NCBI RefSeq assembly: GCF_000022025.1
Contig: NC_011886.1
Location: 4,071,209 to 4,135,208, forward strand
From: Pseudarthrobacter chlorophenolicus A6
GTDB taxonomy: Bacteria; Actinomycetota; Actinomycetes; Actinomycetales; Micrococcaceae
Length of the DNA: 64,000 bases
Direction: 5' to 3'
Shown: in pieces, positions 1-64,000 of the stretch
How positions within the stretch are numbered: position 1 is the stretch's first letter
Layout: each line of letters begins with the position of its first letter
Program-made: the position numbers and the translations under genes
The notes under the pieces: generated by a model
What the model was told of the DNA's origin: nothing
Database searches by the model: none
The model's input: the letters and a program-made list of their open reading frames with translations, nothing else

Positions 1-338
1 AGGCTTCCATTCCGCTGACCAGCGACGAAGCCGCCACCCTGGGCAACCTGCTGGGTGGCCAGCACCTTGCCATGAAGCTGACCGAGGAGCACAAGGACGT
101 CCCGGGCATCGTCACCCGGCAATTCTCGATCGCCCCGGAGTCCCCGTTCCAGAACCAGCCCATGGGCAAGGCGTGCATCCGTACACGGTGCGGCGTCTCC
201 ATCGTTGCCATCATGCGTGAAGGGGAGGTCCTGCCCTCGCCCGGACCCGACGTGATCCTGCATACCGGTGACCTGCTGGTTGCCGTTGGAACCCTGGAAG
301 GCCTCGATTCGGCGGCCGACATCCTGCGCCACGGCTGA
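1..338 (+). CDS. K+/H+ antiporter regulatory subunit, TrkA-C domain (KhtT-like), 5' partial
   Basis: The reading frame is already open at base 3, so the N terminus lies outside the window and about 111 residues are seen. The visible part reads as a C-terminal RCK/TrkA-C ligand-binding domain: a beta-rich stretch with CGVSIVAIMREGEVLPSPGP, then VILHTGDLLVAVGTLEGL, the usual end of such a domain. It stops six bases before the antiporter gene, so the two are almost certainly co-transcribed. In the KhtTU family this soluble subunit gates the membrane antiporter in response to cytoplasmic ligands. The function rests on the domain plus its neighbour; the missing N terminus cannot be checked. Confidence 0.8.
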   Translation, partial: ASIPLTSDEAATLGNLLGGQHLAMKLTEEHKDVPGIVTRQFSIAPESPFQNQPMGKACIRTRCGVSIVAIMREGEVLPSPGPDVILHTGDLLVAVGTLEGLDSAADILRHG

Positions 339-344
339 CCCCTC

Positions 345-1526
345 ATGGACCCGCTGGCCCTGACCCTCATTGAACTGGGGGCCGTTGTGTTCTGCCTTGG
401 CCTGCTGGCCAGGCTGGCCGGACGGATTGGAATGTCACCCATCCCGCTCTACCTGCTGGGCGGGCTCGCTTTTGGTGCCGGTGGCGTGGTGAAGCTCGAA
501 GGCATGCACGAGTTCGCACACCTTTCCGGCGAGATCGGCGTCATCCTGCTCCTGCTTATGCTCGGACTGGAATATACGGCGGCGGAGCTGTTCACAGGCC
601 TGCGGCGCTCGTGGCAGGCCGGCGTGCTGGACCTCGTGCTCAACTTCATTCCGGGAGCGGCGCTGGCCCTGCTCCTGGGCTGGGGCGGCGTGGGGGCCAT
701 GGTGATGGGCGGCGTCACCTACATTTCCTCGTCCGGAATCGCGGCAAAAGTCATCACGGACCTGGGCCGGCTGGGCAACCGCGAAACACCGGTGGTGCTG
801 TCCATCCTGGTCTTCGAAGACCTGGCCATGGCCGTCTACCTGCCCATCCTCACTGCCACTCTTGCGGGCGTGAGTTTCCTGGGCGGACTGACCACGGTGG
901 CCATTGCCTTGGCTGTGGTCACAGCGGTGCTCATGGTGGCGCTGCGGCACGGCCACCATGTGTCCAAGGCCGTGCATAGCGAAAACTCGGAGGTGTTCCT
1001 GCTCAACGTGCTGGGCGCCGCGCTCCTGGTGGCCGGACTGGCCTCTGCCATGCAGGTTTCCGCAGCGGTGGGCGCCTTCATGCTCGGCATCGCCATCTCA
1101 GGCGCCACCGCCCACAACGCCACGCGCATCCTCGAACCGCTGCGCGACCTGTTCGCCGCCATCTTCTTCGTGGCCTTCGGGTTGAATACCGATCCCACGA
1201 CCATTCCGCCGGTTCTGGGTTGGGCCCTGGTACTGGCAGTGTTGACTGCCGGAACCAAGATGGCCACCGGAATCTGGGCAGCCAAACGCGAAGGAATTGC
1301 CAGGCCCGGACGTTTCCGCGCCGGTGCCACGCTCATAGCCCGCGGCGAATTCTCGATCGTGATCGCCGGACTGGCCGTCGCCTCAGGTGCCGTGCCGTCC
1401 AACCTTGCAGCCCTGGCAACCGCCTACGTCCTGCTGATGGCCGTCATCGGCCCCCTGGCCGCGCGGTTCGTGGAACCCCTGGTCAAGGCATCTTCGCGAC
1501 GGCGGCAGGTCCCGGCGCAGGCGTAG
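345..1526 (+). CDS. cation:proton antiporter, CPA2 family (KhtU/KefB-like)
   Basis: 393 aa, hydrophobic throughout with roughly 12 predicted membrane segments. It matches the Na+/H+ exchanger domain of CPA2 proteins, for example GEIGVILLLLMLGLEYT in the N-terminal third and ARGEFSIVIAGLAVASGA near the end. It carries no C-terminal RCK domain of its own, which fits a separate regulatory subunit encoded just upstream. It should exchange K+ (or Na+) for protons across the cytoplasmic membrane and serve pH or ion homeostasis. The ion is inferred from the KhtT-like partner, not visible in the sequence. Confidence 0.85.
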   Translation: MDPLALTLIELGAVVFCLGLLARLAGRIGMSPIPLYLLGGLAFGAGGVVKLEGMHEFAHLSGEIGVILLLLMLGLEYTAAELFTGLRRSWQAGVLDLVLNFIPGAALALLLGWGGVGAMVMGGVTYISSSGIAAKVITDLGRLGNRETPVVLSILVFEDLAMAVYLPILTATLAGVSFLGGLTTVAIALAVVTAVLMVALRHGHHVSKAVHSENSEVFLLNVLGAALLVAGLASAMQVSAAVGAFMLGIAISGATAHNATRILEPLRDLFAAIFFVAFGLNTDPTTIPPVLGWALVLAVLTAGTKMATGIWAAKREGIARPGRFRAGATLIARGEFSIVIAGLAVASGAVPSNLAALATAYVLLMAVIGPLAARFVEPLVKASSRRRQVPAQA

Positions 1527-1554
1527 GCACCGTTGGTACGGAGTGCCGGTTGAG

Positions 1555-2130
1555 CTAGATGCGGGTGCGGTGGAAGTTGAGGTGGCTCCGGCTGGCGGTA
1601 GGCCCGCGCTGGCCCTGGTAGCGGTTGCCGTACTCGCCCTGGCCGTAGGGGAATTCCGCCGAGGAGCTGAGGCGGAAGAAGCAGAGCTGGCCGATCTTCA
1701 TGCCGGGCCACAGCTTGATGGGCAAGGTGGCCATGTTGGACAGTTCCAGCGTGACGTGGCCGGAAAAGCCGGGGTCAATGAAACCTGCGGTGGAGTGCGT
1801 CAGCAGCCCCAGCCGGCCCAGCGAGGACTTGCCTTCCAGCCTGGCGGCGATGTCATCCGGGAGCGTGACTGTCTCGTAAGTGGAGCCCAGGACGAACTCG
1901 CCGGGGTGCAGGATAAAGGCCTCGTCCTGCTCAACCTCCACCAGCCGCGTCAGTTCGGGCTGCTCCTGCGCAGGATCGATGTGGGCGTATTTGTGGTTGT
2001 CGAAAAGCCTGAAGAACTTATCGATCCGGACGTCCACCGACGACGGCTGCACCATCGCGGGCTCGAACGGTTCCAGCACGATCCGCTGGGAGTCTATTTC
2101 GGCACGAATATCGCGGTCTGAGATCAGCAC
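1555..2130 (-). CDS. dcd: dCTP deaminase (probably bifunctional dCTP deaminase/dUTPase)
   Basis: 191 aa, the usual length of the family, starting at a GTG. The core [20 protein letters not shown], followed by [12 protein letters not shown], holds the conserved Ser/Arg and the catalytic Glu of Dcd-type trimeric dUTPase-fold enzymes. The C terminus ([17 protein letters not shown]) is the flexible phosphate-binding tail. It converts dCTP towards dUMP for thymidylate synthesis. The characterised Mycobacterium tuberculosis homologue does both deamination and diphosphate hydrolysis, and the close match in length suggests the same here. It is convergent with the antiporter gene and divergent from the CAP-domain gene. 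Confidence 0.95.
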
Positions 2131-2263
2131 CGTCCCAAATTACCGTATGGGATATCCACAGCCACATTCTTTCGTTGTTGCTGTAGTCCAGTGGGGCTAA
2201 TGTTGCCTCAGATACACAGGCGCCGGATGGTCTCCCGGATGGCCCAACAGAGCTGGGGATGTT

Positions 2264-4048
2264 GTGAATAAATTAGTCGCGCCCTCTTTTATTGGCGTGC
2301 TCTGCGCGCTGGTGCTCGCCTCCTCGACGGCGGGGCCTGCCCCGCTGCCGCTGGATACCGGGCAGCACGCGGCGTCGGCAGGACCGTCACGGGTCTCGCT
2401 GGGGACGGCCACCGCGGACGGTGCCGGCACCTCCGGCGCGGCGGACAACCCAGCCGGCACAGCCCTCACCCCGGCTGTCGATCCGGATATCCGCGTGGCC
2501 TCGCCCACCCAGCCGCTGGATGTGGCACCGCCGGCAGCTCCGGCCGCCCCCGCCGTCGGGCCGGCGCTGGACATCAGGCCGGTCCAGGAACCTTCCCCCG
2601 CACCATCGGACGGTTCCACCGGCCCCTCGGGTTCCGCTCCGGCGCAGCCCGCGCCCGAGGTCCCTTCCATCCCTCCGCTGTGGGCACCGGACGCTGAACT
2701 GGCCTCCCCGGCACCATCCGTGCCCGCCCAAACCTCGCCGGCAACCTCCGAATCATTGGCTGCGCCACCGGCCACGGAGGCGCTGGTCAAGGACAACAAC
2801 TCGGCAGCAATCCTCACCGTTTTCACCAAGATCAACGAGTACCGGGCCTCCAAGGGCCTGAAACCGGTGAAATACAACCCCACTGTCGCCGGCCTCGCCC
2901 AGGAGTGGTCGGACAGCATTGCCTCCCGCGAAGTCATCGAGCACCGCGCCAACTTCTGGACAGATCCGCGCGCCATGAACCCCAACAACGGCGCAGGCGA
3001 GGTCATCGCCATCCGGACGGACCGGGATGCCGCCCTGCTGGTCGAATGGTGGAAAGGCTCCCCCGGGCACAACGCCATGCTTATTGATCCCCGCTTCAAC
3101 GTCATGGGCGCAGGGATCTCGTACACCAACTCCACCTACCAGATCTGGGGTGTGGTGAACTTCTTCGGCTACACCACCCTCCCGGCCGGCACCGTGGACT
3201 CGCCCGGCGGGTCCGGGGGCAGCTCCGGCGGGGGCTCCGCCTTCCCCCCGCCGGCACCCACCCTGTGTGATGCCGCGGGGCGGCACATGCCTCCCACCCT
3301 GGACCTGAGTGCCGCGGCCATCACTGGCCCCGGCGACCTCGTGACCGTAAATTCCTCGGGCCAGCTGCTCAACAGGGCCTCAACAGGTGTCCGCACGTAC
3401 GGTGCCGCCAAAGTCATCGGCTCCGGCTTCAGCGGCGCGAAGGAAGTCTTCGTCACCGACTGGGACCGGGACGGCGCCTACGACCTCGTGACCCAGTGGA
3501 CCAACGGGAACCTCACCCTGCACCGCGGCATCGCCACCGGAGGGTTCCAGGCAGCAATCACCCTTGGGTCCGGCGGCTGGCAGTCCCTCACCCTCGCGGT
3601 GGGCGGCTGGTGCGCCAACAACAGGATGCCGCAGATCCTGGCCCTGGACGGAAGCGGGAACCTCTTCCTTTACCCCAACAAGGGCACCAGCGACCTCTCG
3701 GCCAGGGCCTTGATCACGGGCGGCATCACCGCCTCCCGCCTGGCGATGGTGGACTACGACGCCGACGGCTTCCAGGATGTCCTCGCCCTCCGCGCTGACG
3801 GCGCTGTGCAGCTCTACCGCGGCTGGGGAACCACCACCCTCCGCGCCGAGGCGCGGCCCACGGTAGCCACCGGCTGGCAGGACGTCACCGGGATCAGGGC
3901 GCTGAAGAACGTCACCGGACTGAACTCCACCGGCGTTGCGCTCCGCAGGGCTTCCGATGTTGTGCAGTACTGGGACCTCTCGGGCGGAAGACTGGCATCG
4001 CCGTCGAACATTGCAGGACCCTGGACGGGCCAGCGGCTGGCGCAGTAA
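2264..4048 (+). CDS. secreted CAP-domain protein with C-terminal FG-GAP/VCBS-like repeats
   Basis: 594 aa from a GTG start. An N-terminal signal peptide (about residues 1-25) is followed by a low-complexity Pro/Ala/Ser linker to about residue 175. A CAP/SCP (PR-1-like) domain covers about 180-310, with IEHRANFWTDP and SPGHNAMLIDPRFNVMG. A Gly/Ser spacer then leads to a C-terminal region with Ca-binding-type loops DWDRDGAYDLV and DYDADGFQDVL, typical of FG-GAP/VCBS propeller blades. The protein is probably exported and may bind wall or surface ligands. CAP proteins have diverse roles, so no enzymatic activity is claimed. A weak ribosome site precedes the GTG. Confidence 0.8.
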   Translation: MNKLVAPSFIGVLCALVLASSTAGPAPLPLDTGQHAASAGPSRVSLGTATADGAGTSGAADNPAGTALTPAVDPDIRVASPTQPLDVAPPAAPAAPAVGPALDIRPVQEPSPAPSDGSTGPSGSAPAQPAPEVPSIPPLWAPDAELASPAPSVPAQTSPATSESLAAPPATEALVKDNNSAAILTVFTKINEYRASKGLKPVKYNPTVAGLAQEWSDSIASREVIEHRANFWTDPRAMNPNNGAGEVIAIRTDRDAALLVEWWKGSPGHNAMLIDPRFNVMGAGISYTNSTYQIWGVVNFFGYTTLPAGTVDSPGGSGGSSGGGSAFPPPAPTLCDAAGRHMPPTLDLSAAAITGPGDLVTVNSSGQLLNRASTGVRTYGAAKVIGSGFSGAKEVFVTDWDRDGAYDLVTQWTNGNLTLHRGIATGGFQAAITLGSGGWQSLTLAVGGWCANNRMPQILALDGSGNLFLYPNKGTSDLSARALITGGITASRLAMVDYDADGFQDVLALRADGAVQLYRGWGTTTLRAEARPTVATGWQDVTGIRALKNVTGLNSTGVALRRASDVVQYWDLSGGRLASPSNIAGPWTGQRLAQ

Positions 4049-4105
4049 GCGCCACACAGTAAGTACCAAGACAAGATGCGGAGAACCCGCGCCGCGAAGG
4101 CGGCG

Positions 4106-4134
4106 GGTGGACGCCGGTGGTACGGGCGTCCACC
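4106..4134. terminator. hairpin between convergent genes
   Basis: A perfect 10-bp inverted repeat (GGTGGACGCC and GGCGTCCACC, 9-nt loop) lies between the CAP-domain gene and the convergent SRPBCC gene. It has no T-run, so termination efficiency is uncertain. It is placed to serve both directions. Confidence 0.5.
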
Positions 4135-4136
4135 GG

Positions 4137-4598
4137 CTAACTGACGGTCTGCAGCTCCAGTACGTCCTTGAGCCGGTCAAGCTGGGACACTTCGGCGCGG
4201 ACCCGCCGCTGGGCGATCCTGTTCAGGACGCCGAACCGGTCCAGGAAGGAGAACGAGCCCTCCGGCCGGGCTTCGAGCGCGTAGCGGAGCCGGGTGCCGT
4301 CGTTCTCGGTGCTGAGGTAGTAGCCGCCCGAACGGTTCGACGGGCCGGAGGTCACCCGGAACTGGATTTCGGCGCCGGGCCTGGCCTGGGTGATTTCCAG
4401 CTCGGCCGGGATGCTGAGTCCGGACCGCCCGGCCACCATCTTGCGGTACATGGCCCCCTTGGTTCCGGCAGAGCCCTGCACCAGCTTCACGCTGCGGACA
4501 GCTTCGCGCCAGTGAGGCAGGTTGGTGGCGTCCATCAGGTACAGGTACACGGCCATGGCGTCACGCCGGATGAAGACCTCGTGTTCTGCGGATGCCAT
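4137..4598 (-). CDS. SRPBCC-family protein (START/polyketide-cyclase-like fold)
   Basis: 153 aa. The opening ASAEHEVFIRRDAMAVYLYLMDATNLPHW and the following alternating beta pattern match small SRPBCC hydrophobic-ligand-binding proteins (polyketide cyclase 2 type). There are no obvious catalytic residues and the ligand is unknown. It stands alone, convergent with the CAP-domain gene and followed upstream by 240 bases without a gene before the tRNA. Confidence 0.7.
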   Translation of the reverse strand: MASAEHEVFIRRDAMAVYLYLMDATNLPHWREAVRSVKLVQGSAGTKGAMYRKMVAGRSGLSIPAELEITQARPGAEIQFRVTSGPSNRSGGYYLSTENDGTRLRYALEARPEGSFSFLDRFGVLNRIAQRRVRAEVSQLDRLKDVLELQTVS

Positions 4599-4838
4599 GG
4601 GGGATCTTTCTGTGGGTGCGCGGGTATGCTGCCTGGACCGCCTCCCCCTGGCGCCGCAGCTTTCCGGTTCAGGTTAGCCAGCCTGCCGGGCGCCCACCTA
4701 GCCAGATGCGGCGACGTTATTGAAGAGTTACTGGATGACGTGCCGGATCACGGACACAGCTGGAACTGCTTGCACCGTGGCCGGACCGCCGTTCCATCTG
4801 CGCTAAGCTAAGTTCTGCCCCGCAGATGCGGCGGCAAC

Positions 4839-4912
4839 GCGGCTGTAGCTCAATGGTAGAGCGCTAGCTTCCCAAGCTTGATACGCGGGTTCGATTCCCG
4901 TCAGCCGCTCCA
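4839..4912 (+). tRNA. tRNA-Gly (anticodon CCC)
   Basis: A complete cloverleaf can be folded by eye. The acceptor stem is GCGGCTG/CAGCCGC, the D arm GCTC-AATGGTA-GAGC, the anticodon loop TTCCCAA with CCC at the anticodon, and the T arm CGGGT-TCGATTC-CCG. The discriminator T is followed by an encoded CCA at 4910-4912. One U-U opposition sits at the second pair of the anticodon stem. The gene lies between the SRPBCC gene and a small ORF and is not in a tRNA cluster. Confidence 0.95.
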
Positions 4913-5031
4913 GTGTTCCAGGCCCCGGCACCGCGGACGCCGCCGGCACCCGGCCTTCCCGCCCGGCCATTAGGTCCGCCCGTGTAAGGTCGGAAGCCAG
5001 GAACCTCTTCGGTTCCGCTACAGGAGCAATC

Positions 5032-5172
5032 ATGGCTGACAAGTCCCCGCGTCAAACAGCATCCAAGAAATCCGGCAAGTCCATCAAGGAAAAGCGCGCT
5101 GACAAAAGGGCCGCCGCCGCGCCGGCCAGCTCTATCGATACCACCCCCGGCAAGGCAACCAAAAAGAAGTGA
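5032..5172 (+). CDS. small lysine-rich protein of unknown function (46 aa)
   Basis: An ATG preceded by an AGGAG-type ribosome site (CAGGAGCAATC) opens 46 codons ending TGA at 5170-5172. The product is very basic, with about a dozen Lys, many Ala, an N terminus MADKSPRQTASKKSGKSIKE and a KKK C terminus. No domain is recognisable. Its last codons overlap the GTG of the downstream synthase (GTGA), which supports translation and coupling. It could be a nucleic-acid-associated or stabilising peptide, but nothing in the sequence proves it. Confidence 0.6.
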   Translation: MADKSPRQTASKKSGKSIKEKRADKRAAAAPASSIDTTPGKATKKK

Positions 5173-6347
5173 GCGGCCAACAAACCCGGCTGAGCCTGGG
5201 CATCCTGGCCTCCACCCGGAAACCCGACGAACGCCGCCTGCCCATCCACCCACTGCATTTCGGCCGGATTCCCCCGGAATTGCGGGAGCGCATCATCCTG
5301 GAACATGGCTACGGCGAGCGTTTCGGCGTAGGGGATGCCCACCTGGCCACCCTGGTGGGGAGAATCGTGCCCCGGGCGACGCTGCTTGCAGAGGCCGACG
5401 TGGTGCTCCTGCCCAAGCCGCAGCCCGAAGACCTGGCGGAACTCCGCGACGGCCAGGTCCTGTGGGGGTGGCCGCACTGTGTCCAGGACCGGGCCATCAC
5501 CCAGCTGTCCATCGACAAGAAGCTGACCCTCATCGCGTTCGAGGCAATGAACCACTGGGCCAGCGACGGCGGCTTTGGCCTGCATGTCTTCCACAAGAAC
5601 AATGAGCTGGCCGGCTACTGCTCGGTGCTCCACGCGCTTTCGCTTACCGGTTCCACCGGTGACTACGGCCGCCGACTCAGCGCCGTGGTTATCGGTTTCG
5701 GTGCCACCGCCCGCGGTGCCGTAACCGCCCTGAACGCCCACGGCGTGCACGACGTCCAAGTGCTGACCAACCGTGGAATCGCGGCGGTGGGCGCCCCGAT
5801 CCATTCAGTGAACATCGTGCAGTTCGACCATGACGACGAAGCTCCTTTCCTGAGCCAGGTCATCACCGAGCGGGGGCGGCTGCCGCTGGCGCCGTTCCTG
5901 GCCGAGAGCGACATCGTGGTCAACTGCACGCTGCAGGATCCCAACAATCCGCTGACCTACCTCCAGACGGAAGACCTCGCGGCCTTCAGCCCGGGGAGCC
6001 TGATCGTAGACGTCTCCTGTGATGAAGGCATGGGGTTCAGCTGGGCCCGCTCCACTACCTTTGCCGAGCCGATGTTTACGGTGGGCAACCACATCAACTA
6101 CTACGCGGTGGACCACAGCCCGTCCTACCTCTGGAACTCCTCCAGTTGGGAGATCAGCCAGGCCCTGCTGCCGTTCCTTGAGCCGGTGCTCGGCGGCCCG
6201 GCCGAGTGGGACCGCAACGAGACCCTGGCGCGGGCCATCGAAATCCGCGCCGGCGTGGTCCTCAACAAAAGCGTGCTCGAGTTCCAGCAGCGGGAGGCAG
6301 ACTACCCACACTCCGCCAGGAACCCGGATCTGGCCGGGCAGACCTGA
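5169..6347 (+). CDS. N5-(carboxyethyl)ornithine synthase-like dehydrogenase
   Basis: 392 aa, GTG start overlapping the stop of the 46-aa gene. The N-terminal half resembles the alanine dehydrogenase/PNT family (LGILASTRKPDERRLPIHP). A Rossmann motif AVVIGFGATARGAV with a following nucleotide-binding half places it close to lactococcal CEO synthase, which reductively condenses pyruvate with the side-chain amine of ornithine using NADPH. Substrate assignment is by family resemblance only. A lysine- or ornithine-type opine is possible. No opine transporter or catabolic gene is adjacent. Confidence 0.7.
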   Translation: MSGQQTRLSLGILASTRKPDERRLPIHPLHFGRIPPELRERIILEHGYGERFGVGDAHLATLVGRIVPRATLLAEADVVLLPKPQPEDLAELRDGQVLWGWPHCVQDRAITQLSIDKKLTLIAFEAMNHWASDGGFGLHVFHKNNELAGYCSVLHALSLTGSTGDYGRRLSAVVIGFGATARGAVTALNAHGVHDVQVLTNRGIAAVGAPIHSVNIVQFDHDDEAPFLSQVITERGRLPLAPFLAESDIVVNCTLQDPNNPLTYLQTEDLAAFSPGSLIVDVSCDEGMGFSWARSTTFAEPMFTVGNHINYYAVDHSPSYLWNSSSWEISQALLPFLEPVLGGPAEWDRNETLARAIEIRAGVVLNKSVLEFQQREADYPHSARNPDLAGQT

Positions 6348-6531
6348 CCTCTGGCCCTAAGCAGGCCGCCGGCCGGTCCGTGCTCCTGCCGGGCCGCCGC
6401 CGGCATGGCCACACTTTTGCCCCATCCGGCGACGGTTTTGCGGTCGGTGAACGCCCGGCCTTCGGCCCCCACTTTCTCCTGCCTCCGGGCGTAGGGTCGC
6501 AAAGCAAGCGAACCCGTACGTAAGGACTGTC

Positions 6532-7782
6532 ATGACAAAGGTTTTGGACGACGTTGCCGCGGTGGCACAGGACCTCGCCGGAGTTTACGAGGATCTGCAC
6601 CAACATCCCGAGCTGTCCGGAGCCGAAGTCCGGACCGCCGGGATCGTGGCCGAACGGCTCACCGGGCTGGGCTGGGAGGTCAGCGCCGGGGTGGGCGGGA
6701 CCGGCGTCGTAGGCGTCCTGCGGAACGGGGACGGACCCACAGTGATGCTCCGAGCGGACATGGACGGCCTTCCTGTCCTGGAGAAGTCAGGGCTTGGCTA
6801 CGCCAGCACGGCTCGCGGCACCAGTCCCGACGGCGCCGACGTTCCCGTGATGCATGCGTGCGGCCACGACGTCCATGTGACCTGTCTCCTCGGTGCGGCT
6901 GCGCTGTTCAGCGCCCATCTCCCGGCTTGGTCCGGAACCATCGTGGCGGTGTTCCAGCCTGCCGAGGAAACCGGCGCCGGCGCCCGCGACATGGTGGCGG
7001 ACGGCCTCTTTGAGCATTTCCCCGTGCCGGACGTTGTCATGGGACAGCATGTGGCCCCGTTCCCGGCCGGTGCGCTGGGCGTACATGCCGGACCTGCCTT
7101 CGCCGGGTCCGACAGCTTCTCGGTGACGCTGTTCGGCCGGAGTGGCCACGGCTCCCGTCCGGAAACCACCGTGGATCCTGTGGTGATGGCCGCGGCCACC
7201 ATCATGCGGCTGCAGGGGCTGGTATCCCGCGAGATCGGCGGCAACGAAACGGCTGTCCTCACCGTCGGCCAGCTCAACGCCGGCACCAAGGACAACATCA
7301 TTCCCGACGAGGCCCGGCTGGGCATCAGCATACGGACCGCGGATCCGGCGGTCCGGGAGCGGATGATCAGCGGCATGACCCGAATCATCAACGGCGAGGC
7401 CGCGGCTTCCGGGGCGCCCCAGCCGCCCTCGATCACCGCCGGGCAGCACTTTCCCGTGGTGGTCAACAACCACGACGCCACCGCCCGCGTACGCGAGGCG
7501 TTTGCCGCGAAGCTGGGCGGCGCCGTCGATCCTGGCCCCGTCACCGGCAGCGAGGACGTGGGCACCCTCGCCACAGCCGCAGGGGCACCTTTGGTGTACT
7601 GGCTGCTGGGTGGCACTGATCCCGAGGCGTACGGCAGGGCGGTCCAGGACGGGACGGTGGCATCCACCATCCCGTCCAACCACTCACCGAGTTTTGCCCC
7701 CGTCATCCGCCCCACGCTCGACGCCGGGATCTCGGCGCTGGTGGTGGCCGCGTTCGCGTGGGTAGGAAGCCCCGAAGATTAG
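6532..7782 (+). CDS. M20-family amidohydrolase (IAA-amino-acid hydrolase/hippurate hydrolase-like)
   Basis: 416 aa, ATG with AAGGACT seven bases upstream. Metal-binding motifs of the M20D subgroup are clear: MHACGHDVHVTCLLGAA, then QPAEETGAGARDMV, then the lid-domain GRSGHGSRPE. A late GTKDNIIPDEA and GSEDVG complete the signature. It should deacylate N-acyl or aminoacyl amides in the cytoplasm. It is monocistronic and its stop overlaps the stop of the convergent MFS gene by four bases. The natural substrate is not evident. Confidence 0.85.
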   Translation: MTKVLDDVAAVAQDLAGVYEDLHQHPELSGAEVRTAGIVAERLTGLGWEVSAGVGGTGVVGVLRNGDGPTVMLRADMDGLPVLEKSGLGYASTARGTSPDGADVPVMHACGHDVHVTCLLGAAALFSAHLPAWSGTIVAVFQPAEETGAGARDMVADGLFEHFPVPDVVMGQHVAPFPAGALGVHAGPAFAGSDSFSVTLFGRSGHGSRPETTVDPVVMAAATIMRLQGLVSREIGGNETAVLTVGQLNAGTKDNIIPDEARLGISIRTADPAVRERMISGMTRIINGEAAASGAPQPPSITAGQHFPVVVNNHDATARVREAFAAKLGGAVDPGPVTGSEDVGTLATAAGAPLVYWLLGGTDPEAYGRAVQDGTVASTIPSNHSPSFAPVIRPTLDAGISALVVAAFAWVGSPED

Positions 7783-9206
7783 GACGAGGCAGGCGCCGTC
7801 CGGTCCACGATCCGGATCGGCCGGCGCCGGTCCCGCACGTCCACTTTCAGGGTCAGCGCGCCCTTCCGCGCCAGGACAATGCCCACCACAACGGCCGCGG
7901 CCGCAGGGACCCCGCCGGAGACCAGGAGCGCCATGTGCGGGTCGGCGTGTTCGGCGATCCATCCGAGCATCGGCCCGCCCAGTGCCTGGCCGCCAATGAG
8001 CACCATGATGTACAGGCTCATGACGCGGCCGCGGATCCCCATGTTTGAGCTGATCTGCACCAGCTGGTTGGAGCCGGTGAGGAACATCAGGCACCAGAAC
8101 CCGGACAGCACCATCACGGCACCGAACGTTGCCAGCGAGGGCGCCAGCGCGGCCAGGCACAGCATGGCCCCGTACATTCCGGCGCAGAACACCACCGAGC
8201 GCAGCCGCAGTTGCCGCCGCCTGGTCGAGGCTATGGCGCCGGCCAGGGCGCCGAGGGCCACCAGCGCGTTGAGGAGGCCATATCCGCCGGCGCCCACACG
8301 GAAGACATGGTCGGCAAAGGCTGCGAGGATCACCGGCAGGCTCATGGCGAACACGGAAATGAATCCGGCCATCAGCCACGGCCAGTAGATGGTGGGCTTG
8401 CCCAGCGCGTACCGCAGCCCTTCGCGCAGCATGCCCTTGCTCTTGGGGGTGGGGGCGCTGACGTGCAACTGGTCCTTGCGGAGGATCAGGAGCATCGCCA
8501 CCGTGGAGCAGCAGGCCACCGCGTTGGCTGCGAACGCCCAGCCTGCACCCACCGCGGTGAGGAGCAGTCCGGCCAGTGCAGGCCCGATCAGCCCGCCCAG
8601 CTGGAACGTGGTGGAGTTGACGCTGATGGCGTTGCGCAGGTGGGTGGGACCCACCAGTTCGTTGACGAAAACCTGGCGCGCGGGCTGGTCGAGCACTGTA
8701 ACAAGGCCCAGTACCAGGGCGATCACGTAGACGTGCCACACCGCGATGGCGCCGGTCAGGGCGAGCGTGGCCAGCAGGGCAGCCAGGACCGCGGCGACGC
8801 CCTGGCACAGAATCAGGATCTTCCGTTTGGCGAACCGGTCGGCAATCATGCCGCCCCACGGCCCCAGCACCAGCGACGGCAGGAACTGCAGCGCCACCGT
8901 GAATCCCACGGCGGTGACGGATCCGGACAGCTGGAGGACCAGCCAGTCCTGGGCGATGCGCTGCATCCAGATGGCGATGACGGCGATGAAGTGGCCCACC
9001 GCGAAGATGCGGAAGTTGGGAACGCTGAGGGAAATGAACGTGTGTTTCCACGGCAGGCGTTCCGCGACGACGGGCAGCGGCTGGGTGAGCGCGTCCCGCT
9101 TCCGGACGTCGGGGGCTTGCGGGGTGGACGGCAGGGCTGGTGCTGAACTCGCGGAATCGATGACGGGCTGGCTGACGGTTGCCGACGACGGCGGTGGGGG
9201 TGCCAC
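7779..9206 (-). CDS. MFS transporter (DHA3/EntS-like efflux type)
   Basis: 475 aa from a GTG, with a polar N-terminal tail of about 55 residues before the first membrane helix and about 12 segments. The motif GPWGGMIADRFAKRKIL between helices 2 and 3 is the MFS signature. The arrangement resembles multidrug or enterobactin exporters (DUF894/MFS_3). It is divergently paired with a LysR gene, and a T-N11-A box lies in the intervening DNA, so control by that regulator is likely. The substrate is unknown. Confidence 0.8.
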   Translation of the reverse strand: MAPPPPSSATVSQPVIDSASSAPALPSTPQAPDVRKRDALTQPLPVVAERLPWKHTFISLSVPNFRIFAVGHFIAVIAIWMQRIAQDWLVLQLSGSVTAVGFTVALQFLPSLVLGPWGGMIADRFAKRKILILCQGVAAVLAALLATLALTGAIAVWHVYVIALVLGLVTVLDQPARQVFVNELVGPTHLRNAISVNSTTFQLGGLIGPALAGLLLTAVGAGWAFAANAVACCSTVAMLLILRKDQLHVSAPTPKSKGMLREGLRYALGKPTIYWPWLMAGFISVFAMSLPVILAAFADHVFRVGAGGYGLLNALVALGALAGAIASTRRRQLRLRSVVFCAGMYGAMLCLAALAPSLATFGAVMVLSGFWCLMFLTGSNQLVQISSNMGIRGRVMSLYIMVLIGGQALGGPMLGWIAEHADPHMALLVSGGVPAAAAVVVGIVLARKGALTLKVDVRDRRRPIRIVDRTAPASS

Positions 9207-9298
9207 AGGTTTGTCCTCAAAGTGGGTGCGGTCCGGGATGCCCTTAACGCTATGGTGGCGCTAACAGATTATGGAGACGTATTGTCCCTATAACTCGT

Positions 9299-9313
9299 AT
9301 TGCGAACCGCAAT
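9299..9313. promoter_or_regulatory. candidate LysR-box operator (ATTGCGAACCGCAAT)
   Basis: A perfect 6-3-6 inverted repeat whose inner 13 bases fit the T-N11-A rule for LysR-type regulators. It sits between the divergent MFS and LysR genes, 15 bases before the preferred LysR start. Its presence inside the longest possible LysR ORF argues that the start at 9271 is not used. Confidence 0.55.
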
Positions 9314-9327
9314 GCAACGCGCAGCCG

Positions 9328-10194
9328 ATGGAGTCCACCGTGTTCGAACCAGCCCAACTCCGGTCATTCCTGGCCGTCGCCGAAACCCTGAGCTTCACCA
9401 AGGCCGCGGACCGGCTGGGGCTGGCACAGCCCACCATCAGCCAGCACATCCGTAAGTTGGAATCCGCCGCCAAGCGCGTCCTCATCACCAGGGACACCCG
9501 GGACGTGCGGTTGACGGACAACGGGGACGCCATGGCGGGGTTCGCCAGGAACATCCTCTCGGCCCACGACGCCGCGGCCCGCTACTTTTCCGGCTCGGCC
9601 ATGCGGGGCCGGCTGCGTTTCGGCACCGCTGACGATCTGGCCATCACCGGGCTGCCCCGGATCCTGCGCGAGTTCCGGCAGATCTACCCGCAGATCAACC
9701 TCGAACTGACGGTGGGCCAAAGCGACCAGCTCTACCGCAAGCTCAATGCGGGGCAGCTGGACCTGGTGTTCGTCAAGTGGGTGGCGGGGGCCAAGGACGG
9801 CACCGTGGTCCAGCACGATTCCTTCTCCTGGGTGGGCCTCGAACAGACGTCCCTCGAACCGGGCGCGCCGGTGCCGCTGATCGCCTACCCCTCCCCCAGC
9901 CTCAGCCGAAAACTCGCCATCGACGCGCTTGAAGCGCACGGCCGGACCTGGCGGATCACCTGCACCACCCGCCAGATCAGCGGGGTCCTGGCCGCCGTCC
10001 GGGCCGGAATCGGGGTGGCCGTCATGCCGTCGTCCCTGGTACCGGAGGACCTGAAAATCATCACCCGCCGGTTCGACCTGCCGGCGGTGGGCGACGTGGA
10101 TTTCACCCTCATCCGGAACCCGCTGGCCAACGCGGAAGTCATCGACGCGCTCACGCAGTCCATTGTTGGGCGCATCATCAACCGCCAGGGGTGA
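9328..10194 (+). CDS. LysR-family transcriptional regulator
   Basis: 288 aa from the ATG at 9328; the frame also opens at 9271. The later start is preferred because LysR helix-turn-helix domains begin within a few residues of the N terminus and because the extra 19 codons would cover the palindromic box. The N-terminal HTH is FLAVAETLSFTKAADRLGLA followed by QPTISQHIRKLE. The rest is the periplasmic-binding-like effector domain. It is divergent from the MFS exporter, its probable target. Confidence 0.85.
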   Translation: MESTVFEPAQLRSFLAVAETLSFTKAADRLGLAQPTISQHIRKLESAAKRVLITRDTRDVRLTDNGDAMAGFARNILSAHDAAARYFSGSAMRGRLRFGTADDLAITGLPRILREFRQIYPQINLELTVGQSDQLYRKLNAGQLDLVFVKWVAGAKDGTVVQHDSFSWVGLEQTSLEPGAPVPLIAYPSPSLSRKLAIDALEAHGRTWRITCTTRQISGVLAAVRAGIGVAVMPSSLVPEDLKIITRRFDLPAVGDVDFTLIRNPLANAEVIDALTQSIVGRIINRQG

Positions 10195-10341
10195 ACCTGC
10201 AAGCCGGAGCCGGGAGAAATCTTTCATTGATGTCAGATCGTTGCATAATCTATGCTGGTTTCTCCAAGGTCCAGCAGCAGGCCGGTTCTACAATTCGGGC
10301 GCGCCTGCACACCATGGCACGCCGCCCGGGACAGGCAGCCA

Positions 10342-10656
10342 ATGACGACAGCCAGGAACACCCACTTCAACGCCGCACACGCCCGCCCGCACACCAGCGT
10401 CCGGCCGGCAACGCGTCAGTCCAATCTCGGTACCGGCCTTGCCACCACCGATTCGGGCTACATCGGCAAGCCGACCTGTGAAAAGTGCCGGACGGACGAA
10501 TTTATCTACCTTGAGTCCTACATCCCGCCCACCTACCGGCACGACGGATCGGTGGCCGCACTGGGCGAGGTGGCCTACACGTGCACCCGCTGCGAGGATT
10601 TCTCGGCCCACAGCGTGCCCGTGACGTGGACTCCGCCGGGCTGGTACCTGGGGTAG
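10342..10656 (+). CDS. small protein with two CxxC pairs (zinc-ribbon-like), unknown function
   Basis: 104 aa from ATG 10342, preceded by a GGGACAGG ribosome site; longer in-frame starts at 10252 lack one. The first third is polar and probably disordered. The C-terminal half carries CEKC (KPTCEKCRTDEF) and CTRC (YTCTRCEDFSAH) about 45 residues apart, consistent with one zinc-ribbon. The protein is often seen beside putA in relatives by memory only. It is followed directly by a strong bidirectional hairpin. No function can be assigned. Confidence 0.65.
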   Translation: MTTARNTHFNAAHARPHTSVRPATRQSNLGTGLATTDSGYIGKPTCEKCRTDEFIYLESYIPPTYRHDGSVAALGEVAYTCTRCEDFSAHSVPVTWTPPGWYLG

Positions 10657-10668
10657 CTGACACACAAA

Positions 10669-10720
10669 ACCGGTGGTTGTTCTCGTCGAAACCCGGGTTT
10701 CGACAAGAACAACCACCGGT
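10669..10720. terminator. strong bidirectional intrinsic terminator
   Basis: A very long inverted repeat with arms ACCGGTGGTTGTTCT and AGAACAACCACCGGT continues inward as GTCGAAACC/GGTTTCGAC. On the plus strand it is followed by CTTTTT and on the minus strand by GTTTT. It lies between the zinc-ribbon gene and the 3' end of putA and should serve both. Confidence 0.9.
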
Positions 10721-10741
10721 CTTTTTATGCCCTGCCGGAAC

Positions 10742-13700
10742 TTAGATGAGAGCGTCCGAAAGGTGGTTCGGCGTGCCGAAGCGGTGTGCGGTGATGCTGA
10801 CAGCCTGCTCGTGCAGGAACGGCAGCAGCTCAACCCGGCCGGCTTCGGTCACCGCGTGGGAGTAGACAGCGATGTCGGGCCGGCCGCCGGTTGCTTCCGC
10901 CAGGGCCGTAGCGTCGCCCCCCAGCAGGCGGATGCGGGCGCCGGAGAGCTTGCCCGCCGAGGCAAGCTGCCCAGCCGAAGCCAGCCAGCCGGCGTCGGAC
11001 TCCACCGTCAGGTCCACGTCGAGGCCGAGGAGTACGGCCCGCAGCTGGGCGGGGAGTTCGACAGCGGTGGACACCGTCAGCGGCGAGCCCGCCAGTACGC
11101 CGGCGGCCGCCGTCCGCACCAGGTCCGCCAGCGGCGCACCTTCGGAGAGGCGGATGGTGACCGGAAGGTTCCTGTAGCGGAAGATGTTGCGCTCCGCGCT
11201 CAGGCCCGAGACGTCCCTGGCCGTGCCGAACTCGTTGGCCCAGGCCTCGGCGTCGGACGCCAGGGCCCGCTGCACGGACTCAAGGCGGGCCGGATCAAGG
11301 GCGGCGCCTGCGGCGTTGATGATCCGCCGGACGCCGGGGTGCGTAACCTCAGCCTTTGCGGTTGCCTCGGCGGGGGTCCAGTCGCCGAGCCCGGCCAGGT
11401 AGTTCGGCCCACCGGCCTTGGTTCCGGCGCCAACAGCGGACTTCTTCCAGCCGCCGAACGGCTGCCGCTGCACAATGGCGCCGGTGATGCCGCGGTTGAC
11501 GTACAGGTTGCCGGCCTGGATGCCGTCCAGCCAGATGCCGAGTTCCTCGGAGTTGAGCGAGTGCAGCCCTGCGGTGAGGCCGTACTCGATCTGGTTCTGG
11601 ATGGCGATGGCCTCCTCGAGGTTGTCGGCGGTCATGACACCCAGGACCGGGCCGAAGAACTCGGTGAGGTGGAAGTAGGAACCGCGCTTGACGCCGTAGC
11701 GCACGCCGGGGCTCCAGAGCTTGCCGGTGCCGTCCAGCTTCTTCGGCTCAACTGCCCAGTTTTCGCCTTCGCCCAGGGTGGTGAGCGCGTTGAGGAGCTT
11801 GCCGTTGGCGGGCTCGATGATGGGGCCCATTTGGCTGGTGGGGTCCTGCGGGTACCCAACCTTCAGCGAGGTGACGCCGTCGATCAGCTGGTTGTGGAAC
11901 CGCTTGGATTTGGCTACGGAGCCAACCAGGATCACCAGTGAAGCGGCGGAGCACTTCTGGCCGGCGTGGCCGAACGCTGAGTACGCCACGTCCTTTGCCG
12001 CCAGGTCCAGGTCGGCGCTGGGGGTGACGATGATGGCGTTCTTGCCGCTCGTCTCGGCCAGCAGCGGCAGGTCCTTGCGGAAGGAGCGGAACAGTTCCGC
12101 GGTCTCGTAGCCGCCGGTGAGGATGACGCGGTCCACGGCCGGGTGGCTGATCAGCTGGGTGCCGAGCTCCCGCTCACCCAGCTGCACCATGGTGAGGACG
12201 TCCTTGGGGACGCCGGCTTCCCACAGGGCTTCGACCATCACGGCGCCGCTGCGGGCGGCCTGCTTGGCAGGCTTGATGACGACGGCGGAGCCGGCGGCGA
12301 GTGCCGCGAGAGTGGACCCTGCCGGGATGGCGACCGGGAAGTTCCACGGCGGCGTCACGACGGTGAGCTTCGCCGGGACGAACGTGGCGCCGTCGACCGC
12401 GTCCAGCTTGCGCGCGGACTCGGCGTAGTAGTGGGCAAAGTCCACTGCCTCGCTGACCTCGGGATCGCCCTGGTCGATGGTCTTGCCGGTCTCGCTGGCC
12501 ATGACCTCGAGGAGGTCGGCACGGCGGGCCTCGAGGGCGTCACCGGCGCGGTGCAGGATGGCGGCACGTTCGTCGCCGGACAGTGCGCCCCAGGCCTTGC
12601 CCTTGTCGACGGCGGTTTCGATGGCCTTGTTGAGGGTGGCTTCGTCGTTGATGAAGGCCGCCTTCACCGACGCGTTACCCAGAGTGGAGCCCGGAACGCG
12701 GTCCAGGATGGCCCGGCCCCAGGTGCGGTTGGCCGGCAGGGAGGGATCAGTATCCGGGGTGTCTTTGAACCTATCGTGCGGCATCGCGACCGGCGTCAGG
12801 CTGCGGTTCTGCTGGCGGTTGGCCGGCGGCACGGTGTTGTCCAGGGACTCCAGCGAGGAGAGGAAACGCTGCTTTTCCCGCTCGAACAGGGCTTCGTTCT
12901 TATCGAGCTCGAAGACGGCGGACATGAAGTTGTCCTGGCTGGCGCCTTCTTCGAGGCGGCGGATCAGGTAGGCGATGGCGACGTCGAACTCAGCCGGATG
13001 CACCACCGGCGTGTACAGCAGGAGCGAGCCGACGTCCTTCTTGACGGCTTCGGCCTGCCCCTGCGCCATGCCCAGCAGCATCTCGAACTCGATGCCGAAC
13101 TCTACCCCGCGCTGCTTGGCCAGCAGCCAGGCGAAGGCAATATCGAACAGATTGTGGCCGGCAACGCCGATCCGGATGTTCTTGATCCGCTCCGGGTGCA
13201 GCGAGTAGTTGATGACGCTCTTGTAGCTGGTGTCGGAGTCCTGCTTCGAACCCCAGGTGGCCAGCGGCCAATCGTGCAGCGAGGCTTCCACCTGCTCCAT
13301 GGGCAGGTTGGCGCCCTTGACCACGCGGACCTTGATGCCGGCGCCGCCGTTGGCCCGGCGCTCTGCGGCCCAGTCCTGCAGGCGGATCATGGCGGACAGT
13401 GCGTCCGGGAGGTAGGCCTGCAGCACGATGCCGGCTTCGAGGTCCTTGAACTCGGGCTTGTCCAGGATCCTGGTGAAGACCGCGATGGTCATGTCCAGGT
13501 CCTTGTATTCCTCCATGTCCAGGTTGATGAACTTGGCCTTGCCGCCGGTGCTGCTGCCGGGGGCGGCGAAGGAGGCAGCGCGCTGGAACAGCGGGGTGAG
13601 CTTCTCGACGACGTGTTCCACGGCTTCGTCGAAGGCCCAGGCGGAGTGCGGGGCCACGGTGGAGGAGACCTTGATGGAGACGTAGTCGACGTCGGGGCGC

Positions 13701-14302
13701 GCCAGCAGCGTGTGCGTGCCTTCGAGCCGGCGGGATGCCTCGTGCTCGCCGAGGACTGCCTCGCCCAGGAGGTTGACGTTGAGCTTGATGCCGTCCTTCT
13801 TGATCTTGGCGATGGCGGGGCCCAGCTTGGCATCGGTGGCGTCCACAATCAAGTGGCCCACCATTTCGCGCAGGACCTTGCGGGCCGCGGGGATAACCAC
13901 CTGCGGCAAGGCGGGGGCCATGGTGCCGCCAAGGGCCACGGCGCTCTTCATGTACCAGGGGAGGAAGGCCGGAACCTTCGGGGCCAGTGCGGCGAGGTTG
14001 CGGGCGGCGACGTTCAGGTCCTCGGGGCGGACTACGCCGTCCACGAAGCCCACAGTGAAGTCCAGGCCGTTGGGGTCCTTCAGCACTCCGGCGAGCTGTT
14101 CGGCGGAGGCATCCACCGGAACCTTCGCGGCCTCGGTAAGCCAGCGACGGACCAAGGCGACCGCCTCAGTGGCGAGGGCTTTGGCCTGGGGGACGTCGAC
14201 GTCGACCGTCTGCGGGGTGGCCGCGTGGGTGACTGCCGGTTCCATTGCAACGTGGGTCATGGTTTTCCCGATCTTTCCTTGAGTGGGAGGAGGTCTTTTC
14301 AT
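10742..14302 (-). CDS. putA: bifunctional proline dehydrogenase/L-glutamate gamma-semialdehyde dehydrogenase
   Basis: 1186 aa. The N-terminal half is the FAD-dependent PRODH barrel (NIRIGVAGHNLFDIAFAWLL; later RRLEEGASQDNFMSAVFEL). The C-terminal half is an aldehyde dehydrogenase with the nucleophile in FGHAGQKCSAASLVIL. It oxidises proline to glutamate in two steps with substrate channelling. No ribbon-helix-helix DNA-binding domain is present, so it is not an autorepressor, unlike E. coli PutA. The first ATG has AGGAG nine bases upstream; an internal ATG at 14260 has no good site. Its upstream region shares a 39-nt element with that of the nearby permease. Confidence 0.95.
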   Translation of the reverse strand: MKRPPPTQGKIGKTMTHVAMEPAVTHAATPQTVDVDVPQAKALATEAVALVRRWLTEAAKVPVDASAEQLAGVLKDPNGLDFTVGFVDGVVRPEDLNVAARNLAALAPKVPAFLPWYMKSAVALGGTMAPALPQVVIPAARKVLREMVGHLIVDATDAKLGPAIAKIKKDGIKLNVNLLGEAVLGEHEASRRLEGTHTLLARPDVDYVSIKVSSTVAPHSAWAFDEAVEHVVEKLTPLFQRAASFAAPGSSTGGKAKFINLDMEEYKDLDMTIAVFTRILDKPEFKDLEAGIVLQAYLPDALSAMIRLQDWAAERRANGGAGIKVRVVKGANLPMEQVEASLHDWPLATWGSKQDSDTSYKSVINYSLHPERIKNIRIGVAGHNLFDIAFAWLLAKQRGVEFGIEFEMLLGMAQGQAEAVKKDVGSLLLYTPVVHPAEFDVAIAYLIRRLEEGASQDNFMSAVFELDKNEALFEREKQRFLSSLESLDNTVPPANRQQNRSLTPVAMPHDRFKDTPDTDPSLPANRTWGRAILDRVPGSTLGNASVKAAFINDEATLNKAIETAVDKGKAWGALSGDERAAILHRAGDALEARRADLLEVMASETGKTIDQGDPEVSEAVDFAHYYAESARKLDAVDGATFVPAKLTVVTPPWNFPVAIPAGSTLAALAAGSAVVIKPAKQAARSGAVMVEALWEAGVPKDVLTMVQLGERELGTQLISHPAVDRVILTGGYETAELFRSFRKDLPLLAETSGKNAIIVTPSADLDLAAKDVAYSAFGHAGQKCSAASLVILVGSVAKSKRFHNQLIDGVTSLKVGYPQDPTSQMGPIIEPANGKLLNALTTLGEGENWAVEPKKLDGTGKLWSPGVRYGVKRGSYFHLTEFFGPVLGVMTADNLEEAIAIQNQIEYGLTAGLHSLNSEELGIWLDGIQAGNLYVNRGITGAIVQRQPFGGWKKSAVGAGTKAGGPNYLAGLGDWTPAEATAKAEVTHPGVRRIINAAGAALDPARLESVQRALASDAEAWANEFGTARDVSGLSAERNIFRYRNLPVTIRLSEGAPLADLVRTAAAGVLAGSPLTVSTAVELPAQLRAVLLGLDVDLTVESDAGWLASAGQLASAGKLSGARIRLLGGDATALAEATGGRPDIAVYSHAVTEAGRVELLPFLHEQAVSITAHRFGTPNHLSDALI

Positions 14303-14321
14303 CAGTATGCGCTCCTGCTCA

Positions 14322-14360
14322 CATAAGATAAAGCGATCTTTTCCAACTAATACAGGTTAG
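14322..14360. promoter_or_regulatory. putA upstream element shared with the permease gene
   Basis: This 39-nt stretch aligns without gaps to 16116-16154 upstream of the APC permease, with 26 of 39 identical bases, including CAT-AGATAAAG. Both lie upstream of minus-strand genes in the same orientation. A binding site for the LysR regulator at 16174 or a common promoter is the simplest explanation. Confidence 0.5.
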
Positions 14361-14407
14361 GAAAACCAACCAATTAACCAGCCGATCAACGGGTCCTTAA
14401 ATGCCGG

Positions 14408-14519
14408 CGGCAGGCGCCCCACCCTCCCGGTTGCTCTATCACTTTTGGTCCTCAAAAGGGCTGTTTAGGGACCAAAAGTGATCGGGCAACGCGGGGTTTG
14501 CATGGTGGGACGCCTGCCG
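14408..14519. repeat. long imperfect palindrome downstream of the permease
   Basis: Three nested inverted pairs can be read: CGGCAGGCGCCCCACC (14408) with GGTGGGACGCCTGCCG (14504), one mismatch; GTTGC (14430) with GCAAC (14486); and ATCACTTTTGGTCC (14438) with GGACCAAAAGTGAT (14469), perfect with a 17-nt loop. It could act as the permease terminator, but its size and AT-rich core are unusual for this genome and suggest an interspersed palindromic element. Confidence 0.6.
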
Positions 14520-14556
14520 GCGGCTGGAGAACGGGTGGGAGTGACGCTCCCGCGGG

Positions 14557-16020
14557 TCAGGCGAGGGGGCGGTGCATTTCCTCGATCTCCTGGTGGCGGG
14601 GGCTGTTGGGGTTCATCAGCGAGTTCTTGCGGCCATAGAAGAAGTAGATGACCAGGCCGATGACCAGCCACGCGCCGAACCGCAGCCAGGTTTCCCAGTG
14701 CAGCTGGAACATCAGGAAGGCCGAGGCGAGGACGCCGAAGGCAGGGACCAGGGGCATCAGCGGCAGCCGGAAGGTGCGCGGCGCGTCCGGGCGCTTGTAG
14801 CGGAAGATGATCACGGACAGGCAGACGACGACGAACGCGGCCAGGATGCCGATGTTGGTCAGGTCCGCGACCTCCTTGATGGGGAACACGCCGGCCAGGA
14901 ACGCCGAGGCAATGCCGGCGATCCACGTAACGCGCTGCGGTGTGCCGTGGCGGTCGGTCTTGGCGAACCATCCCGGGAGCAGCCCGTCCCGGCTCATGGA
15001 GAACCAGACGCGGGTAACGCCCAGGAGGAAGGTCAGCATCACGGTGAGGATGGACAGCACCGCGAAGACGGAAATGATGGTGGCAATGACCGGCAGGCCA
15101 ACGGAAGTGAACGCCGACGCGAAGCCGGCCTTGGGGTCGATGTCCTTGTAGTTCTGCATGCCGGTGAGCACCAGGGTGGCCGCCACGTAGAGCAGCATGG
15201 CGATGATGAGCGAGAGGATGATGGCCTTGGGCATGTGCTTCTTGCCGTCCTTGGCTTCCTCGGCCGCGGTGCTCATGGCGTCGTAGCCGAAGACAGCGAA
15301 GAACACGGTGGCACTGCCGGCCAGCACAGGCCCGAAGCCGGACGGCATGAACGGGTTGTAGTTGTTGGTGTCGATGTAGAAGATGCCCAGGCCGACGATG
15401 AAGAGGATCAGGACGATCTTGATGGCCACCGCCACCAGCTCGAACCGGCCAAACGCCTTCGTGCCGCGGGACAGGATCCACGTCACCAGGAGGCAGACGA
15501 GGATGGCCGGGATGTTGACGATGCCGCCCTTGCCCTCATCTACCGTGGACGTCATCCAGATGGGCATGTGGATGCCGATGCCGGACAGGAACGCGTCCAG
15601 GTAGCCGGAGATGCCGATGGCCACCACAGCCACGATGGCAATGTACTCGAGCAGCAGGTCCCAGCCGATGAACCAGCCGATCACCTCGCCCAGGGCCACG
15701 TAGCCGTAGGTGTAGGCCGAGCCGGCGCGCGGGATCATGCCGGCAAACTCAGCGTAGGACAGGGCCGCGGCCGCCGAGGCCAGGCCCGCAATAAGGAAGG
15801 AGATCAGCACCGCGGGCCCCACTCCCGGGTTGCCTTCGCTTCCTGCGGCCACCAGCCCCGCGAGGGAAAAGATGCCGACGCCGATGATGCCGCCAACGCC
15901 GATGGCGGTGAGCTGCCACAGGCCCAGCGATTTGAAGAGTCCGCTGTGCTTGTTCTCTTCTTCGATATCATCGATGGGCTTTCGCCGCATGATGGACTGG
16001 CTCATATCTCTAGTGCTCAT
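14557..16020 (-). CDS. APC-family amino acid permease (CAT-like)
   Basis: 487 aa from the ATG at 16020, chosen because AGGAG lies six bases upstream; a longer frame reaches 16059. About 12-13 membrane segments. The first is LTAIGVGGIIGVGIFSLAG, the APC substrate-binding glycine motif, and YAEFAGMIPRAGSAYTYGYV follows, typical of the cationic amino acid transporter group. Position next to putA and the shared upstream element suggest uptake of proline or another amino acid feeding PutA. It is divergent from a LysR gene. Confidence 0.85.
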   Translation of the reverse strand: MSTRDMSQSIMRRKPIDDIEEENKHSGLFKSLGLWQLTAIGVGGIIGVGIFSLAGLVAAGSEGNPGVGPAVLISFLIAGLASAAAALSYAEFAGMIPRAGSAYTYGYVALGEVIGWFIGWDLLLEYIAIVAVVAIGISGYLDAFLSGIGIHMPIWMTSTVDEGKGGIVNIPAILVCLLVTWILSRGTKAFGRFELVAVAIKIVLILFIVGLGIFYIDTNNYNPFMPSGFGPVLAGSATVFFAVFGYDAMSTAAEEAKDGKKHMPKAIILSLIIAMLLYVAATLVLTGMQNYKDIDPKAGFASAFTSVGLPVIATIISVFAVLSILTVMLTFLLGVTRVWFSMSRDGLLPGWFAKTDRHGTPQRVTWIAGIASAFLAGVFPIKEVADLTNIGILAAFVVVCLSVIIFRYKRPDAPRTFRLPLMPLVPAFGVLASAFLMFQLHWETWLRFGAWLVIGLVIYFFYGRKNSLMNPNSPRHQEIEEMHRPLA

Positions 16021-16100
16021 CAGGAACTCCTGCTGTGGGGTGCTGCCCCGCCGCGGCACGCCGGTAAAGGCTGTGACGGGGGTAACTCAGTCCCAACAGT

Positions 16101-16118
16101 ATGCAAGCCTGTTTGCAT
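16101..16118. promoter_or_regulatory. inverted repeat ATGCAA-N6-TTGCAT in the permease/LysR intergenic region
   Basis: A perfect 6-bp dyad with a 6-nt spacer lies between the divergent permease and LysR genes, directly next to the 39-nt element shared with putA. It is a candidate site for the LysR product. Confidence 0.4.
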
Positions 16119-16154
16119 TAGATAAAGTGACTACTTCTAACCTATATTCATTAG
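16116..16154. promoter_or_regulatory. permease upstream element shared with putA
   Basis: The partner of the element at 14322-14360 (26/39 identical, no gaps). It overlaps the dyad at 16101-16118 by three bases and ends 20 bases before the LysR ATG, so one regulator could control permease, putA and itself. Confidence 0.5.
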
Positions 16155-16173
16155 TTTCAGTTAGGAATTCCCC

Positions 16174-17085
16174 ATGCTCGACGTTCGCCGGCTGCGCCTG
16201 TTGCGGGAACTGAGCATCCGGGGAACACTCGCCGAGGTGGCTGAGGCCCTGCAGTACAGCCCGTCGTCGGTATCCCAACAGCTTGCCCTCCTGGAGAAGG
16301 AGGTGGGCGTGGAGTTGCTGCGGAAGACCGGCCGCCGCGTGCAGCTCACCCCGCAGGCCGAAGTGCTGGTGGCACACACGGCGCAGCTGCTGGAAACCAT
16401 GGAACAGGCGGAGGCGGACCTGGCGGCGTCACTGACCACCGTTACGGGCACGGTGCGGATTGCCGTGTTCCAGTCGGCAGCGCTGGCACTGATGCCGGAC
16501 ACCCTCACCCGGATGGCCAAGACCTACCCGGAAGTCCGGATCGAGATGATCCAGCGCGAACCCGAGACTGCACTCCACGAGACCTGGGCCCGGGACTTCG
16601 ACCTGGTCATCGCCGAACAGTACCCCGGCCACGCAGCTCCCCGCTATCCGGAACTGGACCGCGTGAAGCTGACCACGGACGCCATCCGGCTCGCGGTTCC
16701 GGCGTCCGACGGCGGCACGGCCATCCGCGCGCTGGCGGACACCGCGGAAGTCCCCTGGGTCATGGAGCCGCGGGGTGCCGCATCGCGCCATTGGGCGGAA
16801 CAGGCGTGCAGGAGCGCAGGGTTCGAACCGGATGTGCGCTTCGAGACGGCCGACCTGCAGGCCCAGGCCCGGCTGATTGAATCCGGCAACGCTGTGGCAC
16901 TGATGCCGGACCTGGTGTGGACGGGCCGGGGCACCACCGCCCGGCTGCTGGAGCTCCCGGGCAGGCCGCACCGCACCATCTTTACGTCCGTCCGCCGGTC
17001 CAGCGTGCAGCGGCCCGCCATCCTGGCAGCAAGGGAAACCCTTGCTGCCGCTGCAGCCGCGGTGGCGGGGAATGACGCAACGTAA
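16174..17085 (+). CDS. LysR-family transcriptional regulator (probable putA/permease regulator)
   Basis: 303 aa. The N-terminal winged HTH is unusual in sequence but clear: LRELSIRGTLAEVAEALQYS followed by PSSVSQQLALLEKEVGVELL. An effector-binding domain follows (VTGTVRIAVFQSAALALMP). It is divergent from the amino acid permease. Regulation of permease and putA is inferred from the shared upstream element, not proven. The gene ends 78 bases before panD on the same strand. Confidence 0.85.
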   Translation: MLDVRRLRLLRELSIRGTLAEVAEALQYSPSSVSQQLALLEKEVGVELLRKTGRRVQLTPQAEVLVAHTAQLLETMEQAEADLAASLTTVTGTVRIAVFQSAALALMPDTLTRMAKTYPEVRIEMIQREPETALHETWARDFDLVIAEQYPGHAAPRYPELDRVKLTTDAIRLAVPASDGGTAIRALADTAEVPWVMEPRGAASRHWAEQACRSAGFEPDVRFETADLQAQARLIESGNAVALMPDLVWTGRGTTARLLELPGRPHRTIFTSVRRSSVQRPAILAARETLAAAAAAVAGNDAT

Positions 17086-17163
17086 CCACCCGCCGTCGTA
17101 CGCCTGCCGCGTGTTCCCTGCGTCACTGCGGCGGCGCGGCCCCGGCGCTAGACTGGAGCCGTT

Positions 17164-17589
17164 ATGAATCGAACAATGTTCAAGTCCAAAATCCACCGGG
17201 CCACCGTCACCCACGCCGACCTGCACTACGTAGGTTCCGTCACCGTTGACCTGGACCTGCTGGAGGCAGCGGACATCCTGCCCGGCGAGCTTGTTTCGAT
17301 TGTCGACATCACCAACGGCGCCCGGCTGGAGACCTACACCATTGCCGGTGAACGCGGCTCCGGTGTCATCGGCATCAACGGCGCCGCCGCGCACCTGATG
17401 CACGAGAACGACCTCGTCATCCTCATCACTTATGCGCAGATGACCACCGAGGAAGCCAAGGCCTACGAGCCCAAGGTGGTCCATGTGGACCAGGACAACC
17501 GCATCATCCAGCTGGGGAACGACCCCGCCGAAGGCATCGCTCCCGGCATGACGCGTCCGCCGTTCGCGCTCAACAACGCCGCCCTGTAG
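17164..17589 (+). CDS. panD: aspartate 1-decarboxylase proenzyme
   Basis: 141 aa, the normal length for actinobacterial PanD. The Gly24-Ser25 self-cleavage site is present in [10 protein letters not shown] and yields the pyruvoyl group on the new Ser25 end. The surrounding [15 protein letters not shown] and GAAAHLM (Lys9 and the conserved Tyr/Ala-Ala region) agree with the family. It makes beta-alanine from aspartate for pantothenate and CoA. No other pan gene is adjacent. An AEC transporter starts 51 bases downstream on the same strand. Confidence 0.95.
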
Positions 17590-17640
17590 CCGGGGCGTGA
17601 GACCCGGCACCCTTTTCCGCCGCCCGCCACGGGTTCCTCC

Positions 17641-18567
17641 GTGCTAGGGGTACTCGCCGGTTTCTTCGTTGTCTGGTGCATCATCCTGGTGGGCTGGTTC
17701 GTTGGCCGGCAGAAGATCCTGGGTGAGAACGCCCGCCAGGTCCTCAGCTCACTCACCTTCTTCGTGGCCAGCCCGGCCCTGCTGTTCGAGACCCTCAGCA
17801 AGGCCCGGCTGCAGGAAGTGTTCGCTGCTCCGCTGCTGGTGACCGCGGTGGCGGCCATCGCCACGGCTGCCATCTTCTTCACCATCGTCAAGTTCTGGCT
17901 GAAGCGTTCACTGCCCGAATCGCTGATGTCCTCGATGTCGGCATCCCTGGCCAACTCGGCGAATCTTGGTATTCCCATTGCGGTATATGTCCTTGGCGAC
18001 GCCAGTTACGTGGCCCCACTGCTGATCTTCCAGCTGGCGTTCTTCACGCCGATGTTCCTGATGATCCTGGACTCCAGCACCAGCTCGCACCGGACCACTC
18101 CGCTTAGCTTCGTAGTGATGATCCTGCGGAACCCCATGATCGTGGGCTCGGCGCTGGGCCTGATTGTTGCCGGCACGGGTTTCAAGGTGCCCGAGCTGGT
18201 CCTGGAACCCATCCACCTCATTGGCGGTGCCGCCATACCGGCCATGCTGATCGCCTTCGGCATGAGCCTGAACGGAACCCGGCCGCTGCAGGCAGCCGCC
18301 GGACGCCGGGTGGACACCCTGCTGGCGAGCGCCTTCAAGCTGGCGGTCCAGCCGGCCCTTGCTTATGTCTTTGCCCGTTTTGCCCTGGGGATGGACGGCC
18401 ATGCCCTGTTCGCCGTGGTGGTGACGTCCGCCCTGCCCACGGCGCAGAATGTGTTCGTAGCCGCCAGCCGCTACAAGACCGGCCTCACCGTGGCCAAGGA
18501 CACCGTGCTGATCACTACCGTTGTGGCTGTTCCGGCCATGATCGGCGTCGCCTTACTGCTGGCGTGA
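17641..18567 (+). CDS. AEC-family (auxin efflux carrier-like) transporter
   Basis: 308 aa from a GTG. Ten or so membrane segments in two five-helix halves, starting FFVVWCIILVGWFVGRQKIL and including SASLANSANLGIPIAVYVLG, the crossover-type motif of AEC/BASS-fold proteins. Bacterial members export or import organic acids and related small anions; the substrate here is unknown. A flavoprotein oxidase gene follows after 21 bases, suggesting a shared transcript. Confidence 0.8.
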   Translation: MLGVLAGFFVVWCIILVGWFVGRQKILGENARQVLSSLTFFVASPALLFETLSKARLQEVFAAPLLVTAVAAIATAAIFFTIVKFWLKRSLPESLMSSMSASLANSANLGIPIAVYVLGDASYVAPLLIFQLAFFTPMFLMILDSSTSSHRTTPLSFVVMILRNPMIVGSALGLIVAGTGFKVPELVLEPIHLIGGAAIPAMLIAFGMSLNGTRPLQAAAGRRVDTLLASAFKLAVQPALAYVFARFALGMDGHALFAVVVTSALPTAQNVFVAASRYKTGLTVAKDTVLITTVVAVPAMIGVALLLA

Positions 18568-18588
18568 CCCCATGGAAATGGAGAACCT

Positions 18589-19719
18589 GTGACAACAACC
18601 CTTGACACCGTGGTGATCGGCGGCGGCGCCATGGGCTCCGCCGCGGCGTGGGCGCTGTCCCGGCGGGGACGCCAGGTGACCCTGGTGGAGCAGTTCGGGC
18701 CGGGACACACGATCGGGGCGTCGCACGGCACCACACGGAACTTCAACCCCGGCTACCACCGGCCCGAGTACGTCGCCATGGTGGCCGAATCGCTGGACCT
18801 CTGGAACGAGCTGGAACAGGAGAGCGGCCAGACGCTCCTGGCACGGACCGGCATCGTCACGCACGGGCCCGAGCCCATGCTGCCGGACGCCGCGGCCGCA
18901 CTTGCCCAGGCCGGCCTGCGCGCCGAATTCCTGCACCCGGACGAAGCCGGCGAGCGCTGGCGCGGCATTCGGTTCGACCAGCAGGTCCTGTACATGCCCG
19001 ACGGCGGCCAACTCAACCCGGAAGCAGCCCTGCCGGCATTCCAGCGCCTCGCCGCAGCCCGGGGCGCCGACATCCGGCACCACACCAAAGTGGTGTCCTT
19101 CGAGGTGGCGGACGACGGCGTCCGGCTGGGGCTGGAATCGGTTGCCGGCACCGAGATGGTCACCGCTGCGCAGGTTGTGGTGACGGCCGGCGGCTGGACG
19201 GAGAAGCTTCTGGGCGCTGCCGTGGGCGGACGCCTGCGGACGCCGAAGCTCAGGGTGACGCAGGAACAGCCCGCGCATTTCCGGATTACCGATTCCGATG
19301 CGGTGTGGCCGGGCTTCAACCACTACCCGGGCGGCGGGTCACAGTACGCGGGGTGGTACTCCCCGGTCTACGGCATGCACACCCCCGGCGAGGGCATCAA
19401 GGCAGGCTGGCATGGTGTTGGCCCGGTGGTGGATCCAGACCGGCGCAGCTTCGAGCCGGAGCCGCAGCAGCTCGCTGCCCTGCAAACCTACGCGAGGACC
19501 TGGCTGCCCGGCGTGGACGCGGACGCCTTCGAGGCCATCAGCTGCACCTACACCACCACGCCGGACGAGGACTTCATCCTGGACCGGATGGGGCCCGTGG
19601 TGATCGGCGCGGGGTTCTCCGGGCACGGGTTCAAGTTCACTCCCGTGGTGGGCCGGATCCTTGCCGACCTCGCCACGGGCACCCGCCCTGCCCCCGCTAT
19701 CTTCAGCGCCTCCCGCTAG
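18589..19719 (+). CDS. monomeric sarcosine oxidase/N-methyl-tryptophan oxidase-like flavoprotein
   Basis: 376 aa, GTG start with GGAGAA seven bases upstream. The Rossmann motif VVIGGGAMGSAAAWALSRRG is followed by GASHGTTRNF, the MSOX/SolA family marker. The cysteine of AISCTYTTTPDEDFILD fits the residue that covalently links FAD in MSOX. FSGHGFKFTPVVGRI closes the FAD site. It should oxidatively demethylate a secondary N-methyl amino acid to formaldehyde, H2O2 and the amine. Sarcosine is attractive given the betaine genes 10 kb away, but the two loci are not linked. Confidence 0.8.
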   Translation: MTTTLDTVVIGGGAMGSAAAWALSRRGRQVTLVEQFGPGHTIGASHGTTRNFNPGYHRPEYVAMVAESLDLWNELEQESGQTLLARTGIVTHGPEPMLPDAAAALAQAGLRAEFLHPDEAGERWRGIRFDQQVLYMPDGGQLNPEAALPAFQRLAAARGADIRHHTKVVSFEVADDGVRLGLESVAGTEMVTAAQVVVTAGGWTEKLLGAAVGGRLRTPKLRVTQEQPAHFRITDSDAVWPGFNHYPGGGSQYAGWYSPVYGMHTPGEGIKAGWHGVGPVVDPDRRSFEPEPQQLAALQTYARTWLPGVDADAFEAISCTYTTTPDEDFILDRMGPVVIGAGFSGHGFKFTPVVGRILADLATGTRPAPAIFSASR

Positions 19720-19747
19720 CTGAAGCTGCCGGGCTCGCTGGCCCGGA

Positions 19748-21319
19748 TCAGCTGCCGCGGCGGCCGGAATCCTCCACTTCGGCGCGGCCCGGCCCGGCGC
19801 CGGACGCGCCGTCGTCGTTGCCCTCGTGCATGCCGTCGGTTGCATCCTGTTTCGACTCTGCGCCGTGTTCGGAGGCCTGATCCTGCCCCAAGGCAGCATC
19901 CTGCCCGGTTCCGGCGGCCTTCGTCTTGGGCATGGCCAATACCGCCAGGACGGTCAGGAGCCCGGCCACCAGGGCTGCCAGGAAAACGGCGCTGGAGGCG
20001 GCCACCACAGCCTGGCCGTTCCCCTCTCCGCCCGGGTTGCCCGAGTAGATGGCGTTGGCCACGGCCCCGAACACTGCCACACCCAGGGCGCTGCCAATGG
20101 AACGGGCAAACATGTTGGTGCTGGTCACCACGCCACGCTCGTTCCACCGCGCACTGGACTGCGCGGCGATCAGCGTGGGCGTTGCGAGCAGGCCGAGGCC
20201 GAGCCCCACGACGAAGCAGCAGGACGCGATCAGCGCCACGTTGGGCGTGCTGGCCGTCAGCGCCAGGATGAGCAGGCCGGCCACGGTGATGGAGATGCCG
20301 ATCAGTCCGGTGGCCTTGAACCCGATCCGCAGATACAGGCGGCCTGCCTGTGATGCGCTGAGGGGCCAGCCGAGGGTCAGTGCAGCCAGGGCAAGGCCCG
20401 CGACCAGCGGTGAAACGGACAGTGCACCCTCGAGGAAAGTGGGCACGTAGGAGGTCAGGCCAATCATCACCGCACCAACACCGAACGATGCGAGCGCAGT
20501 GGTCACCAGCAGGCGCCGCTGCACCACCCAGGACGGCAGGATGGGTTCCGCTGCCCGCCGTTCCACCAGGATGAAGACCACCAGGAGCACCGCGCCGACG
20601 CCGAAGACGGTAAAGCTCACCGGCGAATCCCACGCCCAGGCCTCGCCGCCCTGCAAAGCACCGAGGATCAGCAGGCCCAAAGAGCCTGCCATCAGAGCCG
20701 CTCCGGCGTAATCCACTGTGTGTTTGGCGCGTTCCACCTTCTCGTCCAGCGTCCGCACCAGCATCCAGCCGGCCAGGATGCACAGCGGGATGTTGACCAG
20801 GAAGATTCCGCGCCAGATGCCCAGCGCCGAGAAGACGCCGCCCAGGCTGGGCCCCACCACGGAGGACACGGCCCACACACTGGCGAGGTACCCCTGGACT
20901 TTGGCGCGCTCCTCCAGCGAGTAGATGTCGCCGGCAATGGTGATGCTGACCGGCAGCACGGCACCGGCACCCAACCCCTGCAGCGCGCGGAAGGCGATCA
21001 GGGAGGGCATGCTCCAGGCCACGCCGCAGAGGACGGAGCCCAACAGGAACAGTCCGATGCCGGTCAGGATGATCGGCTTACGGCCCACCATGTCGGACAG
21101 CTTGCCGTAGATGGGCACGGAGACAGCCTGGGCCAGCAGGTACGCCGAGAACAGCCACGGGAACGACGAGAACCCGCCAACATCGCGGACGATCGACGGG
21201 ACGGCGGTAGCCACGATGGTGGAGTCGATAGCCACCAGTCCGGTGGAAAGCATCAAGGCGATGAGGATGGGGCCGCGCTCCGAGCGGAACCCCACCCCTT
21301 GGGCGCGGGCGGTCTTCAT
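19748..21319 (-). CDS. MFS transporter, DHA2 (14-helix) drug-resistance type
   Basis: 523 aa with about 14 membrane segments. Early motifs are VAIDSTIVATAVPSIVRDVG (DHA2 motif C-like start) and IYGKLSDMVGRKPIIL (MFS motif A). The C-terminal tail of about 50 residues is charged and Gln/Asp/Glu rich, probably cytoplasmic and disordered. It is likely a proton-driven exporter of lipophilic compounds. It lies convergent to the SolA-like gene and 63 bases downstream of the GH15 fusion gene on the same strand. Confidence 0.85.
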   Translation of the reverse strand: MKTARAQGVGFRSERGPILIALMLSTGLVAIDSTIVATAVPSIVRDVGGFSSFPWLFSAYLLAQAVSVPIYGKLSDMVGRKPIILTGIGLFLLGSVLCGVAWSMPSLIAFRALQGLGAGAVLPVSITIAGDIYSLEERAKVQGYLASVWAVSSVVGPSLGGVFSALGIWRGIFLVNIPLCILAGWMLVRTLDEKVERAKHTVDYAGAALMAGSLGLLILGALQGGEAWAWDSPVSFTVFGVGAVLLVVFILVERRAAEPILPSWVVQRRLLVTTALASFGVGAVMIGLTSYVPTFLEGALSVSPLVAGLALAALTLGWPLSASQAGRLYLRIGFKATGLIGISITVAGLLILALTASTPNVALIASCCFVVGLGLGLLATPTLIAAQSSARWNERGVVTSTNMFARSIGSALGVAVFGAVANAIYSGNPGGEGNGQAVVAASSAVFLAALVAGLLTVLAVLAMPKTKAAGTGQDAALGQDQASEHGAESKQDATDGMHEGNDDGASGAGPGRAEVEDSGRRGS

Positions 21320-21382
21320 GAGTCTCGATTCGGTTTCTGTATCCCTTGTCCTTCCACTCTAGGTACCCCGGACGAACGCTGC

Positions 21383-24013
21383 CTACCGTCCGGCCTGGTG
21401 CGCATCCAGGAGGCGGGCACAGCGGATGAAGCCCAGATGGGAATACGCCTGCGGGTGGTTGCCCAGATGGGTTTCGGTGCCGGGGTCGTATTCCTCCGGC
21501 AGCAGCCCGGTGGGCCCGAAGAGGTTCACCAACTGGTCGAACAGATCCCACGCTTCATCGATGCGGCCCACGGCGACGTAAGCCTCGATCAGCCAGGTGG
21601 TGCAGATGTGGAAGCCGCCCTCCAGGCCCGGCAGGCCGTCGTCATACCGGTACCGGAAGACCGTGGGCCCCACCCTCAGTTCCCGTTCCACAGCGGTAAC
21701 CGTGTCCAGGAAGCGCTGGTCGGTGACATCCAGCAGGCCGGAAAGACCGATATGCAGGACGGCGGCGTCGAGGTCCGGGCTGTCGTAGGCCACCGTGTAG
21801 GACCTGGCCGATTCGTCCCAGCCCTCCCGCAGGACCTCGTCCCGGATGGTGGCGGCCATCGGGGCCCAGGCAGGGTCAGGTTCCCTGCCGTGGCGGTCAG
21901 CTGTCCGCAGTGCCCTGTCCAGGGTCACCCAGCACATCACCTTGGAGTAGACGTGGTGGCGTGCCGGGCGCCGGGCTTCCCAGATGCCGTGGTCCGGTTC
22001 ATGCCAGCGGGCCAGGACCGCCGAGGCCATCTGGACCAGCAGCTCCCAGTGCCCGTCGGCGAGTGTGCCCTCCTTCAGGCTCAGGGTGTGGATCAGCTCG
22101 GCAACAGGGCCAAAGACGTCCAGCTGGACCTGGTGGTCCGCCGCGTTGCCGATTCTCACCGGGCGGGAACCGGCATAGCCCGGGAGGCTGTCCACCACGG
22201 CTTCCGTGGACAGCGGCGCACCGGTGACGGAGTACAGCGGATGCAGCCACTCGGGGCCCGGCGCATGCTCAAGGATCCGCCCCAGCCAGGCGAGGAAACC
22301 GCTGGCTTCTGCGGTGGATCCCAGGTCCGCCAGGGCGTTGACGGTCATGGACCCGTCCCGCAGCCAGCAGTACCGGTAGTCCCAGTTCCGTGTTCCTCCG
22401 ATGCCCTCCGGCAAGGAGGTGGTGGGGGCGGCGAGGACCGCGCCGGTGGGTTCGTGGACCAGGGCGCGGAGCACCAGGGCCGAGCGCCGAACCAGCGAGG
22501 GTTTCACTGATGGAAGGGAGAGTTTTTGCACCCACTGGCGGGCGTGAAGGGCCACTTCCGCCCGGCGTTCCGTCTCGCCCTGCGGGTCCGCGGGCCGGGG
22601 TTCAGTGTCGCCGCAGCGCAGGTTGAGCACCACTGGCCCGGACTGGAGATTCACCGAGGCCGTGGCCGTGCCGTGCCTGCCGTCAGAGGTAATGCTGAAC
22701 GTCACGCCCGGTGCGAACAGGATGATCGGTTCAGACGTGCCCACCACGTGCAGTTCGTCGCCGCGGGCCTCCATGACGAACGGGGCGTTGGCGTAATCCG
22801 GCCGGGGTGCGAACGTAATCCGGGCAGCGCCGGTTCCGGTCAGTACCCGGACCAAACTGGTGATGCCGTCCGGGGCAGGCTCAAGGTAATCGGTGACTGT
22901 GACGTCCGCCCACCGGGTTTCGACGATCATGGTGCTGTCCACGTAGCGCTGGCCCAGCACCTGTGACGCCTTTGCCGGTTCCACCGAGAAGTGGCCGGCC
23001 GCGTCACCGCCCAGGATGTGGGCGAACACCGATCCTGAATCCGGCAGCGGGTGGCTCATCCAGCAGACCTTGGCGTCCGGTGTCAACAGTGCGGTGGAGG
23101 TGCCGTTGCCGATCATGGTGTGCCGTTCGAGGCCCACGGCGTCCTCGCCGAACAGCCAGGCCCGCCGCAGTTCGAAGAGCAGGGCAAGGACGCGGGCGAA
23201 GGATTCGGGGTCACGGACCCGGTGTGCCGCGGCGGTTTTGCCCCCGCCCACCCGCAGGCCCAGGTCCGGGCCGCGGAGGGTGGCGATGGCCAGTTCGTCG
23301 CTGTCGGCGTCGCCCGCGAACATGGCCGCGCTGGCGCCAAGCCGGGACCGGAGGGTTTCCAGCGCCTCGCCCTTGGACGGTTCCACCACTGACAGGTCCA
23401 GCACCGAGCCGTCCACAATGAAGAAGAGTCCGTGGGCGCGAGCTATCTCCCGGGCAGTTTCGGTCACAGACGCCACGACGTCTGGCGGGGCCGGGCGGGT
23501 GTGGACCGAGACCGCTACCGGTTTGCGTTCAATCCACACGCCGCTCTGGAACCCTACGGCCTCGTTGAGTGCAGCGTTGACCTTCTGCAGGACCGATTCG
23601 GTGGCAAGCGTCTGGGTGTGCGCGAAGCCCATGTCCGACTCCGCGCCGTGCGAACCGATGAGGTGGACCTCCACGGGGAGCCGTGACACTGCCGCCAGGT
23701 CCCTCAGGGAGCGGCCCGAGATGATTGCGGCGTGCGTGCTGGGCAGGGCGGCCAGTGCCCGCAAGGCGATGGCGGCGCTGCCCAGCGGGAGGATCTCGGT
23801 GGAGATGCCTTCGGCGTCGCAAAGGGTGCCGCCGTAATTGCAGGCGACCAGCAGCGCCGGAACACGGGCCAGTACTTTCAGTTCGTCCAGCAGGGCCGGG
23901 GTCAGCCCGCTGTCCGCCGCATCGGCCTGGACGAAGGACCGGAGCACGTCCAGCGGAAGGGACCGGGTGAGCAGGGCGGAATCCGCAACGCTCTGGTTCA
24001 AGGGCGTGGGCAT
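21383..24013 (-). CDS. trehalose-phosphatase-like/GH15 glycosidase fusion
   Basis: 876 aa. Residues about 50-285 follow the OtsB/HAD phosphatase plan (ISGRSLRDLAAVSRLPVE, EPSKGEAL with Lys214, GDADSDE at 234-240). HAD motif I reads NYGGTL at 59-64 instead of DxDGT, so both the nucleophile and the acid Asp are missing. Residues about 287-876 form a GH15 glucoamylase/trehalase with TRNWDYRYCWLRDGSMT and LPEEYDPGTETHLGNHPQ. The GH15 half should hydrolyse an alpha-glucoside such as trehalose in the cytoplasm (no signal peptide). The N-terminal half is probably inactive. Confidence 0.85.
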   Translation of the reverse strand: MPTPLNQSVADSALLTRSLPLDVLRSFVQADAADSGLTPALLDELKVLARVPALLVACNYGGTLCDAEGISTEILPLGSAAIALRALAALPSTHAAIISGRSLRDLAAVSRLPVEVHLIGSHGAESDMGFAHTQTLATESVLQKVNAALNEAVGFQSGVWIERKPVAVSVHTRPAPPDVVASVTETAREIARAHGLFFIVDGSVLDLSVVEPSKGEALETLRSRLGASAAMFAGDADSDELAIATLRGPDLGLRVGGGKTAAAHRVRDPESFARVLALLFELRRAWLFGEDAVGLERHTMIGNGTSTALLTPDAKVCWMSHPLPDSGSVFAHILGGDAAGHFSVEPAKASQVLGQRYVDSTMIVETRWADVTVTDYLEPAPDGITSLVRVLTGTGAARITFAPRPDYANAPFVMEARGDELHVVGTSEPIILFAPGVTFSITSDGRHGTATASVNLQSGPVVLNLRCGDTEPRPADPQGETERRAEVALHARQWVQKLSLPSVKPSLVRRSALVLRALVHEPTGAVLAAPTTSLPEGIGGTRNWDYRYCWLRDGSMTVNALADLGSTAEASGFLAWLGRILEHAPGPEWLHPLYSVTGAPLSTEAVVDSLPGYAGSRPVRIGNAADHQVQLDVFGPVAELIHTLSLKEGTLADGHWELLVQMASAVLARWHEPDHGIWEARRPARHHVYSKVMCWVTLDRALRTADRHGREPDPAWAPMAATIRDEVLREGWDESARSYTVAYDSPDLDAAVLHIGLSGLLDVTDQRFLDTVTAVERELRVGPTVFRYRYDDGLPGLEGGFHICTTWLIEAYVAVGRIDEAWDLFDQLVNLFGPTGLLPEEYDPGTETHLGNHPQAYSHLGFIRCARLLDAHQAGR

Positions 24014-24199
24014 CAGGGAACCCCTTCGAGGCAGAACCAGGCCGGGACTGCAGCCGCTGGGTCACCTGCGGACTACCGGTTGGCGCCCCTCCCGAAGATC
24101 CTGGCGGATTCCCGGGGGAGCATTACCCATGGTCATCCCCGGCGGTTTCTCCTGAATATCCCCTTCATTGCGTATGTGTAAAAGTCCGCACCGGGAAGC

Positions 24200-25192
24200 T
24201 CAGACGCGCGCCAGTCCGGCCACCTCGGCCAGCAGTTGCACGGAACGCAGCCGGGCGTCAGTGCCGGTGCTCTGGTGGGCCACGATGAGTTCGTCGGCGT
24301 CAGCGTGCCTGCCGAACCCGTCAAGGTAATCCAGGACGACGTCGGGCGTGCCCACCGCCGAATAGGTCATCATCTGCGAGACGTGCTGGCCCTGCGGGGA
24401 GTCGAGGATCATGTCCGCCTCGTCATCGGTGAATTCCCGGGTCCCGCCGCCGAAGAACAGGGACACGCGGGCGCGTTTGGTGGCCTGCATCATCTCCTGC
24501 GCCTCGGACGCGGAATCGGCGGCGATGACGTTGACGCCGGCGATCACGTGCGGGGCGTCCAGCTGCGCTGAGGGTTTGAATTCGCGGCGGTAGACGGCCA
24601 CCGCGTCCTTGAGCGCATTGGGTGCAAAGTGCGAGGCGAAGGCGTATGGCAGGCCCAGTTGGGCGGCGAGCCGGGCGCCGAACAGGGAGGATCCCAGGAT
24701 GTAGAGCGGGACGTTGGTGCCCTTGCCGGGGGTCGCCTCCACACCCTGGATCCGGGTAGGTCCGGTGAGGTAGCCCTGCAGTTCCAGGACGTCCTGCGGG
24801 AAACTGTCGGCGGACATGGGGTCGCGGCGAAGGGCCCTCATGGTGTTCTGGTCGCTGCCCGGGGCACGGCCGAGGCCCAGGTCGATCCGGCCCGGGTGCA
24901 GTGTTTCCAGGGTGCCGAACTGCTCGGCGATGGTCAGCGGCGAGTGGTTGGGAAGCATCACGCCGCCGGCGCCGAGCCGGATGCTCTCGGTGTGCGCGGC
25001 CACGTGGGCGATCAGCACGCTGGTGGCGGACGAGGCGATGGAGGACATGTTGTGGTGCTCGGCGTACCAGACCCGCCGGTAGCCCAGTTTCTCGGCGCTC
25101 TGCGCCATGGCCACGCTGCCCGCGAAGCTTTCCGCCGGCGTCTGGCCTTTGCCGATGGTTGCCAGGTCAAGGATGGAAAGCGGGAGGGTCAC
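24200..25192 (-). CDS. LLM-class flavin-dependent oxidoreductase (luciferase-like, MsnO8 group)
   Basis: 330 aa from a [23 protein letters not shown] and [20 protein letters not shown], then [17 protein letters not shown], are the standard bacterial luciferase-like barrel motifs for F420- or FMN-using enzymes of the MsnO8 group. It is monocistronic and divergent from an aldo/keto reductase. The substrate cannot be deduced. Confidence 0.85.
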
Positions 25193-25349
25193 GTCGGGTG
25201 CCGGCCTTTCGGAGCGTTGCGTTCGGAATATCGTTGCGTCATCGCGCCCGCCGGAATCGCGGCAGGCACAGAGGGCATAACCATGGCGGCGCCCGGCTTA
25301 TTTCTGTGATCTGCGGAATACCCAGCAGGCTGATGATGTTGCCGCCCCT

Positions 25350-26222
25350 ATGAGCTCAGAGACAACGAACCAGCTGGAACTGTCCGCCACCATCGACCTC
25401 AAGGACCTGGGAACCGTGCAGCGGCTCGGCTTCGGCGCCATGCGCATCGTGGGCGACGGCGTCTGGGGCGAGCCCGCGGACAGGGCCGCCGCCGTGGCCG
25501 TGGTGCGCCGCGCCGTCGAACTCGGCGTCGACTTCATTGACACCGCAGATTCCTATGGCCCGAACATCAGCGAGGAGATCATCGCCGAAGCCCTGCACCC
25601 TTACAAGGACGGACTGAGGATCGCCACGAAGGTGGGATTTACCCGCACCGGGCCCAACAAATGGGTTCCCGTGGGCCGGCCCGAATACCTGCGCCAGCAG
25701 ACGGAACTGAGCCTTCGCAAGCTGAAGGTGGACACCATCGACCTGCTGCAGCTGCACCGGATCGATCCCAAGGTTGACGCCGAGGAGCAGTTCGGCGTGC
25801 TGCGTGAACTCCAGGACGAGGGCAAGGTCCGGGCTCTGGGCCTGTCGCAGGTCAGTGTGGCCGAGCTGGAAGCCGCCGGCAAGCACTTCACGGTTTCCAC
25901 GGTCCAGAACCGCTACAACCTGACCGACCGCAGCTCCGAGGACGTGCTGCGCTACTCCGAGGAAAACGGCATCGGTTTCATTCCGTGGGCCCCGATTTCC
26001 GCGGGCGAACTGGCGCAGCCCGGGGGTTCGCTGGACGAAGCGGCCAAGCGGTTTGGTGCCACGACGTCGCAGGTGGCGCTGGCGTGGCTGCTCCGCCGTT
26101 CCCCCGTCATGATGCCCATCCCCGGCACCGGATCCGTCAGCCACCTCGAGGAGAACATGGCAGCGGCGGGGATCACGCTCGACGACGACACGTACGCTGG
26201 GCTGGAGGCTGCCGGCAAGTAG
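25350..26222 (+). CDS. aldo/keto reductase
   Basis: 290 aa. The AKR barrel shows the catalytic set: [20 protein letters not shown] (Asp and Tyr), RIATKVGF (Lys), DLLQLHRID (His). NADPH binding is expected at the C-terminal [12 protein letters not shown]. It most resembles the YdbC/oxidoreductase group of AKRs. It reduces carbonyls in the cytoplasm; the substrate is unknown. A DJ-1/PfpI gene follows 49 bases downstream, suggesting a stress or carbonyl-detoxification pair. Confidence 0.9.
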
Positions 26223-26271
26223 CGGCGGCTTTCCACGCAGCGCCCAGCAACACAACAGGCAGGAGAACAGC

Positions 26272-26970
26272 ATGGCTAACGTTTTGATGGTTGTTTCAGC
26301 GGCCGATTCCCTCACCATGAAGGACGGCAGCGAACACCCCACCGGCTTCTGGGCTGAGGAACTGGTGGTTTCGCACCAGACCCTGGTGGACGCCGGACAC
26401 ACAGTCCACATCGCCACACCCGGCGGCGCCAAGCCCACCGTGGACCAGGTCAGCCTGGCACCGGAGTCCGCCGGCGGCGAGGAACGCGCTGACGGTTTCC
26501 GCGACTACCTGGCCAAGATCGGCGAAGAGCTGTCTCAGCCGCTGGTGCTCTCCGACGTCAGCATCGCTTCCTACGACGCCGTGGTGATGCCCGGCGGGCA
26601 CGGCCCGATGGCCGATCTTTTCAAGGACGCGGACCTGGGCCGCCTGCTGGTGGCCGCGGACAGGGACGGCAAGGTTATCGCCCCGTTCTGCCACGGCCCG
26701 GCGGGCCTGCTCAGCGCAACGGACGACGCCGGGACGTTCACTTTCGCGGGCCGGCGCCTGACGGTCTTCAGCAACGAAGAGGAACTGAACGGCGGCACCG
26801 GCGAAAACACGCCCTGGCTGGTTGAGGATGCGTTGAAGGAGAAGGGCGCGATCGTCAATAACGCCGCTGCCTGGTCCTCGCACGTGGTCCGAGACGGCAA
26901 CCTCATCACCGGCCAGAACCCGCAATCCAGCGAGGACGTGGCAAAGGAAGTCATCAAGGCTCTGGGCTGA
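26272..26970 (+). CDS. DJ-1/PfpI-family protein (class I glutamine amidotransferase-like, Hsp31-type)
   Basis: 232 aa, ATG preceded by GGCAGGAG. The nucleophile elbow APFCHGPAGLLSA carries the conserved Cys-His, and YDAVVMPGGHGPMADL holds the Gly-rich loop. Length and the N-terminal TGFWAEELVVSHQTLVDAG agree with Hsp31/YajL-like glyoxalase III or chaperone proteins. Together with the aldo/keto reductase it may detoxify reactive aldehydes. A strong hairpin follows. Confidence 0.9.
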   Translation: MANVLMVVSAADSLTMKDGSEHPTGFWAEELVVSHQTLVDAGHTVHIATPGGAKPTVDQVSLAPESAGGEERADGFRDYLAKIGEELSQPLVLSDVSIASYDAVVMPGGHGPMADLFKDADLGRLLVAADRDGKVIAPFCHGPAGLLSATDDAGTFTFAGRRLTVFSNEEELNGGTGENTPWLVEDALKEKGAIVNNAAAWSSHVVRDGNLITGQNPQSSEDVAKEVIKALG

Positions 26971-27015
26971 CAGGCTTCCCGGGGCCGCGGCGGGCGGCCT
27001 GACGCCGATTGACTG

Positions 27016-27053
27016 AAGGAGGGGACCAGCTCACAAGAGCTGGTCCCCTCCTT
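27016..27053. terminator. rho-independent-type hairpin after the DJ-1 gene
   Basis: A perfect 17-bp stem (AAGGAGGGGACCAGCTC and its complement, ACAA loop) with only a short T content after it. It separates the DJ-1 gene from the solute-binding lipoprotein gene. Confidence 0.8.
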
Positions 27054-27214
27054 CGGTGCACCCGGATTGTGACCGCAGCGGTCCCCCGGTTAACTGCGGT
27101 TACTCCCCGTATCGCCCGGTTTCGGGGCCTTTGATTCTGCCGGCGGCACTCCCGGATAGTTGCTGCAACGCGCATCATCCGCCGCATCTACTTCGTACCT
27201 CCAAGGAGGAAACC

Positions 27215-28195
27215 ATGGCCATCCCCACGCCGAAACCGGCCCTTATCGCGGCCCTGGCAGTGTCCCTGCTGGGCCTGGCCGCATGCGCCGATCCCGGCGC
27301 GACGGCGGCGACAGCGCCGACGTCGGAAGCTACCGCCACCGCAGCCGGCAAGACTTTCAACCTGACCCCTGAACAGAACCGCTTCAAGGTGGACGTGGAC
27401 CAGGCAGCGGCCGCGCAGGTTCCTGACGCCATCAAGGCAGATGGCAAGCTGACCGTGGTAACCACCGGCGGCACGGCACCGCTGAGCACGTTCGCCTCCG
27501 ACAACAAGACCCTGATCGGCAGCGAGGTGGACATTGCCTACGCCGTGGGCGAGACCCTCGGCCTTCAGGTCGAGGTCCTCCCGGTCGCGTGGGCGGACTG
27601 GCCGCTGGGGATCGAGTCGGCAAAATACGAGGCAGTCCTCTCCAACGTGACAGTGACTGAGGCCCGCAAGGAGAAGTTCGACTTCGCCACCTACCGCAAC
27701 GACCTGCTCGGCTTCTATGCCAAGAGCGACTCGGACATCACCGAGGTGAAGGAAGCCAAGGACGTGGCAGGCAAGCGCATCATCGTGGGCTCCGGCACCA
27801 ACCAGGAAGCCATCCTGGTGCGCTGGGACGAGGAGAACAAGAAGAACGGCCTCAAGCCGGTGGAGTTCCAGTATTACGACGACGACTCCGCCTCCGGACT
27901 GGCCCTCCAGTCGGGCCGCGCGGACCTGACCTTCGGCCCCAACGCCGGCGCTGCCTACAAGGCGGCGAAGGATGGGAAGACCAAGCAGGTGGGCACCCTG
28001 GAGGGCGGTTGGCCGCTGAAGGCCGAGATCGCCTTCACCACCAAGAAGGGCAACGGCCTGGCCGTCGCCGCACAGAGCGCCCTGAACCACCTGATCGACG
28101 ACGGCACCTACGCCAAGATCCTGGACCGCTGGGGCCTGTCCTCCGAGGCAATCCCGAAGTCCGAACTGAACCCGGCGGGCCTGCCCAAGAAATAA
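27215..28195 (+). CDS. orphan ABC transporter substrate-binding lipoprotein, amino-acid type
   Basis: 326 aa from ATG 27215, which has a perfect AAGGAGG six bases upstream; the frame extends back to 27056 without one. The signal peptide ends LLGLAAC, a lipobox with Cys at about 28. The mature part is a SBP family 3 protein (DGKLTVVTTGGTAPL, GSEVDIAYAVGETLG, FDFATYRNDLLGFYA). No permease or ATPase gene is nearby, and hairpins lie on both sides. It is clearly paralogous to the SBP at 53548-54612, so it may use that ABC complex. The ligand is probably an amino acid or related zwitterion. Confidence 0.9.
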   Translation: MAIPTPKPALIAALAVSLLGLAACADPGATAATAPTSEATATAAGKTFNLTPEQNRFKVDVDQAAAAQVPDAIKADGKLTVVTTGGTAPLSTFASDNKTLIGSEVDIAYAVGETLGLQVEVLPVAWADWPLGIESAKYEAVLSNVTVTEARKEKFDFATYRNDLLGFYAKSDSDITEVKEAKDVAGKRIIVGSGTNQEAILVRWDEENKKNGLKPVEFQYYDDDSASGLALQSGRADLTFGPNAGAAYKAAKDGKTKQVGTLEGGWPLKAEIAFTTKKGNGLAVAAQSALNHLIDDGTYAKILDRWGLSSEAIPKSELNPAGLPKK

Positions 28196-28212
28196 GCGGA
28201 CCGCCGACGAAT

Positions 28213-28256
28213 GAATCCCCGCCCGGGCAGTGGTAACACAGCCCGGGCGGGGATTC
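28213..28256. terminator. intrinsic-type terminator after the orphan SBP gene
   Basis: A perfect 16-bp stem GAATCCCCGCCCGGGC with its complement and a 12-nt loop, followed by TGGTTTAT. It isolates the SBP gene from the TetR gene. Confidence 0.85.
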
Positions 28257-28356
28257 TGGTTTATCCGGCGATACCAAGGCGCCGTTCGCGTCACCCGTCT
28301 GGTCCCGCCAGGCCGGGAAGGTGCACTGCCGGCAAGTTTGGCAATAGTCTGGCCAG

Positions 28357-28956
28357 ATGGGGACTAATACCGTGAACTCCGGCGAGCAGCTCGACAGGCA
28401 GTCCCGCATCCTCGAAGCGGCCCTGGACTTGCTGTCCCGGCATGGGATCTCCGGCGTGAGCATGCGCTCCGTGGCCCGTGAAGCCGGCGTTGCCCTGGGC
28501 CTGGTGAACTATTACTACGACGACAAGACCAGCCTGATCCGGGCAGCCCTCCACCGCGTCGACGAGCACGACCTCCTGCTGGTCACACCTGATCCGGACT
28601 CAACTCCCGACGAACAGCTGCGCACGGCCCTGCGCCGGGTGGCGGGTGCGGACCTCCTGACCACCAAATACCTGTCCCTGCGCCTCCACCTCTGGGCCCT
28701 CGCCCAGGCCGACGAAGGCTACGCCGAGATCAATGCCGCCGCCTTCGACCGTTACATCGACGGCCTCGCCACCCTCGTGTCCAACGCCCGGCCCGGGCTT
28801 AGCTGGGAGGAGTGCCGGGAACGGGGCTCCGACATCGTGGTTATCCAGAACGGCATGTGGCTGACCTCCCTCCTGGGCGTGGACAAGGCCTCCATCAAGC
28901 GCAGCATCCAGCGCACCGAGGACATCGCCTTCGCGCCCGTTCCGGACGCCGGCTAG
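28357..28956 (+). CDS. TetR/AcrR-family regulator (BetI-like position)
   Basis: 199 aa. The N-terminal HTH is RILEAALDLLSRHGISGVSM, then RSVAREAGVALGLVNYYYDD, the TetR signature. The C-terminal ligand domain resembles BetI-type regulators (LSLRLHLWALAQADEGYAEI). It lies directly upstream of betB-betA and beside a 39-bp palindrome, so it likely represses the choline genes and responds to choline or betaine aldehyde. The symbol betI is not given because the distance from enterobacterial BetI is unknown. Confidence 0.85.
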   Translation: MGTNTVNSGEQLDRQSRILEAALDLLSRHGISGVSMRSVAREAGVALGLVNYYYDDKTSLIRAALHRVDEHDLLLVTPDPDSTPDEQLRTALRRVAGADLLTTKYLSLRLHLWALAQADEGYAEINAAAFDRYIDGLATLVSNARPGLSWEECRERGSDIVVIQNGMWLTSLLGVDKASIKRSIQRTEDIAFAPVPDAG

Positions 28957-28992
28957 GCAGCAGCGCCACAAACCCTCACCCCCGAGTCATAT

Positions 28993-29031
28993 TTGAACGA
29001 GTGTTCAACTTGCTATTGAACACTCGTTCAA
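28993..29031. promoter_or_regulatory. nested palindromic operator for the TetR regulator
   Basis: Two 16-bp palindromes of form TTGAAC-N4-GTTCAA (28993-29008 and 29016-29031) are separated by 7 bp. Their centres are GAGT and ACTC, so the whole 39 bp is also an inverted repeat. It lies between the TetR gene and betB and is placed to bind two TetR dimers. TTGAAC may also provide a -35 element. Confidence 0.75.
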
Positions 29032-29316
29032 CATGCATTACTGTCCTTCTATGACGTACGCCACACCAGCCCGGATTTTCGATGACAGGGCCCGGCACTT
29101 CACCCTCCGCTCCGCTCCGCGCTAGCCCCGCCGGCCTGAAACCCAGGCCCGAAACCCCGGCGCGCTGTCCGCACCACGGACACCGCGCACCGCACAAGTC
29201 ACCTCCGCAGCACAGCCGCCGCACCACCCGGCGCTGCTCCGCCGTGCCCGCAGCACGGCCGCCGCACCCTCCGGCGAGCGCCGGCGCGGCCCGCGACCTA
29301 CCACTTAGGGAGACAC
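29032..29316 (+). other. gene-free C-rich leader region before betB
   Basis: About 285 bases with no supported ORF. On the plus strand it is strongly C-rich and G-poor from about 29100 to 29250 (runs such as CACTTCACCCTCCGCTCCG). The ribosome site GGGAGA for betB is at its end. A long unstructured C-rich leader can favour Rho loading, but nothing here proves regulation. Confidence 0.35.
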
Positions 29317-30813
29317 ATGACAGATACAACAAGCACCCTGTTCATCAACGGCTCGTGGGAGGCCGCCGCGTCCGGCGCCGTCCGTGAAATCCGCAATCCG
29401 GCCGACGGCGAACTGGTCGCCACGGTGTCCGAGGCCGGCCGGGCGGACGCGGAGCGTGCCATCTCAGCCGCCCGTGCCGCCTTCGACTCCGGCGTCTGGT
29501 CCGGCGTCCCGGCCCCTGAACGGGGCGCTTTCCTGCTCAAGGTTGCCGCCGGTCTCCGCGAGCGCCGCGAGAAGTTCGCCCGCGCGGAATCGCTGGACAC
29601 CGGCAAGCGGATGGTGGAAAGCCGCATCGACATGGATGACATCGCCGCGTGCTTCGAGTACTTCGGCAGGCTCGCCGGGCAGCAGGCCGGCCGTTTGGTG
29701 GACGCCGGGGATCCCGCCGTCGTCAGCCGGATCGCCTACGAACCCGTGGGCGTCTGCGGCCTGATCACGCCCTGGAACTATCCGCTCCTGCAGGCAGCCT
29801 GGAAGATCGCCCCGGCCCTGGCCGCCGGCTGCACCTTCGTCCTGAAACCCTCCGAACTGACCCCTTCCACCAGCATCCTGGCCATGCAGCTGCTGCACGA
29901 CCTCGGCCTGCCGGGCGGCGTGGCCAACCTCGTCACCGGGACCGGCCCCGAGGCGGGCGCACCCCTTTCGGAACACCCCGCCGTCGACCTGGTCTCCTTC
30001 ACCGGCGGCCTGGAAACCGGCAAGCGCATCGCCGCCGCCGCTGCAGGCACCGTCAAGAAAGTGGCGCTGGAGCTCGGCGGCAAAAACCCCAACGTGGTGT
30101 TCGCGGACGCCGACTTCGATGCCGCCGTCGACAACGCGCTAAACGGCGCCTTCGTCCACTCGGGCCAGGTCTGCTCCGCCGGGGCCAGGCTGGTGGTGGA
30201 GGAATCCATCGCCGAACGTTTCGTGGACGAACTGGTCCGTCGCGCGCAGGGCATCCGGCTGGGCGGGCCCTTCGACGAGAACGCCGAATCCGGGCCGCTG
30301 ATCTCCGCCGCCCACCGGGACAAGGTCAACGCCTACGTCCAGCGCGGCGTCGAGGAGGGCGCGCGGCTCCGCACCGGCGGCGCGGAACCCACAGGCGAGA
30401 AGTACGACGCCGGCTTCTACTACCAGCCCACCGTCCTGGACCGCGTCACCCGGGGAATGTCCGTGGTCACCGACGAGGCGTTCGGCCCGGTGGTCACCGT
30501 GGAAACGTTCCGCACCGAGGACGAAGCCGTGGCCACCGCCAACGACACCGTCTACGGCCTGGCCGGCGCCGTCTGGACCCAGGACGCCGGCAAGGCCCAG
30601 CGGGTGGCCGGCAGGCTCCGGCACGGCACCATCTGGATCAACGACTACCACCCCTACCTCCCCCAGGCCGAGTGGGGCGGCTTCGGCCAGTCCGGCGTCG
30701 GCCGCGAGCTCGGCCCCACCGGCCTGGCCGAATACCAGGAAGCCAAGCACATCTACCAGAACACCAGCCCCCAGATCACCGGCTGGTTCGCTGACCACAG
30801 CAAGGAGAACTAG
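29317..30813 (+). CDS. betB: betaine-aldehyde dehydrogenase
   Basis: 498 aa. ALDH motifs are complete: the general base in VALELGGKNPNVVFADADFD and the nucleophile in HSGQVCSAGARLVVEESI. TPWNYPLLQAAWKIAPALAA forms the cofactor site. The C-terminal NDYHPYLPQAEWGGFGQSGV matches BADH rather than generic ALDH. It oxidises betaine aldehyde to glycine betaine with NAD(P)+. Its stop codon is immediately followed by the ATG of betA, so the two are translationally linked and sit under the TetR operator. Confidence 0.93.
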   Translation: MTDTTSTLFINGSWEAAASGAVREIRNPADGELVATVSEAGRADAERAISAARAAFDSGVWSGVPAPERGAFLLKVAAGLRERREKFARAESLDTGKRMVESRIDMDDIAACFEYFGRLAGQQAGRLVDAGDPAVVSRIAYEPVGVCGLITPWNYPLLQAAWKIAPALAAGCTFVLKPSELTPSTSILAMQLLHDLGLPGGVANLVTGTGPEAGAPLSEHPAVDLVSFTGGLETGKRIAAAAAGTVKKVALELGGKNPNVVFADADFDAAVDNALNGAFVHSGQVCSAGARLVVEESIAERFVDELVRRAQGIRLGGPFDENAESGPLISAAHRDKVNAYVQRGVEEGARLRTGGAEPTGEKYDAGFYYQPTVLDRVTRGMSVVTDEAFGPVVTVETFRTEDEAVATANDTVYGLAGAVWTQDAGKAQRVAGRLRHGTIWINDYHPYLPQAEWGGFGQSGVGRELGPTGLAEYQEAKHIYQNTSPQITGWFADHSKEN

Positions 30814-32454
30814 ATGCACATCGACAACATCGAGAACCTCAGCGATCGCGGATTCGACTACGTCGTCATCGGCGGAGGGTCAGCCGGCGCCGCCGTGGCC
30901 GCACGGCTGAGCGAGGATCCGGACGTGTCCGTTGCGCTGGTGGAGGCCGGCCCGGACGACCGGAACATCCCCGAGATCCTGCAGCTGGACCGCTGGATGG
31001 AGCTGCTGGAATCCGGGTACGACTGGGACTACCCCATCGAGCCGCAGGAGAACGGCAACTCCTTCATGCGGCACGCGCGGGCCAAGGTGATGGGCGGGTG
31101 CTCCAGCCACAACTCCTGCATCGCCTTCTGGGCCCCGCGCGAGGACCTGGACGAATGGGAGTCCAAGTACGGCGCCACCGGCTGGAACGCCGCCAACGCC
31201 TGGCCGCTGTACAAGCGGCTGGAAACCAACCAGGACGCCGGTCCGGACGCACCCCACCACGGGGACTCCGGCCCCGTGCACCTGATGAACGTGCCCCCGG
31301 CGGATCCTTCCGGCGTCGCCCTCCTGGACGCCTGCGAAGAGGCCGGCATTCCCCGCGCCAGGTTCAACACCGGCACCACCGTGGTCAACGGCGCCAACTT
31401 CTTCCAGATCAACCGGCGCGGGGACGGCACCCGCTCCTCCAGCTCGGTGTCCTACATCCACCCCATCATCGAGCGGGACAACTTCACCCTGCTGACCGGC
31501 CTCCGCGCCCGCCAACTGGTGTTCGATGCGGACAAGCGGTGCACCGGCGTGGAGGTGGTGGACGGCGCATTCGGCCGCACCCACCGGCTCACCGCACGGC
31601 ACGAAGTCATCCTGTCCACCGGCGCCATTGATTCGCCCAAGCTGCTCATGCTCTCCGGCATCGGCCCGGCCGAACACCTGGCCCAGCACGGCATCGAGGT
31701 GCTGGTGGACTCCCCCGGCGTGGGCGAAAACCTGCAGGACCATCCGGAGGGCGTGGTGCAGTTCGAGGCGAAGCAGCCCATGGTGCAGACATCCACCCAG
31801 TGGTGGGAGATCGGGATCTTCACGCCCACGGAGGACGGCCTGGACCGGCCCGACCTGATGATGCACTACGGCTCGGTTCCGTTCGACATGAACACGCTGC
31901 GCCACGGCTACCCCACCACGGAGAACGGCTTCAGCCTCACCCCGAACGTCACCCACGCCCGCTCCCGCGGCACCGTACGGCTGCGCAGCCGCGACTTCCG
32001 CGACAAGCCCATGGTGGATCCGCGGTACTTCACCGACCCCGAGGGCCACGACATGCGCGTCATGGTGGCCGGGATCCGCAAGGCGCGCGAGATCGCCGCC
32101 CAGCCCGCCATGTCCGCCTGGACCGGCCGGGAGCTCTCGCCGGGCGTCGGGGCGCAGACGGATGAGGAACTGCAGGACTACATCCGCAAGACCCACAACA
32201 CCGTGTACCACCCGGTGGGCACAGTCCGGATGGGAGCGGACGACGACGGCATGTCACCTTTGGATGCGCGCTTGCGGGTCAAGGGGGTCACCGGACTCCG
32301 GGTCGCCGATGCGTCCGTCATGCCCGAGCACGTCACGGTCAACCCGAACATCACGGTGATGATGATCGGCGAGCGCTGTGCCGATCTCATCAAGGCGGAC
32401 TATGCCGGAGCTGACGCCCTGGAAGAGAAGGAGCTCACCACGTCCTTCGCCTAA
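30814..32454 (+). CDS. betA: choline dehydrogenase-like GMC oxidoreductase
   Basis: 546 aa. The FAD site YVVIGGGSAGAAVAARLSED and the GMC signature STGAIDSPKLLMLSGIGP are clear. The catalytic His is in TVYHPVGTVRMG and the partner Asn in VNPNITVMMIGERCADLI. It starts at the base after the betB stop. It should oxidise choline to betaine aldehyde, possibly also to betaine. The call rests on the GMC family plus the betB neighbour, which is a well-established pairing. Confidence 0.92.
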   Translation: MHIDNIENLSDRGFDYVVIGGGSAGAAVAARLSEDPDVSVALVEAGPDDRNIPEILQLDRWMELLESGYDWDYPIEPQENGNSFMRHARAKVMGGCSSHNSCIAFWAPREDLDEWESKYGATGWNAANAWPLYKRLETNQDAGPDAPHHGDSGPVHLMNVPPADPSGVALLDACEEAGIPRARFNTGTTVVNGANFFQINRRGDGTRSSSSVSYIHPIIERDNFTLLTGLRARQLVFDADKRCTGVEVVDGAFGRTHRLTARHEVILSTGAIDSPKLLMLSGIGPAEHLAQHGIEVLVDSPGVGENLQDHPEGVVQFEAKQPMVQTSTQWWEIGIFTPTEDGLDRPDLMMHYGSVPFDMNTLRHGYPTTENGFSLTPNVTHARSRGTVRLRSRDFRDKPMVDPRYFTDPEGHDMRVMVAGIRKAREIAAQPAMSAWTGRELSPGVGAQTDEELQDYIRKTHNTVYHPVGTVRMGADDDGMSPLDARLRVKGVTGLRVADASVMPEHVTVNPNITVMMIGERCADLIKADYAGADALEEKELTTSFA

Positions 32455-32566
32455 GCGGCAGGAAGGGGGGCGGCGTTCCCAACAGCGCCGGCCCCCTCAG
32501 AACGTTTATCCCGCCGCACCCCAGGGCGGCCGATCCCATCGTGCTTTTCTGATTTAGGAGTCCACA

Positions 32567-34183
32567 GTGGAACCCAGCAAGAGTATTGATTCAAGCGGCA
32601 TGGACGAATTCGGCTATACCCAGACCCTGGACCGGAGCATCGGCAAGTTTGCCAGCTTCGCTGCAGGCGTCAGCTACATCTCCATCCTCACCGGCGTCTT
32701 CCAGCTGTTCTATTTCGGTTTTTCCATGGCCGGCCCCGCCTACGCGTGGTCCTGGCCCATCGTGTTCGTGGGCCAGCTGATGGTGGCCCTGTGCTTCGCC
32801 GAGCTTGCCGGCCGGTATCCGGTGGCCGGCTCGGTCTACAACTGGGCCAAGCGGCTGGCGTCCGGGACGTCGTCCTGGCTGGCCGGCTGGCTGCTGCTGC
32901 TCTCGTCCATCATGGCCCTGGGGTCGGTGGCGCTGGCACTGCAGATCACGCTGCCGCAGCTCTGGTCCGGCTTCCAGTTCGTCGGTGACGGTACCGGCCC
33001 GTACGACTTCGCCATGAACGGCGTGGTGCTGGCCACCATCATGATCACTATCTCCACCCTGATCAACGCCTTCGGTGTGAAGCTCATGACGCGGATCAAC
33101 AGCATCGGCGTCTTCGTGGAGCTGGTGGCGGCGGTGCTGCTGATCCTCGCCCTCGGCTGGCACGTGGTGCGCGGCCCGGAAGTCTTCTTCGACACGGCCG
33201 GCTTCGGCGAAGGGCACGACCTCGGCTTCTTCGGTGTCTTCCTGATCGGGGCCATGGCCTCCGGCTACGTCATGTACGGCTTCGACACCGCCAGCTCGTT
33301 GGGCGAGGAGACCAAAGACCCCAAGAAGACGGCACCCAAGGCCATCCTCCGGGCGGTCACGGCGTCCTTCCTCCTTGGCGGCCTGATCCTGCTGTTCGGC
33401 ATCCTTGCAGCCCCGGACCTCACCGATCCCAAGGTGGGAGCGGCCGACGGCGGGTTGCAGCACATCGTGCTCAGCGTCCTGGGTGGTCCGTTCGGCAAGG
33501 CGTTCCTGGCCTGCATCGTGGTGGCGGTGGTGGTGTGCACCCTTGCCGTCCACGCGGCTGCGATCCGGATGATGTTCGCCATGGCCCGGGACAACAACCT
33601 GCCGTTCAGCCGGCAGCTCAGCAAGGTGGACCCGGTCCGCCGCACCCCCACCGTGGCCGCCATTGTCATCGGCATCCTGGCGGTCCTCCCGCTGCTGATC
33701 AACGTGATGCAGCCGGCCATCTTCACCATCCTGTCCAGCATCAGCATCGTCCTGATCTATTTGTCCTACCTGCTGGTGACGGTTCCCCTGCTGCGCAAGC
33801 GGCTCCTGAAGAAGTGGCCGCTGGCCGATGCCGACGGCGCCGAGCCGGGGTTCTGCATGGGCAAGTGGGGGCTTCCGGTGAACATCCTCGCGGTTCTGTG
33901 GGGTGGTGCCATGACCGTGAACCTGATCTGGCCCCGGCCGGAGATCTACAACTCGGTGCCGCCCTTCGAGTGGTACCTCCAATGGGGCGGGGTCCTCTTT
34001 GTCGCCGCAGTGACCGGCGGCGGGGCCCTGCTGTACCGGCTGAAGATCCGGCACCAGACGGGCGTGCTGGCCGAGCACGCCGCCGCGGTGGCGGCCCACC
34101 CGTCCGCAGGCCCGGCTGTGGACGCTGCCCCGGCTGGCCCTGCTCCGGCTGAGGAAGGAGCCGTAGCGGTCAAGGTGCCCTAG
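32567..34183 (+). CDS. APC-family permease of the amino acid/choline (ACT) group
   Basis: 538 aa, GTG start with AGGAG seven bases upstream. About 12 membrane helices, with ISILTGVFQLFYFGFSMAGP, then ELAGRYPVAGSVYNWAKRLA, and the motif VMYGFDTASSLGEETKDPKK. These are typical of the ACT subfamily that includes fungal choline and GABA permeases. Co-orientation 112 bases behind betA and a terminator right after it make choline (or a related quaternary amine) the likely cargo. The C-terminal tail is Ala/Pro rich. Confidence 0.85.
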   Translation: MEPSKSIDSSGMDEFGYTQTLDRSIGKFASFAAGVSYISILTGVFQLFYFGFSMAGPAYAWSWPIVFVGQLMVALCFAELAGRYPVAGSVYNWAKRLASGTSSWLAGWLLLLSSIMALGSVALALQITLPQLWSGFQFVGDGTGPYDFAMNGVVLATIMITISTLINAFGVKLMTRINSIGVFVELVAAVLLILALGWHVVRGPEVFFDTAGFGEGHDLGFFGVFLIGAMASGYVMYGFDTASSLGEETKDPKKTAPKAILRAVTASFLLGGLILLFGILAAPDLTDPKVGAADGGLQHIVLSVLGGPFGKAFLACIVVAVVVCTLAVHAAAIRMMFAMARDNNLPFSRQLSKVDPVRRTPTVAAIVIGILAVLPLLINVMQPAIFTILSSISIVLIYLSYLLVTVPLLRKRLLKKWPLADADGAEPGFCMGKWGLPVNILAVLWGGAMTVNLIWPRPEIYNSVPPFEWYLQWGGVLFVAAVTGGGALLYRLKIRHQTGVLAEHAAAVAAHPSAGPAVDAAPAGPAPAEEGAVAVKVP

Positions 34184-34649
34184 ACGGCGCCACTGCTTGT
34201 TGCACAACGCACAGAGAAGGGCCGACGACGGCACCCGCCATGCCGTCGTCGGCCCTTCCGTGCTGCCCATGTACTGAACGGATTCCGGCGACTTTTTTAC
34301 GTCGCCGCCAGAGCGCCCGGCAGCCCAATCAGCCGCCATGCCGCGGCCGCCTCACGCGCCACGGTGTCAAGACATTTCCGAGGCTCCGGCCGGGCATCCG
34401 TAACTACTTGACAGTCGGCGTGGCATACGTCACGCTGTTGCACATCATGATTGTTGTTGCGTAAGACGCATGCGGAAGGACCCAAACATGGAGATGCTTG
34501 CCACAAGCTCAATCCGTACGCCGGGCCTTCTTCCGCATCGATCCTCCCCCACCGCGTAACGGCGACATTCCCGACACCGCGAGTTGCCTCCACCAACTCC
34601 GTAGTCTCCCCACCAACCGCATACTTACCCAGCCTCCCGGGAGGAAAAA
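34184..34649 (+). other. intergenic region before gbcA (466 bp)
   Basis: Holds the hairpin at 34216-34258, then a stretch of lower GC with a TTGACA at 34408-34413 that could be a -35 element, and a dyad GCGT-AAG-ACGC around 34460-34470. The ribosome site GGGAGG of gbcA lies inside CCTCCCGGGAGG (34633-34644). No ORF with supporting features is seen. Confidence 0.4.
34216..34258. terminator. terminator hairpin after the choline permease
   Basis: A perfect 17-bp stem GAAGGGCCGACGACGGC with its complement and a 9-nt loop, followed by CGTG rather than a T-run. Its right arm is almost identical to that of the hairpin at 38733-38781, which ends the fdhA gene. Confidence 0.85.
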
Positions 34650-35954
34650 ATGACTGCTCCAGTGAACGTGCCCCTCAACACACGCGGAAAACTCGCCTCA
34701 TCACTGCCTGCAGAGCAGCAGGCAGAGATCGCTGCTCTGTTCGAGTTCCGGCGCACGGGCTACTCCCTCGACGCCCCCTTCTACACTGACCCGACGATCT
34801 TCAAGATCGACATGGAGGCCATCTTCGGCCAGCACTGGATCTTTGCCGGCAGCGTTGCCGAGCTGCCCGAGCCAGGCGACTACATCACCGTCGACTACGG
34901 CCCCTACTCCCTGATCGTGCTGCGCAACGATGACGGCGGCGTCAACGTCCTGCACAACGTGTGCCGCCACCGCGGTGCCCGCGTCCTGACCGAAGCCACC
35001 GGTTCCACCGGAAACCTGGTCTGCGGCTACCACTCCTGGACTTACTCCCCCGAGGGCAACCTGATCCACGCCTCCGCTCCCGGCGAGGCCAAGTTCGACA
35101 AGAACTGCTTCGCCCTGAAGAAGGCCCACAGCCGCGAGGTTGCCGGCCTCATCTTCGTCTGCATCGCTGACGAACCGCCAACAGACTTCGATGAGACCTC
35201 GAAGATCTTCGAGCCCTACCTGGCGCCGCACGACCTGTCCAAGACGAAGATTGCCTACCAGCAGAACATCATCGAAGAGGGCAACTGGAAGCTCGTCATG
35301 GAGAACAACCGTGAGTGCTACCACTGCGACGGGCACCCGGAACTCGCCTGCTCCCTCTTCCCCACCTGGGGCCTGACGGAAGGCCTGATCCCCACCCACC
35401 TCGAGGAGGTCTGGGAACGCAACAAAGAAGCACAGTCCTCGCTCGAGGAGCGGTGCCGCCGCTACGGCCTCCCCTACGAGGTGGTCGAGGAACTGGACAC
35501 CCGCATCGCGGGCATCCGGATCTCCCGCGAATCCCTTGACGGAGAAGGCGAATCCTTCTCGGCCGACGGGCGCCGGCTCTCCAAGAAGCTGCTCGGTGAC
35601 TTGCGGGACTTCCGCCTGGGCCGCTGCTCCATGCACCTGCAGCCCAACAGCTGGTTCCACTTTCAGAGCGACCACGTCATCACCTTCGGCGTCTTCCCCA
35701 TCAATGAACACCAGACCCTGGTCCGCACCACCTGGCTGGTAGCTGACGACGCCGTGGAAGGCGTCGACTACGACCGTGAGAAGCTGACCTACACCTGGGA
35801 GCAGACCAACATCCAGGACAAGGCGTTCGTGGAACTCTGCCAGCAGGGTGCAGCCAGCCCCGCCTACGAGCCCGGCCCGTACATGAAGAGCGAATACCAG
35901 GTTGAGGCCTTCATCAACTGGTACACGCAGCGGGTGCAGGAGCACTTGGCATGA
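34650..35954 (+). CDS. gbcA: glycine betaine monooxygenase, Rieske oxygenase subunit
   Basis: 434 aa, ATG with GGGAGG. The Rieske 2Fe-2S site is NVCRHRGARVLTEA with the second pair in LVCGYHSWTYS. The mononuclear iron site is in ENNRECYHCDGHPEL. This is the alpha subunit of an aromatic-ring-hydroxylating-type oxygenase, and the pairing with a ferredoxin-type reductase identifies the GbcAB group. GbcAB demethylates glycine betaine to dimethylglycine and formaldehyde. The stop overlaps the start of gbcB (ATGA). Confidence 0.92.
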   Translation: MTAPVNVPLNTRGKLASSLPAEQQAEIAALFEFRRTGYSLDAPFYTDPTIFKIDMEAIFGQHWIFAGSVAELPEPGDYITVDYGPYSLIVLRNDDGGVNVLHNVCRHRGARVLTEATGSTGNLVCGYHSWTYSPEGNLIHASAPGEAKFDKNCFALKKAHSREVAGLIFVCIADEPPTDFDETSKIFEPYLAPHDLSKTKIAYQQNIIEEGNWKLVMENNRECYHCDGHPELACSLFPTWGLTEGLIPTHLEEVWERNKEAQSSLEERCRRYGLPYEVVEELDTRIAGIRISRESLDGEGESFSADGRRLSKKLLGDLRDFRLGRCSMHLQPNSWFHFQSDHVITFGVFPINEHQTLVRTTWLVADDAVEGVDYDREKLTYTWEQTNIQDKAFVELCQQGAASPAYEPGPYMKSEYQVEAFINWYTQRVQEHLA

Positions 35955-37357
35955 TTGACGTTGCCCTGACTGAGACGCCAGTCCAGGAACCGCAGCGTAT
36001 CCGCGGCCTTGAAATGCCGTGGAACCGGGTCATGGGCAGCCTCGAAGGACCCGCCAGCGCAGCCAAGGCCCTGGGTCCGTGGCATCCGCAGGAGTTCATG
36101 GCCGAATGCGTCGAGACCGTTCCCGAAGCGGGCGGCATGATGACGTTCGTGTTCCGCCGCTGCGACGGGGCGCCCCTGGCGTTCCGCGCGGGCCAGTACG
36201 TGAACATTGCCTTCCCCGTGAACGGCGAAGACCAGGAACCGGTGGACCGCAGCTACTCGCTGTCCAGTTCACCCACGGAGCCGTGGACCTTCAGCGTCAC
36301 CGTCAAGAAGGACGCCGGCGGACTGGTTTCACCGTGGGTGCATGAGAACGTCAGGCCCGGTACGGTCCTGGACATGCTGGGCCCCGTGGGCGCGTTCCAC
36401 CTGCCTGATGCGGACCGGCGCGCACGGTACCTTTTCCTGGCGGCCGGCGCGGGCATCACGCCGATCATGTCGATGCTGCGGACCATTCACGACCTGCCCG
36501 GGACCGCTGACGTGGTGGTCCTCTACCACGGTGCGGAAGCCGGAGGCTTTGCCTTCCACAAGGAGCTGGCCTACATCGCGTCCGTGGACTCGCGCGTCAA
36601 GGTCTTCTACGCCCTGGGTGACCGCGGCCTGCCCGAGGAGTGGGAAGGGTTCAAGGGCCGGTTGTCCGCGGCGATGATCGACGAGGTGGCTCCCGACGCC
36701 AACGGCCGGCAGGTCTACGCCTGCGGCCCGGAGGGTTACCTGAACACCGCTACCGAGCTGCTCAAGAAGGTAGGCGTCGACGATACCTCCATCTACATGG
36801 AGTTCTTCTCGGGTGACCGGCAGACCCTCCTGGAGTACCAGGCGGAGCTGGCGCTGGCAGCGGACATTGCCGAAGAAATCGCCGAGGAGATCGCCGATTC
36901 CGCCGAGGACTACTACGAAAGCCAGCCTGCGGCGTTCGGCATGTACGAGCCGGGCTACGACGAGGACGGTACGCTGCAGGCCACCGGCATGCCGCTTGAA
37001 GCGGTGGACCCGGACGCTCCGGCCGCAGAGACCACCGGCACCACGCCCGAAACCAGCGCACCCGACGCGTCCAACTTCGACACCGTGGGAACCGGCAGCC
37101 TAACGCTGTCCTTCATGCGCACCGGCATCAATGTGCGGATCGACCCGGAGCTCCCCATCCTCGAGGTGGCACAGCGTGCGGGTGTCCGGATCGGCGCCAA
37201 CTGCAAGGAGGGCATGTGCGGTTCCTGCAAGGTGGTCAAGCTGTCCGGTGAGGTGGACATGAACCACCAGGGCGGCATCCGCAAGCGGGAAATCGACGCC
37301 GGCAAGTTCCTGCCTTGCTGCTCCACCGCGCGCACGGACATGGTCATCGACGCGTAG
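35951..37357 (+). CDS. gbcB: glycine betaine monooxygenase, ferredoxin reductase subunit
   Basis: 468 aa. Domains in order: FAD-binding (about 50-150, VDRSYSLSSSP), NAD(P)-binding (about 155-275, FLAAGAGITPIMSML), an acidic Glu/Asp/Ala/Pro-rich linker of about 75 residues (roughly 300-380), and a plant-type 2Fe-2S ferredoxin (about 380-468) with GANCKEGMCGSCKVVKLSG and CCSTART. It passes electrons from NAD(P)H to GbcA. The linker between the reductase and ferredoxin parts is longer than needed and is noteworthy. Confidence 0.92.
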   Translation: MIDVALTETPVQEPQRIRGLEMPWNRVMGSLEGPASAAKALGPWHPQEFMAECVETVPEAGGMMTFVFRRCDGAPLAFRAGQYVNIAFPVNGEDQEPVDRSYSLSSSPTEPWTFSVTVKKDAGGLVSPWVHENVRPGTVLDMLGPVGAFHLPDADRRARYLFLAAGAGITPIMSMLRTIHDLPGTADVVVLYHGAEAGGFAFHKELAYIASVDSRVKVFYALGDRGLPEEWEGFKGRLSAAMIDEVAPDANGRQVYACGPEGYLNTATELLKKVGVDDTSIYMEFFSGDRQTLLEYQAELALAADIAEEIAEEIADSAEDYYESQPAAFGMYEPGYDEDGTLQATGMPLEAVDPDAPAAETTGTTPETSAPDASNFDTVGTGSLTLSFMRTGINVRIDPELPILEVAQRAGVRIGANCKEGMCGSCKVVKLSGEVDMNHQGGIRKREIDAGKFLPCCSTARTDMVIDA

Positions 37358-37419
37358 CCCCCGCTGCGCCCATCCATGACTGAACCCGAACCGCTGCACC
37401 AAAACTGCCAATAGCTGTC

Positions 37420-37461
37420 CCACGGAAGGTCTGATGCAACCAAGCGTCAGGCCTTCCGTGG
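37420..37461. other. hairpin between gbcB and fdhA
   Basis: Arms CCACGGAAGGTCTGA and TCAGGCCTTCCGTGG pair over 15 positions with one G-U and a 12-nt loop. There is no T-run and fdhA starts 32 bases later, so it may tune readthrough or mRNA stability rather than end the transcript. Confidence 0.6.
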
Positions 37462-37492
37462 CAATCGGAACACCAACCAAAGGAGAACGCCC

Positions 37493-38704
37493 ATGTCAGG
37501 TAACAAAGCCGTTGCGTACAAGGAGCCCGGGGTCGTCGAAATCATCGACACCCCCTACCCCACCTTTGAACTGCAGGCCGGCCCCGGCGTCAACCCCATC
37601 AACGTTGGCCGGAAGGTCCCGCACGGGGTCATCCTGCGCACCGTGAGCACCAACATCTGCGGCTCGGACCAGCACATGGTCCGCGGCCGCACCACCGCCC
37701 CGGCCGGCCTCGTGCTGGGGCACGAAATCACCGGTGAAGTCATTGAGGCCGGGCCGGATGTCGAGTTCATCAAGGTGGGGGACATTGTCTCAGTCCCCTT
37801 CAACATCTCCTGCGGCCGCTGCCGGAACTGCAAGGAACGCAAGACCGGAATCTGCCTGAACGTGAACCCGGACCGTCCCGGTTCCGCCTATGGCTACGTG
37901 GACATGGGCGGCTGGGTGGGCGGCCAGGCCGAGTACGTGCTGGTCCCCTACGCCGACTGGAACCTGCTGCGGTTCCCTGACCGGGACCAGGCCCTTGAGA
38001 AGATCATGGACCTGACCATGCTCTCGGACATCCTGCCCACCGGCTTCCACGGCGCCGTCACCGCAGGCGTGGGCGTCGGTTCCACCGTGTACGTTGCCGG
38101 AGCGGGACCTGTGGGCCTCGCCGCCGCCGCCAGCGCCCAGCTGCTGGGTGCCGCGGTGGTCATCGTCGGTGACCTCAACGAGGACCGTCTGGCCCAGGCC
38201 CGGTCCTTCGGCTGCGAAACTGTCAACGTGGCCAACGGCGATCCCGCAGACCAGATCGAACAGATCCTCGGCGTCCGTGAAGTGGACTCCGGAATCGACG
38301 CGGTCGGTTTCGAAGCCCGCGGACACGGACACGGGGCGCAGGAAGCACCGGCCACGGTACTCAATTCGCTGATGGACCTCACCACCGCCGGCGGGTCCGT
38401 GGGCATCCCGGGCCTGTACGTCACCGGGGACCCGGGCGCCACGGACGAGGCCGCCAAGAAGGGCAGCCTGTCCCTCTCGCTGGGCACCGGCTGGGCAAAA
38501 TCCCTCTCCTTCGCCACCGGCCAGTGCCCGGTGATGAAGTACAACCGGCAGCTGATGATGGCCATCCTGCATGACCGGATCCACATCGCCAAGGCCGTCA
38601 ACGCCACGGCCATCCCGCTGGAGGACGCACCCCGGGGTTACGCGGAGTTCGACGCCGGCGCAGCCACGAAGTACGTCCTGAACCCGAACGGCTACCTCAA
38701 CTAA
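37493..38704 (+). CDS. fdhA: glutathione-independent formaldehyde dehydrogenase
   Basis: 403 aa, ATG with AAAGGAG. A zinc alcohol dehydrogenase-type protein with catalytic zinc ligands in NICGSDQHMV and GHEITGEV, the structural-zinc cluster CGRCRNCKERKTGIC, and a Rossmann motif VAGAGPVGLAAAASAQLLGA. The length and the PHGVILRTVSTNICGSD region match the dismutating/glutathione-independent FdhA of Pseudomonas. It would remove the formaldehyde released by glycine betaine demethylation, in the same direction just after gbcB. Confidence 0.9.
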   Translation: MSGNKAVAYKEPGVVEIIDTPYPTFELQAGPGVNPINVGRKVPHGVILRTVSTNICGSDQHMVRGRTTAPAGLVLGHEITGEVIEAGPDVEFIKVGDIVSVPFNISCGRCRNCKERKTGICLNVNPDRPGSAYGYVDMGGWVGGQAEYVLVPYADWNLLRFPDRDQALEKIMDLTMLSDILPTGFHGAVTAGVGVGSTVYVAGAGPVGLAAAASAQLLGAAVVIVGDLNEDRLAQARSFGCETVNVANGDPADQIEQILGVREVDSGIDAVGFEARGHGHGAQEAPATVLNSLMDLTTAGGSVGIPGLYVTGDPGATDEAAKKGSLSLSLGTGWAKSLSFATGQCPVMKYNRQLMMAILHDRIHIAKAVNATAIPLEDAPRGYAEFDAGAATKYVLNPNGYLN

Positions 38705-38732
38705 GCCCACCCGGCTTAGGCCCCACGCAGCA

Positions 38733-38781
38733 AAGGAAGGGCCGACGTCGGCGCATACAGCGCCGTCGTCGGCCCTTCCTT
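38733..38781. terminator. terminator after fdhA
   Basis: Arms AAGGAAGGGCCGACGTCGGCG and CGCCGTCGTCGGCCCTTCCTT pair over 21 positions with one mismatch and a 7-nt loop. The right arm shares GCCGTCGTCGGCCCTTCC exactly with the hairpin at 34216-34258. Confidence 0.85.
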
Positions 38782-38843
38782 GTGGGTTATTCGCGGTGAG
38801 AGCCCTGCTGTGTTCCCTACGCATTAATCAAACCGGGGCTGCG

Positions 38844-38859
38844 AGCCTCGATCGAGGCT
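38844..38859. repeat. 16-bp perfect palindrome downstream of the SDR gene
   Basis: AGCCTCGATCGAGGCT has no loop. It lies between the fdhA terminator and the 3' end of the first catabolic-island gene (minus strand). It could help terminate that transcript, or be an unrelated site. Confidence 0.4.
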
Positions 38860-38912
38860 ACCTCCCCGCGGCAGGAATGCTGCCGTTCCGGGGCCTGAGT
38901 GGCATGGGCTTC

Positions 38913-39704
38913 TTAGGGTTTGGAACTGGGCCGGCCGGGAATGTGGCTAAGAATGGATTTGGAGAAACCACCGTCGACGCAGATGTCTTGACCGGTGACG
39001 TAGCCGGACAGCGGCCCAACAAGGAATTCGATCACATTCGCGATGTCCGCGGGGTCCCCGATTCGTGCCAAGGGAATAATACCTTCCCTTGCTTTCTTGA
39101 TCTGCGGATCGGCATACATTTTCTCGGTCATTCGTGTGTGGGTCATGCCCGGGGACACCACGTTGACGCGAATTCCTTCGGGCGCCCATTCCAAGGCAAG
39201 AGTCTGGGCCAGCATGGTAAGTGCAGCCTTGCTGGGGCTGTAGGCCCCGGACCCGGCATGTGGCAGCTGGCCGGACATTGACGAAGTGAAGCAGGCCGAA
39301 CCGCGGCTCTCTTTCAGGTGCGGGTAGCTTGCTTTGGCAAGGAGCCAGGCGCCGCGGAGGTTGACGGAGAACATGCTGTCCCAGTCTTCTATGGATAGAT
39401 CGCATATTTGACCTGGGTTTGCTATTCCGGCGTTTGCGATGAGCGCGTCCAGTCCGCCGAATTCTGCCACGGCAGCTGCTACCAGCCGGCCCGGAACGTC
39501 AGGGTCGCCGAGGTCACCGGACAGTGCGATGGCGGTGCCTCCCATCGACTGAATCGAGCGGACGACCTGCTCTTGGCCGTTGTTAAGCTCGTTTCCGCAT
39601 ACGGCAATCATCGGCTTCTCGCCGCGGGCGAGTGCCGCTTCTGTGATTCGCAGGCAGGTCGCTGCCCCTATGCCGCTGCTTCCACCGCTGACCAAAGCCC
39701 TCAT
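38913..39704 (-). CDS. SDR-family oxidoreductase
   Basis: 263 aa. Classical SDR motifs: GGSSGIGAATCLRI (cofactor), ALIANAGIANPG, and the catalytic Ser-Tyr-Lys in SSMSGQLPHAGSGAYSPSKA. The C-terminal DICVDGGFSKS is standard. It is the last gene of the minus-strand arm of the LacI-linked island, behind a TIM-barrel gene. It probably oxidises or reduces a hydroxyl of a sugar-like intermediate. Base composition of this gene and the next is somewhat lower in GC than the flanks. Confidence 0.85.
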   Translation of the reverse strand: MRALVSGGSSGIGAATCLRITEAALARGEKPMIAVCGNELNNGQEQVVRSIQSMGGTAIALSGDLGDPDVPGRLVAAAVAEFGGLDALIANAGIANPGQICDLSIEDWDSMFSVNLRGAWLLAKASYPHLKESRGSACFTSSMSGQLPHAGSGAYSPSKAALTMLAQTLALEWAPEGIRVNVVSPGMTHTRMTEKMYADPQIKKAREGIIPLARIGDPADIANVIEFLVGPLSGYVTGQDICVDGGFSKSILSHIPGRPSSKP

Positions 39705-39789
39705 GGCACCTACTCCTTCTGACAGGGATCCGTTGGGATCACCTGGACTTAGTTTGTTTTTGACAGTTCGCGATGACGCTGGTTTTGCG

Positions 39790-40602
39790 TCACGTTGCCA
39801 GGTCCCAGCCGTGGTTAGCGAGGTCGTTCATCGCCTTCTTGAATTCCTGCACCGGGTTTTCTTCACGGATGATCTCGAGAACAACGTTGCCGATGCCGCA
39901 GGTTTCGCGGACGGCTTTGCCTAGTCCGTTCCAGTCGATGATTCCGGTGCCGATCGGATCGTGGCCCCAGGTTTCCGTTCCCGTGTCGGAGATGTGGATA
40001 AGTCCGATCGATTCGTGGTGGGCGAGTAAACCGTCGACGGGGTCCTCGCCGATGTATGCGGCGTTGGCGACGTCGTAGACGATCTTGACGGCGTCGTCGT
40101 TGATTGTGCTGATTACGCCGGCCAGGTCCTGGATAGTGGGAGTGAAGCAGTATGGGGTGTTCTCGAACAGAAGGCGGGTGCCTGCCTGCTTGGCCATCGG
40201 GATGAGCGTCTCCAGGCTTTCGTACATCCAGGCATAAACGTTGTCGAGTGCGGGGGAGATCATCGGGCGTCTTGTGCCGGGGGAGATCACAACTTCGCGG
40301 ACGTCCCAGGCTTCGGCAAGGTCGATCACCTGCTTTATGTGCTCGACACTCTTGCGGCGCATATTGGCACCAGGGCTCGCGAGGTTGATGTCGTATCCCC
40401 CGGCATTCAGCGACCTGATCTTGGCGCCGTAGTCCTTGAGCCGCGCACGCATAGCTGAGCGCTCCTGGGCTGTGATCTCATCCGGCCAACAATGCGGCGA
40501 ACTGACCGGCACTTCAAAGGCCTGATATCCGTTGGCGGCCAGCTCAGCGATCGCATCAATTGCCGTAGTTGACCAGAGATAGGAAAAAGTATTGATAATC
40601 AT
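39790..40602 (-). CDS. sugar phosphate isomerase/epimerase (xylose-isomerase-like TIM barrel)
   Basis: 270 aa. The four metal-ligand positions of AP-endonuclease-2/XylE-type barrels are visible: LLFENTPYCFTP (Glu), VKIVYDVANAA (Asp), GLIHISDTGTE (His), NVVLEIIREE (Glu). This fold covers isomerases, epimerases, dehydratases and 3-keto-glycoside lyases. It precedes the SDR gene by 85 bases. The exact reaction is unknown. Confidence 0.82.
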   Translation of the reverse strand: MIINTFSYLWSTTAIDAIAELAANGYQAFEVPVSSPHCWPDEITAQERSAMRARLKDYGAKIRSLNAGGYDINLASPGANMRRKSVEHIKQVIDLAEAWDVREVVISPGTRRPMISPALDNVYAWMYESLETLIPMAKQAGTRLLFENTPYCFTPTIQDLAGVISTINDDAVKIVYDVANAAYIGEDPVDGLLAHHESIGLIHISDTGTETWGHDPIGTGIIDWNGLGKAVRETCGIGNVVLEIIREENPVQEFKKAMNDLANHGWDLAT

Positions 40603-40707
40603 CTGGGGCGTCTCTCAGTTCTGTGCCAATAGAGGTGTTGTGCTGATTTCATAAGGCGAAGTGGATCTCGATCCTCGTGGTGGATCGGGCAGAGATCTGG
40701 CTGGCCC

Positions 40708-40756
40708 GGCGGCTCGAAAGGGCGGGCTGCGTGCAATGTCGCCCGTTCGAGCCGCC
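40708..40756. terminator. hairpin downstream of the MHS transporter gene
   Basis: Arms GGCGGCTCGAAAGGGCG and CGCCCGTTCGAGCCGCC pair over 17 positions with one mismatch, 15-nt loop. It lies 18 bases past the transporter stop on the minus strand, so the transporter may be transcribed apart from the TIM-barrel/SDR pair. Confidence 0.75.
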
Positions 40757-40774
40757 AAGCCCTCCTGTGGACCA

Positions 40775-42199
40775 CTATGGCTGCCGCGAGCGATTCGCTT
40801 CGTCAGTCGCTGGCGAAACGCCATGGAGCAGGTGTTCGCCTTCGAGGACTTCAGCGTCGGCAATGCCGACCGTGGCACGGCCGGCCCGGCTGCCGGTCTC
40901 CGGAAGAGTGAAGTAGACGACGAGGCAGACGGCGACGATGGCGATCATGTAGACCGCGACGAGCATGGGCTGTCCAGCGCCGACGAAGGCGGCGGCGATC
41001 AGTGGCGCCGTGCCGCCGAAGACGGCAATCACGATCTGGTGTGCGAAACCGATGCCGGAGACACGAACAGAGGCGGGGAAGAGTTCGGCCTGGATTGTCG
41101 GGTAGACGGCCTGCCAGATTCCGAGGACGACCCAACCGGAGGCTGATACCAGAACGTAGACGCCGAAGCCCGGCTGGTTCAGGAGCAGGAGCAAGGGGTA
41201 GAAGAGAACGATCATGCCGATGGCGCCGATGATGGGGAAGATCTTGCGGCGGCCCAGCCGGTCGGAAAGGTATCCGCAGACAGGCACGATGACGACCAGC
41301 AGGGCCAGTCCGATGACGCTCCCGGCCAGGGTGGAAGAGAGATCGCGGCCCGTGGTCAGCTTGGCATAGGTGGGAAGGAAGGTGGCCCAGGTGTAGTAGG
41401 CCACGGCCGGGGCAGAGAGGGCTGCGGCCTGCAGCAGCGCCTTGGGGTGTTCGCGAAGCAGGTCCAGCAGGCGTGCAGCGGCGGACTTTTGGTCCACGAC
41501 GGCAGTTGCTTCAAACTCCGGCGTCTCTTCAGCCCGGGCCCTCAGAATGAGCCCGACGACGCCGAGGATGCCTCCGGCGACGAACGGGATGCGCCAACCC
41601 CAGGCGGCCAGGTCCTCCGGGGTAAAGGCGGACGTCACCATTGCCGCGGCGCCGGTTGCTGCGAGGGTCGCCAGGCCGCTCGCCATGTTGGAGAACGAAC
41701 CGAACAGGCCCCGGCGGTTTGCGGGGGCGTGCTCAACCATGAAGGCAATGGCGCTCTGCGCCTCACTGCCGGCCGAGATCCCCTGGAGAATGCGCGCCAC
41801 CAGGAACAGGACGGGCGCCGCATAGCCAATGGTGGCAAATGACGGCGTGAGGCCGATGATCAGGGCACCGAGCGCCATCCCGGAGATGGCCAGCGTAAGG
41901 ATGAGCCTTCGGCCGAAACGGTCGGCCAGAGGCGAAACGATGATGCCGCTGAGCGGGCGGACAACAAACCCGACCGCGTAGGTGAGCAGTGCTGCGATGA
42001 GGGAGGCGAACGGTGAATCACTGGGAAATATTTGTGATGAGAACACCGCGGCCAGCAACCCATAGATGTACCAGTCGTACCACTCCACGAAGTGGCCGAT
42101 CGTGCCCGCCACCATATTGAGGTTGCGGCGTGGGCGCTCTGGCACTTCGGTCAGCTCCGAAGAGTCTGGACTGCCAACAGCTTCTTTTGAGGTCTTCAT
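40775..42199 (-). CDS. MFS transporter, metabolite:H+ symporter (MHS) family
   Basis: 474 aa from the ATG at 42199, which has GGAGAG five bases upstream; in-frame starts at 42211 and 42280 are possible. The opening AGTIGHFVEWYDWYIYGLLA is the MHS signature, and LADRFGRRLILTLAISGMA the MFS motif A. MHS members import organic acids or zwitterions (citrate, alpha-ketoglutarate, shikimate, proline/betaine) with protons. Three LacI-type operators lie 100-155 bases upstream, so it is the likely entry point for the island's substrate, which suggests an acidic compound. Confidence 0.85.
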   Translation of the reverse strand: MKTSKEAVGSPDSSELTEVPERPRRNLNMVAGTIGHFVEWYDWYIYGLLAAVFSSQIFPSDSPFASLIAALLTYAVGFVVRPLSGIIVSPLADRFGRRLILTLAISGMALGALIIGLTPSFATIGYAAPVLFLVARILQGISAGSEAQSAIAFMVEHAPANRRGLFGSFSNMASGLATLAATGAAAMVTSAFTPEDLAAWGWRIPFVAGGILGVVGLILRARAEETPEFEATAVVDQKSAAARLLDLLREHPKALLQAAALSAPAVAYYTWATFLPTYAKLTTGRDLSSTLAGSVIGLALLVVIVPVCGYLSDRLGRRKIFPIIGAIGMIVLFYPLLLLLNQPGFGVYVLVSASGWVVLGIWQAVYPTIQAELFPASVRVSGIGFAHQIVIAVFGGTAPLIAAAFVGAGQPMLVAVYMIAIVAVCLVVYFTLPETGSRAGRATVGIADAEVLEGEHLLHGVSPATDEANRSRQP

Positions 42200-42299
42200 T
42201 GAACTCTCCATATTTTCACGTTTTCTGCGGAGGGTATTGGACTGTTTCCGCACTGCCCCGGCTTTAGTAGGACGAAGCATTCTTCGGTTGTTTCACCGA

Positions 42300-42353
42300 T
42301 GAGATCGGTTGCATTTTACGCGACGCTGAGATCGGTTGCTGAGATCGGTTGCA
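42300..42353. promoter_or_regulatory. three LacI-type operators upstream of the MHS gene
   Basis: TGAGATCGGTTGCA at 42300-42313 and 42340-42353 and TGAGATCGGTTGCT at 42327-42340. They fit the LacI-family pattern TGnnAnCGnTnnC. The last two copies are head-to-tail with a 13-bp period. The same sequence recurs at 43713-43739 in the other orientation. Confidence 0.8.
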
Positions 42354-42405
42354 AGCAAGACTACGTAGGGCTGCCAACCCTGTCAATGGGCAATTTTCTC
42401 TGGTT

Positions 42406-42966
42406 TCAGCTGCCGCAGATGTCCCGCATACCCAGCGGCTTTTCGTTGTCAACGTCAAGGAAATGGACCCCGGACCAAGTGCAGTCCAGGCTGCCGTATG
42501 AGGCCCAGTACTCGTCCCAGTGTGCAAGCTTCCACCGGTCCCGCTCCAGGCCGCGCTGGCTTATCCGTTCCCGAAGGATCTCCGGCGGGACACGCACTCG
42601 CACCACCACAGTCTCCACGGGGGGCCAGTGAAACTCTTCGGCAGCGCCCGTCAGGTAATCAGGCATGGCGAAGTATGCACCGAAGGGTGCATCGATGACG
42701 ACGGATCGCCCCAGCCGAAGATTCGCTCCCGCGACATCCATAAGCGTCCCGTACTCCAGGGGCAAAACGTTCTCCCGGTAATACGCGTTGGACTCCCGGT
42801 CAGTGGGATCGTGCCCTGCTGCCGTCAAGGCAAACTCGACCAAGCGGCCGCAGAGCCGGTCCTTGTCCAGATAGGCTGCGGCATGCTCCTCTGCCGTCTG
42901 CTGGGCGATGGTGGTCTTTCCGGAGCCGGCGGGACCTATGACAATGAAGACTTTGGGAGTCGTCAT
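42406..42966 (-). CDS. P-loop ATPase/small-molecule kinase-like protein (gluconokinase fold)
   Basis: 186 aa. Walker A is IGPAGSGKTTIAQQTA near the N terminus and a lid-like region RERISQRGLERDRWK lies at about 135-150. This is the plan of gluconokinase/shikimate-kinase-type P-loop kinases. Its ATG overlaps the aldolase stop (ATGA), so the two are coupled. A role phosphorylating a keto-deoxy sugar acid before aldol cleavage is plausible but inferred only from the neighbour. Confidence 0.7.
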   Translation of the reverse strand: MTTPKVFIVIGPAGSGKTTIAQQTAEEHAAAYLDKDRLCGRLVEFALTAAGHDPTDRESNAYYRENVLPLEYGTLMDVAGANLRLGRSVVIDAPFGAYFAMPDYLTGAAEEFHWPPVETVVVRVRVPPEILRERISQRGLERDRWKLAHWDEYWASYGSLDCTWSGVHFLDVDNEKPLGMRDICGS

Positions 42967-43610
42967 TGACGGGCCTTTTCCACTGCCGCGAGGAACTCAC
43001 GGGCAGCCTCGGTAACGCGTGAGAAGTCCCCGTCCGGCTGCCATGCTTTTGTCACAGCACTGCCGACGCCAACGCCCGCCACGCCGGCGGCGAACCATTC
43101 GGCGACATTTTCAGGGGTAACGCCGCCTGCCGGCATGATCGGCAGGTGCGCCAGTGGCGCAAGAACCGACTTCGCGTAGGGGATACCGCCGGCTTCGGTG
43201 GGGAACAGCTTGAGGATGTCAGCGCCGGCCTCTGCAGTCTCAACAAGTTCCGTGGGCGTATACGCGCCACTGATGGTGGGCACCTGGTACCGGTTGGCCA
43301 GCCGGATCATTGATCGGTTCAACTGGGGACTGACCAGGAACTCTGCGCCGGCACGGATGCACTCGTAGGCCGAATGCTCGTCCAGGACCGTTCCAGCCCC
43401 CACCGCGACTCCCTTGGGCCCGTGCTTGGCAGAGAGCCGACGGATCACGTCCACTGCACCGGGGATCGAGAGCGTGATTTCAAGGGCTTTGAATCCGCCG
43501 GCGATGGCTGCCTCTGCCACTCGCTCTGCGAGGTCTTCATTCTCGAGGCGCACGATGAGGACGGCGCCTGAATGGTGAATTGTTTCGAGGGTACGGAGTT
43601 TTTTGTACAT
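42963..43610 (-). CDS. KHG/KDPG-type aldolase
   Basis: 215 aa from ATG 43610 with AGAAAGG upstream; a longer frame reaches 43730 but would cover the operators. The Schiff-base lysine is in ADILKLFPTEAGG and the catalytic Glu in GGFKALEITLSIPGA. It cleaves a 2-keto-3-deoxy (phospho)sugar acid or 4-hydroxy-2-oxoglutarate to pyruvate and an aldehyde. Translational coupling to the P-loop kinase suggests a phosphorylated substrate. Confidence 0.87.
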   Translation of the reverse strand: MYKKLRTLETIHHSGAVLIVRLENEDLAERVAEAAIAGGFKALEITLSIPGAVDVIRRLSAKHGPKGVAVGAGTVLDEHSAYECIRAGAEFLVSPQLNRSMIRLANRYQVPTISGAYTPTELVETAEAGADILKLFPTEAGGIPYAKSVLAPLAHLPIMPAGGVTPENVAEWFAAGVAGVGVGSAVTKAWQPDGDFSRVTEAAREFLAAVEKARQ

Positions 43611-43712
43611 TGCTGGCCTTTCTTCTGGCCCGGGCAACTTCCGTGTTCCGGAGGATCCCTGAACCACTGTTGAAGTGTCGTTGACAAACTCTCCCACCAT
43701 CCATACTGTTAT

Positions 43713-43739
43713 TGCAACCGATCTCAGCAATCGATCTCA
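43713..43739. promoter_or_regulatory. two LacI-type operators between the divergent arms of the island
   Basis: On the minus strand TGAGATCGGTTGCA (43713-43726) and TGAGATCGATTGCT (43726-43739), head-to-tail. They lie between the aldolase (minus) and the first dehydrogenase (plus), so one pair can control both divergent arms, including the LacI gene itself. Confidence 0.8.
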
Positions 43740-43761
43740 TACTTAGCAAAGGGGCTGGCAG

Positions 43762-44745
43762 ATGAGTAGACCACGCACCATCATCCTTGGCGCTTCCCAC
43801 TGGCACGTCCCGCTTTGTACACGGGCGATCGGGGAGGAACACAACGTTGTCGGGATCAGCGACGAGGACGTATCGCTCGTACGGGGACTTGCGGACGCCT
43901 GGAATGCCCCGGTAGAAGCGGACTGGCGCAACCTGGTCGACCTGCCGAACCTCGGGCTTGCCTATGTCTTTGGCCCACACAATGGCATGGCGGAAAAATG
44001 CTTTGCGCTGATTGAACGTGGCATTCCGCTTGTGGTGGAGAAGCCCCTTGGCACTTCCCTGTCCGAGCTTGCCAGGGTACGGGAAGCTGCGGAAGCGGCC
44101 GGCGTGCCGGTGACGGTCCCCCTGGTTCAGCGGGACGGCCCCGTTGACCGCTGGCTTGCCAAGGCGGGCCGTCCGACGTACCAGAGGGCATCCTTCGTCG
44201 CCGGGCCGCCCTCGCGCTACCTGCATAACGGCAATCCCTGGATGCTCGATCCTGTTGCGGCGGGGGGTGGCTGCCTTGCGAATCTGGCACCGCATTTTGT
44301 CGATCTGTTCCTGCAGGGCAGCAACGAGTCCGCAGACACAGTGGATTCCAGGCTCTCCTCCGTTCTGCACGGTGCGGATATTGAGGACCATGCCAGTCTT
44401 ATCGTCACCACCACGGGCGGGCGTGAGGCCATCATTGAGGTGGGGTACGCATTCCCGAATTCGCCGTTGAAGCGCTACTGCAGCTTCACGTCGGCGGGCG
44501 AGGCCGGCTTCGCCTCCATCAATTCAGACGGTTCTGCAACGTTCACTTCAGAGGCCGGGATAACGGAATCCGCCATGATCAACGTCGACAGCGACCCCCT
44601 CTACGACGCGTTCGTACGCCGGGTCGCGGAAACGCTGGAAGATGGATTCCAGGGACTGCCAACGCTGGCCCAGCTCGAAGACGCGATGCGCCCGATTTGG
44701 CAGGCGTATGACCACCACGGAGGAACAGAAGATGGCCGACCTTAG
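43762..44745 (+). CDS. Gfo/Idh/MocA-family oxidoreductase
   Basis: 327 aa. The family motif is IPLVVEKPLGTSL (EKP at about 96-98). The N-terminal nucleotide-binding loop reads LGASHWHVPL, which departs from the usual GxGxxG, so cofactor affinity may be altered. A second domain of about 200 residues follows. It is the first gene of the plus-strand arm. Typical members oxidise a sugar hydroxyl to a keto group with NAD(P)+. It overlaps the next gene by 14 bases. Confidence 0.8.
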   Translation: MSRPRTIILGASHWHVPLCTRAIGEEHNVVGISDEDVSLVRGLADAWNAPVEADWRNLVDLPNLGLAYVFGPHNGMAEKCFALIERGIPLVVEKPLGTSLSELARVREAAEAAGVPVTVPLVQRDGPVDRWLAKAGRPTYQRASFVAGPPSRYLHNGNPWMLDPVAAGGGCLANLAPHFVDLFLQGSNESADTVDSRLSSVLHGADIEDHASLIVTTTGGREAIIEVGYAFPNSPLKRYCSFTSAGEAGFASINSDGSATFTSEAGITESAMINVDSDPLYDAFVRRVAETLEDGFQGLPTLAQLEDAMRPIWQAYDHHGGTEDGRP

Positions 44746-45727
44746 TATTGACGTTGTCGCGAAGGCGGCCGGAGTCCACCGCTCAACGGTTTCCCGGGCG
44801 TTCTCCCGGCCAGAGGCGGTAAAGAGCGAAACCAGGGAGCACATTCTCCGCGTCGCCGAAGGGCTCGGTTACACGATGAGCCCGCTCGCCCAGGCGTTGC
44901 GGCGGAAGACCAGCACTTTCGTCCCTCTGATTGTTCCGGACATCACCAACCCGTTCTTTGCAGAGCTGGCCAAGACCATGACGCAGGCCGCTGATGAGCG
45001 TGGCTACCAGCTGTTGCTCTGTGTCACGAACGGAGACCCTGCCAAGACCGACGGGTACTTCACGGCGATGCAGGCCATGTACGCCCCCTTTGGAATCGTC
45101 GCCCCTTCGACGAAAGTCGATACCGATGCCCTCAAGCGCTTCGATTTCGGTCACCGGGTCGTAGTGATCGACCGCGTGGAAGGCGACACCTCGGTTCCCA
45201 CGGTGACAGTCGACAGCCGCCGCGGCATCATCCTCGCACTGGAGCACCTGCGTTCCCTGGGCCACACCTCGATCGGCTATGTCTCCGGCATCTCCGGGAC
45301 CCACACGGCCCAGGACCGGATGGACGCGTACCTGGAACTGTCAGCGGAAGGCGGCAACTCGCCGGTGGTTCTCGACAGCGGCTCCGACCCGGACACCGGG
45401 GCACGCGCAGCACAGCACTTTCTGGAGATGGACAATCCCCCGACGGCGATCATCGCCGCCAATGACATGGTCGCCTTCGCGGTGATCTCGGCCCTTGGCA
45501 AGAGCGGTATTCGCGTGCCGGAGGACGTCTCTGTCATGGGGTTCGACGGTCTGGCGCTGGGCGCCCGGTTCAACCCCGCCCTGACAACAGTACGGCAGCC
45601 GATTGCTGACATGGGAAACATTGCCATCGAGCTGGCAGAAAAACAGAACCTGAACGGATCAGTAGACCACGTCGTCCTGGAACCTGAACTCCTGGTACGC
45701 GCCTCCACCTCAGGGCCGCGCAAATGA
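44732..45727 (+). CDS. LacI-family transcriptional regulator
   Basis: 331 aa from ATG 44732 (longer frame to 44642 rejected because the HTH must be N-terminal). HTH: SIDVVAKAAGVHRSTVSRAF; the effector domain starts FVPLIVPDITNPFFAELAKT and includes TAIIAANDMVAFAVISAL. It sits within the plus-strand arm and overlaps both neighbours. Five operator copies of LacI type in the island are its probable targets, including its own transcript. Confidence 0.92.
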   Translation: MADLSIDVVAKAAGVHRSTVSRAFSRPEAVKSETREHILRVAEGLGYTMSPLAQALRRKTSTFVPLIVPDITNPFFAELAKTMTQAADERGYQLLLCVTNGDPAKTDGYFTAMQAMYAPFGIVAPSTKVDTDALKRFDFGHRVVVIDRVEGDTSVPTVTVDSRRGIILALEHLRSLGHTSIGYVSGISGTHTAQDRMDAYLELSAEGGNSPVVLDSGSDPDTGARAAQHFLEMDNPPTAIIAANDMVAFAVISALGKSGIRVPEDVSVMGFDGLALGARFNPALTTVRQPIADMGNIAIELAEKQNLNGSVDHVVLEPELLVRASTSGPRK

Positions 45728-46296
45728 CCGGAACCAGCACAAAGACCCTGCGCAGGCTGCCTGGGCTCCGGCACACCGACCATGTCGGCCTGACGGTTCC
45801 CAATCTTGACGAGGCCATCACGTTCTTCGTCGAGGTACTCGGTGCCGAGGAGCTGTACCGCTCTGACCGCGGACCCGACGCCGAGTTCATGCCCACGAAC
45901 TTTGATGTCCCTGCGGACGCCCGGCTCACCTTGGCGATGCTGCGGCTGCCACCGAACCTTAATATCGAGCTTTTCGAATGGAGCAGCGCTGAGCGGCGGG
46001 AAACCCCGCCGCGGCATTGCGACGCAGGCGGGCACCACCTGTGCTTCGTCGTCGACGATGTGGACGAAGCGGTCGCCGTCCTGCAGGAAACCCCTGGAGT
46101 ACGCGTGCTCGGCGAGCGCAAGGAAGTCGCAGGCGACAGTCCCCGCGTCGCCGGCAACCGCTGGACATACTTCGTCACCCCTTGGGGGCTGCTGATGGAA
46201 ATCGTCGATCGATCCCGCGTCGCAGCCCCACCCCGCCTGGTCGGTCCCACGGACTGGGCGGCACCAACACACACTTCCACGAAGGACGATCAATAA
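45724..46296 (+). CDS. VOC-family protein (glyoxalase/dioxygenase fold)
   Basis: 190 aa, ATG overlapping the LacI stop (ATGA). Metal-site positions are visible as HTDHVGLTVPNLDEAITFF (His), GHHLCFVVDDVDEAVAVL (His) and TPWGLLMEIVD (Glu). The fold covers isomerases, epimerases, lyases and extradiol dioxygenases. In this operon it most likely acts on a keto-sugar-like intermediate. Its stop shares one base with the next start (TAATG). Confidence 0.8.
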   Translation: MTGTSTKTLRRLPGLRHTDHVGLTVPNLDEAITFFVEVLGAEELYRSDRGPDAEFMPTNFDVPADARLTLAMLRLPPNLNIELFEWSSAERRETPPRHCDAGGHHLCFVVDDVDEAVAVLQETPGVRVLGERKEVAGDSPRVAGNRWTYFVTPWGLLMEIVDRSRVAAPPRLVGPTDWAAPTHTSTKDDQ

Positions 46297-47195
46297 TGCG
46301 ACTGGCAGGCCACACCCTCGGCACTCCGGACCACACGGTCCCCCAGGCACTCAGGCTGTTTCGAGCCGCTGGCCTCGACGCCGCGGAAGTCATTTACCAG
46401 GACGACTACAAATCAGGACTCCCCCAACGGGACCGCCGCGCCGCCCTTGACGCGCTTAAGGCCGCGGACGATGAGGGCCTGCCCATCATCGGCTTGACGC
46501 CGTACACCACGTCCATCAACTCCCTGGACGAGCGTGAATGGCGCAGCGGAGTCGACGAATTCAGGGGCGCGATCGAAACCGCGCATCTGCTCGGCGCCGA
46601 CAGGGTCCGCGTTTACGCGGGATCCTGGCACCCAGGGGACGCCGACCACGCCGCGCGTTGGGCGAAACTGCGGGACGCCCTCCAGACCCTGGCACCTGAG
46701 GCTGCACAGGCCGGCGTACGCCTCTGCGTGGAGAACCATTTCGGCACCATGACCCAGACGGCCGCTGAAACCGCGGCGCTCGTCCGCGAAGTCGCCCACC
46801 CCGCCGTCCGTGTCCTCTACGACCAGACGAACCTGACCTTCACCCACGACGAAACGTTCGAACAGGCCTTTGAAGTTCAAGGCGGACTGATCGGTCACGT
46901 GCACGTCAAGGACCTGGTGTTCACCGACTCCTCAGCGACCTTCCGCGCAACGGAAACGGCCCGCGTTAACGCCTCCGAGCGTTCCGTCCGGTCGCGGGTC
47001 ATCGGAACCGGCATTCTTCCTTGGCGGGAGATCCTCGCTGCGCTCCTGCGCCACGGCTACGACGATCTGCTGAGCATTGAGTACGAGTACCGGTGGCACC
47101 CGCAAGACCTCCCGAGCCCGGAGGAAGGGTTCCGGGAATCCGCGGCCGCCCTGCGAACGATGCTCGCCGATCTCGCTGAGGTGAAGGCACGATGA
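46296..47195 (+). CDS. sugar phosphate isomerase/epimerase (xylose-isomerase-like TIM barrel)
   Basis: 299 aa from ATG 46296. Metal ligands: RLCVENHFGTM (Glu), VRVLYDQTNL (Asp), GHVHVKDLVF (His), LLSIEYEYRWHP (Glu). It is only distantly like the other barrel at 39790, so they probably catalyse different steps. It is tightly packed between the VOC and the second Gfo/Idh/MocA gene. In known Gfo/Idh/MocA plus TIM-barrel pairs the barrel isomerises or beta-eliminates a 3-keto product. Confidence 0.82.
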   Translation: MRLAGHTLGTPDHTVPQALRLFRAAGLDAAEVIYQDDYKSGLPQRDRRAALDALKAADDEGLPIIGLTPYTTSINSLDEREWRSGVDEFRGAIETAHLLGADRVRVYAGSWHPGDADHAARWAKLRDALQTLAPEAAQAGVRLCVENHFGTMTQTAAETAALVREVAHPAVRVLYDQTNLTFTHDETFEQAFEVQGGLIGHVHVKDLVFTDSSATFRATETARVNASERSVRSRVIGTGILPWREILAALLRHGYDDLLSIEYEYRWHPQDLPSPEEGFRESAAALRTMLADLAEVKAR

Positions 47196-48199
47196 CCGCT
47201 CAGCGACTACGCGTCGGCGTCATCGGCGCGGGAAAAATTGCCTCCATCGCCCAACTGCCCACCCTGGTACAACGGAACGATGTTGAACTGGTTGCACTGG
47301 TCTCCCGTCAAGAGGACCCCGGGCACCTGGTCCGCCGCTGGGGTTTCGGCGCCGCCTATCGATCGGTTGAAGACATGCTTGCCGCTCAGGACCTGGACGC
47401 CGTCTTTGTCCTCACCCCGCGCTCGGAGCACGCGCACGCCGTCAAGCTTTGCCTTGAAAACGACATCGACGTGTTCTGCGAAAAACCCCTGGCCCCGGAA
47501 ACCGACGAAGCAGAACGGTTGGCTGACCTCGCCGAGGAACGTGGCCTGATCCTGATGGTGGACTTCAACCGCCGCTACGCACCCGTCTACACGGCCGGGC
47601 GTGATGCGTTTGGGGAGAAGGGCGCTACGTTCTGCGTCGCCCAGAAGAACCGGCCCGGATCCGAGTACCGCGCGACGTTCGAGAACGCCATTCACATGGT
47701 CGACCTGCTGCGCTGGTACTGCGGCGGCGAACCCGTGGACGTCTCTGCGCATGCGGCCGGGGAGGACCCCTGGGAGGAAGACGGCGTCGCTGCCATCATC
47801 CGCTTCAGCACCGGTAACACCGGAGTGCTGATGGCAGCCCGGACCGCAGGTGCCTGGAACGAAAAACTGGACGCCTACGGCCACGGAAAAACCGTGGAAG
47901 TGCGTGCCCCCGAGGCAGTGTCGACCACTATCAGCGGAGTCACCACATCACGCGAACTCAGCGCCGAAGCCTACGGGTGGGCCACGGCAACCGACACGCT
48001 GGGCTTCTCCGCCGCAGTCCACCATTTCCTCGATCGCGTCGCCGACAGAGCCGAACCCCTCACGTCGGGCCGCGAGGCCGTTCAGACCCAGCGGCTGCTC
48101 GATCGGATCCTCGCCGCCTCTGGGTTGCCCGCTGAAGAACAGGAAGGCCGGTTATGGCAGAGTCACGCCACGCAGCCAGTGAGCGGAGGCACCAAATGA
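47192..48199 (+). CDS. Gfo/Idh/MocA-family oxidoreductase
   Basis: 335 aa, ATGA overlap with the barrel gene. Standard Rossmann motif VGVIGAGKIASIAQLP and EKP motif DVFCEKPLAPETDEAERL, then VDFNRRYAP. It lacks the odd nucleotide loop of the paralogue at 43762. It should oxidise a ring or chain hydroxyl of a polyol or sugar derivative with NAD(P)+. Its stop overlaps the next ATG. Confidence 0.85.
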   Translation: MTAQRLRVGVIGAGKIASIAQLPTLVQRNDVELVALVSRQEDPGHLVRRWGFGAAYRSVEDMLAAQDLDAVFVLTPRSEHAHAVKLCLENDIDVFCEKPLAPETDEAERLADLAEERGLILMVDFNRRYAPVYTAGRDAFGEKGATFCVAQKNRPGSEYRATFENAIHMVDLLRWYCGGEPVDVSAHAAGEDPWEEDGVAAIIRFSTGNTGVLMAARTAGAWNEKLDAYGHGKTVEVRAPEAVSTTISGVTTSRELSAEAYGWATATDTLGFSAAVHHFLDRVADRAEPLTSGREAVQTQRLLDRILAASGLPAEEQEGRLWQSHATQPVSGGTK

Positions 48200-48945
48200 G
48201 CCTCAAGGATCAAGTGGTCCTGGTGACCGGATCAAGTGGAGGCATCGGTGATGCCGTTATCGATGCGCTCAAAGTCGAGGGAGCCCTCGTGATCGGCGCC
48301 GACCGCGCCGCCAAAGAGGGCCAGGACCTGGCCGCCTTCTTCCCGCTCGACGTCACCTCCGAAGAGCAGTGCGCCTCCGTCGTCCGCGACATCACAAGCA
48401 AGTACGGGCGCATCGACGCACTCATTCACGCCGCCGGTATCCTCGGCGCCACCCCGGACATCATGGAAACCACCACGGAAGAATACGAAACCGTGATGCG
48501 GATCAACGCCTCCGGCACGTTCTCCATGGTCCGGGAAACGGCACAGTCAATGATGGCGTCCGGGACCGCCGGTGCCATCATCATCCTTTCCTCGGTCGCG
48601 GCGAAGGAAGCCCGCAGCAATTACCTGCCGTACAACTCGAGCAAGCTTGCCGTGCTTCACATCATGTGGTCCTTCGCCGAAATACTCGGACCCCATGGAA
48701 TCTCCGTTAACGCGATCGCACCGGGCCCGGTCAACACCCCCATGTGGGCCCAATTCGCCAAAGACTCCGGCCCCGATGCCGTCGCCAACCGAGCCAAACG
48801 CGCCGCGCAACTTCCCATGCGCCGCTTCGCCGAACCCGACGAGGTCGCCCGCGCCATCCTCTTCCTAGCCGACCCTGACAACCGCTACATCACCGGCGTG
48901 AGCTTGGACGTGGCAGGCGGCGCGCACCTCGGCATAGGGTCCTGA
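48196..48945 (+). CDS. SDR-family oxidoreductase
   Basis: 249 aa from ATG 48196 (ATGA overlap; the frame opens further back at 48154). Motifs: VTGSSGGIGDAVIDAL (cofactor), LIHAAGILG, catalytic Ser in IIILSSVAAKEA and YNSSKLAV. The end GVSLDVAGGAHLG is typical. It is the last gene of the plus arm. Two hundred bases of gene-free DNA follow before the convergent NtaA-type gene. Confidence 0.87.
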   Translation: MSLKDQVVLVTGSSGGIGDAVIDALKVEGALVIGADRAAKEGQDLAAFFPLDVTSEEQCASVVRDITSKYGRIDALIHAAGILGATPDIMETTTEEYETVMRINASGTFSMVRETAQSMMASGTAGAIIILSSVAAKEARSNYLPYNSSKLAVLHIMWSFAEILGPHGISVNAIAPGPVNTPMWAQFAKDSGPDAVANRAKRAAQLPMRRFAEPDEVARAILFLADPDNRYITGVSLDVAGGAHLGIGS

Positions 48946-49147
48946 CGGCGTTCTTGAACTCAGCGCTGGCCGTCACCAGATCCGGACTAGGCCCACTGCT
49001 CCCACAGGGTCAGCTGCAGCCTGACGGTGTCCGCCGGAACAGGATCCGCGGAGCGCGCCCCGGCCGAAGCAGCCCCCAGGGAAGGGCCCGCGGCGGCACC
49101 CTGCTCGCCGCCGTCGTCGCCCCTTCCCCACCAGGCTGCGATCCGCA

Positions 49148-50521
49148 TCAGGCCCGGACCGCCCCGGACGGCTGGTCCGCGGTGCGCACCGGTGTCTCCA
49201 ACCCGAGGTTTTCGCGCAGGGTGCTGCCGCGGTACTCCGTGGGGTACACGCCGCGTTCCTGCAGCTCCGGCACCAGGTGGTTGACGATGTCATCCAGTCC
49301 GGTGGGAACCAGCCACGGCGAGATGTTGAACCCGTCCACCGCACCCGTCCGGGCATACTCGGCCAGGTGGTCCGCCACGGCCGTGTAGGAGCCGGTGAAC
49401 GTGGCGTCGATCCGCGCCGTCTTGGAGGTGACGAACTGGCGGATGGACAGGCCCTTGTCCTTGGCCTCGGCACGCCACTGGTCCGCGAGCTGACGGGCCT
49501 TGGCACCGTGGAAGCCGCTGCCGCGGGTCTCGGACGTCTCCTCCACCACGGGGTCGATCTCCGGCAGCGGACCGTCGGGATCGTACTCGGACAGCTCGCG
49601 GCCCCAGAACTGCTCCAGGTAGGCCACAGCCTGCTGCGGCCCGATCTGCAGGCTCCGCACCCACTCCTTCTTTTCCGCAGCCTCTTCGGCTGTGGCAGCG
49701 AGGATGAATTCGCTGGCCGGCATGATCTGCACGGCATTCGCGCCGCGGCCCGCCGCCACCGAACGCTCCACGAGGTCCTTGCGGAACTCCACGGCGTCGT
49801 CGAACTTGGGGTGGGCGGAGAAGATCACGTCCGCCTGGCGGGCGGCGAAGTTCCGTCCCTCGGGCGAATCCCCGGCCTGGAACAGCACCGGCCGGTACTG
49901 CGCACTGCGCGGCAGGCGCGGAGTCACGTCCACCGTGTAGTGCTGCCCTTCGTGGAGCACGCGGCGGGCCGGGCCGGCGGGGCTCTCCCAGGAGTCCCAG
50001 ATCCGCTTGGCCGTCTCCACGAACGCTTCGGCGTGCCTGTACCGGTCGGCATGGTCAAGGTAGCCGCCGCGGCGGAAGTTCGCACCGGTCCACGCGTTGT
50101 CCGTGGTGACGATGTTCCAGGCGGCACGGCCGCCGGAGATCAGGTCCAGCGAGGCAAGCCGGTGGGCCAGGTCCGCCGGATCGTTGTAGGTGGTGTTCTG
50201 GGTGGCTACCAGTCCGATGTTCCTGGTCACCGAAGCCAGCGCGGCCAGCATGGTCTGCGCATCCGGCCGGCCCACCACGTCCAGGGCGTGCGGGCGGCCC
50301 AGGTGCTCACGCAGGCGAAGTCCCTCCCCCAGGAAGAACGCCGCGAACAGCCCGCGCTCGGCGGTCTGGGCGATGCGGCGGAAGGATTCAAAGTCGGTCT
50401 GCGAACCGGATTCTGCCGCCTTCCAGATGGTGCCGGAATTGACGCCCTGGAAGAAGATGCCGAACTGGATCTGGCCGGTGGGCTGGAAGACGTCGGATTT
50501 AGCACGGTTGTGCTGTGTCAT
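49148..50521 (-). CDS. NtaA/SnaA/DmoA-type FMN-dependent monooxygenase
   Basis: 457 aa. Full-length LLM barrel of the NtaA/SnaA group: IQFGIFFQGVNSGTIW, SGGRAAWNIVTTDN, AKRIWDSWE, and the FMN-phosphate region FQAGDSPEGRNFAARQADVI. Such enzymes cleave C-N or C-S bonds of aminopolycarboxylates, sulfonates or S-alkyl compounds with FMNH2 from a separate reductase. It is the last gene of the seven-gene minus-strand operon. A flavin reductase gene is not present in the operon. Confidence 0.9.
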   Translation of the reverse strand: MTQHNRAKSDVFQPTGQIQFGIFFQGVNSGTIWKAAESGSQTDFESFRRIAQTAERGLFAAFFLGEGLRLREHLGRPHALDVVGRPDAQTMLAALASVTRNIGLVATQNTTYNDPADLAHRLASLDLISGGRAAWNIVTTDNAWTGANFRRGGYLDHADRYRHAEAFVETAKRIWDSWESPAGPARRVLHEGQHYTVDVTPRLPRSAQYRPVLFQAGDSPEGRNFAARQADVIFSAHPKFDDAVEFRKDLVERSVAAGRGANAVQIMPASEFILAATAEEAAEKKEWVRSLQIGPQQAVAYLEQFWGRELSEYDPDGPLPEIDPVVEETSETRGSGFHGAKARQLADQWRAEAKDKGLSIRQFVTSKTARIDATFTGSYTAVADHLAEYARTGAVDGFNISPWLVPTGLDDIVNHLVPELQERGVYPTEYRGSTLRENLGLETPVRTADQPSGAVRA

Positions 50522-50530
50522 GGTTTTTCC

Positions 50531-51601
50531 TTACTTTCCGGTGCCGGCGGCGGCAGATGCGTAGCGGCTGGCAGGGCGTTCCAGGCCCAGCAGGTCGCGG
50601 AAGGTTCCGTCCAGCAGCACCGGGCGGAGCGCTCCGCGGCGGCGCAGCTCGGGCAGGACCAGGCGGCCCAGTTCGTCAAGGTCCAGAGCGAGCGACGCCG
50701 GGTGGAGGCGCACGCCGTCGGCGTCCGCCAGCAATGACTCAAGGAGGTCCGTCAGGGCTGCGGCGGTGCCCGCGAAGACCGCGCGTCCGCCGTCGAACGC
50801 TGTTTTCCGCGAGGCCGCAGCCTGCCCGCGCGAGTCGAGGACGACGTCGAGCTCGGCGATCACCGCCACGGACGCACCCACGCGGGAGCGCACGTCGAGG
50901 ACCTCCGCCGCCAGCAGTTCGGGGGTCGGCGCGGACACCAGCACAGCGTCCACGGCGTCGGCCGGCACCTCGCCCAGCAGCGAAGCAGGAACCAGTACAG
51001 GGAGCTGCCCCTGCAGCGGACGCGGAATGATGGACGGGCCCTTCACCGAATAGCCCGCGCCGGCGAAGCCGTCAGGCGTCTCAAAATCGGCATAGTGGAG
51101 CTTGTCCACATCGATGTACCGCCCGGTGGCGACATCACGGATCACGGCATCGTCCTCCCACGAATCCCACAGCCGGCGGGATACCTCGATGGACGCCGCG
51201 GCCTCCTGGCCCAGCGCGGCGCCGGTGACGGAAGAACGCCCGACGGCGGCGGCAGCCCCGGGTGCCTCGTCCGCCGAGGCGATCCATCCGGCCCGGCCGC
51301 CGGAGACGTAGTCGAGGCTGGCCAGCTGGGTGGAAACGTGGAACGGCTCGGTGTAGACGGTGTCCACTTCGGGGATCAGCGCAATGGACCTGGTGACGGG
51401 GCCGGCGAACGCGGCGCGCTGCAGTGCGTTGGCACGGCCGGGAACCGGCGCGTCCGTGAAGGTGGCTGCGTGGAAACCGGCGGACTCGGCGGCCAGCACC
51501 GCACGGGAGATGTCCGCTCCGTCCCAGCCGGCGCCGTCGAGCTCGATGGCCAGGAAACCGGCCTGGCTTCCTTCGGCCGGAAGGTTCTCGGTGTTGCTCA
51601 T
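50531..51601 (-). CDS. degenerate LLM-class oxidoreductase, paralogue of the NtaA-type enzyme
   Basis: 356 aa from ATG 51601, whose ATGA overlaps the stop of the DUF1684 gene. LASLDYVSGGRAGWIASADE and SRRLWDSWEDDAVIR align by eye with the downstream NtaA-type protein. The FMN-phosphate region is replaced by LVPASLLGEVPADAVDAVL, and about 100 residues are missing. It may be a pseudoenzyme, a regulatory partner, or an enzyme with changed flavin binding. It is Ala-rich. Function is uncertain. Confidence 0.75.
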   Translation of the reverse strand: MSNTENLPAEGSQAGFLAIELDGAGWDGADISRAVLAAESAGFHAATFTDAPVPGRANALQRAAFAGPVTRSIALIPEVDTVYTEPFHVSTQLASLDYVSGGRAGWIASADEAPGAAAAVGRSSVTGAALGQEAAASIEVSRRLWDSWEDDAVIRDVATGRYIDVDKLHYADFETPDGFAGAGYSVKGPSIIPRPLQGQLPVLVPASLLGEVPADAVDAVLVSAPTPELLAAEVLDVRSRVGASVAVIAELDVVLDSRGQAAASRKTAFDGGRAVFAGTAAALTDLLESLLADADGVRLHPASLALDLDELGRLVLPELRRRGALRPVLLDGTFRDLLGLERPASRYASAAAGTGK

Positions 51602-52437
51602 TTCAGGTCCTGACGTTCGTAGGGAATCTTTTCGCCGGCCTCGATGGCCACGGGCAGCCGGTTTTCGGCCGGTGGAAGCGGGCAGGTGGCCAGGTCCGTG
51701 TAGGCGCACGGCAGGTTGACCGCCCGGTTGAAGTCCAGCACCACGGAGCCGTCCGCTTCGGGCACCACGGAGAGCGTGCGGTTGGCCGCGTAGGTGGTGG
51801 TGCCGGAGGTCTGGTCCGTGAACAGCACCGACAGGGAACCCGGTGCGTGGCCGTTGAACGCAGTCAGCGCCAGGTCCTGCCCGGCGAGCTTGAAGCGGAT
51901 CTCGCCCGGGGCCTCGTAAACGTGCTGAATGCCCTCGACGGCGGCACCCACCGTGGTGGGCCGCGGCGCCTCGAACGGAACGAACGTTCCACGGACGGCG
52001 TAGGCGGCATCCGGCGAGTAGGCGGGGGTGCCCTGGTATTCGCGGAGCAGCCGGTTCTCCGGGTGCCGCGGCCGCACGATGTATTCACCGCCGCGCTTGG
52101 CCAGTTCAATGACGGTGTCACCGGAAACCAGGTTGATTCCGCCGCGTTCGGCAATGGGTCCGAACTCCAGCTCGGCACCGTCGCCGGTGTTCAGCTCCTT
52201 GCCGTCCTGCTGCAGGCTTTCGCCCGGCTGCAGCACAACGCGGACGACGTCGGCCGCCGCGCTCCAGGTTCCAGGGGCACCTTCCAGCGGAGTGGCGTCG
52301 CCGCTGAGCCAATGGAGGTGGGTCACGGCCAGGAAGCCGTGCGGGTGGGCGCGGTTGCGCTCGTGCGCCGCGTGCCATTCCTGCCAGTCGGCGTCGAACG
52401 TTTCGAGGGCTGTTTCAGTGGACAAGGGCGTTCTCAC
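51598..52437 (-). CDS. DUF1684 domain-containing protein
   Basis: 279 aa. The sequence FDADWQEWHAAHERNRAHPH near the start and VNLPCAYTDLATCPLPPAENRL near the end are the hallmark ends of the DUF1684 family, here without a signal peptide. The biochemical function is not known. Its start overlaps the upstream LLM gene by 23 bases and its stop overlaps the next LLM start, so it is a fixed part of the operon and may process a product of the monooxygenases. Confidence 0.85.
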   Translation of the reverse strand: MRTPLSTETALETFDADWQEWHAAHERNRAHPHGFLAVTHLHWLSGDATPLEGAPGTWSAAADVVRVVLQPGESLQQDGKELNTGDGAELEFGPIAERGGINLVSGDTVIELAKRGGEYIVRPRHPENRLLREYQGTPAYSPDAAYAVRGTFVPFEAPRPTTVGAAVEGIQHVYEAPGEIRFKLAGQDLALTAFNGHAPGSLSVLFTDQTSGTTTYAANRTLSVVPEADGSVVLDFNRAVNLPCAYTDLATCPLPPAENRLPVAIEAGEKIPYERQDLK

Positions 52438-53548
52438 TCCTGATGACGTTGGCGGACTGGTTGGATCGCGTGGATTCGGGGCGGTTGCCGTAGGGGTCCC
52501 CGTCCTCCCACAGCGTGGTGGGTGCTGCGGCCCGGACGGCCGGGATCACTTCGAGGGCGAAGCGCTCCAGGATTTCCAGCTGCTGCTCGAAGGGCAGGGT
52601 GGTGGGCAGGGAGATGGATTGCAGATCATGGCCGTACAGCGCGTGGTAGCTCAGGATTTTGTCGATCACCTGCTCCGGGCTTCCCACCAGCGCCGGCCCC
52701 TCGGCCACGGCATGCTGGATGTCCCGGAAGGGCGAGTTGTTCCCCGGCACGTTGCGGTTGGCCGTCAGGGCCTCATAGACGGGGCCGAACTGGCGCACCG
52801 CCTCCTGGGTGGTGTCAGCGATGAACACGCCGCCGGCGCCGCAGCCCGAGCCGACGTACTGCTGCCGGGGATCGTGCCCGTGGCGCCCGTACTCTTCACG
52901 GTAGTGATCGATCAGCACGGCATAGTTCTCCCGCGGCTGGATGGCGTTGGCGGTGAACAGCGGGTCCCCCCACTTGCCGGCCAGGGCAGCCGAGGTCAGC
53001 GTTGTAGCAGAGCCGTGCCAAATACGCGGCGGGCCGTCGAACGGGCGTGGGGTGGTGGTGGTCGGCTCGGCCAGGGGCGCCCGGAACCGGCCGGACCAGG
53101 TGACGCCGTCCTCCCGCCACAGCCGGCGCAGCAGTTCGTACTTTTCGGCGAGCAGGTCCCACTGGTCAGCCAGGTCCAGGCCGAAGAGCGGGTACTGCAG
53201 CACTTCGTTGCCCTTGCCGATGGTGATTTCCAGGCGGCCGCGGCTGAGCTGGTCGATGGTGGCGTAATCCTCCGCCACCCGCACCGGGTCCAGCACGGAC
53301 AGCACCGTCACGCCGGTGTGCAGCCGGATCCTGTCCGTTACCGCCGCGATGGCTGCCAGCACGGTGGTGGGAGAGGAGGAGATGAACTCACCGGCGTGCC
53401 GCTCCCCCACCGAAAAGCCGTCAAAGCCAAGGGCCTCAGCCCGGCGTGCCGTTTCCACCACCTGGTTCAGCCGGTCAGCGGTAGAGACGATTTCCCCGGT
53501 GAGCGGGTTCTTCAAGTGCGGAATGATATCCAGGACCTGGAATTTCAT
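52415..53548 (-). CDS. LLM-class flavin-dependent monooxygenase
   Basis: 377 aa. Motifs: AEALGFDGFSVGERHAGEFI, GVTVLSVLDPVRVAEDYATI, GRLEITIGKGNEVLQYPLFG. This belongs to a different LLM subgroup from the two NtaA-like proteins in the operon, so it probably performs a distinct oxidation step. The ATG shares one base with the stop of the solute-binding protein gene (TGATG). Confidence 0.87.
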   Translation of the reverse strand: MKFQVLDIIPHLKNPLTGEIVSTADRLNQVVETARRAEALGFDGFSVGERHAGEFISSSPTTVLAAIAAVTDRIRLHTGVTVLSVLDPVRVAEDYATIDQLSRGRLEITIGKGNEVLQYPLFGLDLADQWDLLAEKYELLRRLWREDGVTWSGRFRAPLAEPTTTTPRPFDGPPRIWHGSATTLTSAALAGKWGDPLFTANAIQPRENYAVLIDHYREEYGRHGHDPRQQYVGSGCGAGGVFIADTTQEAVRQFGPVYEALTANRNVPGNNSPFRDIQHAVAEGPALVGSPEQVIDKILSYHALYGHDLQSISLPTTLPFEQQLEILERFALEVIPAVRAAAPTTLWEDGDPYGNRPESTRSNQSANVIRSENALVH

Positions 53549-54612
53549 CAGGACTTCTTCGAGGCTTCGGCGGATGCGGTGGCGGTGGCCGTGGCCTGGG
53601 TGGCCGCGTAGTTCTCCTCGGTGATGGTCTTGGCTTCCGGCAGCGCCTCCTCGGACAGGCCCCAGCGTTCCAGTACCTTGCCGTAGGAGCCGTCCTTGAT
53701 GGCGGAGTTCAAGGCCTCGGTGATCACCGGCGCCAGCCCGTTGCCCTTGAGCGAGGTGGCAGCCACCAGCGTCTCGGACGGCCAGCCGGCGTTCACCTTC
53801 CCCACGACTTTCAGGTCATCGCGGGTGTTTTCCCGGTACACGGTGGACGGGTAGGGGGCGATGTTGAGGTCTGTCCTGCCGGAGGACAGGGCCAGGATGG
53901 TGTCCGCCTCGGACTGGTAGTACTGCAGGGCGGCCGGCGCCTTGCCCTTTTCCTCGAGCTCCTTGTTCCAGGCCAGCAGGATCTTTTCCTGGTTGGTGCC
54001 GGAGCCAACGGAGACGCGCAGTCCGGAGATGTCGTCCGCGCCCTTGATGTCGTAGGTGGCTGAATTCTTGGCTTCGAAGCCCATGAACGCTGCGCGGTAG
54101 CTGGCGAAGTCGAACAGCTTGACACGGTCCTTGTTGACGCCCACGTTGGAGAAGACCACTTCGAAGTCGCCGGACTGGGTCTTCAGCGGCCAGTTCTCCC
54201 AGGATGTGACCTGCACATCGAGTTCCAGGCCCAGCTTGTCCGCCACCAGCTGGGCGATGTCCAGCTCGGAGCCGATCGGGGTCTTGTCATCCGTGGCATG
54301 GAAGGACAGGGGGATGGACCCGGCCGTGGTGGCCACCGTCAGCTTGCCGTCCTTGCCGATCAGCTCGGGGACCTTGGCGGCGAGGGCCGCGTCCTTCTCG
54401 CCGCGGATCCGCTGCTGGTCCGGCGAAGTGTTGTAGACCACGCCGTTGCGTGCCGCCGTCGTCTGCGCCGCTCCGGACGCATCGCCGGACGCGGAGGCGC
54501 CGGGATCGGCGCAGCCTGCGAGCGCTGCGGTTCCGAGGAGGACGACGGCGGGCAGGGCCGCCAAAGTGCGCGCACGCCGGGCGCCGGGCATGTGGGATGC
54601 GAAGAATGCCAT
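53548..54612 (-). CDS. ABC transporter substrate-binding lipoprotein, amino-acid type
   Basis: 354 aa with a signal peptide ending AALAGC, a lipobox at about residue 34. SBP family 3: DGKLTVATTAGSIPLSFHAT, GSELDIAQLVADKLGLELD, FDFASYRAAFMGFEA. It is an evident paralogue of the orphan SBP at 27215-28195, aligning over the whole mature region. It lies between the ATPase gene and the first LLM gene and delivers the substrate to the permease below. Confidence 0.9.
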   Translation of the reverse strand: MAFFASHMPGARRARTLAALPAVVLLGTAALAGCADPGASASGDASGAAQTTAARNGVVYNTSPDQQRIRGEKDAALAAKVPELIGKDGKLTVATTAGSIPLSFHATDDKTPIGSELDIAQLVADKLGLELDVQVTSWENWPLKTQSGDFEVVFSNVGVNKDRVKLFDFASYRAAFMGFEAKNSATYDIKGADDISGLRVSVGSGTNQEKILLAWNKELEEKGKAPAALQYYQSEADTILALSSGRTDLNIAPYPSTVYRENTRDDLKVVGKVNAGWPSETLVAATSLKGNGLAPVITEALNSAIKDGSYGKVLERWGLSEEALPEAKTITEENYAATQATATATASAEASKKS

Positions 54613-54626
54613 GGGAGGAAGGTCCT

Positions 54627-55432
<806 letters not shown>

Positions 55433-55433
<1 letters not shown>

Positions 55434-56530
55434 CAGAGGCTCTTCCGGTTTGTGACGGCGTGGGTGGCGAAGAACTTGCGGGCCTTCTGCAGCGGCGTCA
55501 GCGGCAGGTTACGGACGGCGCCCTTCGAGTAGTGGCGTTCGATGTAGTACTGGAAGACGCTGAGCACGGAGGTGATCACCACGTACCAGAGTGTGGCTAC
55601 CAGCAGCAGCGGCAGGACCTGCTGGGTGCGGTTGTAGATCACCTGCACGGTGTAGAACAGCTCCGAATACGCCAGGACGTAGACAATCGAGGTGCCCTTG
55701 ACCAACCCGATGATCTCGTTGAAGGCGGTGGGCAGGATGGCGCGCATGGCCTGCGGCAGGACGATCCGGGTGGAGCGGCGCCAGGCCGGGATGCCGAGGG
55801 CGGCGGCAGCTTCGAGCTGGCCCTGGTCCACAGAGAGGATGCCGCCGCGGATGATTTCAGCGGAGTAGGCGGCCTGGTTCAGGGTCAGGCCCAGGACAGC
55901 GGCGGCGAACTGGCTGATCAGCGTGGTGGTCTGCACCTCGAAGAACCGCACGTCCGTGAAGGGGATGCCCAGGCTGATCTTTTCGTACAGGTAGCCCAGG
56001 TTGTACCAGAGGAGCAGCTGGACCAGCAGCGGCGTGGAACGGAAGATCCAGGAGAACGTCCAGGAGACGGACACCAGCAGCGGCGAGGCGGACAGCCGCA
56101 TGAGCGCCAGGATGAAGCCCAGCACGAAGCCCAGGATGCCGGAGATGGCGGTGAGCTTCAGGGTCTCCAGCAGGCCGTTGACCACTGACTGCGCGGTGAA
56201 CCACTGCGCCACCACGCCCCACTCCCAGCGCGGGTTGGTGGCCAGGGACCAGGCCACGGCCAGGACGCCGAGCGCCACGGCGGCAGTCCCCACCCAGCGC
56301 CACGGATGTTTCGCCGCCACGACGCGGTATGACGAATAGTCAGCGGCAACGCGTGGTGTTCCTTCAGGCGGCAATCCCCCTCCCGAAGGCAGGGTGCTGC
56401 CGGCTGCAGAAGCGGTTTCGGTGGCCGCCTGTCCGGGAGCGGCTGCCGCCACGCCGGCCTCCGCCGTTGTTGCCGGCTCTCCCGTGGGTGCCGGCCGTGC
56501 CTGCGCCACCCTCGATGTTGCTGAACTCAT
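55433..56530 (-). CDS. amino-acid-type ABC transporter permease
   Basis: 365 aa. A low-complexity Ala/Pro/Thr N-terminal extension of about 70 residues precedes a first helix (WVGTAAVALGVLAVAWSL) and a HisM/GlnP-type permease core. The EAA loop is GQLEAAAALGIPAWRR. A single permease gene is present, so a homodimer is expected. It is the first gene of the operon, 333 bases from the divergent FAD gene. The long extension is unusual. Confidence 0.9.
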
Positions 56531-56863
56531 GTGCCACCTCGCTTCTTGTCCTGGGTCTTGGTGTTCGGGCCGGAGCGGGCGCTCCGGCCTGGGCTTTTGC
56601 CCCGGTTGCTGGCTGCAAATCTAGGACCGGCCCAAACAGGGCGGCAACACCGGAAGTTGCATTAGTTCACCGGGCTTCGCACTGCGTCATGAGTCGGTTT
56701 TTTGCGTCTTTTGACCTGTTGTGACGCGGAGTTAACGGGCGTGACCGGCTGCTCGACCGCCGCGGTCACCGCTGCCTAGCATGGGCACTCCGGCGGCTGC
56801 CAACGCGCCGCTGCACTGCCCACCAGTCCCGCGCACCAGCCCATCCGCCCGTCAGGAGCCCCC
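56531..56863. promoter_or_regulatory. divergent promoter region (333 bp)
   Basis: No ORF is supported here. A lower-GC stretch at about 56685-56735 carries TTTTTTGCGTCTTTTGACC. Short CGTCA/TGACG dyads lie on either side, for example CTGCGTCATGAG and GTTGTGACGCGG. This is the likely site of control for the ABC/LLM operon and the FAD-GNAT pair. No regulator gene is adjacent. Confidence 0.4.
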
Positions 56864-58828
56864 ATGCCAGCGAAGATTCCGGCCGTCGTGTTCATCGGCG
56901 GCGGACCGCGCACGGCCGGCGTCCTTGAGCGGATCGCCGCCAACCGGCCGGATGTTTTTGCCGGGCCGCTGGAGATCCATGTGGTGGAGCCGCACGTTCC
57001 TGGCTCGGGCCGCATCTGGCGGTACGACCAGGACCCGGGCCTGCTGCTGAATTCCATGGCCGCGGACATCACCATGTTCACGGACGAGTCCGTGGCCTGC
57101 GACGGCCCGGCCGTTGCCGGCCCCGGACTGGTGGAGTGGACCGCCGGTGTCCTGAACGGTTCCATCGCCGATGTGCCGGACTTCCCGCAGCACCTGCAGG
57201 ACCAGCTCCGGGCACTTCGCGGCACCACGTTCCCCACCCGCCAGCTGCAGAGCCAGTACCTCGAATGGTTCTTCCGCCGGGCCGCCAGGGCACTGAACCG
57301 CAGCGTGACCACCCACCGGAGCACCGCCGTCGGGATCTCCACCCTTGGGGACGGCCGGCACGAGGTCTCCCTGGCCAACGGCCGGACGCTGCACGCGGAC
57401 ATCCTGGTGACCGCCCTGGGCCACACCGATTCGCTTCCGGACGCCGCCTCCACCGGTTACGCCAAGTTCGCGGCCCGGCACGGCGGCTACCATGCGGCAC
57501 CCAGCTACACCACCGACGTCGACTACTCAGGCATCGCCCCGGGACAGGACGTCATCGTCGCCGGCATGGGCCTGGCTTTCGTGGACCTGCTGGTCATCCT
57601 GATGGAGGGCCGCGGCGGCCGGTTCGAGGAAACGCACGACGGCGGGCTGCGCTACCTTCCGTCCGGACGGGAACCGCGGCTGTGGGCCGGGTCGCGCCGC
57701 GGCGTGCCCTACCACTCCAAGATCTCCGCAACCCTTCGCGGCGAGGCTCCCGGACCATTGCGGTTCTTCACCACTGCCGCTGTGGAAGCCCTGCTCCAGA
57801 GCCACGGGGAGCTGGACTTCCACCAACACCTCTGGCCGCTGGTGGCCAAGGAAGCCGGGTACTACTATTACCGCGAGCTCCTCACGGGAAGCCCGGAGCG
57901 GGCCGCCATGGACTGGGATTCGTTCGCTGCACACTACGCCGGACTGGACTGGTACAGCAGCGAGCGCGCGGACCTCGTGGCTGCCGCCGTCCCGGACGAT
58001 GCCCTGCACCTGGACCTGGAACGGCTGGACCGGCCCTTCGACGGGCGCCGCTTCGCGGACCACCGTGCCGTGCAGGATGCCGTTGCCGGATACATCGAAC
58101 ACGACCTCGCCCTCCGCGACAGCCCGGACCATCCAGAGACCCTCGCCCTGTTCCTGGCCCTGCTGCACGTGTACATGGAGGTGGGCCGGGTGGTCCCCGC
58201 GGACCGGCTGAACGCCCGGTCCCAGCAGACCATCCATGGTTGGTGGCACGGGTTCTTCAGCTTCGTCGACTCCGGGCCTCCGCCCCACCGCCTGCGGCAG
58301 ATGCTGGCCCTGCATCATGCCGGGCTGCTGCAGTTCCTGGGACCGGGTATTGAGGTAGGCACCGATGAGGCCACGGGAACCTTCGTTGCCGTATCCCCGC
58401 TATCCGACGCTGCAGTTTCGGCGCGGGCGTTCATCGAGGCCAGGTTGCCGGCCACGTCCGTGGTCCGGTCGCTCAACCCGGTGCTGGCCTCGCTGCACGG
58501 CAGCGGGCTGGGAACCGAGCAGCAGCTGCTGACTGCGGACGGTATCCACTCCACCGGCAAACTGCTGGTCACCCCGCAGCACCGGCTGGTGGGAGCGGAC
58601 GGCACCCCGCAGGACACCGTATTCGGCGTCGGGCCCGGAACGTCCGGCTGGGGTGCCGGGGCGTTTGCCCGGCCGCGCACCAACGCCGCCCCCTTCCGGG
58701 AAAATGATGCCTTGGCCCGGACCATCCTGGGCACGGCCCGCAGCCTTGCCGGGGAAAAATCCGCCACAATATCCCCAGAGCCGGCCGCCGCCGGCCGGAA
58801 CCAGACCCTGACAAGGAACCACCGGTGA
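56864..58828 (+). CDS. large FAD/NAD(P)-binding protein (NAD_binding_9-type), probable monooxygenase
   Basis: 654 aa. N-terminal VVFIGGGPRTAGVLERIAAN binds a dinucleotide; HVVEPHVPGSGRIWRYDQD follows. A second nucleotide-binding stretch is DVIVAGMGLAFVDLLVILME. The plan matches large FAD-NAD(P)-binding proteins of the NAD_binding_9 group, some of which are ornithine- or lysine-type hydroxylase relatives. It is divergent from the ABC/LLM operon and overlaps the GNAT gene (GTGA). The reaction is unknown, but an oxygenation step tied to the operon is likely. Confidence 0.75.
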   Translation: MPAKIPAVVFIGGGPRTAGVLERIAANRPDVFAGPLEIHVVEPHVPGSGRIWRYDQDPGLLLNSMAADITMFTDESVACDGPAVAGPGLVEWTAGVLNGSIADVPDFPQHLQDQLRALRGTTFPTRQLQSQYLEWFFRRAARALNRSVTTHRSTAVGISTLGDGRHEVSLANGRTLHADILVTALGHTDSLPDAASTGYAKFAARHGGYHAAPSYTTDVDYSGIAPGQDVIVAGMGLAFVDLLVILMEGRGGRFEETHDGGLRYLPSGREPRLWAGSRRGVPYHSKISATLRGEAPGPLRFFTTAAVEALLQSHGELDFHQHLWPLVAKEAGYYYYRELLTGSPERAAMDWDSFAAHYAGLDWYSSERADLVAAAVPDDALHLDLERLDRPFDGRRFADHRAVQDAVAGYIEHDLALRDSPDHPETLALFLALLHVYMEVGRVVPADRLNARSQQTIHGWWHGFFSFVDSGPPPHRLRQMLALHHAGLLQFLGPGIEVGTDEATGTFVAVSPLSDAAVSARAFIEARLPATSVVRSLNPVLASLHGSGLGTEQQLLTADGIHSTGKLLVTPQHRLVGADGTPQDTVFGVGPGTSGWGAGAFARPRTNAAPFRENDALARTILGTARSLAGEKSATISPEPAAAGRNQTLTRNHR

Positions 58829-59376
58829 CAGCAGAACCAGAAGTCCAGCCCCGCCCCCTGGACCGCGCGGCCCTGGAGGTCCTCATCCTGCCCATGCAGG
58901 ATCCCCGGGTCAGGCCGCTCCTGGACGAACTCGCCGTCGAATACGACACCCGCTACGGGGACCTGTTCGGGGACGGTGCCGCGGCCGAGGAACTGAACCG
59001 CTACCCGGCGGCCGAGTTCGAAGGTCCCTCCGGCGCCCTGCTCATCATCCAGGAACACGGCGAATCCATTGCCGGCGGCGCGTTCCGCCGGTATGACCCC
59101 ACCACGGCGGAACTGAAGCGGATCTGGACCCACTCGGCCCACCGCCGTCGCGGCCTGGCCCGCCTGGTGCTCGCCGAGCTGGAAGCCCTGGCAGCTGCCC
59201 GCGGCTACACCAGCCTGTACCTGACCACCGGGCCGCGGCAGCCCGAAGCCAAATACCTGTACCTGCGCGCCGGCTACCAGGCACAGTTCGACCTGGCCGC
59301 TGACCCCGAGACCATCGGCGCGCTGGCGTTCACCAAGGACCTCCCGGCCGCGGGCACCGGTACAGCCCGGAACTAG
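58825..59376 (+). CDS. GNAT-family N-acetyltransferase
   Basis: 183 aa, GTG overlapping the FAD gene stop. The acetyl-CoA site is THSAHRRRGLARLVLAELEA and the C-terminal YLYLRAGYQAQFDL matches the GNAT fold. In Bacillus S-alkyl-cysteine salvage an acetyltransferase protects the amine before monooxygenation, so a similar role beside the LLM operon is possible. The acceptor is unknown. Confidence 0.83.
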   Translation: MTAEPEVQPRPLDRAALEVLILPMQDPRVRPLLDELAVEYDTRYGDLFGDGAAAEELNRYPAAEFEGPSGALLIIQEHGESIAGGAFRRYDPTTAELKRIWTHSAHRRRGLARLVLAELEALAAARGYTSLYLTTGPRQPEAKYLYLRAGYQAQFDLAADPETIGALAFTKDLPAAGTGTARN

Positions 59377-59424
59377 CCTTCCTGACACCTCGGCAGATGC
59401 ACCGCCCGCCGCTAAGCTAGCGCC

Positions 59425-61167
59425 ATGGCGAACAAAACCACAGCAGAGAAGCTTGCCACCATCCAGAAGGGTTACGCCCTGGAAGGCGCCACCATCGAGC
59501 TGGGGGCCGCCCTGATCGACGGCGAACTCCACAAGGACGCGCCGGTGCGGCTGCCGCTGGCCATGATGAACCGGCACGGCTTGGTGGCCGGAGCCACCGG
59601 TACCGGCAAGACCGTCACGCTGCACATGATGGCCGAACAGCTCTCTGCCGCCGGTGTGCCTGTCTTCCTGGCGGACATCAAGGGTGACCTCTCCGGGCTG
59701 GCCACTGCCGCCGCCGGCAGCGAGAAGCTCCTGGCCCGCACCCAGAGCATTGGCCAGGACTGGCACGGCAAGACCTTCCCGGTGGAGTTCCTGGCGCTGG
59801 GCGGCGACGGCAACGGCATTCCCGTCCGGGCCACGGTGACTTCGTTCGGGCCCATCCTGCTCTCGCGGATCATGGAGCTCAACGACACCCAGGAATCCAG
59901 CCTGCAGCTGGTCTTCTACTTTGCGGACAAGAACGGCCTGGAACTGATCGACCTCAAGGACCTCCGGGCGGTCATCCAGTTCCTCACCTCCGATGAAGGC
60001 AAGGATGAGCTCGAGCAGCTGGGCGGCCTCTCGAAGGCCACGGCCGGGGTAATCCTGCGTGAACTGGTCACCCTCGAAGCCCAGGGCCTGGAGAAGTTCT
60101 TCGGCGAACCGGAGTTTGATACCGCCGAACTGCTGCGCACCGCGCCGGATGGCCGCGGCGTGGTCACCTGCCTGGAGCTTCCGACGCTGCAGAACAAGCC
60201 CATGCTGTTCTCCACGTTCCTCATGTGGCTGCTCGCCGACCTCTTCGAAGACCTCCCCGAAGCCGGCGACCTGGACAAGCCCAAGCTGGTCTTCTTCCTC
60301 GACGAGGCGCACCTGCTGTTCAACGGCGCCTCCAAGGCTTTCCTGGACGCCATCACCTCCACCGTCCGGCTGATCCGGTCCAAGGGCGTGGGCATCTTCT
60401 TCGTCACCCAAACCCCCAAGGATGTCCCTGCCGACGTCCTCGGCCAGCTGGCCAACCGGGTCCAGCACGCGCTGCGGGCCTTCACGCCGGAGGACGCCAA
60501 GGCCCTCAAGGCCACGGTGTCCACGTTCCCGCTCAGCGACTACGACCTCGAAGAGACGCTGACGTCGGCCGGCATCGGTGAAGCGGTCATTACCGTCATG
60601 AATGACAAGGGTGCCCCCACCCCGGTGGCCCTCACCCGGCTGCGGGCCCCCGAATCTGTCATGGGTCCCAGCGACGAGGCCCTGGTCCGGAGCACCGTGG
60701 CCGGGTCCGCGCTGCTGGAGAAGTACGGCACCGCGGTGGACAACCCCTCCGCGTACGAGAAGCTCACCGGCAAGACGGCAGCACCTACCGGTCCCGCGGC
60801 ATCCGGTGCTCCCTCCGGGACGCCGGTTTCTTCCGGTACTTCCGCGGAGGCCGACGTCGATGCCGAGGCTCGACGCATCGAAGAGGAAATCCTGGGCCGG
60901 CCCAGCAGCAGGCCGTCGCGTAACAGTTCCGGCAGGGACGGCGCTCCCGAAAGGGCCGGCACTGCCCCTGCTCCGCGGGCGCCCCGTGCCCCCGAGCCCC
61001 AGCGCCAATCCCAGCCGGGCGGTGGAATCATGGGCGATCTGGGTGGCGTGCTGGGCGGCGCCCTGGGTGGCGGGCTGAAGAGCATGGCCCGGTCCGTAGG
61101 CACCCAGCTGGGCCGTGAGCTGCTGCGCGGCATGTTCGGCACATCGTCCAGGCGTCGCCGCCGCTGA
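59425..61167 (+). CDS. HerA-like/DUF853 ATPase
   Basis: 580 aa. Walker A is VAGATGTGKTVTLHMMAEQL, Walker B FFLDEAHLLFNGAS, with LADIKGDLSGLAT between them and FFVTQTPKDVPADVLGQLAN as the sensor region. These fit the DUF853 (YjgR) branch of HerA/FtsK-type ATPases. The C-terminal 130 residues are a Pro/Ser/Arg-rich low-complexity region ending in an Arg-rich tail. No nuclease partner (NurA) or defence gene is adjacent, so its role is unknown. Confidence 0.88.
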   Translation: MANKTTAEKLATIQKGYALEGATIELGAALIDGELHKDAPVRLPLAMMNRHGLVAGATGTGKTVTLHMMAEQLSAAGVPVFLADIKGDLSGLATAAAGSEKLLARTQSIGQDWHGKTFPVEFLALGGDGNGIPVRATVTSFGPILLSRIMELNDTQESSLQLVFYFADKNGLELIDLKDLRAVIQFLTSDEGKDELEQLGGLSKATAGVILRELVTLEAQGLEKFFGEPEFDTAELLRTAPDGRGVVTCLELPTLQNKPMLFSTFLMWLLADLFEDLPEAGDLDKPKLVFFLDEAHLLFNGASKAFLDAITSTVRLIRSKGVGIFFVTQTPKDVPADVLGQLANRVQHALRAFTPEDAKALKATVSTFPLSDYDLEETLTSAGIGEAVITVMNDKGAPTPVALTRLRAPESVMGPSDEALVRSTVAGSALLEKYGTAVDNPSAYEKLTGKTAAPTGPAASGAPSGTPVSSGTSAEADVDAEARRIEEEILGRPSSRPSRNSSGRDGAPERAGTAPAPRAPRAPEPQRQSQPGGGIMGDLGGVLGGALGGGLKSMARSVGTQLGRELLRGMFGTSSRRRRR

Positions 61168-61361
61168 CCCGGGGCCCCAGGCGAGGGATCCGCGGACCCC
61201 GCCAGGGCCGGGCCGTGCCGGATCAAAGGTGCGGCCGGGCACTCTCCGTGCCGGCGTCGTCGGGCGCTGTCCCTGCAGCCAACCACCGACTGCTGCCGGA
61301 ATTAGGGGAGGCGCCGACTTTAGTGTGCCAACGTACTGACGTTACTGTAAGAAACGTGCAG

Positions 61362-62354
61362 ATGAGTCAAGCGTTGGTGAGGATAGCGGCCGGATGGCTG
61401 CTGGGCCTCATGCTTGCCGTGGCCGGAGCCATTGTGGCCATCAACCTGGTCAACAGCACAGTGGCCAGCCCGCAGCAGCCGGTGCGGGAGTATATTGACG
61501 CCCTGCAGAACGGGGACGGCGGCAAGGCGCTGGGCCTCCTGCGGGCCACCGTTCCGCCCAGCAACGCCGCCATGCTCGACGGCACGGCCCTGCAGACTGC
61601 TGCGTCGAGGCTCAGCAACGTCCAGATCGGCGAACCGGAAGAACGTCCGGACAACCGCGTGGCAGTGCCGATGGACTACACCATTGACGGCAGCCGGCTC
61701 AGCACCGAATTCGTGCTGCAGAAGACCGGTACCGAATGGATCTTCTTCAACACCTGGGCCTTTGTTCCTTCCCGGCTCCCCACGGTGGACATCACCGTGG
61801 TGAACGGCAGCGAGGCCAACATCAACGGCGTCCCCGTGAACATGCCCAACGGCCGGAACTCCTTCGCCGTGTTCTATCCCGGCGAATACGAGGCGTCGCT
61901 CGATGGGCAGTACTTCTCCGCCCCCGCCAGCCGCGCCACGGTGACCGGGCGGGACACCCCCGTAGCTCCGCTGAACCTGCTGACCCAAGCCACCGGCAAG
62001 CTCAAGGAGGATGTGTCCGCCAAGGTCCGTGAATTCCTTGATGGCTGCGCCGCCGAGGCCCAGAAGGAGCAGCGGCTGCAGCCCGACTGCCCTTTCTACT
62101 ACGCCAGCAACAACAGGGTGCAGGACGGCAGCATCAAGTGGTCCGTCACCGAGTACCCCAACGTCTCCATCGAACCCTTTGACGGCCGCTGGGTGGTCTC
62201 GCCGCTGGACGGAAAAGCCAAGGTGGAGGCCCTGCAGCAAAACTCCTTCACCGGAGTCTGGTACCCGCTGGACGAAGAGGTGGACTTCAGCTTCACCACC
62301 CGCCTGGACGTCTCCGGCGACACCGTGAAGGTCACTCCCCAGCTGAGCTTCTAG
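61362..62354 (+). CDS. membrane-anchored extracytoplasmic protein of unknown function
   Basis: 330 aa from ATG 61362; a GTG at 61356 is also possible, and the frame runs open to 61215. One N-terminal transmembrane segment (GWLLGLMLAVAGAIVAINLV, about 12-31) is followed by a long extracellular part without Cys-rich or catalytic motifs. REYIDALQNGDGGKALGLLR early on resembles a DUF4878/NTF2-like module. Probably secreted-facing and wall-associated. A small CCCCGG-ATTT-CCGGGG hairpin at 62467-62482 follows. Confidence 0.7.
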   Translation: MSQALVRIAAGWLLGLMLAVAGAIVAINLVNSTVASPQQPVREYIDALQNGDGGKALGLLRATVPPSNAAMLDGTALQTAASRLSNVQIGEPEERPDNRVAVPMDYTIDGSRLSTEFVLQKTGTEWIFFNTWAFVPSRLPTVDITVVNGSEANINGVPVNMPNGRNSFAVFYPGEYEASLDGQYFSAPASRATVTGRDTPVAPLNLLTQATGKLKEDVSAKVREFLDGCAAEAQKEQRLQPDCPFYYASNNRVQDGSIKWSVTEYPNVSIEPFDGRWVVSPLDGKAKVEALQQNSFTGVWYPLDEEVDFSFTTRLDVSGDTVKVTPQLSF

Positions 62355-62534
62355 GGCTGCTGGGGCTGTCGTTTCTGGTCTTCAGCCAAACTGGCCCAGT
62401 ATTCCGGCTGGTTTATTGGTCCAGCGTCACGCCGAGCACCCTTTTGGGCTACAGTCCCCTCACGATCCCCGGATTTCCGGGGTTCCGGATGTTCCAATCG
62501 GCCAAAACCGTGCCCTGCGTGACAGCCGGACCCG

Positions 62535-63353
62535 TCATTGCCGGCGACTCAGAACCTGCAAGACCTGCGACACCATGGCAGCGGGATGGAACACCACATC
62601 CGAGTAGTAATACCGCAGGGCCGTATATCCCTGGCGAATGGATTCATTGTTGCGCCGATGGTCCTTCTGAACCTGTTTCCACTCAGCGTGGTGCCGGCCG
62701 TCCAGTTCCACCACCAGCCAGCCATCCAGCAGCAGGTCAACGTATCCCACCCGCTCCAGATAGACCTGGGTTTCAACCCGGATGCCGGCCCGCCGGAAAT
62801 ACGTCCGGGCCAGAGTTTCCAGCAGTGAGTCGGCTCCCGTGTCCACCCACTCCAAGACTGCTCTCGCCTTACCGTTTCGCTTCCCCGGCAAACGCTGGAG
62901 CAGGAACTCAAGGGTCATGTCACCGCGGTTCACTGCGCACTCCACCATGACCAGGGACTCGGCAAACGGTAAGCACCGCAAGGCGTGGATCAGCACGTCG
63001 GCCAGCGCTGCCACCGGCTGATAAGACGCCGGTGGCAGGAGCAGCCCTGCGTGGTGAACAGCTCCGCCGGAGACAGACTCCCGGCGACGGTGATAGACGT
63101 GGCGCAGCCCATCCGTGGGCAGTGTCCACAGACCGTAGGCCGCAGCAGCACTTGAACAGGTCAAGACCTCGCGGTTCCGCAGTGCGGCCACTAGATGCGG
63201 AGAGGCGGTTGGCAGCGCATACAGTCCGCGGTCGGGCTGTACCAGCCCTGCCCGGACGGCCCGGCGGAGGGAAGCGTCGTTTACCCCCAACCTTGCCAGT
63301 GCGGGCCTTCGGGCTGCCCCTCCGCAAATTTCCAGCGCCTTGTGCACGTCCAT
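62535..63353 (-). CDS. AbiEi-type winged-helix plus DUF559/Vsr-like nuclease-fold protein
   Basis: 272 aa from ATG 63353; the frame opens at 63413 with a TTG. N-terminal wHTH-like region (RPALARLGVNDASLRRAVRA, RGLYALPTASPHLVAAL) resembles the AbiEi antitoxin DNA-binding domain. The C-terminal VGYVDLLLDGWLVVELDGRH with a preceding Glu follows the PD-(D/E)xK/DUF559 core (the usual ExK reads ELD here). No AbiEii toxin gene is next to it, so it is a solitary type. A defence or regulatory role is possible but unproven. Confidence 0.7.
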   Translation of the reverse strand: MDVHKALEICGGAARRPALARLGVNDASLRRAVRAGLVQPDRGLYALPTASPHLVAALRNREVLTCSSAAAAYGLWTLPTDGLRHVYHRRRESVSGGAVHHAGLLLPPASYQPVAALADVLIHALRCLPFAESLVMVECAVNRGDMTLEFLLQRLPGKRNGKARAVLEWVDTGADSLLETLARTYFRRAGIRVETQVYLERVGYVDLLLDGWLVVELDGRHHAEWKQVQKDHRRNNESIRQGYTALRYYYSDVVFHPAAMVSQVLQVLSRRQ

Positions 63354-63513
63354 GCGGCCATGCTGGCTCTCCCCCAACCATCCATGCAGCTCCCGGCGGG
63401 CGTATGTGGACAACGGTGCGCGTTGGACCGCGTCACGGACAGCATGCTTTTGCGCCCTACACCTGCTGCAATCCCCGGAATTCCGCGGGAGATACGTTCC
63501 CGTGGACGCAAAA

Positions 63514-63551
63514 GGCTGCCGCCCGTGACGGTGGCGTCACGGGCGGCAGCC
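63514..63551. terminator. intrinsic terminator for the minus-strand end gene
   Basis: A perfect 16-bp stem GGCTGCCGCCCGTGAC with its complement and a 6-nt loop. On the minus strand it is followed by TTTTGCG, so it ends the partial gene on the right. Confidence 0.88.
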
Positions 63552-63576
63552 TGGAACTACGTGCGGCGGCGGCGCG

Positions 63577-64000
63577 TCAGTCCATTCCGCGGAGGTCCAG
63601 GACCAGTTCGGTGTCGCCGTCGGCCTGCAGCAGCACCGGGATGCCCCAGTCCTGCTGGTACAGGTGGCAGGCGGCGTGGTCCGGGATCTCGCCGTCCTCG
63701 GTCTCCGGCCCGTCGCAGGCTGCGGCACGGGCGGTAATGTGGAGCACTCCCTCGGGAACGTCCGGGGACAGCTCCAGCGTCCGCAGCAGCCCCACGGAGG
63801 TTCCGCCGCCGGACACCAGCAGCTCCGGCGGGGTGGAGGAGATCTTCAGCTGGGTGGGGTCGCCCCAGCGGTCGTCGAGCTTCTGCCCGGTGGGGGCGGT
63901 GAAGCGGACGGCCAATTCCAGCGGGCCGGGCGCCACGGGGCTCTTGGGACGCTGTGTCTGCGACGCGCCCTCGTCCACCTGCTGGGCTTCCTTGGGAATG
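63577..64000 (-). CDS. C-terminal part of a probable NHL-domain thioredoxin-family protein, 5' partial
   Basis: The frame runs off the right edge (about 141 residues seen, no start in view). The visible part is beta-rich with KISSTPPELLVSGG and CHLYQQDWGIPVLLQ, then LVLDLRGMD at the end. That pattern resembles the C-terminal domain of NHLRC2-like thioredoxin/NHL-repeat proteins of actinobacteria. The thioredoxin and NHL parts would be outside the window. The call is by memory of the C-terminal domain, so medium confidence. Confidence 0.5.
   Translation of the reverse strand, partial: IPKEAQQVDEGASQTQRPKSPVAPGPLELAVRFTAPTGQKLDDRWGDPTQLKISSTPPELLVSGGGTSVGLLRTLELSPDVPEGVLHITARAAACDGPETEDGEIPDHAACHLYQQDWGIPVLLQADGDTELVLDLRGMD

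Follow-up and report, generated by a model that had tools for sequence, protein, structure and literature searches.

What compound is broken down by the island at 38913-48945 of the window (the whole 64,000-nucleotide stretch of DNA analyzed here), and through which intermediates? On balance, we favor a LacI-repressed island that catabolizes a polyhydroxylated, probably acidic compound via a 2-keto-3-deoxy acid. The original prediction had matched the genes to no nameable pathway, and our search of the open-licence literature likewise found no assignment of this gene set.

Gene content and organization

Pfam and NCBIfam scans, combined with the ORF table, resolved eleven genes in two divergent arms (Table 1). 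The protein families, divergent arms, and gene overlaps proposed originally were all recovered, although the count of ten genes was not, as the scans give eleven. According to the ORF table, ATGA overlaps join the aldolase and kinase genes (42963-42966), LacI and VOC (45724-45727), and TIM2 and GFO2 (47192-47195), while VOC and TIM2 meet at a TAATG at 46296. The GFO1 and LacI genes overlap by 14 bp, given a LacI start at 44732, and the GFO2/SDR2 junction is another ATGA, given an SDR2 start at 48196. The GC minimum of the window also lies here: four 2-kb bins (38001 to 46000) have GC contents of 0.596-0.632, compared with 0.636-0.694 in the remaining 28. Regarding gene starts, the ATG at 43610 is preferred over the TTG at 43730 for the aldolase, and the real start of the MHS-like symporter may sit approximately 70 bp downstream of the annotated one.

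Table 1. Genes and regulatory elements of the island, in window coordinates.
Feature	Position	Strand	Evidence and remarks
SDR1, short-chain dehydrogenase	38913..39704	-	PF13561 186 bits; optional member, paired with TIM1
TIM1, xylose-isomerase-like TIM barrel	39790..40602	-	PF01261 137.7 bits; optional member
MHS-like proton symporter	40775..42280	-	TIGR00883 337 bits (cut-off 443)
Operators of the MHS-TIM1-SDR1 unit	42300..42352	-	Tandem 13-mers 42327-42352; single 42300-42312; TTGACA 42381-42386
KIN, P-loop kinase-like protein	42406..42966	-	AAA_33 65.5 bits; 17/17 loci; overlaps aldolase gene
ALD, class I KDPG/KHG-type aldolase	42963..43610	-	PF01081 131.9 bits, TIGR01182 160.5
Plus-arm promoter-operator	43681..43739	+	TTGACA 43681-43686; TACTGT 43704-43709; tandem 13-mers 43714-43739
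GFO1, divergent Gfo/Idh/MocA dehydrogenase	43762..44745	+	PF01408 38.4 bits, PF22725 41.1 bits
LacI-family regulator	44732..45727	+	PF00356 38.7 bits, PF13377 111.9 bits; 17/17 loci
VOC metalloenzyme candidate	45724..46296	+	PF13669; invariant His20/Glu82/His104-105/Glu159
TIM2, ketose-3-epimerase/IolE-like TIM barrel	46296..47195	+	PF01261
GFO2, IolG/MviM-like Gfo/Idh/MocA dehydrogenase	47192..48199	+	PF01408
SDR2, aldose-dehydrogenase-like SDR	48196..48945	+	Pfam/NCBIfam scans

Conservation and spread of the module

Neighborhood comparison detected the same set in 17 distinct loci, the window included, from Micrococcaceae, Streptomyces, Herbiconiux, and Rhodococcus; such recurrence exceeds what chance would produce and bears out the earlier claim of a coherent catabolic module. 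Seven genes are common to all 17 loci, and ALD is intact in 16. No further gene family flanks the set in three or more of the 17 compared stretches, and the set thus appears complete. GFO2 proteins of 77-79% identity also occur in Nocardioides and Propionibacteriaceae, in loci outside the 17 compared.

Using protein identity against a single marker, RpoB, we found that two same-genus genomes show 99.3% identity in RpoB yet only 83-85% in the core proteins, whereas the genus g24 shows 92-93% in RpoB and 88-89% in the core proteins. This discordance points to horizontal transfer, and the island seems to move as a package between soil bacteria.

A stereotyped promoter-operator and probable LacI control

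In each of 26 tandem units, TTGAC[AG] lies 33-35 nt upstream of a contiguous tandem 13-mer, (GCAAYCGATCTCA)2; across the window, 0.13% of positions have this hexamer at the matching distance. The 13-mer is almost letter-identical across loci from several actinobacterial families. Allowing up to two mismatches, the tandem was detected in 10 of 295 Micrococcaceae genomes, exactly the ten that carry GFO1 and the cluster, while the reversed tandem pattern, searched as a control, gave no match in the 295. Exact 13-mers are equally confined: all five in the island's own genome fall inside the cluster, and all 37 in the nine other cluster genomes lie inside or adjoin it. This promoter-operator with its tandem 13-mer is described here as new and, being so stereotyped, makes the regulon appear closed and directly testable.

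The regulator combines an HTH with a periplasmic-binding-type domain (PF00356, PF13377, and PF00532 all exceed their cut-offs) and is probably the protein that occupies the tandem 13-mer. The earlier claim of LacI control gains from a cluster-specific tandem operator that precedes both arms, with LacI as its likely ligand. One feature counts against this best explanation. The 13-mers are contiguous direct repeats, each forming only a 14-nt imperfect palindrome, TGnnAnCGnTnnCA, with the central CG present; they are not palindromes of 16-22 nt with a central CG, as is usual for LacI-family operators, although overlapping sites spaced 13 bp apart are a described LacI-family arrangement (PMC4052901).

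The aldolase and its coupled kinase-like protein

ALD exceeds the curated cut-offs of PF01081 (131.9 vs 27.8 bits) and of the eda model TIGR01182 (160.5 vs 156.05). Alignment with Thermotoga-derived chains places its Lys and Glu, presumably the Schiff-base and catalytic residues, respectively, and both are invariant in 16/16 sequences, as are the Gly-Gly and Ser that we take to form the phosphate site. In the P-x-G-G-V segment, all 16 carry Ala in place of the Thr of Thermotoga-type chains (P-A-G-G-V vs P-T-G-G-V), so the substrate may not be KDPG. A second KDPG/KHG family member elsewhere in the genome scores better (226 vs 132 bits), on which basis ALD is an aldolase dedicated to the island.

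KIN surpasses the Pfam cut-offs of AAA_33, AAA_18, and CPT; the same scan gave no match to a PfkB domain. None of the sugar-acid kinase models was above cut-off, gluconokinase reaching 23.5 bits vs 265 and 113.75. Where ALD is intact, its stop overlaps a possible KIN start as ATGA, GTGA, or TAATG at every locus but L081 (15/16). The coupling of kinase and aldolase claimed earlier is thus upheld. From family membership and this coupling, KIN would phosphorylate a substrate that ALD then cleaves.

The lack of a clear sugar-acid kinase relative for KIN also suits a different assignment, in which ALD would be a 4-hydroxy-2-oxoglutarate-type enzyme whose keto acid substrate carries no phosphate, and KIN would work off the carbon route, for example on the released aldehyde. 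The family is bifunctional, ALD scoring 204.7 bits against the KHG/KDPG model NF005119 (under the cut-off of 238). Because the two genes overlap so consistently and the presumed phosphate-site residues are invariant, we regard this assignment as very improbable.

Dehydrogenases and candidate metalloenzymes

No member of the classical sugar-acid dehydratase families was found in the conserved set by Pfam and NCBIfam scans; the proposed keto-deoxy acid therefore requires an as yet unproven source. The candidates are TIM2 and VOC, both of which contain conserved candidate metal ligands. VOC enzymes of the glyoxalase I and epimerase type bind metal through four protein ligands (His, Glu/Gln, His, Glu), and the candidate ligands His20, Glu82, His104/105, and Glu159 are invariant in 5/5 and in 17/17 VOC sequences. 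The VOC structure model reaches a pLDDT of only 66, its top folds being a mix of glyoxalase, dioxygenase, and epimerase.

Among named pathway models, IolG ranks top for GFO2 (98.6 bits) and IolE for TIM2 (49.2 bits), as would suit a cyclitol pathway. Inositol catabolism proceeds by oxidation, dehydration by a TIM barrel, phosphorylation, and aldol cleavage, an order that the island would match if GFO2 served as IolG, TIM2 as IolE, and KIN and ALD as IolC and IolJ, with VOC or an SDR opening or rearranging the ring. A further hint is an AroE-like protein in the Rhizobium/Agrobacterium cluster that bears the TIM1-SDR1 cassette, as AroE relatives work on cyclohexane acids. Both scores nevertheless fall far under their cut-offs (355 and 290), and the iol equivalog assignment was rejected. 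A Pfam scan of the set, judged by the families generally known for IolB, IolC, and IolD, shows no candidate for any of these, and the importers are MHS-like or sugar ABC systems. A cyclitol pathway is accordingly unlikely.

The original prediction had drawn an analogy to levoglucosan degradation. In such a 3-keto-glycoside route (levoglucosan or C-/O-glycoside type), one GFO would oxidize C3, TIM2 would β-eliminate, another GFO would re-reduce the sugar, and the kinase and aldolase would handle an acidic aglycone or sugar acid. The enzymes do not match: against the LgdA equivalog NF052479 (cut-off 650), GFO2 and GFO1 score 44.7 and 24.7 bits, and the levoglucosan assignment was rejected. The described four-enzyme routes finish at free hexose without an aldolase, and a search of the flanks of the 17 stretches revealed no recurrent glycosidase. 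Moreover, a common fold does not establish a common function, and ketose epimerases score equally or higher. We consider this route quite unlikely.

Import and the optional cassette

The importer exceeds the MFS_1 and Sugar_tr cut-offs in the Pfam scan but not that of the MHS subfamily model TIGR00883 (337.4 vs 443.45), for which reason we term it MHS-like. Its gene is present in 16/17 loci, L083 being a complete locus without it. Three loci additionally encode a sugar ABC importer together with GFO3, a third Gfo/Idh/MocA protein, and one of these three has no MHS gene. Thus, the step from MHS importer to acidic substrate, taken at the outset, is weakened.

No TIM1 match was found at E 1e-10 in the whole genomes G177 and G220, which both hold the core; TIM1 is also absent from L081 and L083 within stretches of 20 and 22 kb. 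SDR1 has counterparts of 76% identity in two Rhizobium/Agrobacterium loci. TIM1 and SDR1 are optional members; together they recur as a cassette in Rhizobium/Agrobacterium, within a cluster of a different kind. The two pairs described earlier (TIM barrels and dehydrogenases) are therefore not equally essential.

Proposed pathway and significance

In the favored route through a 2-keto-3-deoxy acid, LacI would repress the island promoters by occupying the tandem 13-bp operators, which lie where transcription of each arm presumably starts, until a pathway compound lifts repression. An importer (MHS-like here; elsewhere joined or replaced by a sugar ABC importer) would take in the polyhydroxylated, probably acidic compound, whose hydroxyls may be oxidized and re-reduced by the Gfo/Idh/MocA and SDR enzymes. 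TIM2 and VOC could then shift protons or eliminate water beside the new ketone through metal-dependent enolization. KIN would phosphorylate the resulting 2-keto-3-deoxy acid, and ALD, as a class I enzyme, would cleave the phosphorylated acid to yield pyruvate plus an aldehyde phosphate. An optional adaptor formed by TIM1 and SDR1 would channel a related compound into the shared core. The substrate class and the sequence of the middle steps are speculative.

A more specific version is possible but doubtful: Gfo/Idh/MocA oxidation of a sugar acid or cyclitol would enable TIM2 and VOC to dehydrate and rearrange it to the 2-keto-3-deoxy acid without a classical dehydratase, a new family of P-loop keto-deoxy-acid kinases would end the route, and the pathway and its 13-mer switch would travel as a unit between actinobacterial families.

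A conserved, mobile, and tightly regulated set of approximately ten proteins hints at an undescribed route for degrading some compound of soil or plants. The island could also yield functions for one P-loop kinase family and two uncharacterized PF01261 groups.

Comparison with known systems

The island resembles myo-inositol (iol) catabolism in its proposed step order and in having IolG and IolE as the nearest named pathway models of GFO2 and TIM2; it differs in the low scores, the absence of IolB/C/D candidates, and its Eda-type aldolase. With the levoglucosan system LgdA-LgdB1-LgdB2-LgdC of Bacillus smithii and Paenarthrobacter, which is also found in the host's own family of soil actinobacteria, it shares Gfo/Idh/MocA dehydrogenases and PF01261 barrels. 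That four-step route ends in glucose and involves no kinase, aldolase, VOC, or SDR, whereas the island has no LgdA equivalog. The pairing of an Eda-type aldolase with a kinase-like gene recalls the Entner-Doudoroff and sugar-acid (KDG kinase/KDPG aldolase) routes; unlike in these, the kinase is a P-loop AAA_33 protein rather than PfkB, and the conserved set contains no aldonate or uronate dehydratase.

The Rhizobium/Agrobacterium plasmid cluster (L086, L087, L091, and L092) likewise has adjacent TIM1 (about 64%) and SDR genes and a lyase/aldolase-family gene, and three of the four stretches encode a sugar ABC importer. There, a DHDPS-type protein, an AKR, the AroE-like protein, and a putative hydratase replace GFO1, GFO2, VOC, TIM2, KIN, and ALD, and the 13-mer operator is absent from all four stretches. 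In regulation, the closest parallel is E. coli GntR: LacI-family sites spaced 13 bp apart are a known arrangement, demonstrated for the overlapping GntR sites upstream of gntKU (PMC4052901), whereas the island's sites are contiguous 13-mer direct repeats forming 14-nt imperfect palindromes.

Gene Content and Layout

The ORF table and the Pfam and NCBIfam scans bore out every family named in the original prediction; its count of ten gives way to eleven genes, arranged in two divergent arms (see table below). Overlaps of one to fourteen bases, depending on the starts chosen, join neighbors on the plus arm and the aldolase and kinase-like genes (ALD and KIN) on the minus arm. The ALD/KIN overlap is possible in 15 of the 16 compared loci with an intact ALD, through ATGA (11), GTGA (3), or TAATG (1), and is absent only from L081. 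On one side, the island adjoins three genes resembling those of glycine betaine demethylation: a Rieske oxygenase (GbcA model, 392 bits; cut-off, 670), a reductase (GbcB model, 238; cut-off, 500), and a glutathione-independent formaldehyde dehydrogenase whose score exceeds the cut-off (TIGR02819, 743 bits; cut-off, 637). The first of the luciferase-like genes on the other side is retained at 99% in P. chlorophenolicus Mor30.16.

Features of the window and of related clusters
Feature	Coordinates	Strand	Description
Minus arm, center outwards		minus	ALD (KDPG/KHG aldolase), KIN (AAA_33 P-loop protein), MHS (MHS-like importer), TIM1 (PF01261 TIM barrel), SDR1 (short-chain dehydrogenase)
Plus arm		plus	GFO1 (Gfo/Idh/MocA dehydrogenase), LacI (regulator), VOC (candidate metalloenzyme), TIM2 (PF01261 TIM barrel), GFO2 (Gfo/Idh/MocA dehydrogenase), SDR2 (short-chain dehydrogenase)
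Plus-arm promoter, TTGACA	43681-43686		17 bases from TACTGT
Plus-arm promoter, TACTGT	43704-43709
GC minimum of window	38001-46000		four 2-kb bins of 32
Glycine betaine-type genes	34650-38704	plus	three genes
Luciferase-like flavin monooxygenases	49148-51709	minus	two genes after the island (PF00296)
ORF	52415-53548		similar to luciferase-like monooxygenases (by eye)
L071, apparent operon	9654-15956 of L071		regulator, sugar-binding protein, permease, PL8 lyase (Lyase_8, 208 bits), distant GFO2 relative (40%)
L086, L087, L091, L092, upstream of TIM1-SDR			AKR, TIM barrel, AroE-like protein, DHDPS-family protein

Conservation and Rarity

GFO1 is present in 10 of 295 Micrococcaceae genomes, including that of strain A6 (E 1e-20), which belong to 4 of the 32 genera. 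When GTDB representatives were searched with GFO1, four loci emerged: one each in Pseudarthrobacter chlorophenolicus and Specibacter cremeus, and one in each of two Streptomyces. The comparison sample consisted of 20-kb stretches around the Micrococcaceae matches, extended by two stretches from a genus taken as Streptomyces (2 of 295 genomes matching) and by Herbiconiux and Rhodococcus plasmids, GFO2 being found in four plasmid records. With L020 and L024, which form one contig, counted once, and with L084 (a Rhodococcus opacus plasmid record holding a remnant) and the Herbiconiux SALV-R1 record left out, 17 distinct loci remain, the window included.

The neighborhood comparison showed a conserved set: KIN, GFO1, LacI, VOC, TIM2, GFO2, and SDR2 occur in all 17 loci. 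MHS and an intact ALD were each found in 16, ALD being split over two frames in the Specibacter draft. SDR1 is present in 13 (L020 stops short of it), and TIM1 is complete in 12 and runs off the contig in a thirteenth. TIM1 is optional, since a search across the whole of the G177 and G220 genomes gave no match to it at E 1e-10. Beyond the known genes, which were masked, no flanking family was shared by three or more of the 17 stretches compared (L077 and the 16 loci outside the window; E 1e-15, 80 residues); by eye, several two-locus families resemble transposases or a recombinase. The L084 remnant, on the R. opacus VOC-14 megaplasmid, is a decayed copy of the island, with fragments of GFO1, TIM2, and KIN beside nearly full-length matches to GFO2, SDR2, and MHS, and with no matches to ALD, LacI, or VOC.

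The set is rare in wider samples. At E 1e-50, GFO2 was detected in 2 of 394 genomes of the class, namely A6 itself and G406, where its context differs from the island; at E 1e-150, MHS was detected in 1 of 396 genomes of the phylum, again A6. A protein collection yielded 732 GFO2 relatives at E 1e-40 from 7997 scored candidates, and the 120 matches listed include Pseudarthrobacter, Paenarthrobacter, Arthrobacter, Nocardioides, Streptomyces, and Propionibacteriaceae. A distant relative in L071 lies in an operon-like group with a PL8 lyase.

Evidence for Horizontal Transfer

Against three genomes of the same genus, with RpoB identities of 97.5-99.3%, the core proteins of the window (eight; seven for G143, where ALD was left out) are 83-85% identical; against genus g24, where RpoB identity is 92-93%, they reach 88-89%. 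There is good evidence from these comparisons that the island moved by horizontal transfer, because core and RpoB identities disagree and plasmids of two genera bear the set; the argument uses identity against one marker, RpoB.

A Putative Promoter-Operator and Its Regulon

In the ALD-GFO1 intergenic regions, the 13-mer GCAAYCGATCTCA occurs twice in direct succession, without a gap. An identical tandem precedes MHS, where a third copy begins 27 bp past the second. Scanning 18 stretches, namely the 17 loci and L077 (another part of the genome that contains L026), gave 26 tandem units and nine single 13-mers, and every one of the 17 loci has at least one tandem. The hexamer TTGAC[AG] begins 33-35 bases upstream of the operator in all 26 tandem units, a placement found for 0.13% of window positions; by eye, three single sites upstream of MHS (L028-L030) lack it. 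On the plus arm, TTGACA and TACTGT are 17 bases apart, and the putative operator therefore overlies the presumed start site.

All five exact 13-mers in the A6 genome lie within the cluster; three one-mismatch sites lie outside it, and the reversed-pattern control gave one. In nine other cluster genomes, 37 of 37 exact copies are in or adjoin the cluster (control, zero). Allowing up to two mismatches, the tandem occurs in exactly the 10 Micrococcaceae genomes that hold GFO1 and in none of the remaining 285; in an order-wide sample it was found in 2 of 283 genomes, both previously known cluster holders.

We infer that the island LacI binds this operator, because no other regulator was found in every one of the 17 loci. 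The regulon probably includes the sugar ABC importer of L027, L077, and L083 (the G252 and G063 genomes and Herbiconiux), since the same promoter-operator lies upstream of it. A third dehydrogenase gene, GFO3, belongs to the same three stretches; plasmid searches found its relatives in two Herbiconiux records only (E 1e-20) and those of LacI in three cluster records only (E 1e-50). Herbiconiux also has a DeoR-type gene. Five loci (L021, L022, L031, L082, and L085) and the L084 remnant contain an IclR gene (PF01614, 99 bits in L021), which in those of the five that were read lies between KIN and MHS. One arm of these five loci may have changed regulator, given this gene and MHS genes for which the scan found no 13-mer operator.

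The TIM1-SDR1 Pair

A plasmid search with TIM1 returned 24 records at E 1e-15. Identity was 60-80% in nine: one was the Rhodococcus locus itself, and the other eight, at 63-65%, came from Rhizobium or Agrobacterium. In all four annotated records read from these two genera, an SDR gene comes after TIM1 and is 76% identical to SDR1 in the two compared. Another upstream protein carries the annotation 2-keto-4-pentenoate hydratase in three records and hypothetical in one, with weak family matches only (PF01557, 20.1 bits in L087, under the cut-off). Three of the four stretches contain a sugar ABC importer, and none contains the 13-mer operator. This plasmid cluster itself resembles a catabolic cluster with no assigned pathway, and in L092 an operon annotated oiaX (isoapionate) lies nearby.

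TIM1-SDR1 thus looks like an adaptor serving two unlike downstream routes, one apparently ending in a DHDPS-type lyase (Rhizobium/Agrobacterium) and the other in a kinase and an Eda-type aldolase (the island). Both endings suit a 2-keto-3-deoxy acid, which is our main argument for such an acid as the proposed intermediate.

Comparison with Known Systems

No paper on the island turned up when the open-licence literature was searched by family combination and by operator sequence, in agreement with the prediction of a real system lacking an assigned pathway. New here are the structure and closure of the regulon, the mobility of the island, and its optional adaptor. A dehydrogenase that acts on anhydro-sialic acids belongs to the Gfo/Idh/MocA type and illustrates how such a route can handle acidic sugars. 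Tandem spacing has precedent: one survey describes LacI-family sites overlapping at 13 bp upstream of 110 operons and names E. coli GntR at gntKU as a case (PMC4052901). According to that survey, most LacI motifs are palindromes of 16-22 nt, unlike the island operator (PMC4052901). Among open-licence papers, the closest described routes are levoglucosan degradation (PMC7676230, PMC10066097) and glycoside beta-elimination (PMC10628242); on anhydro-sialic acids, a dehydrogenase acts via keto intermediates (PMC7315737).
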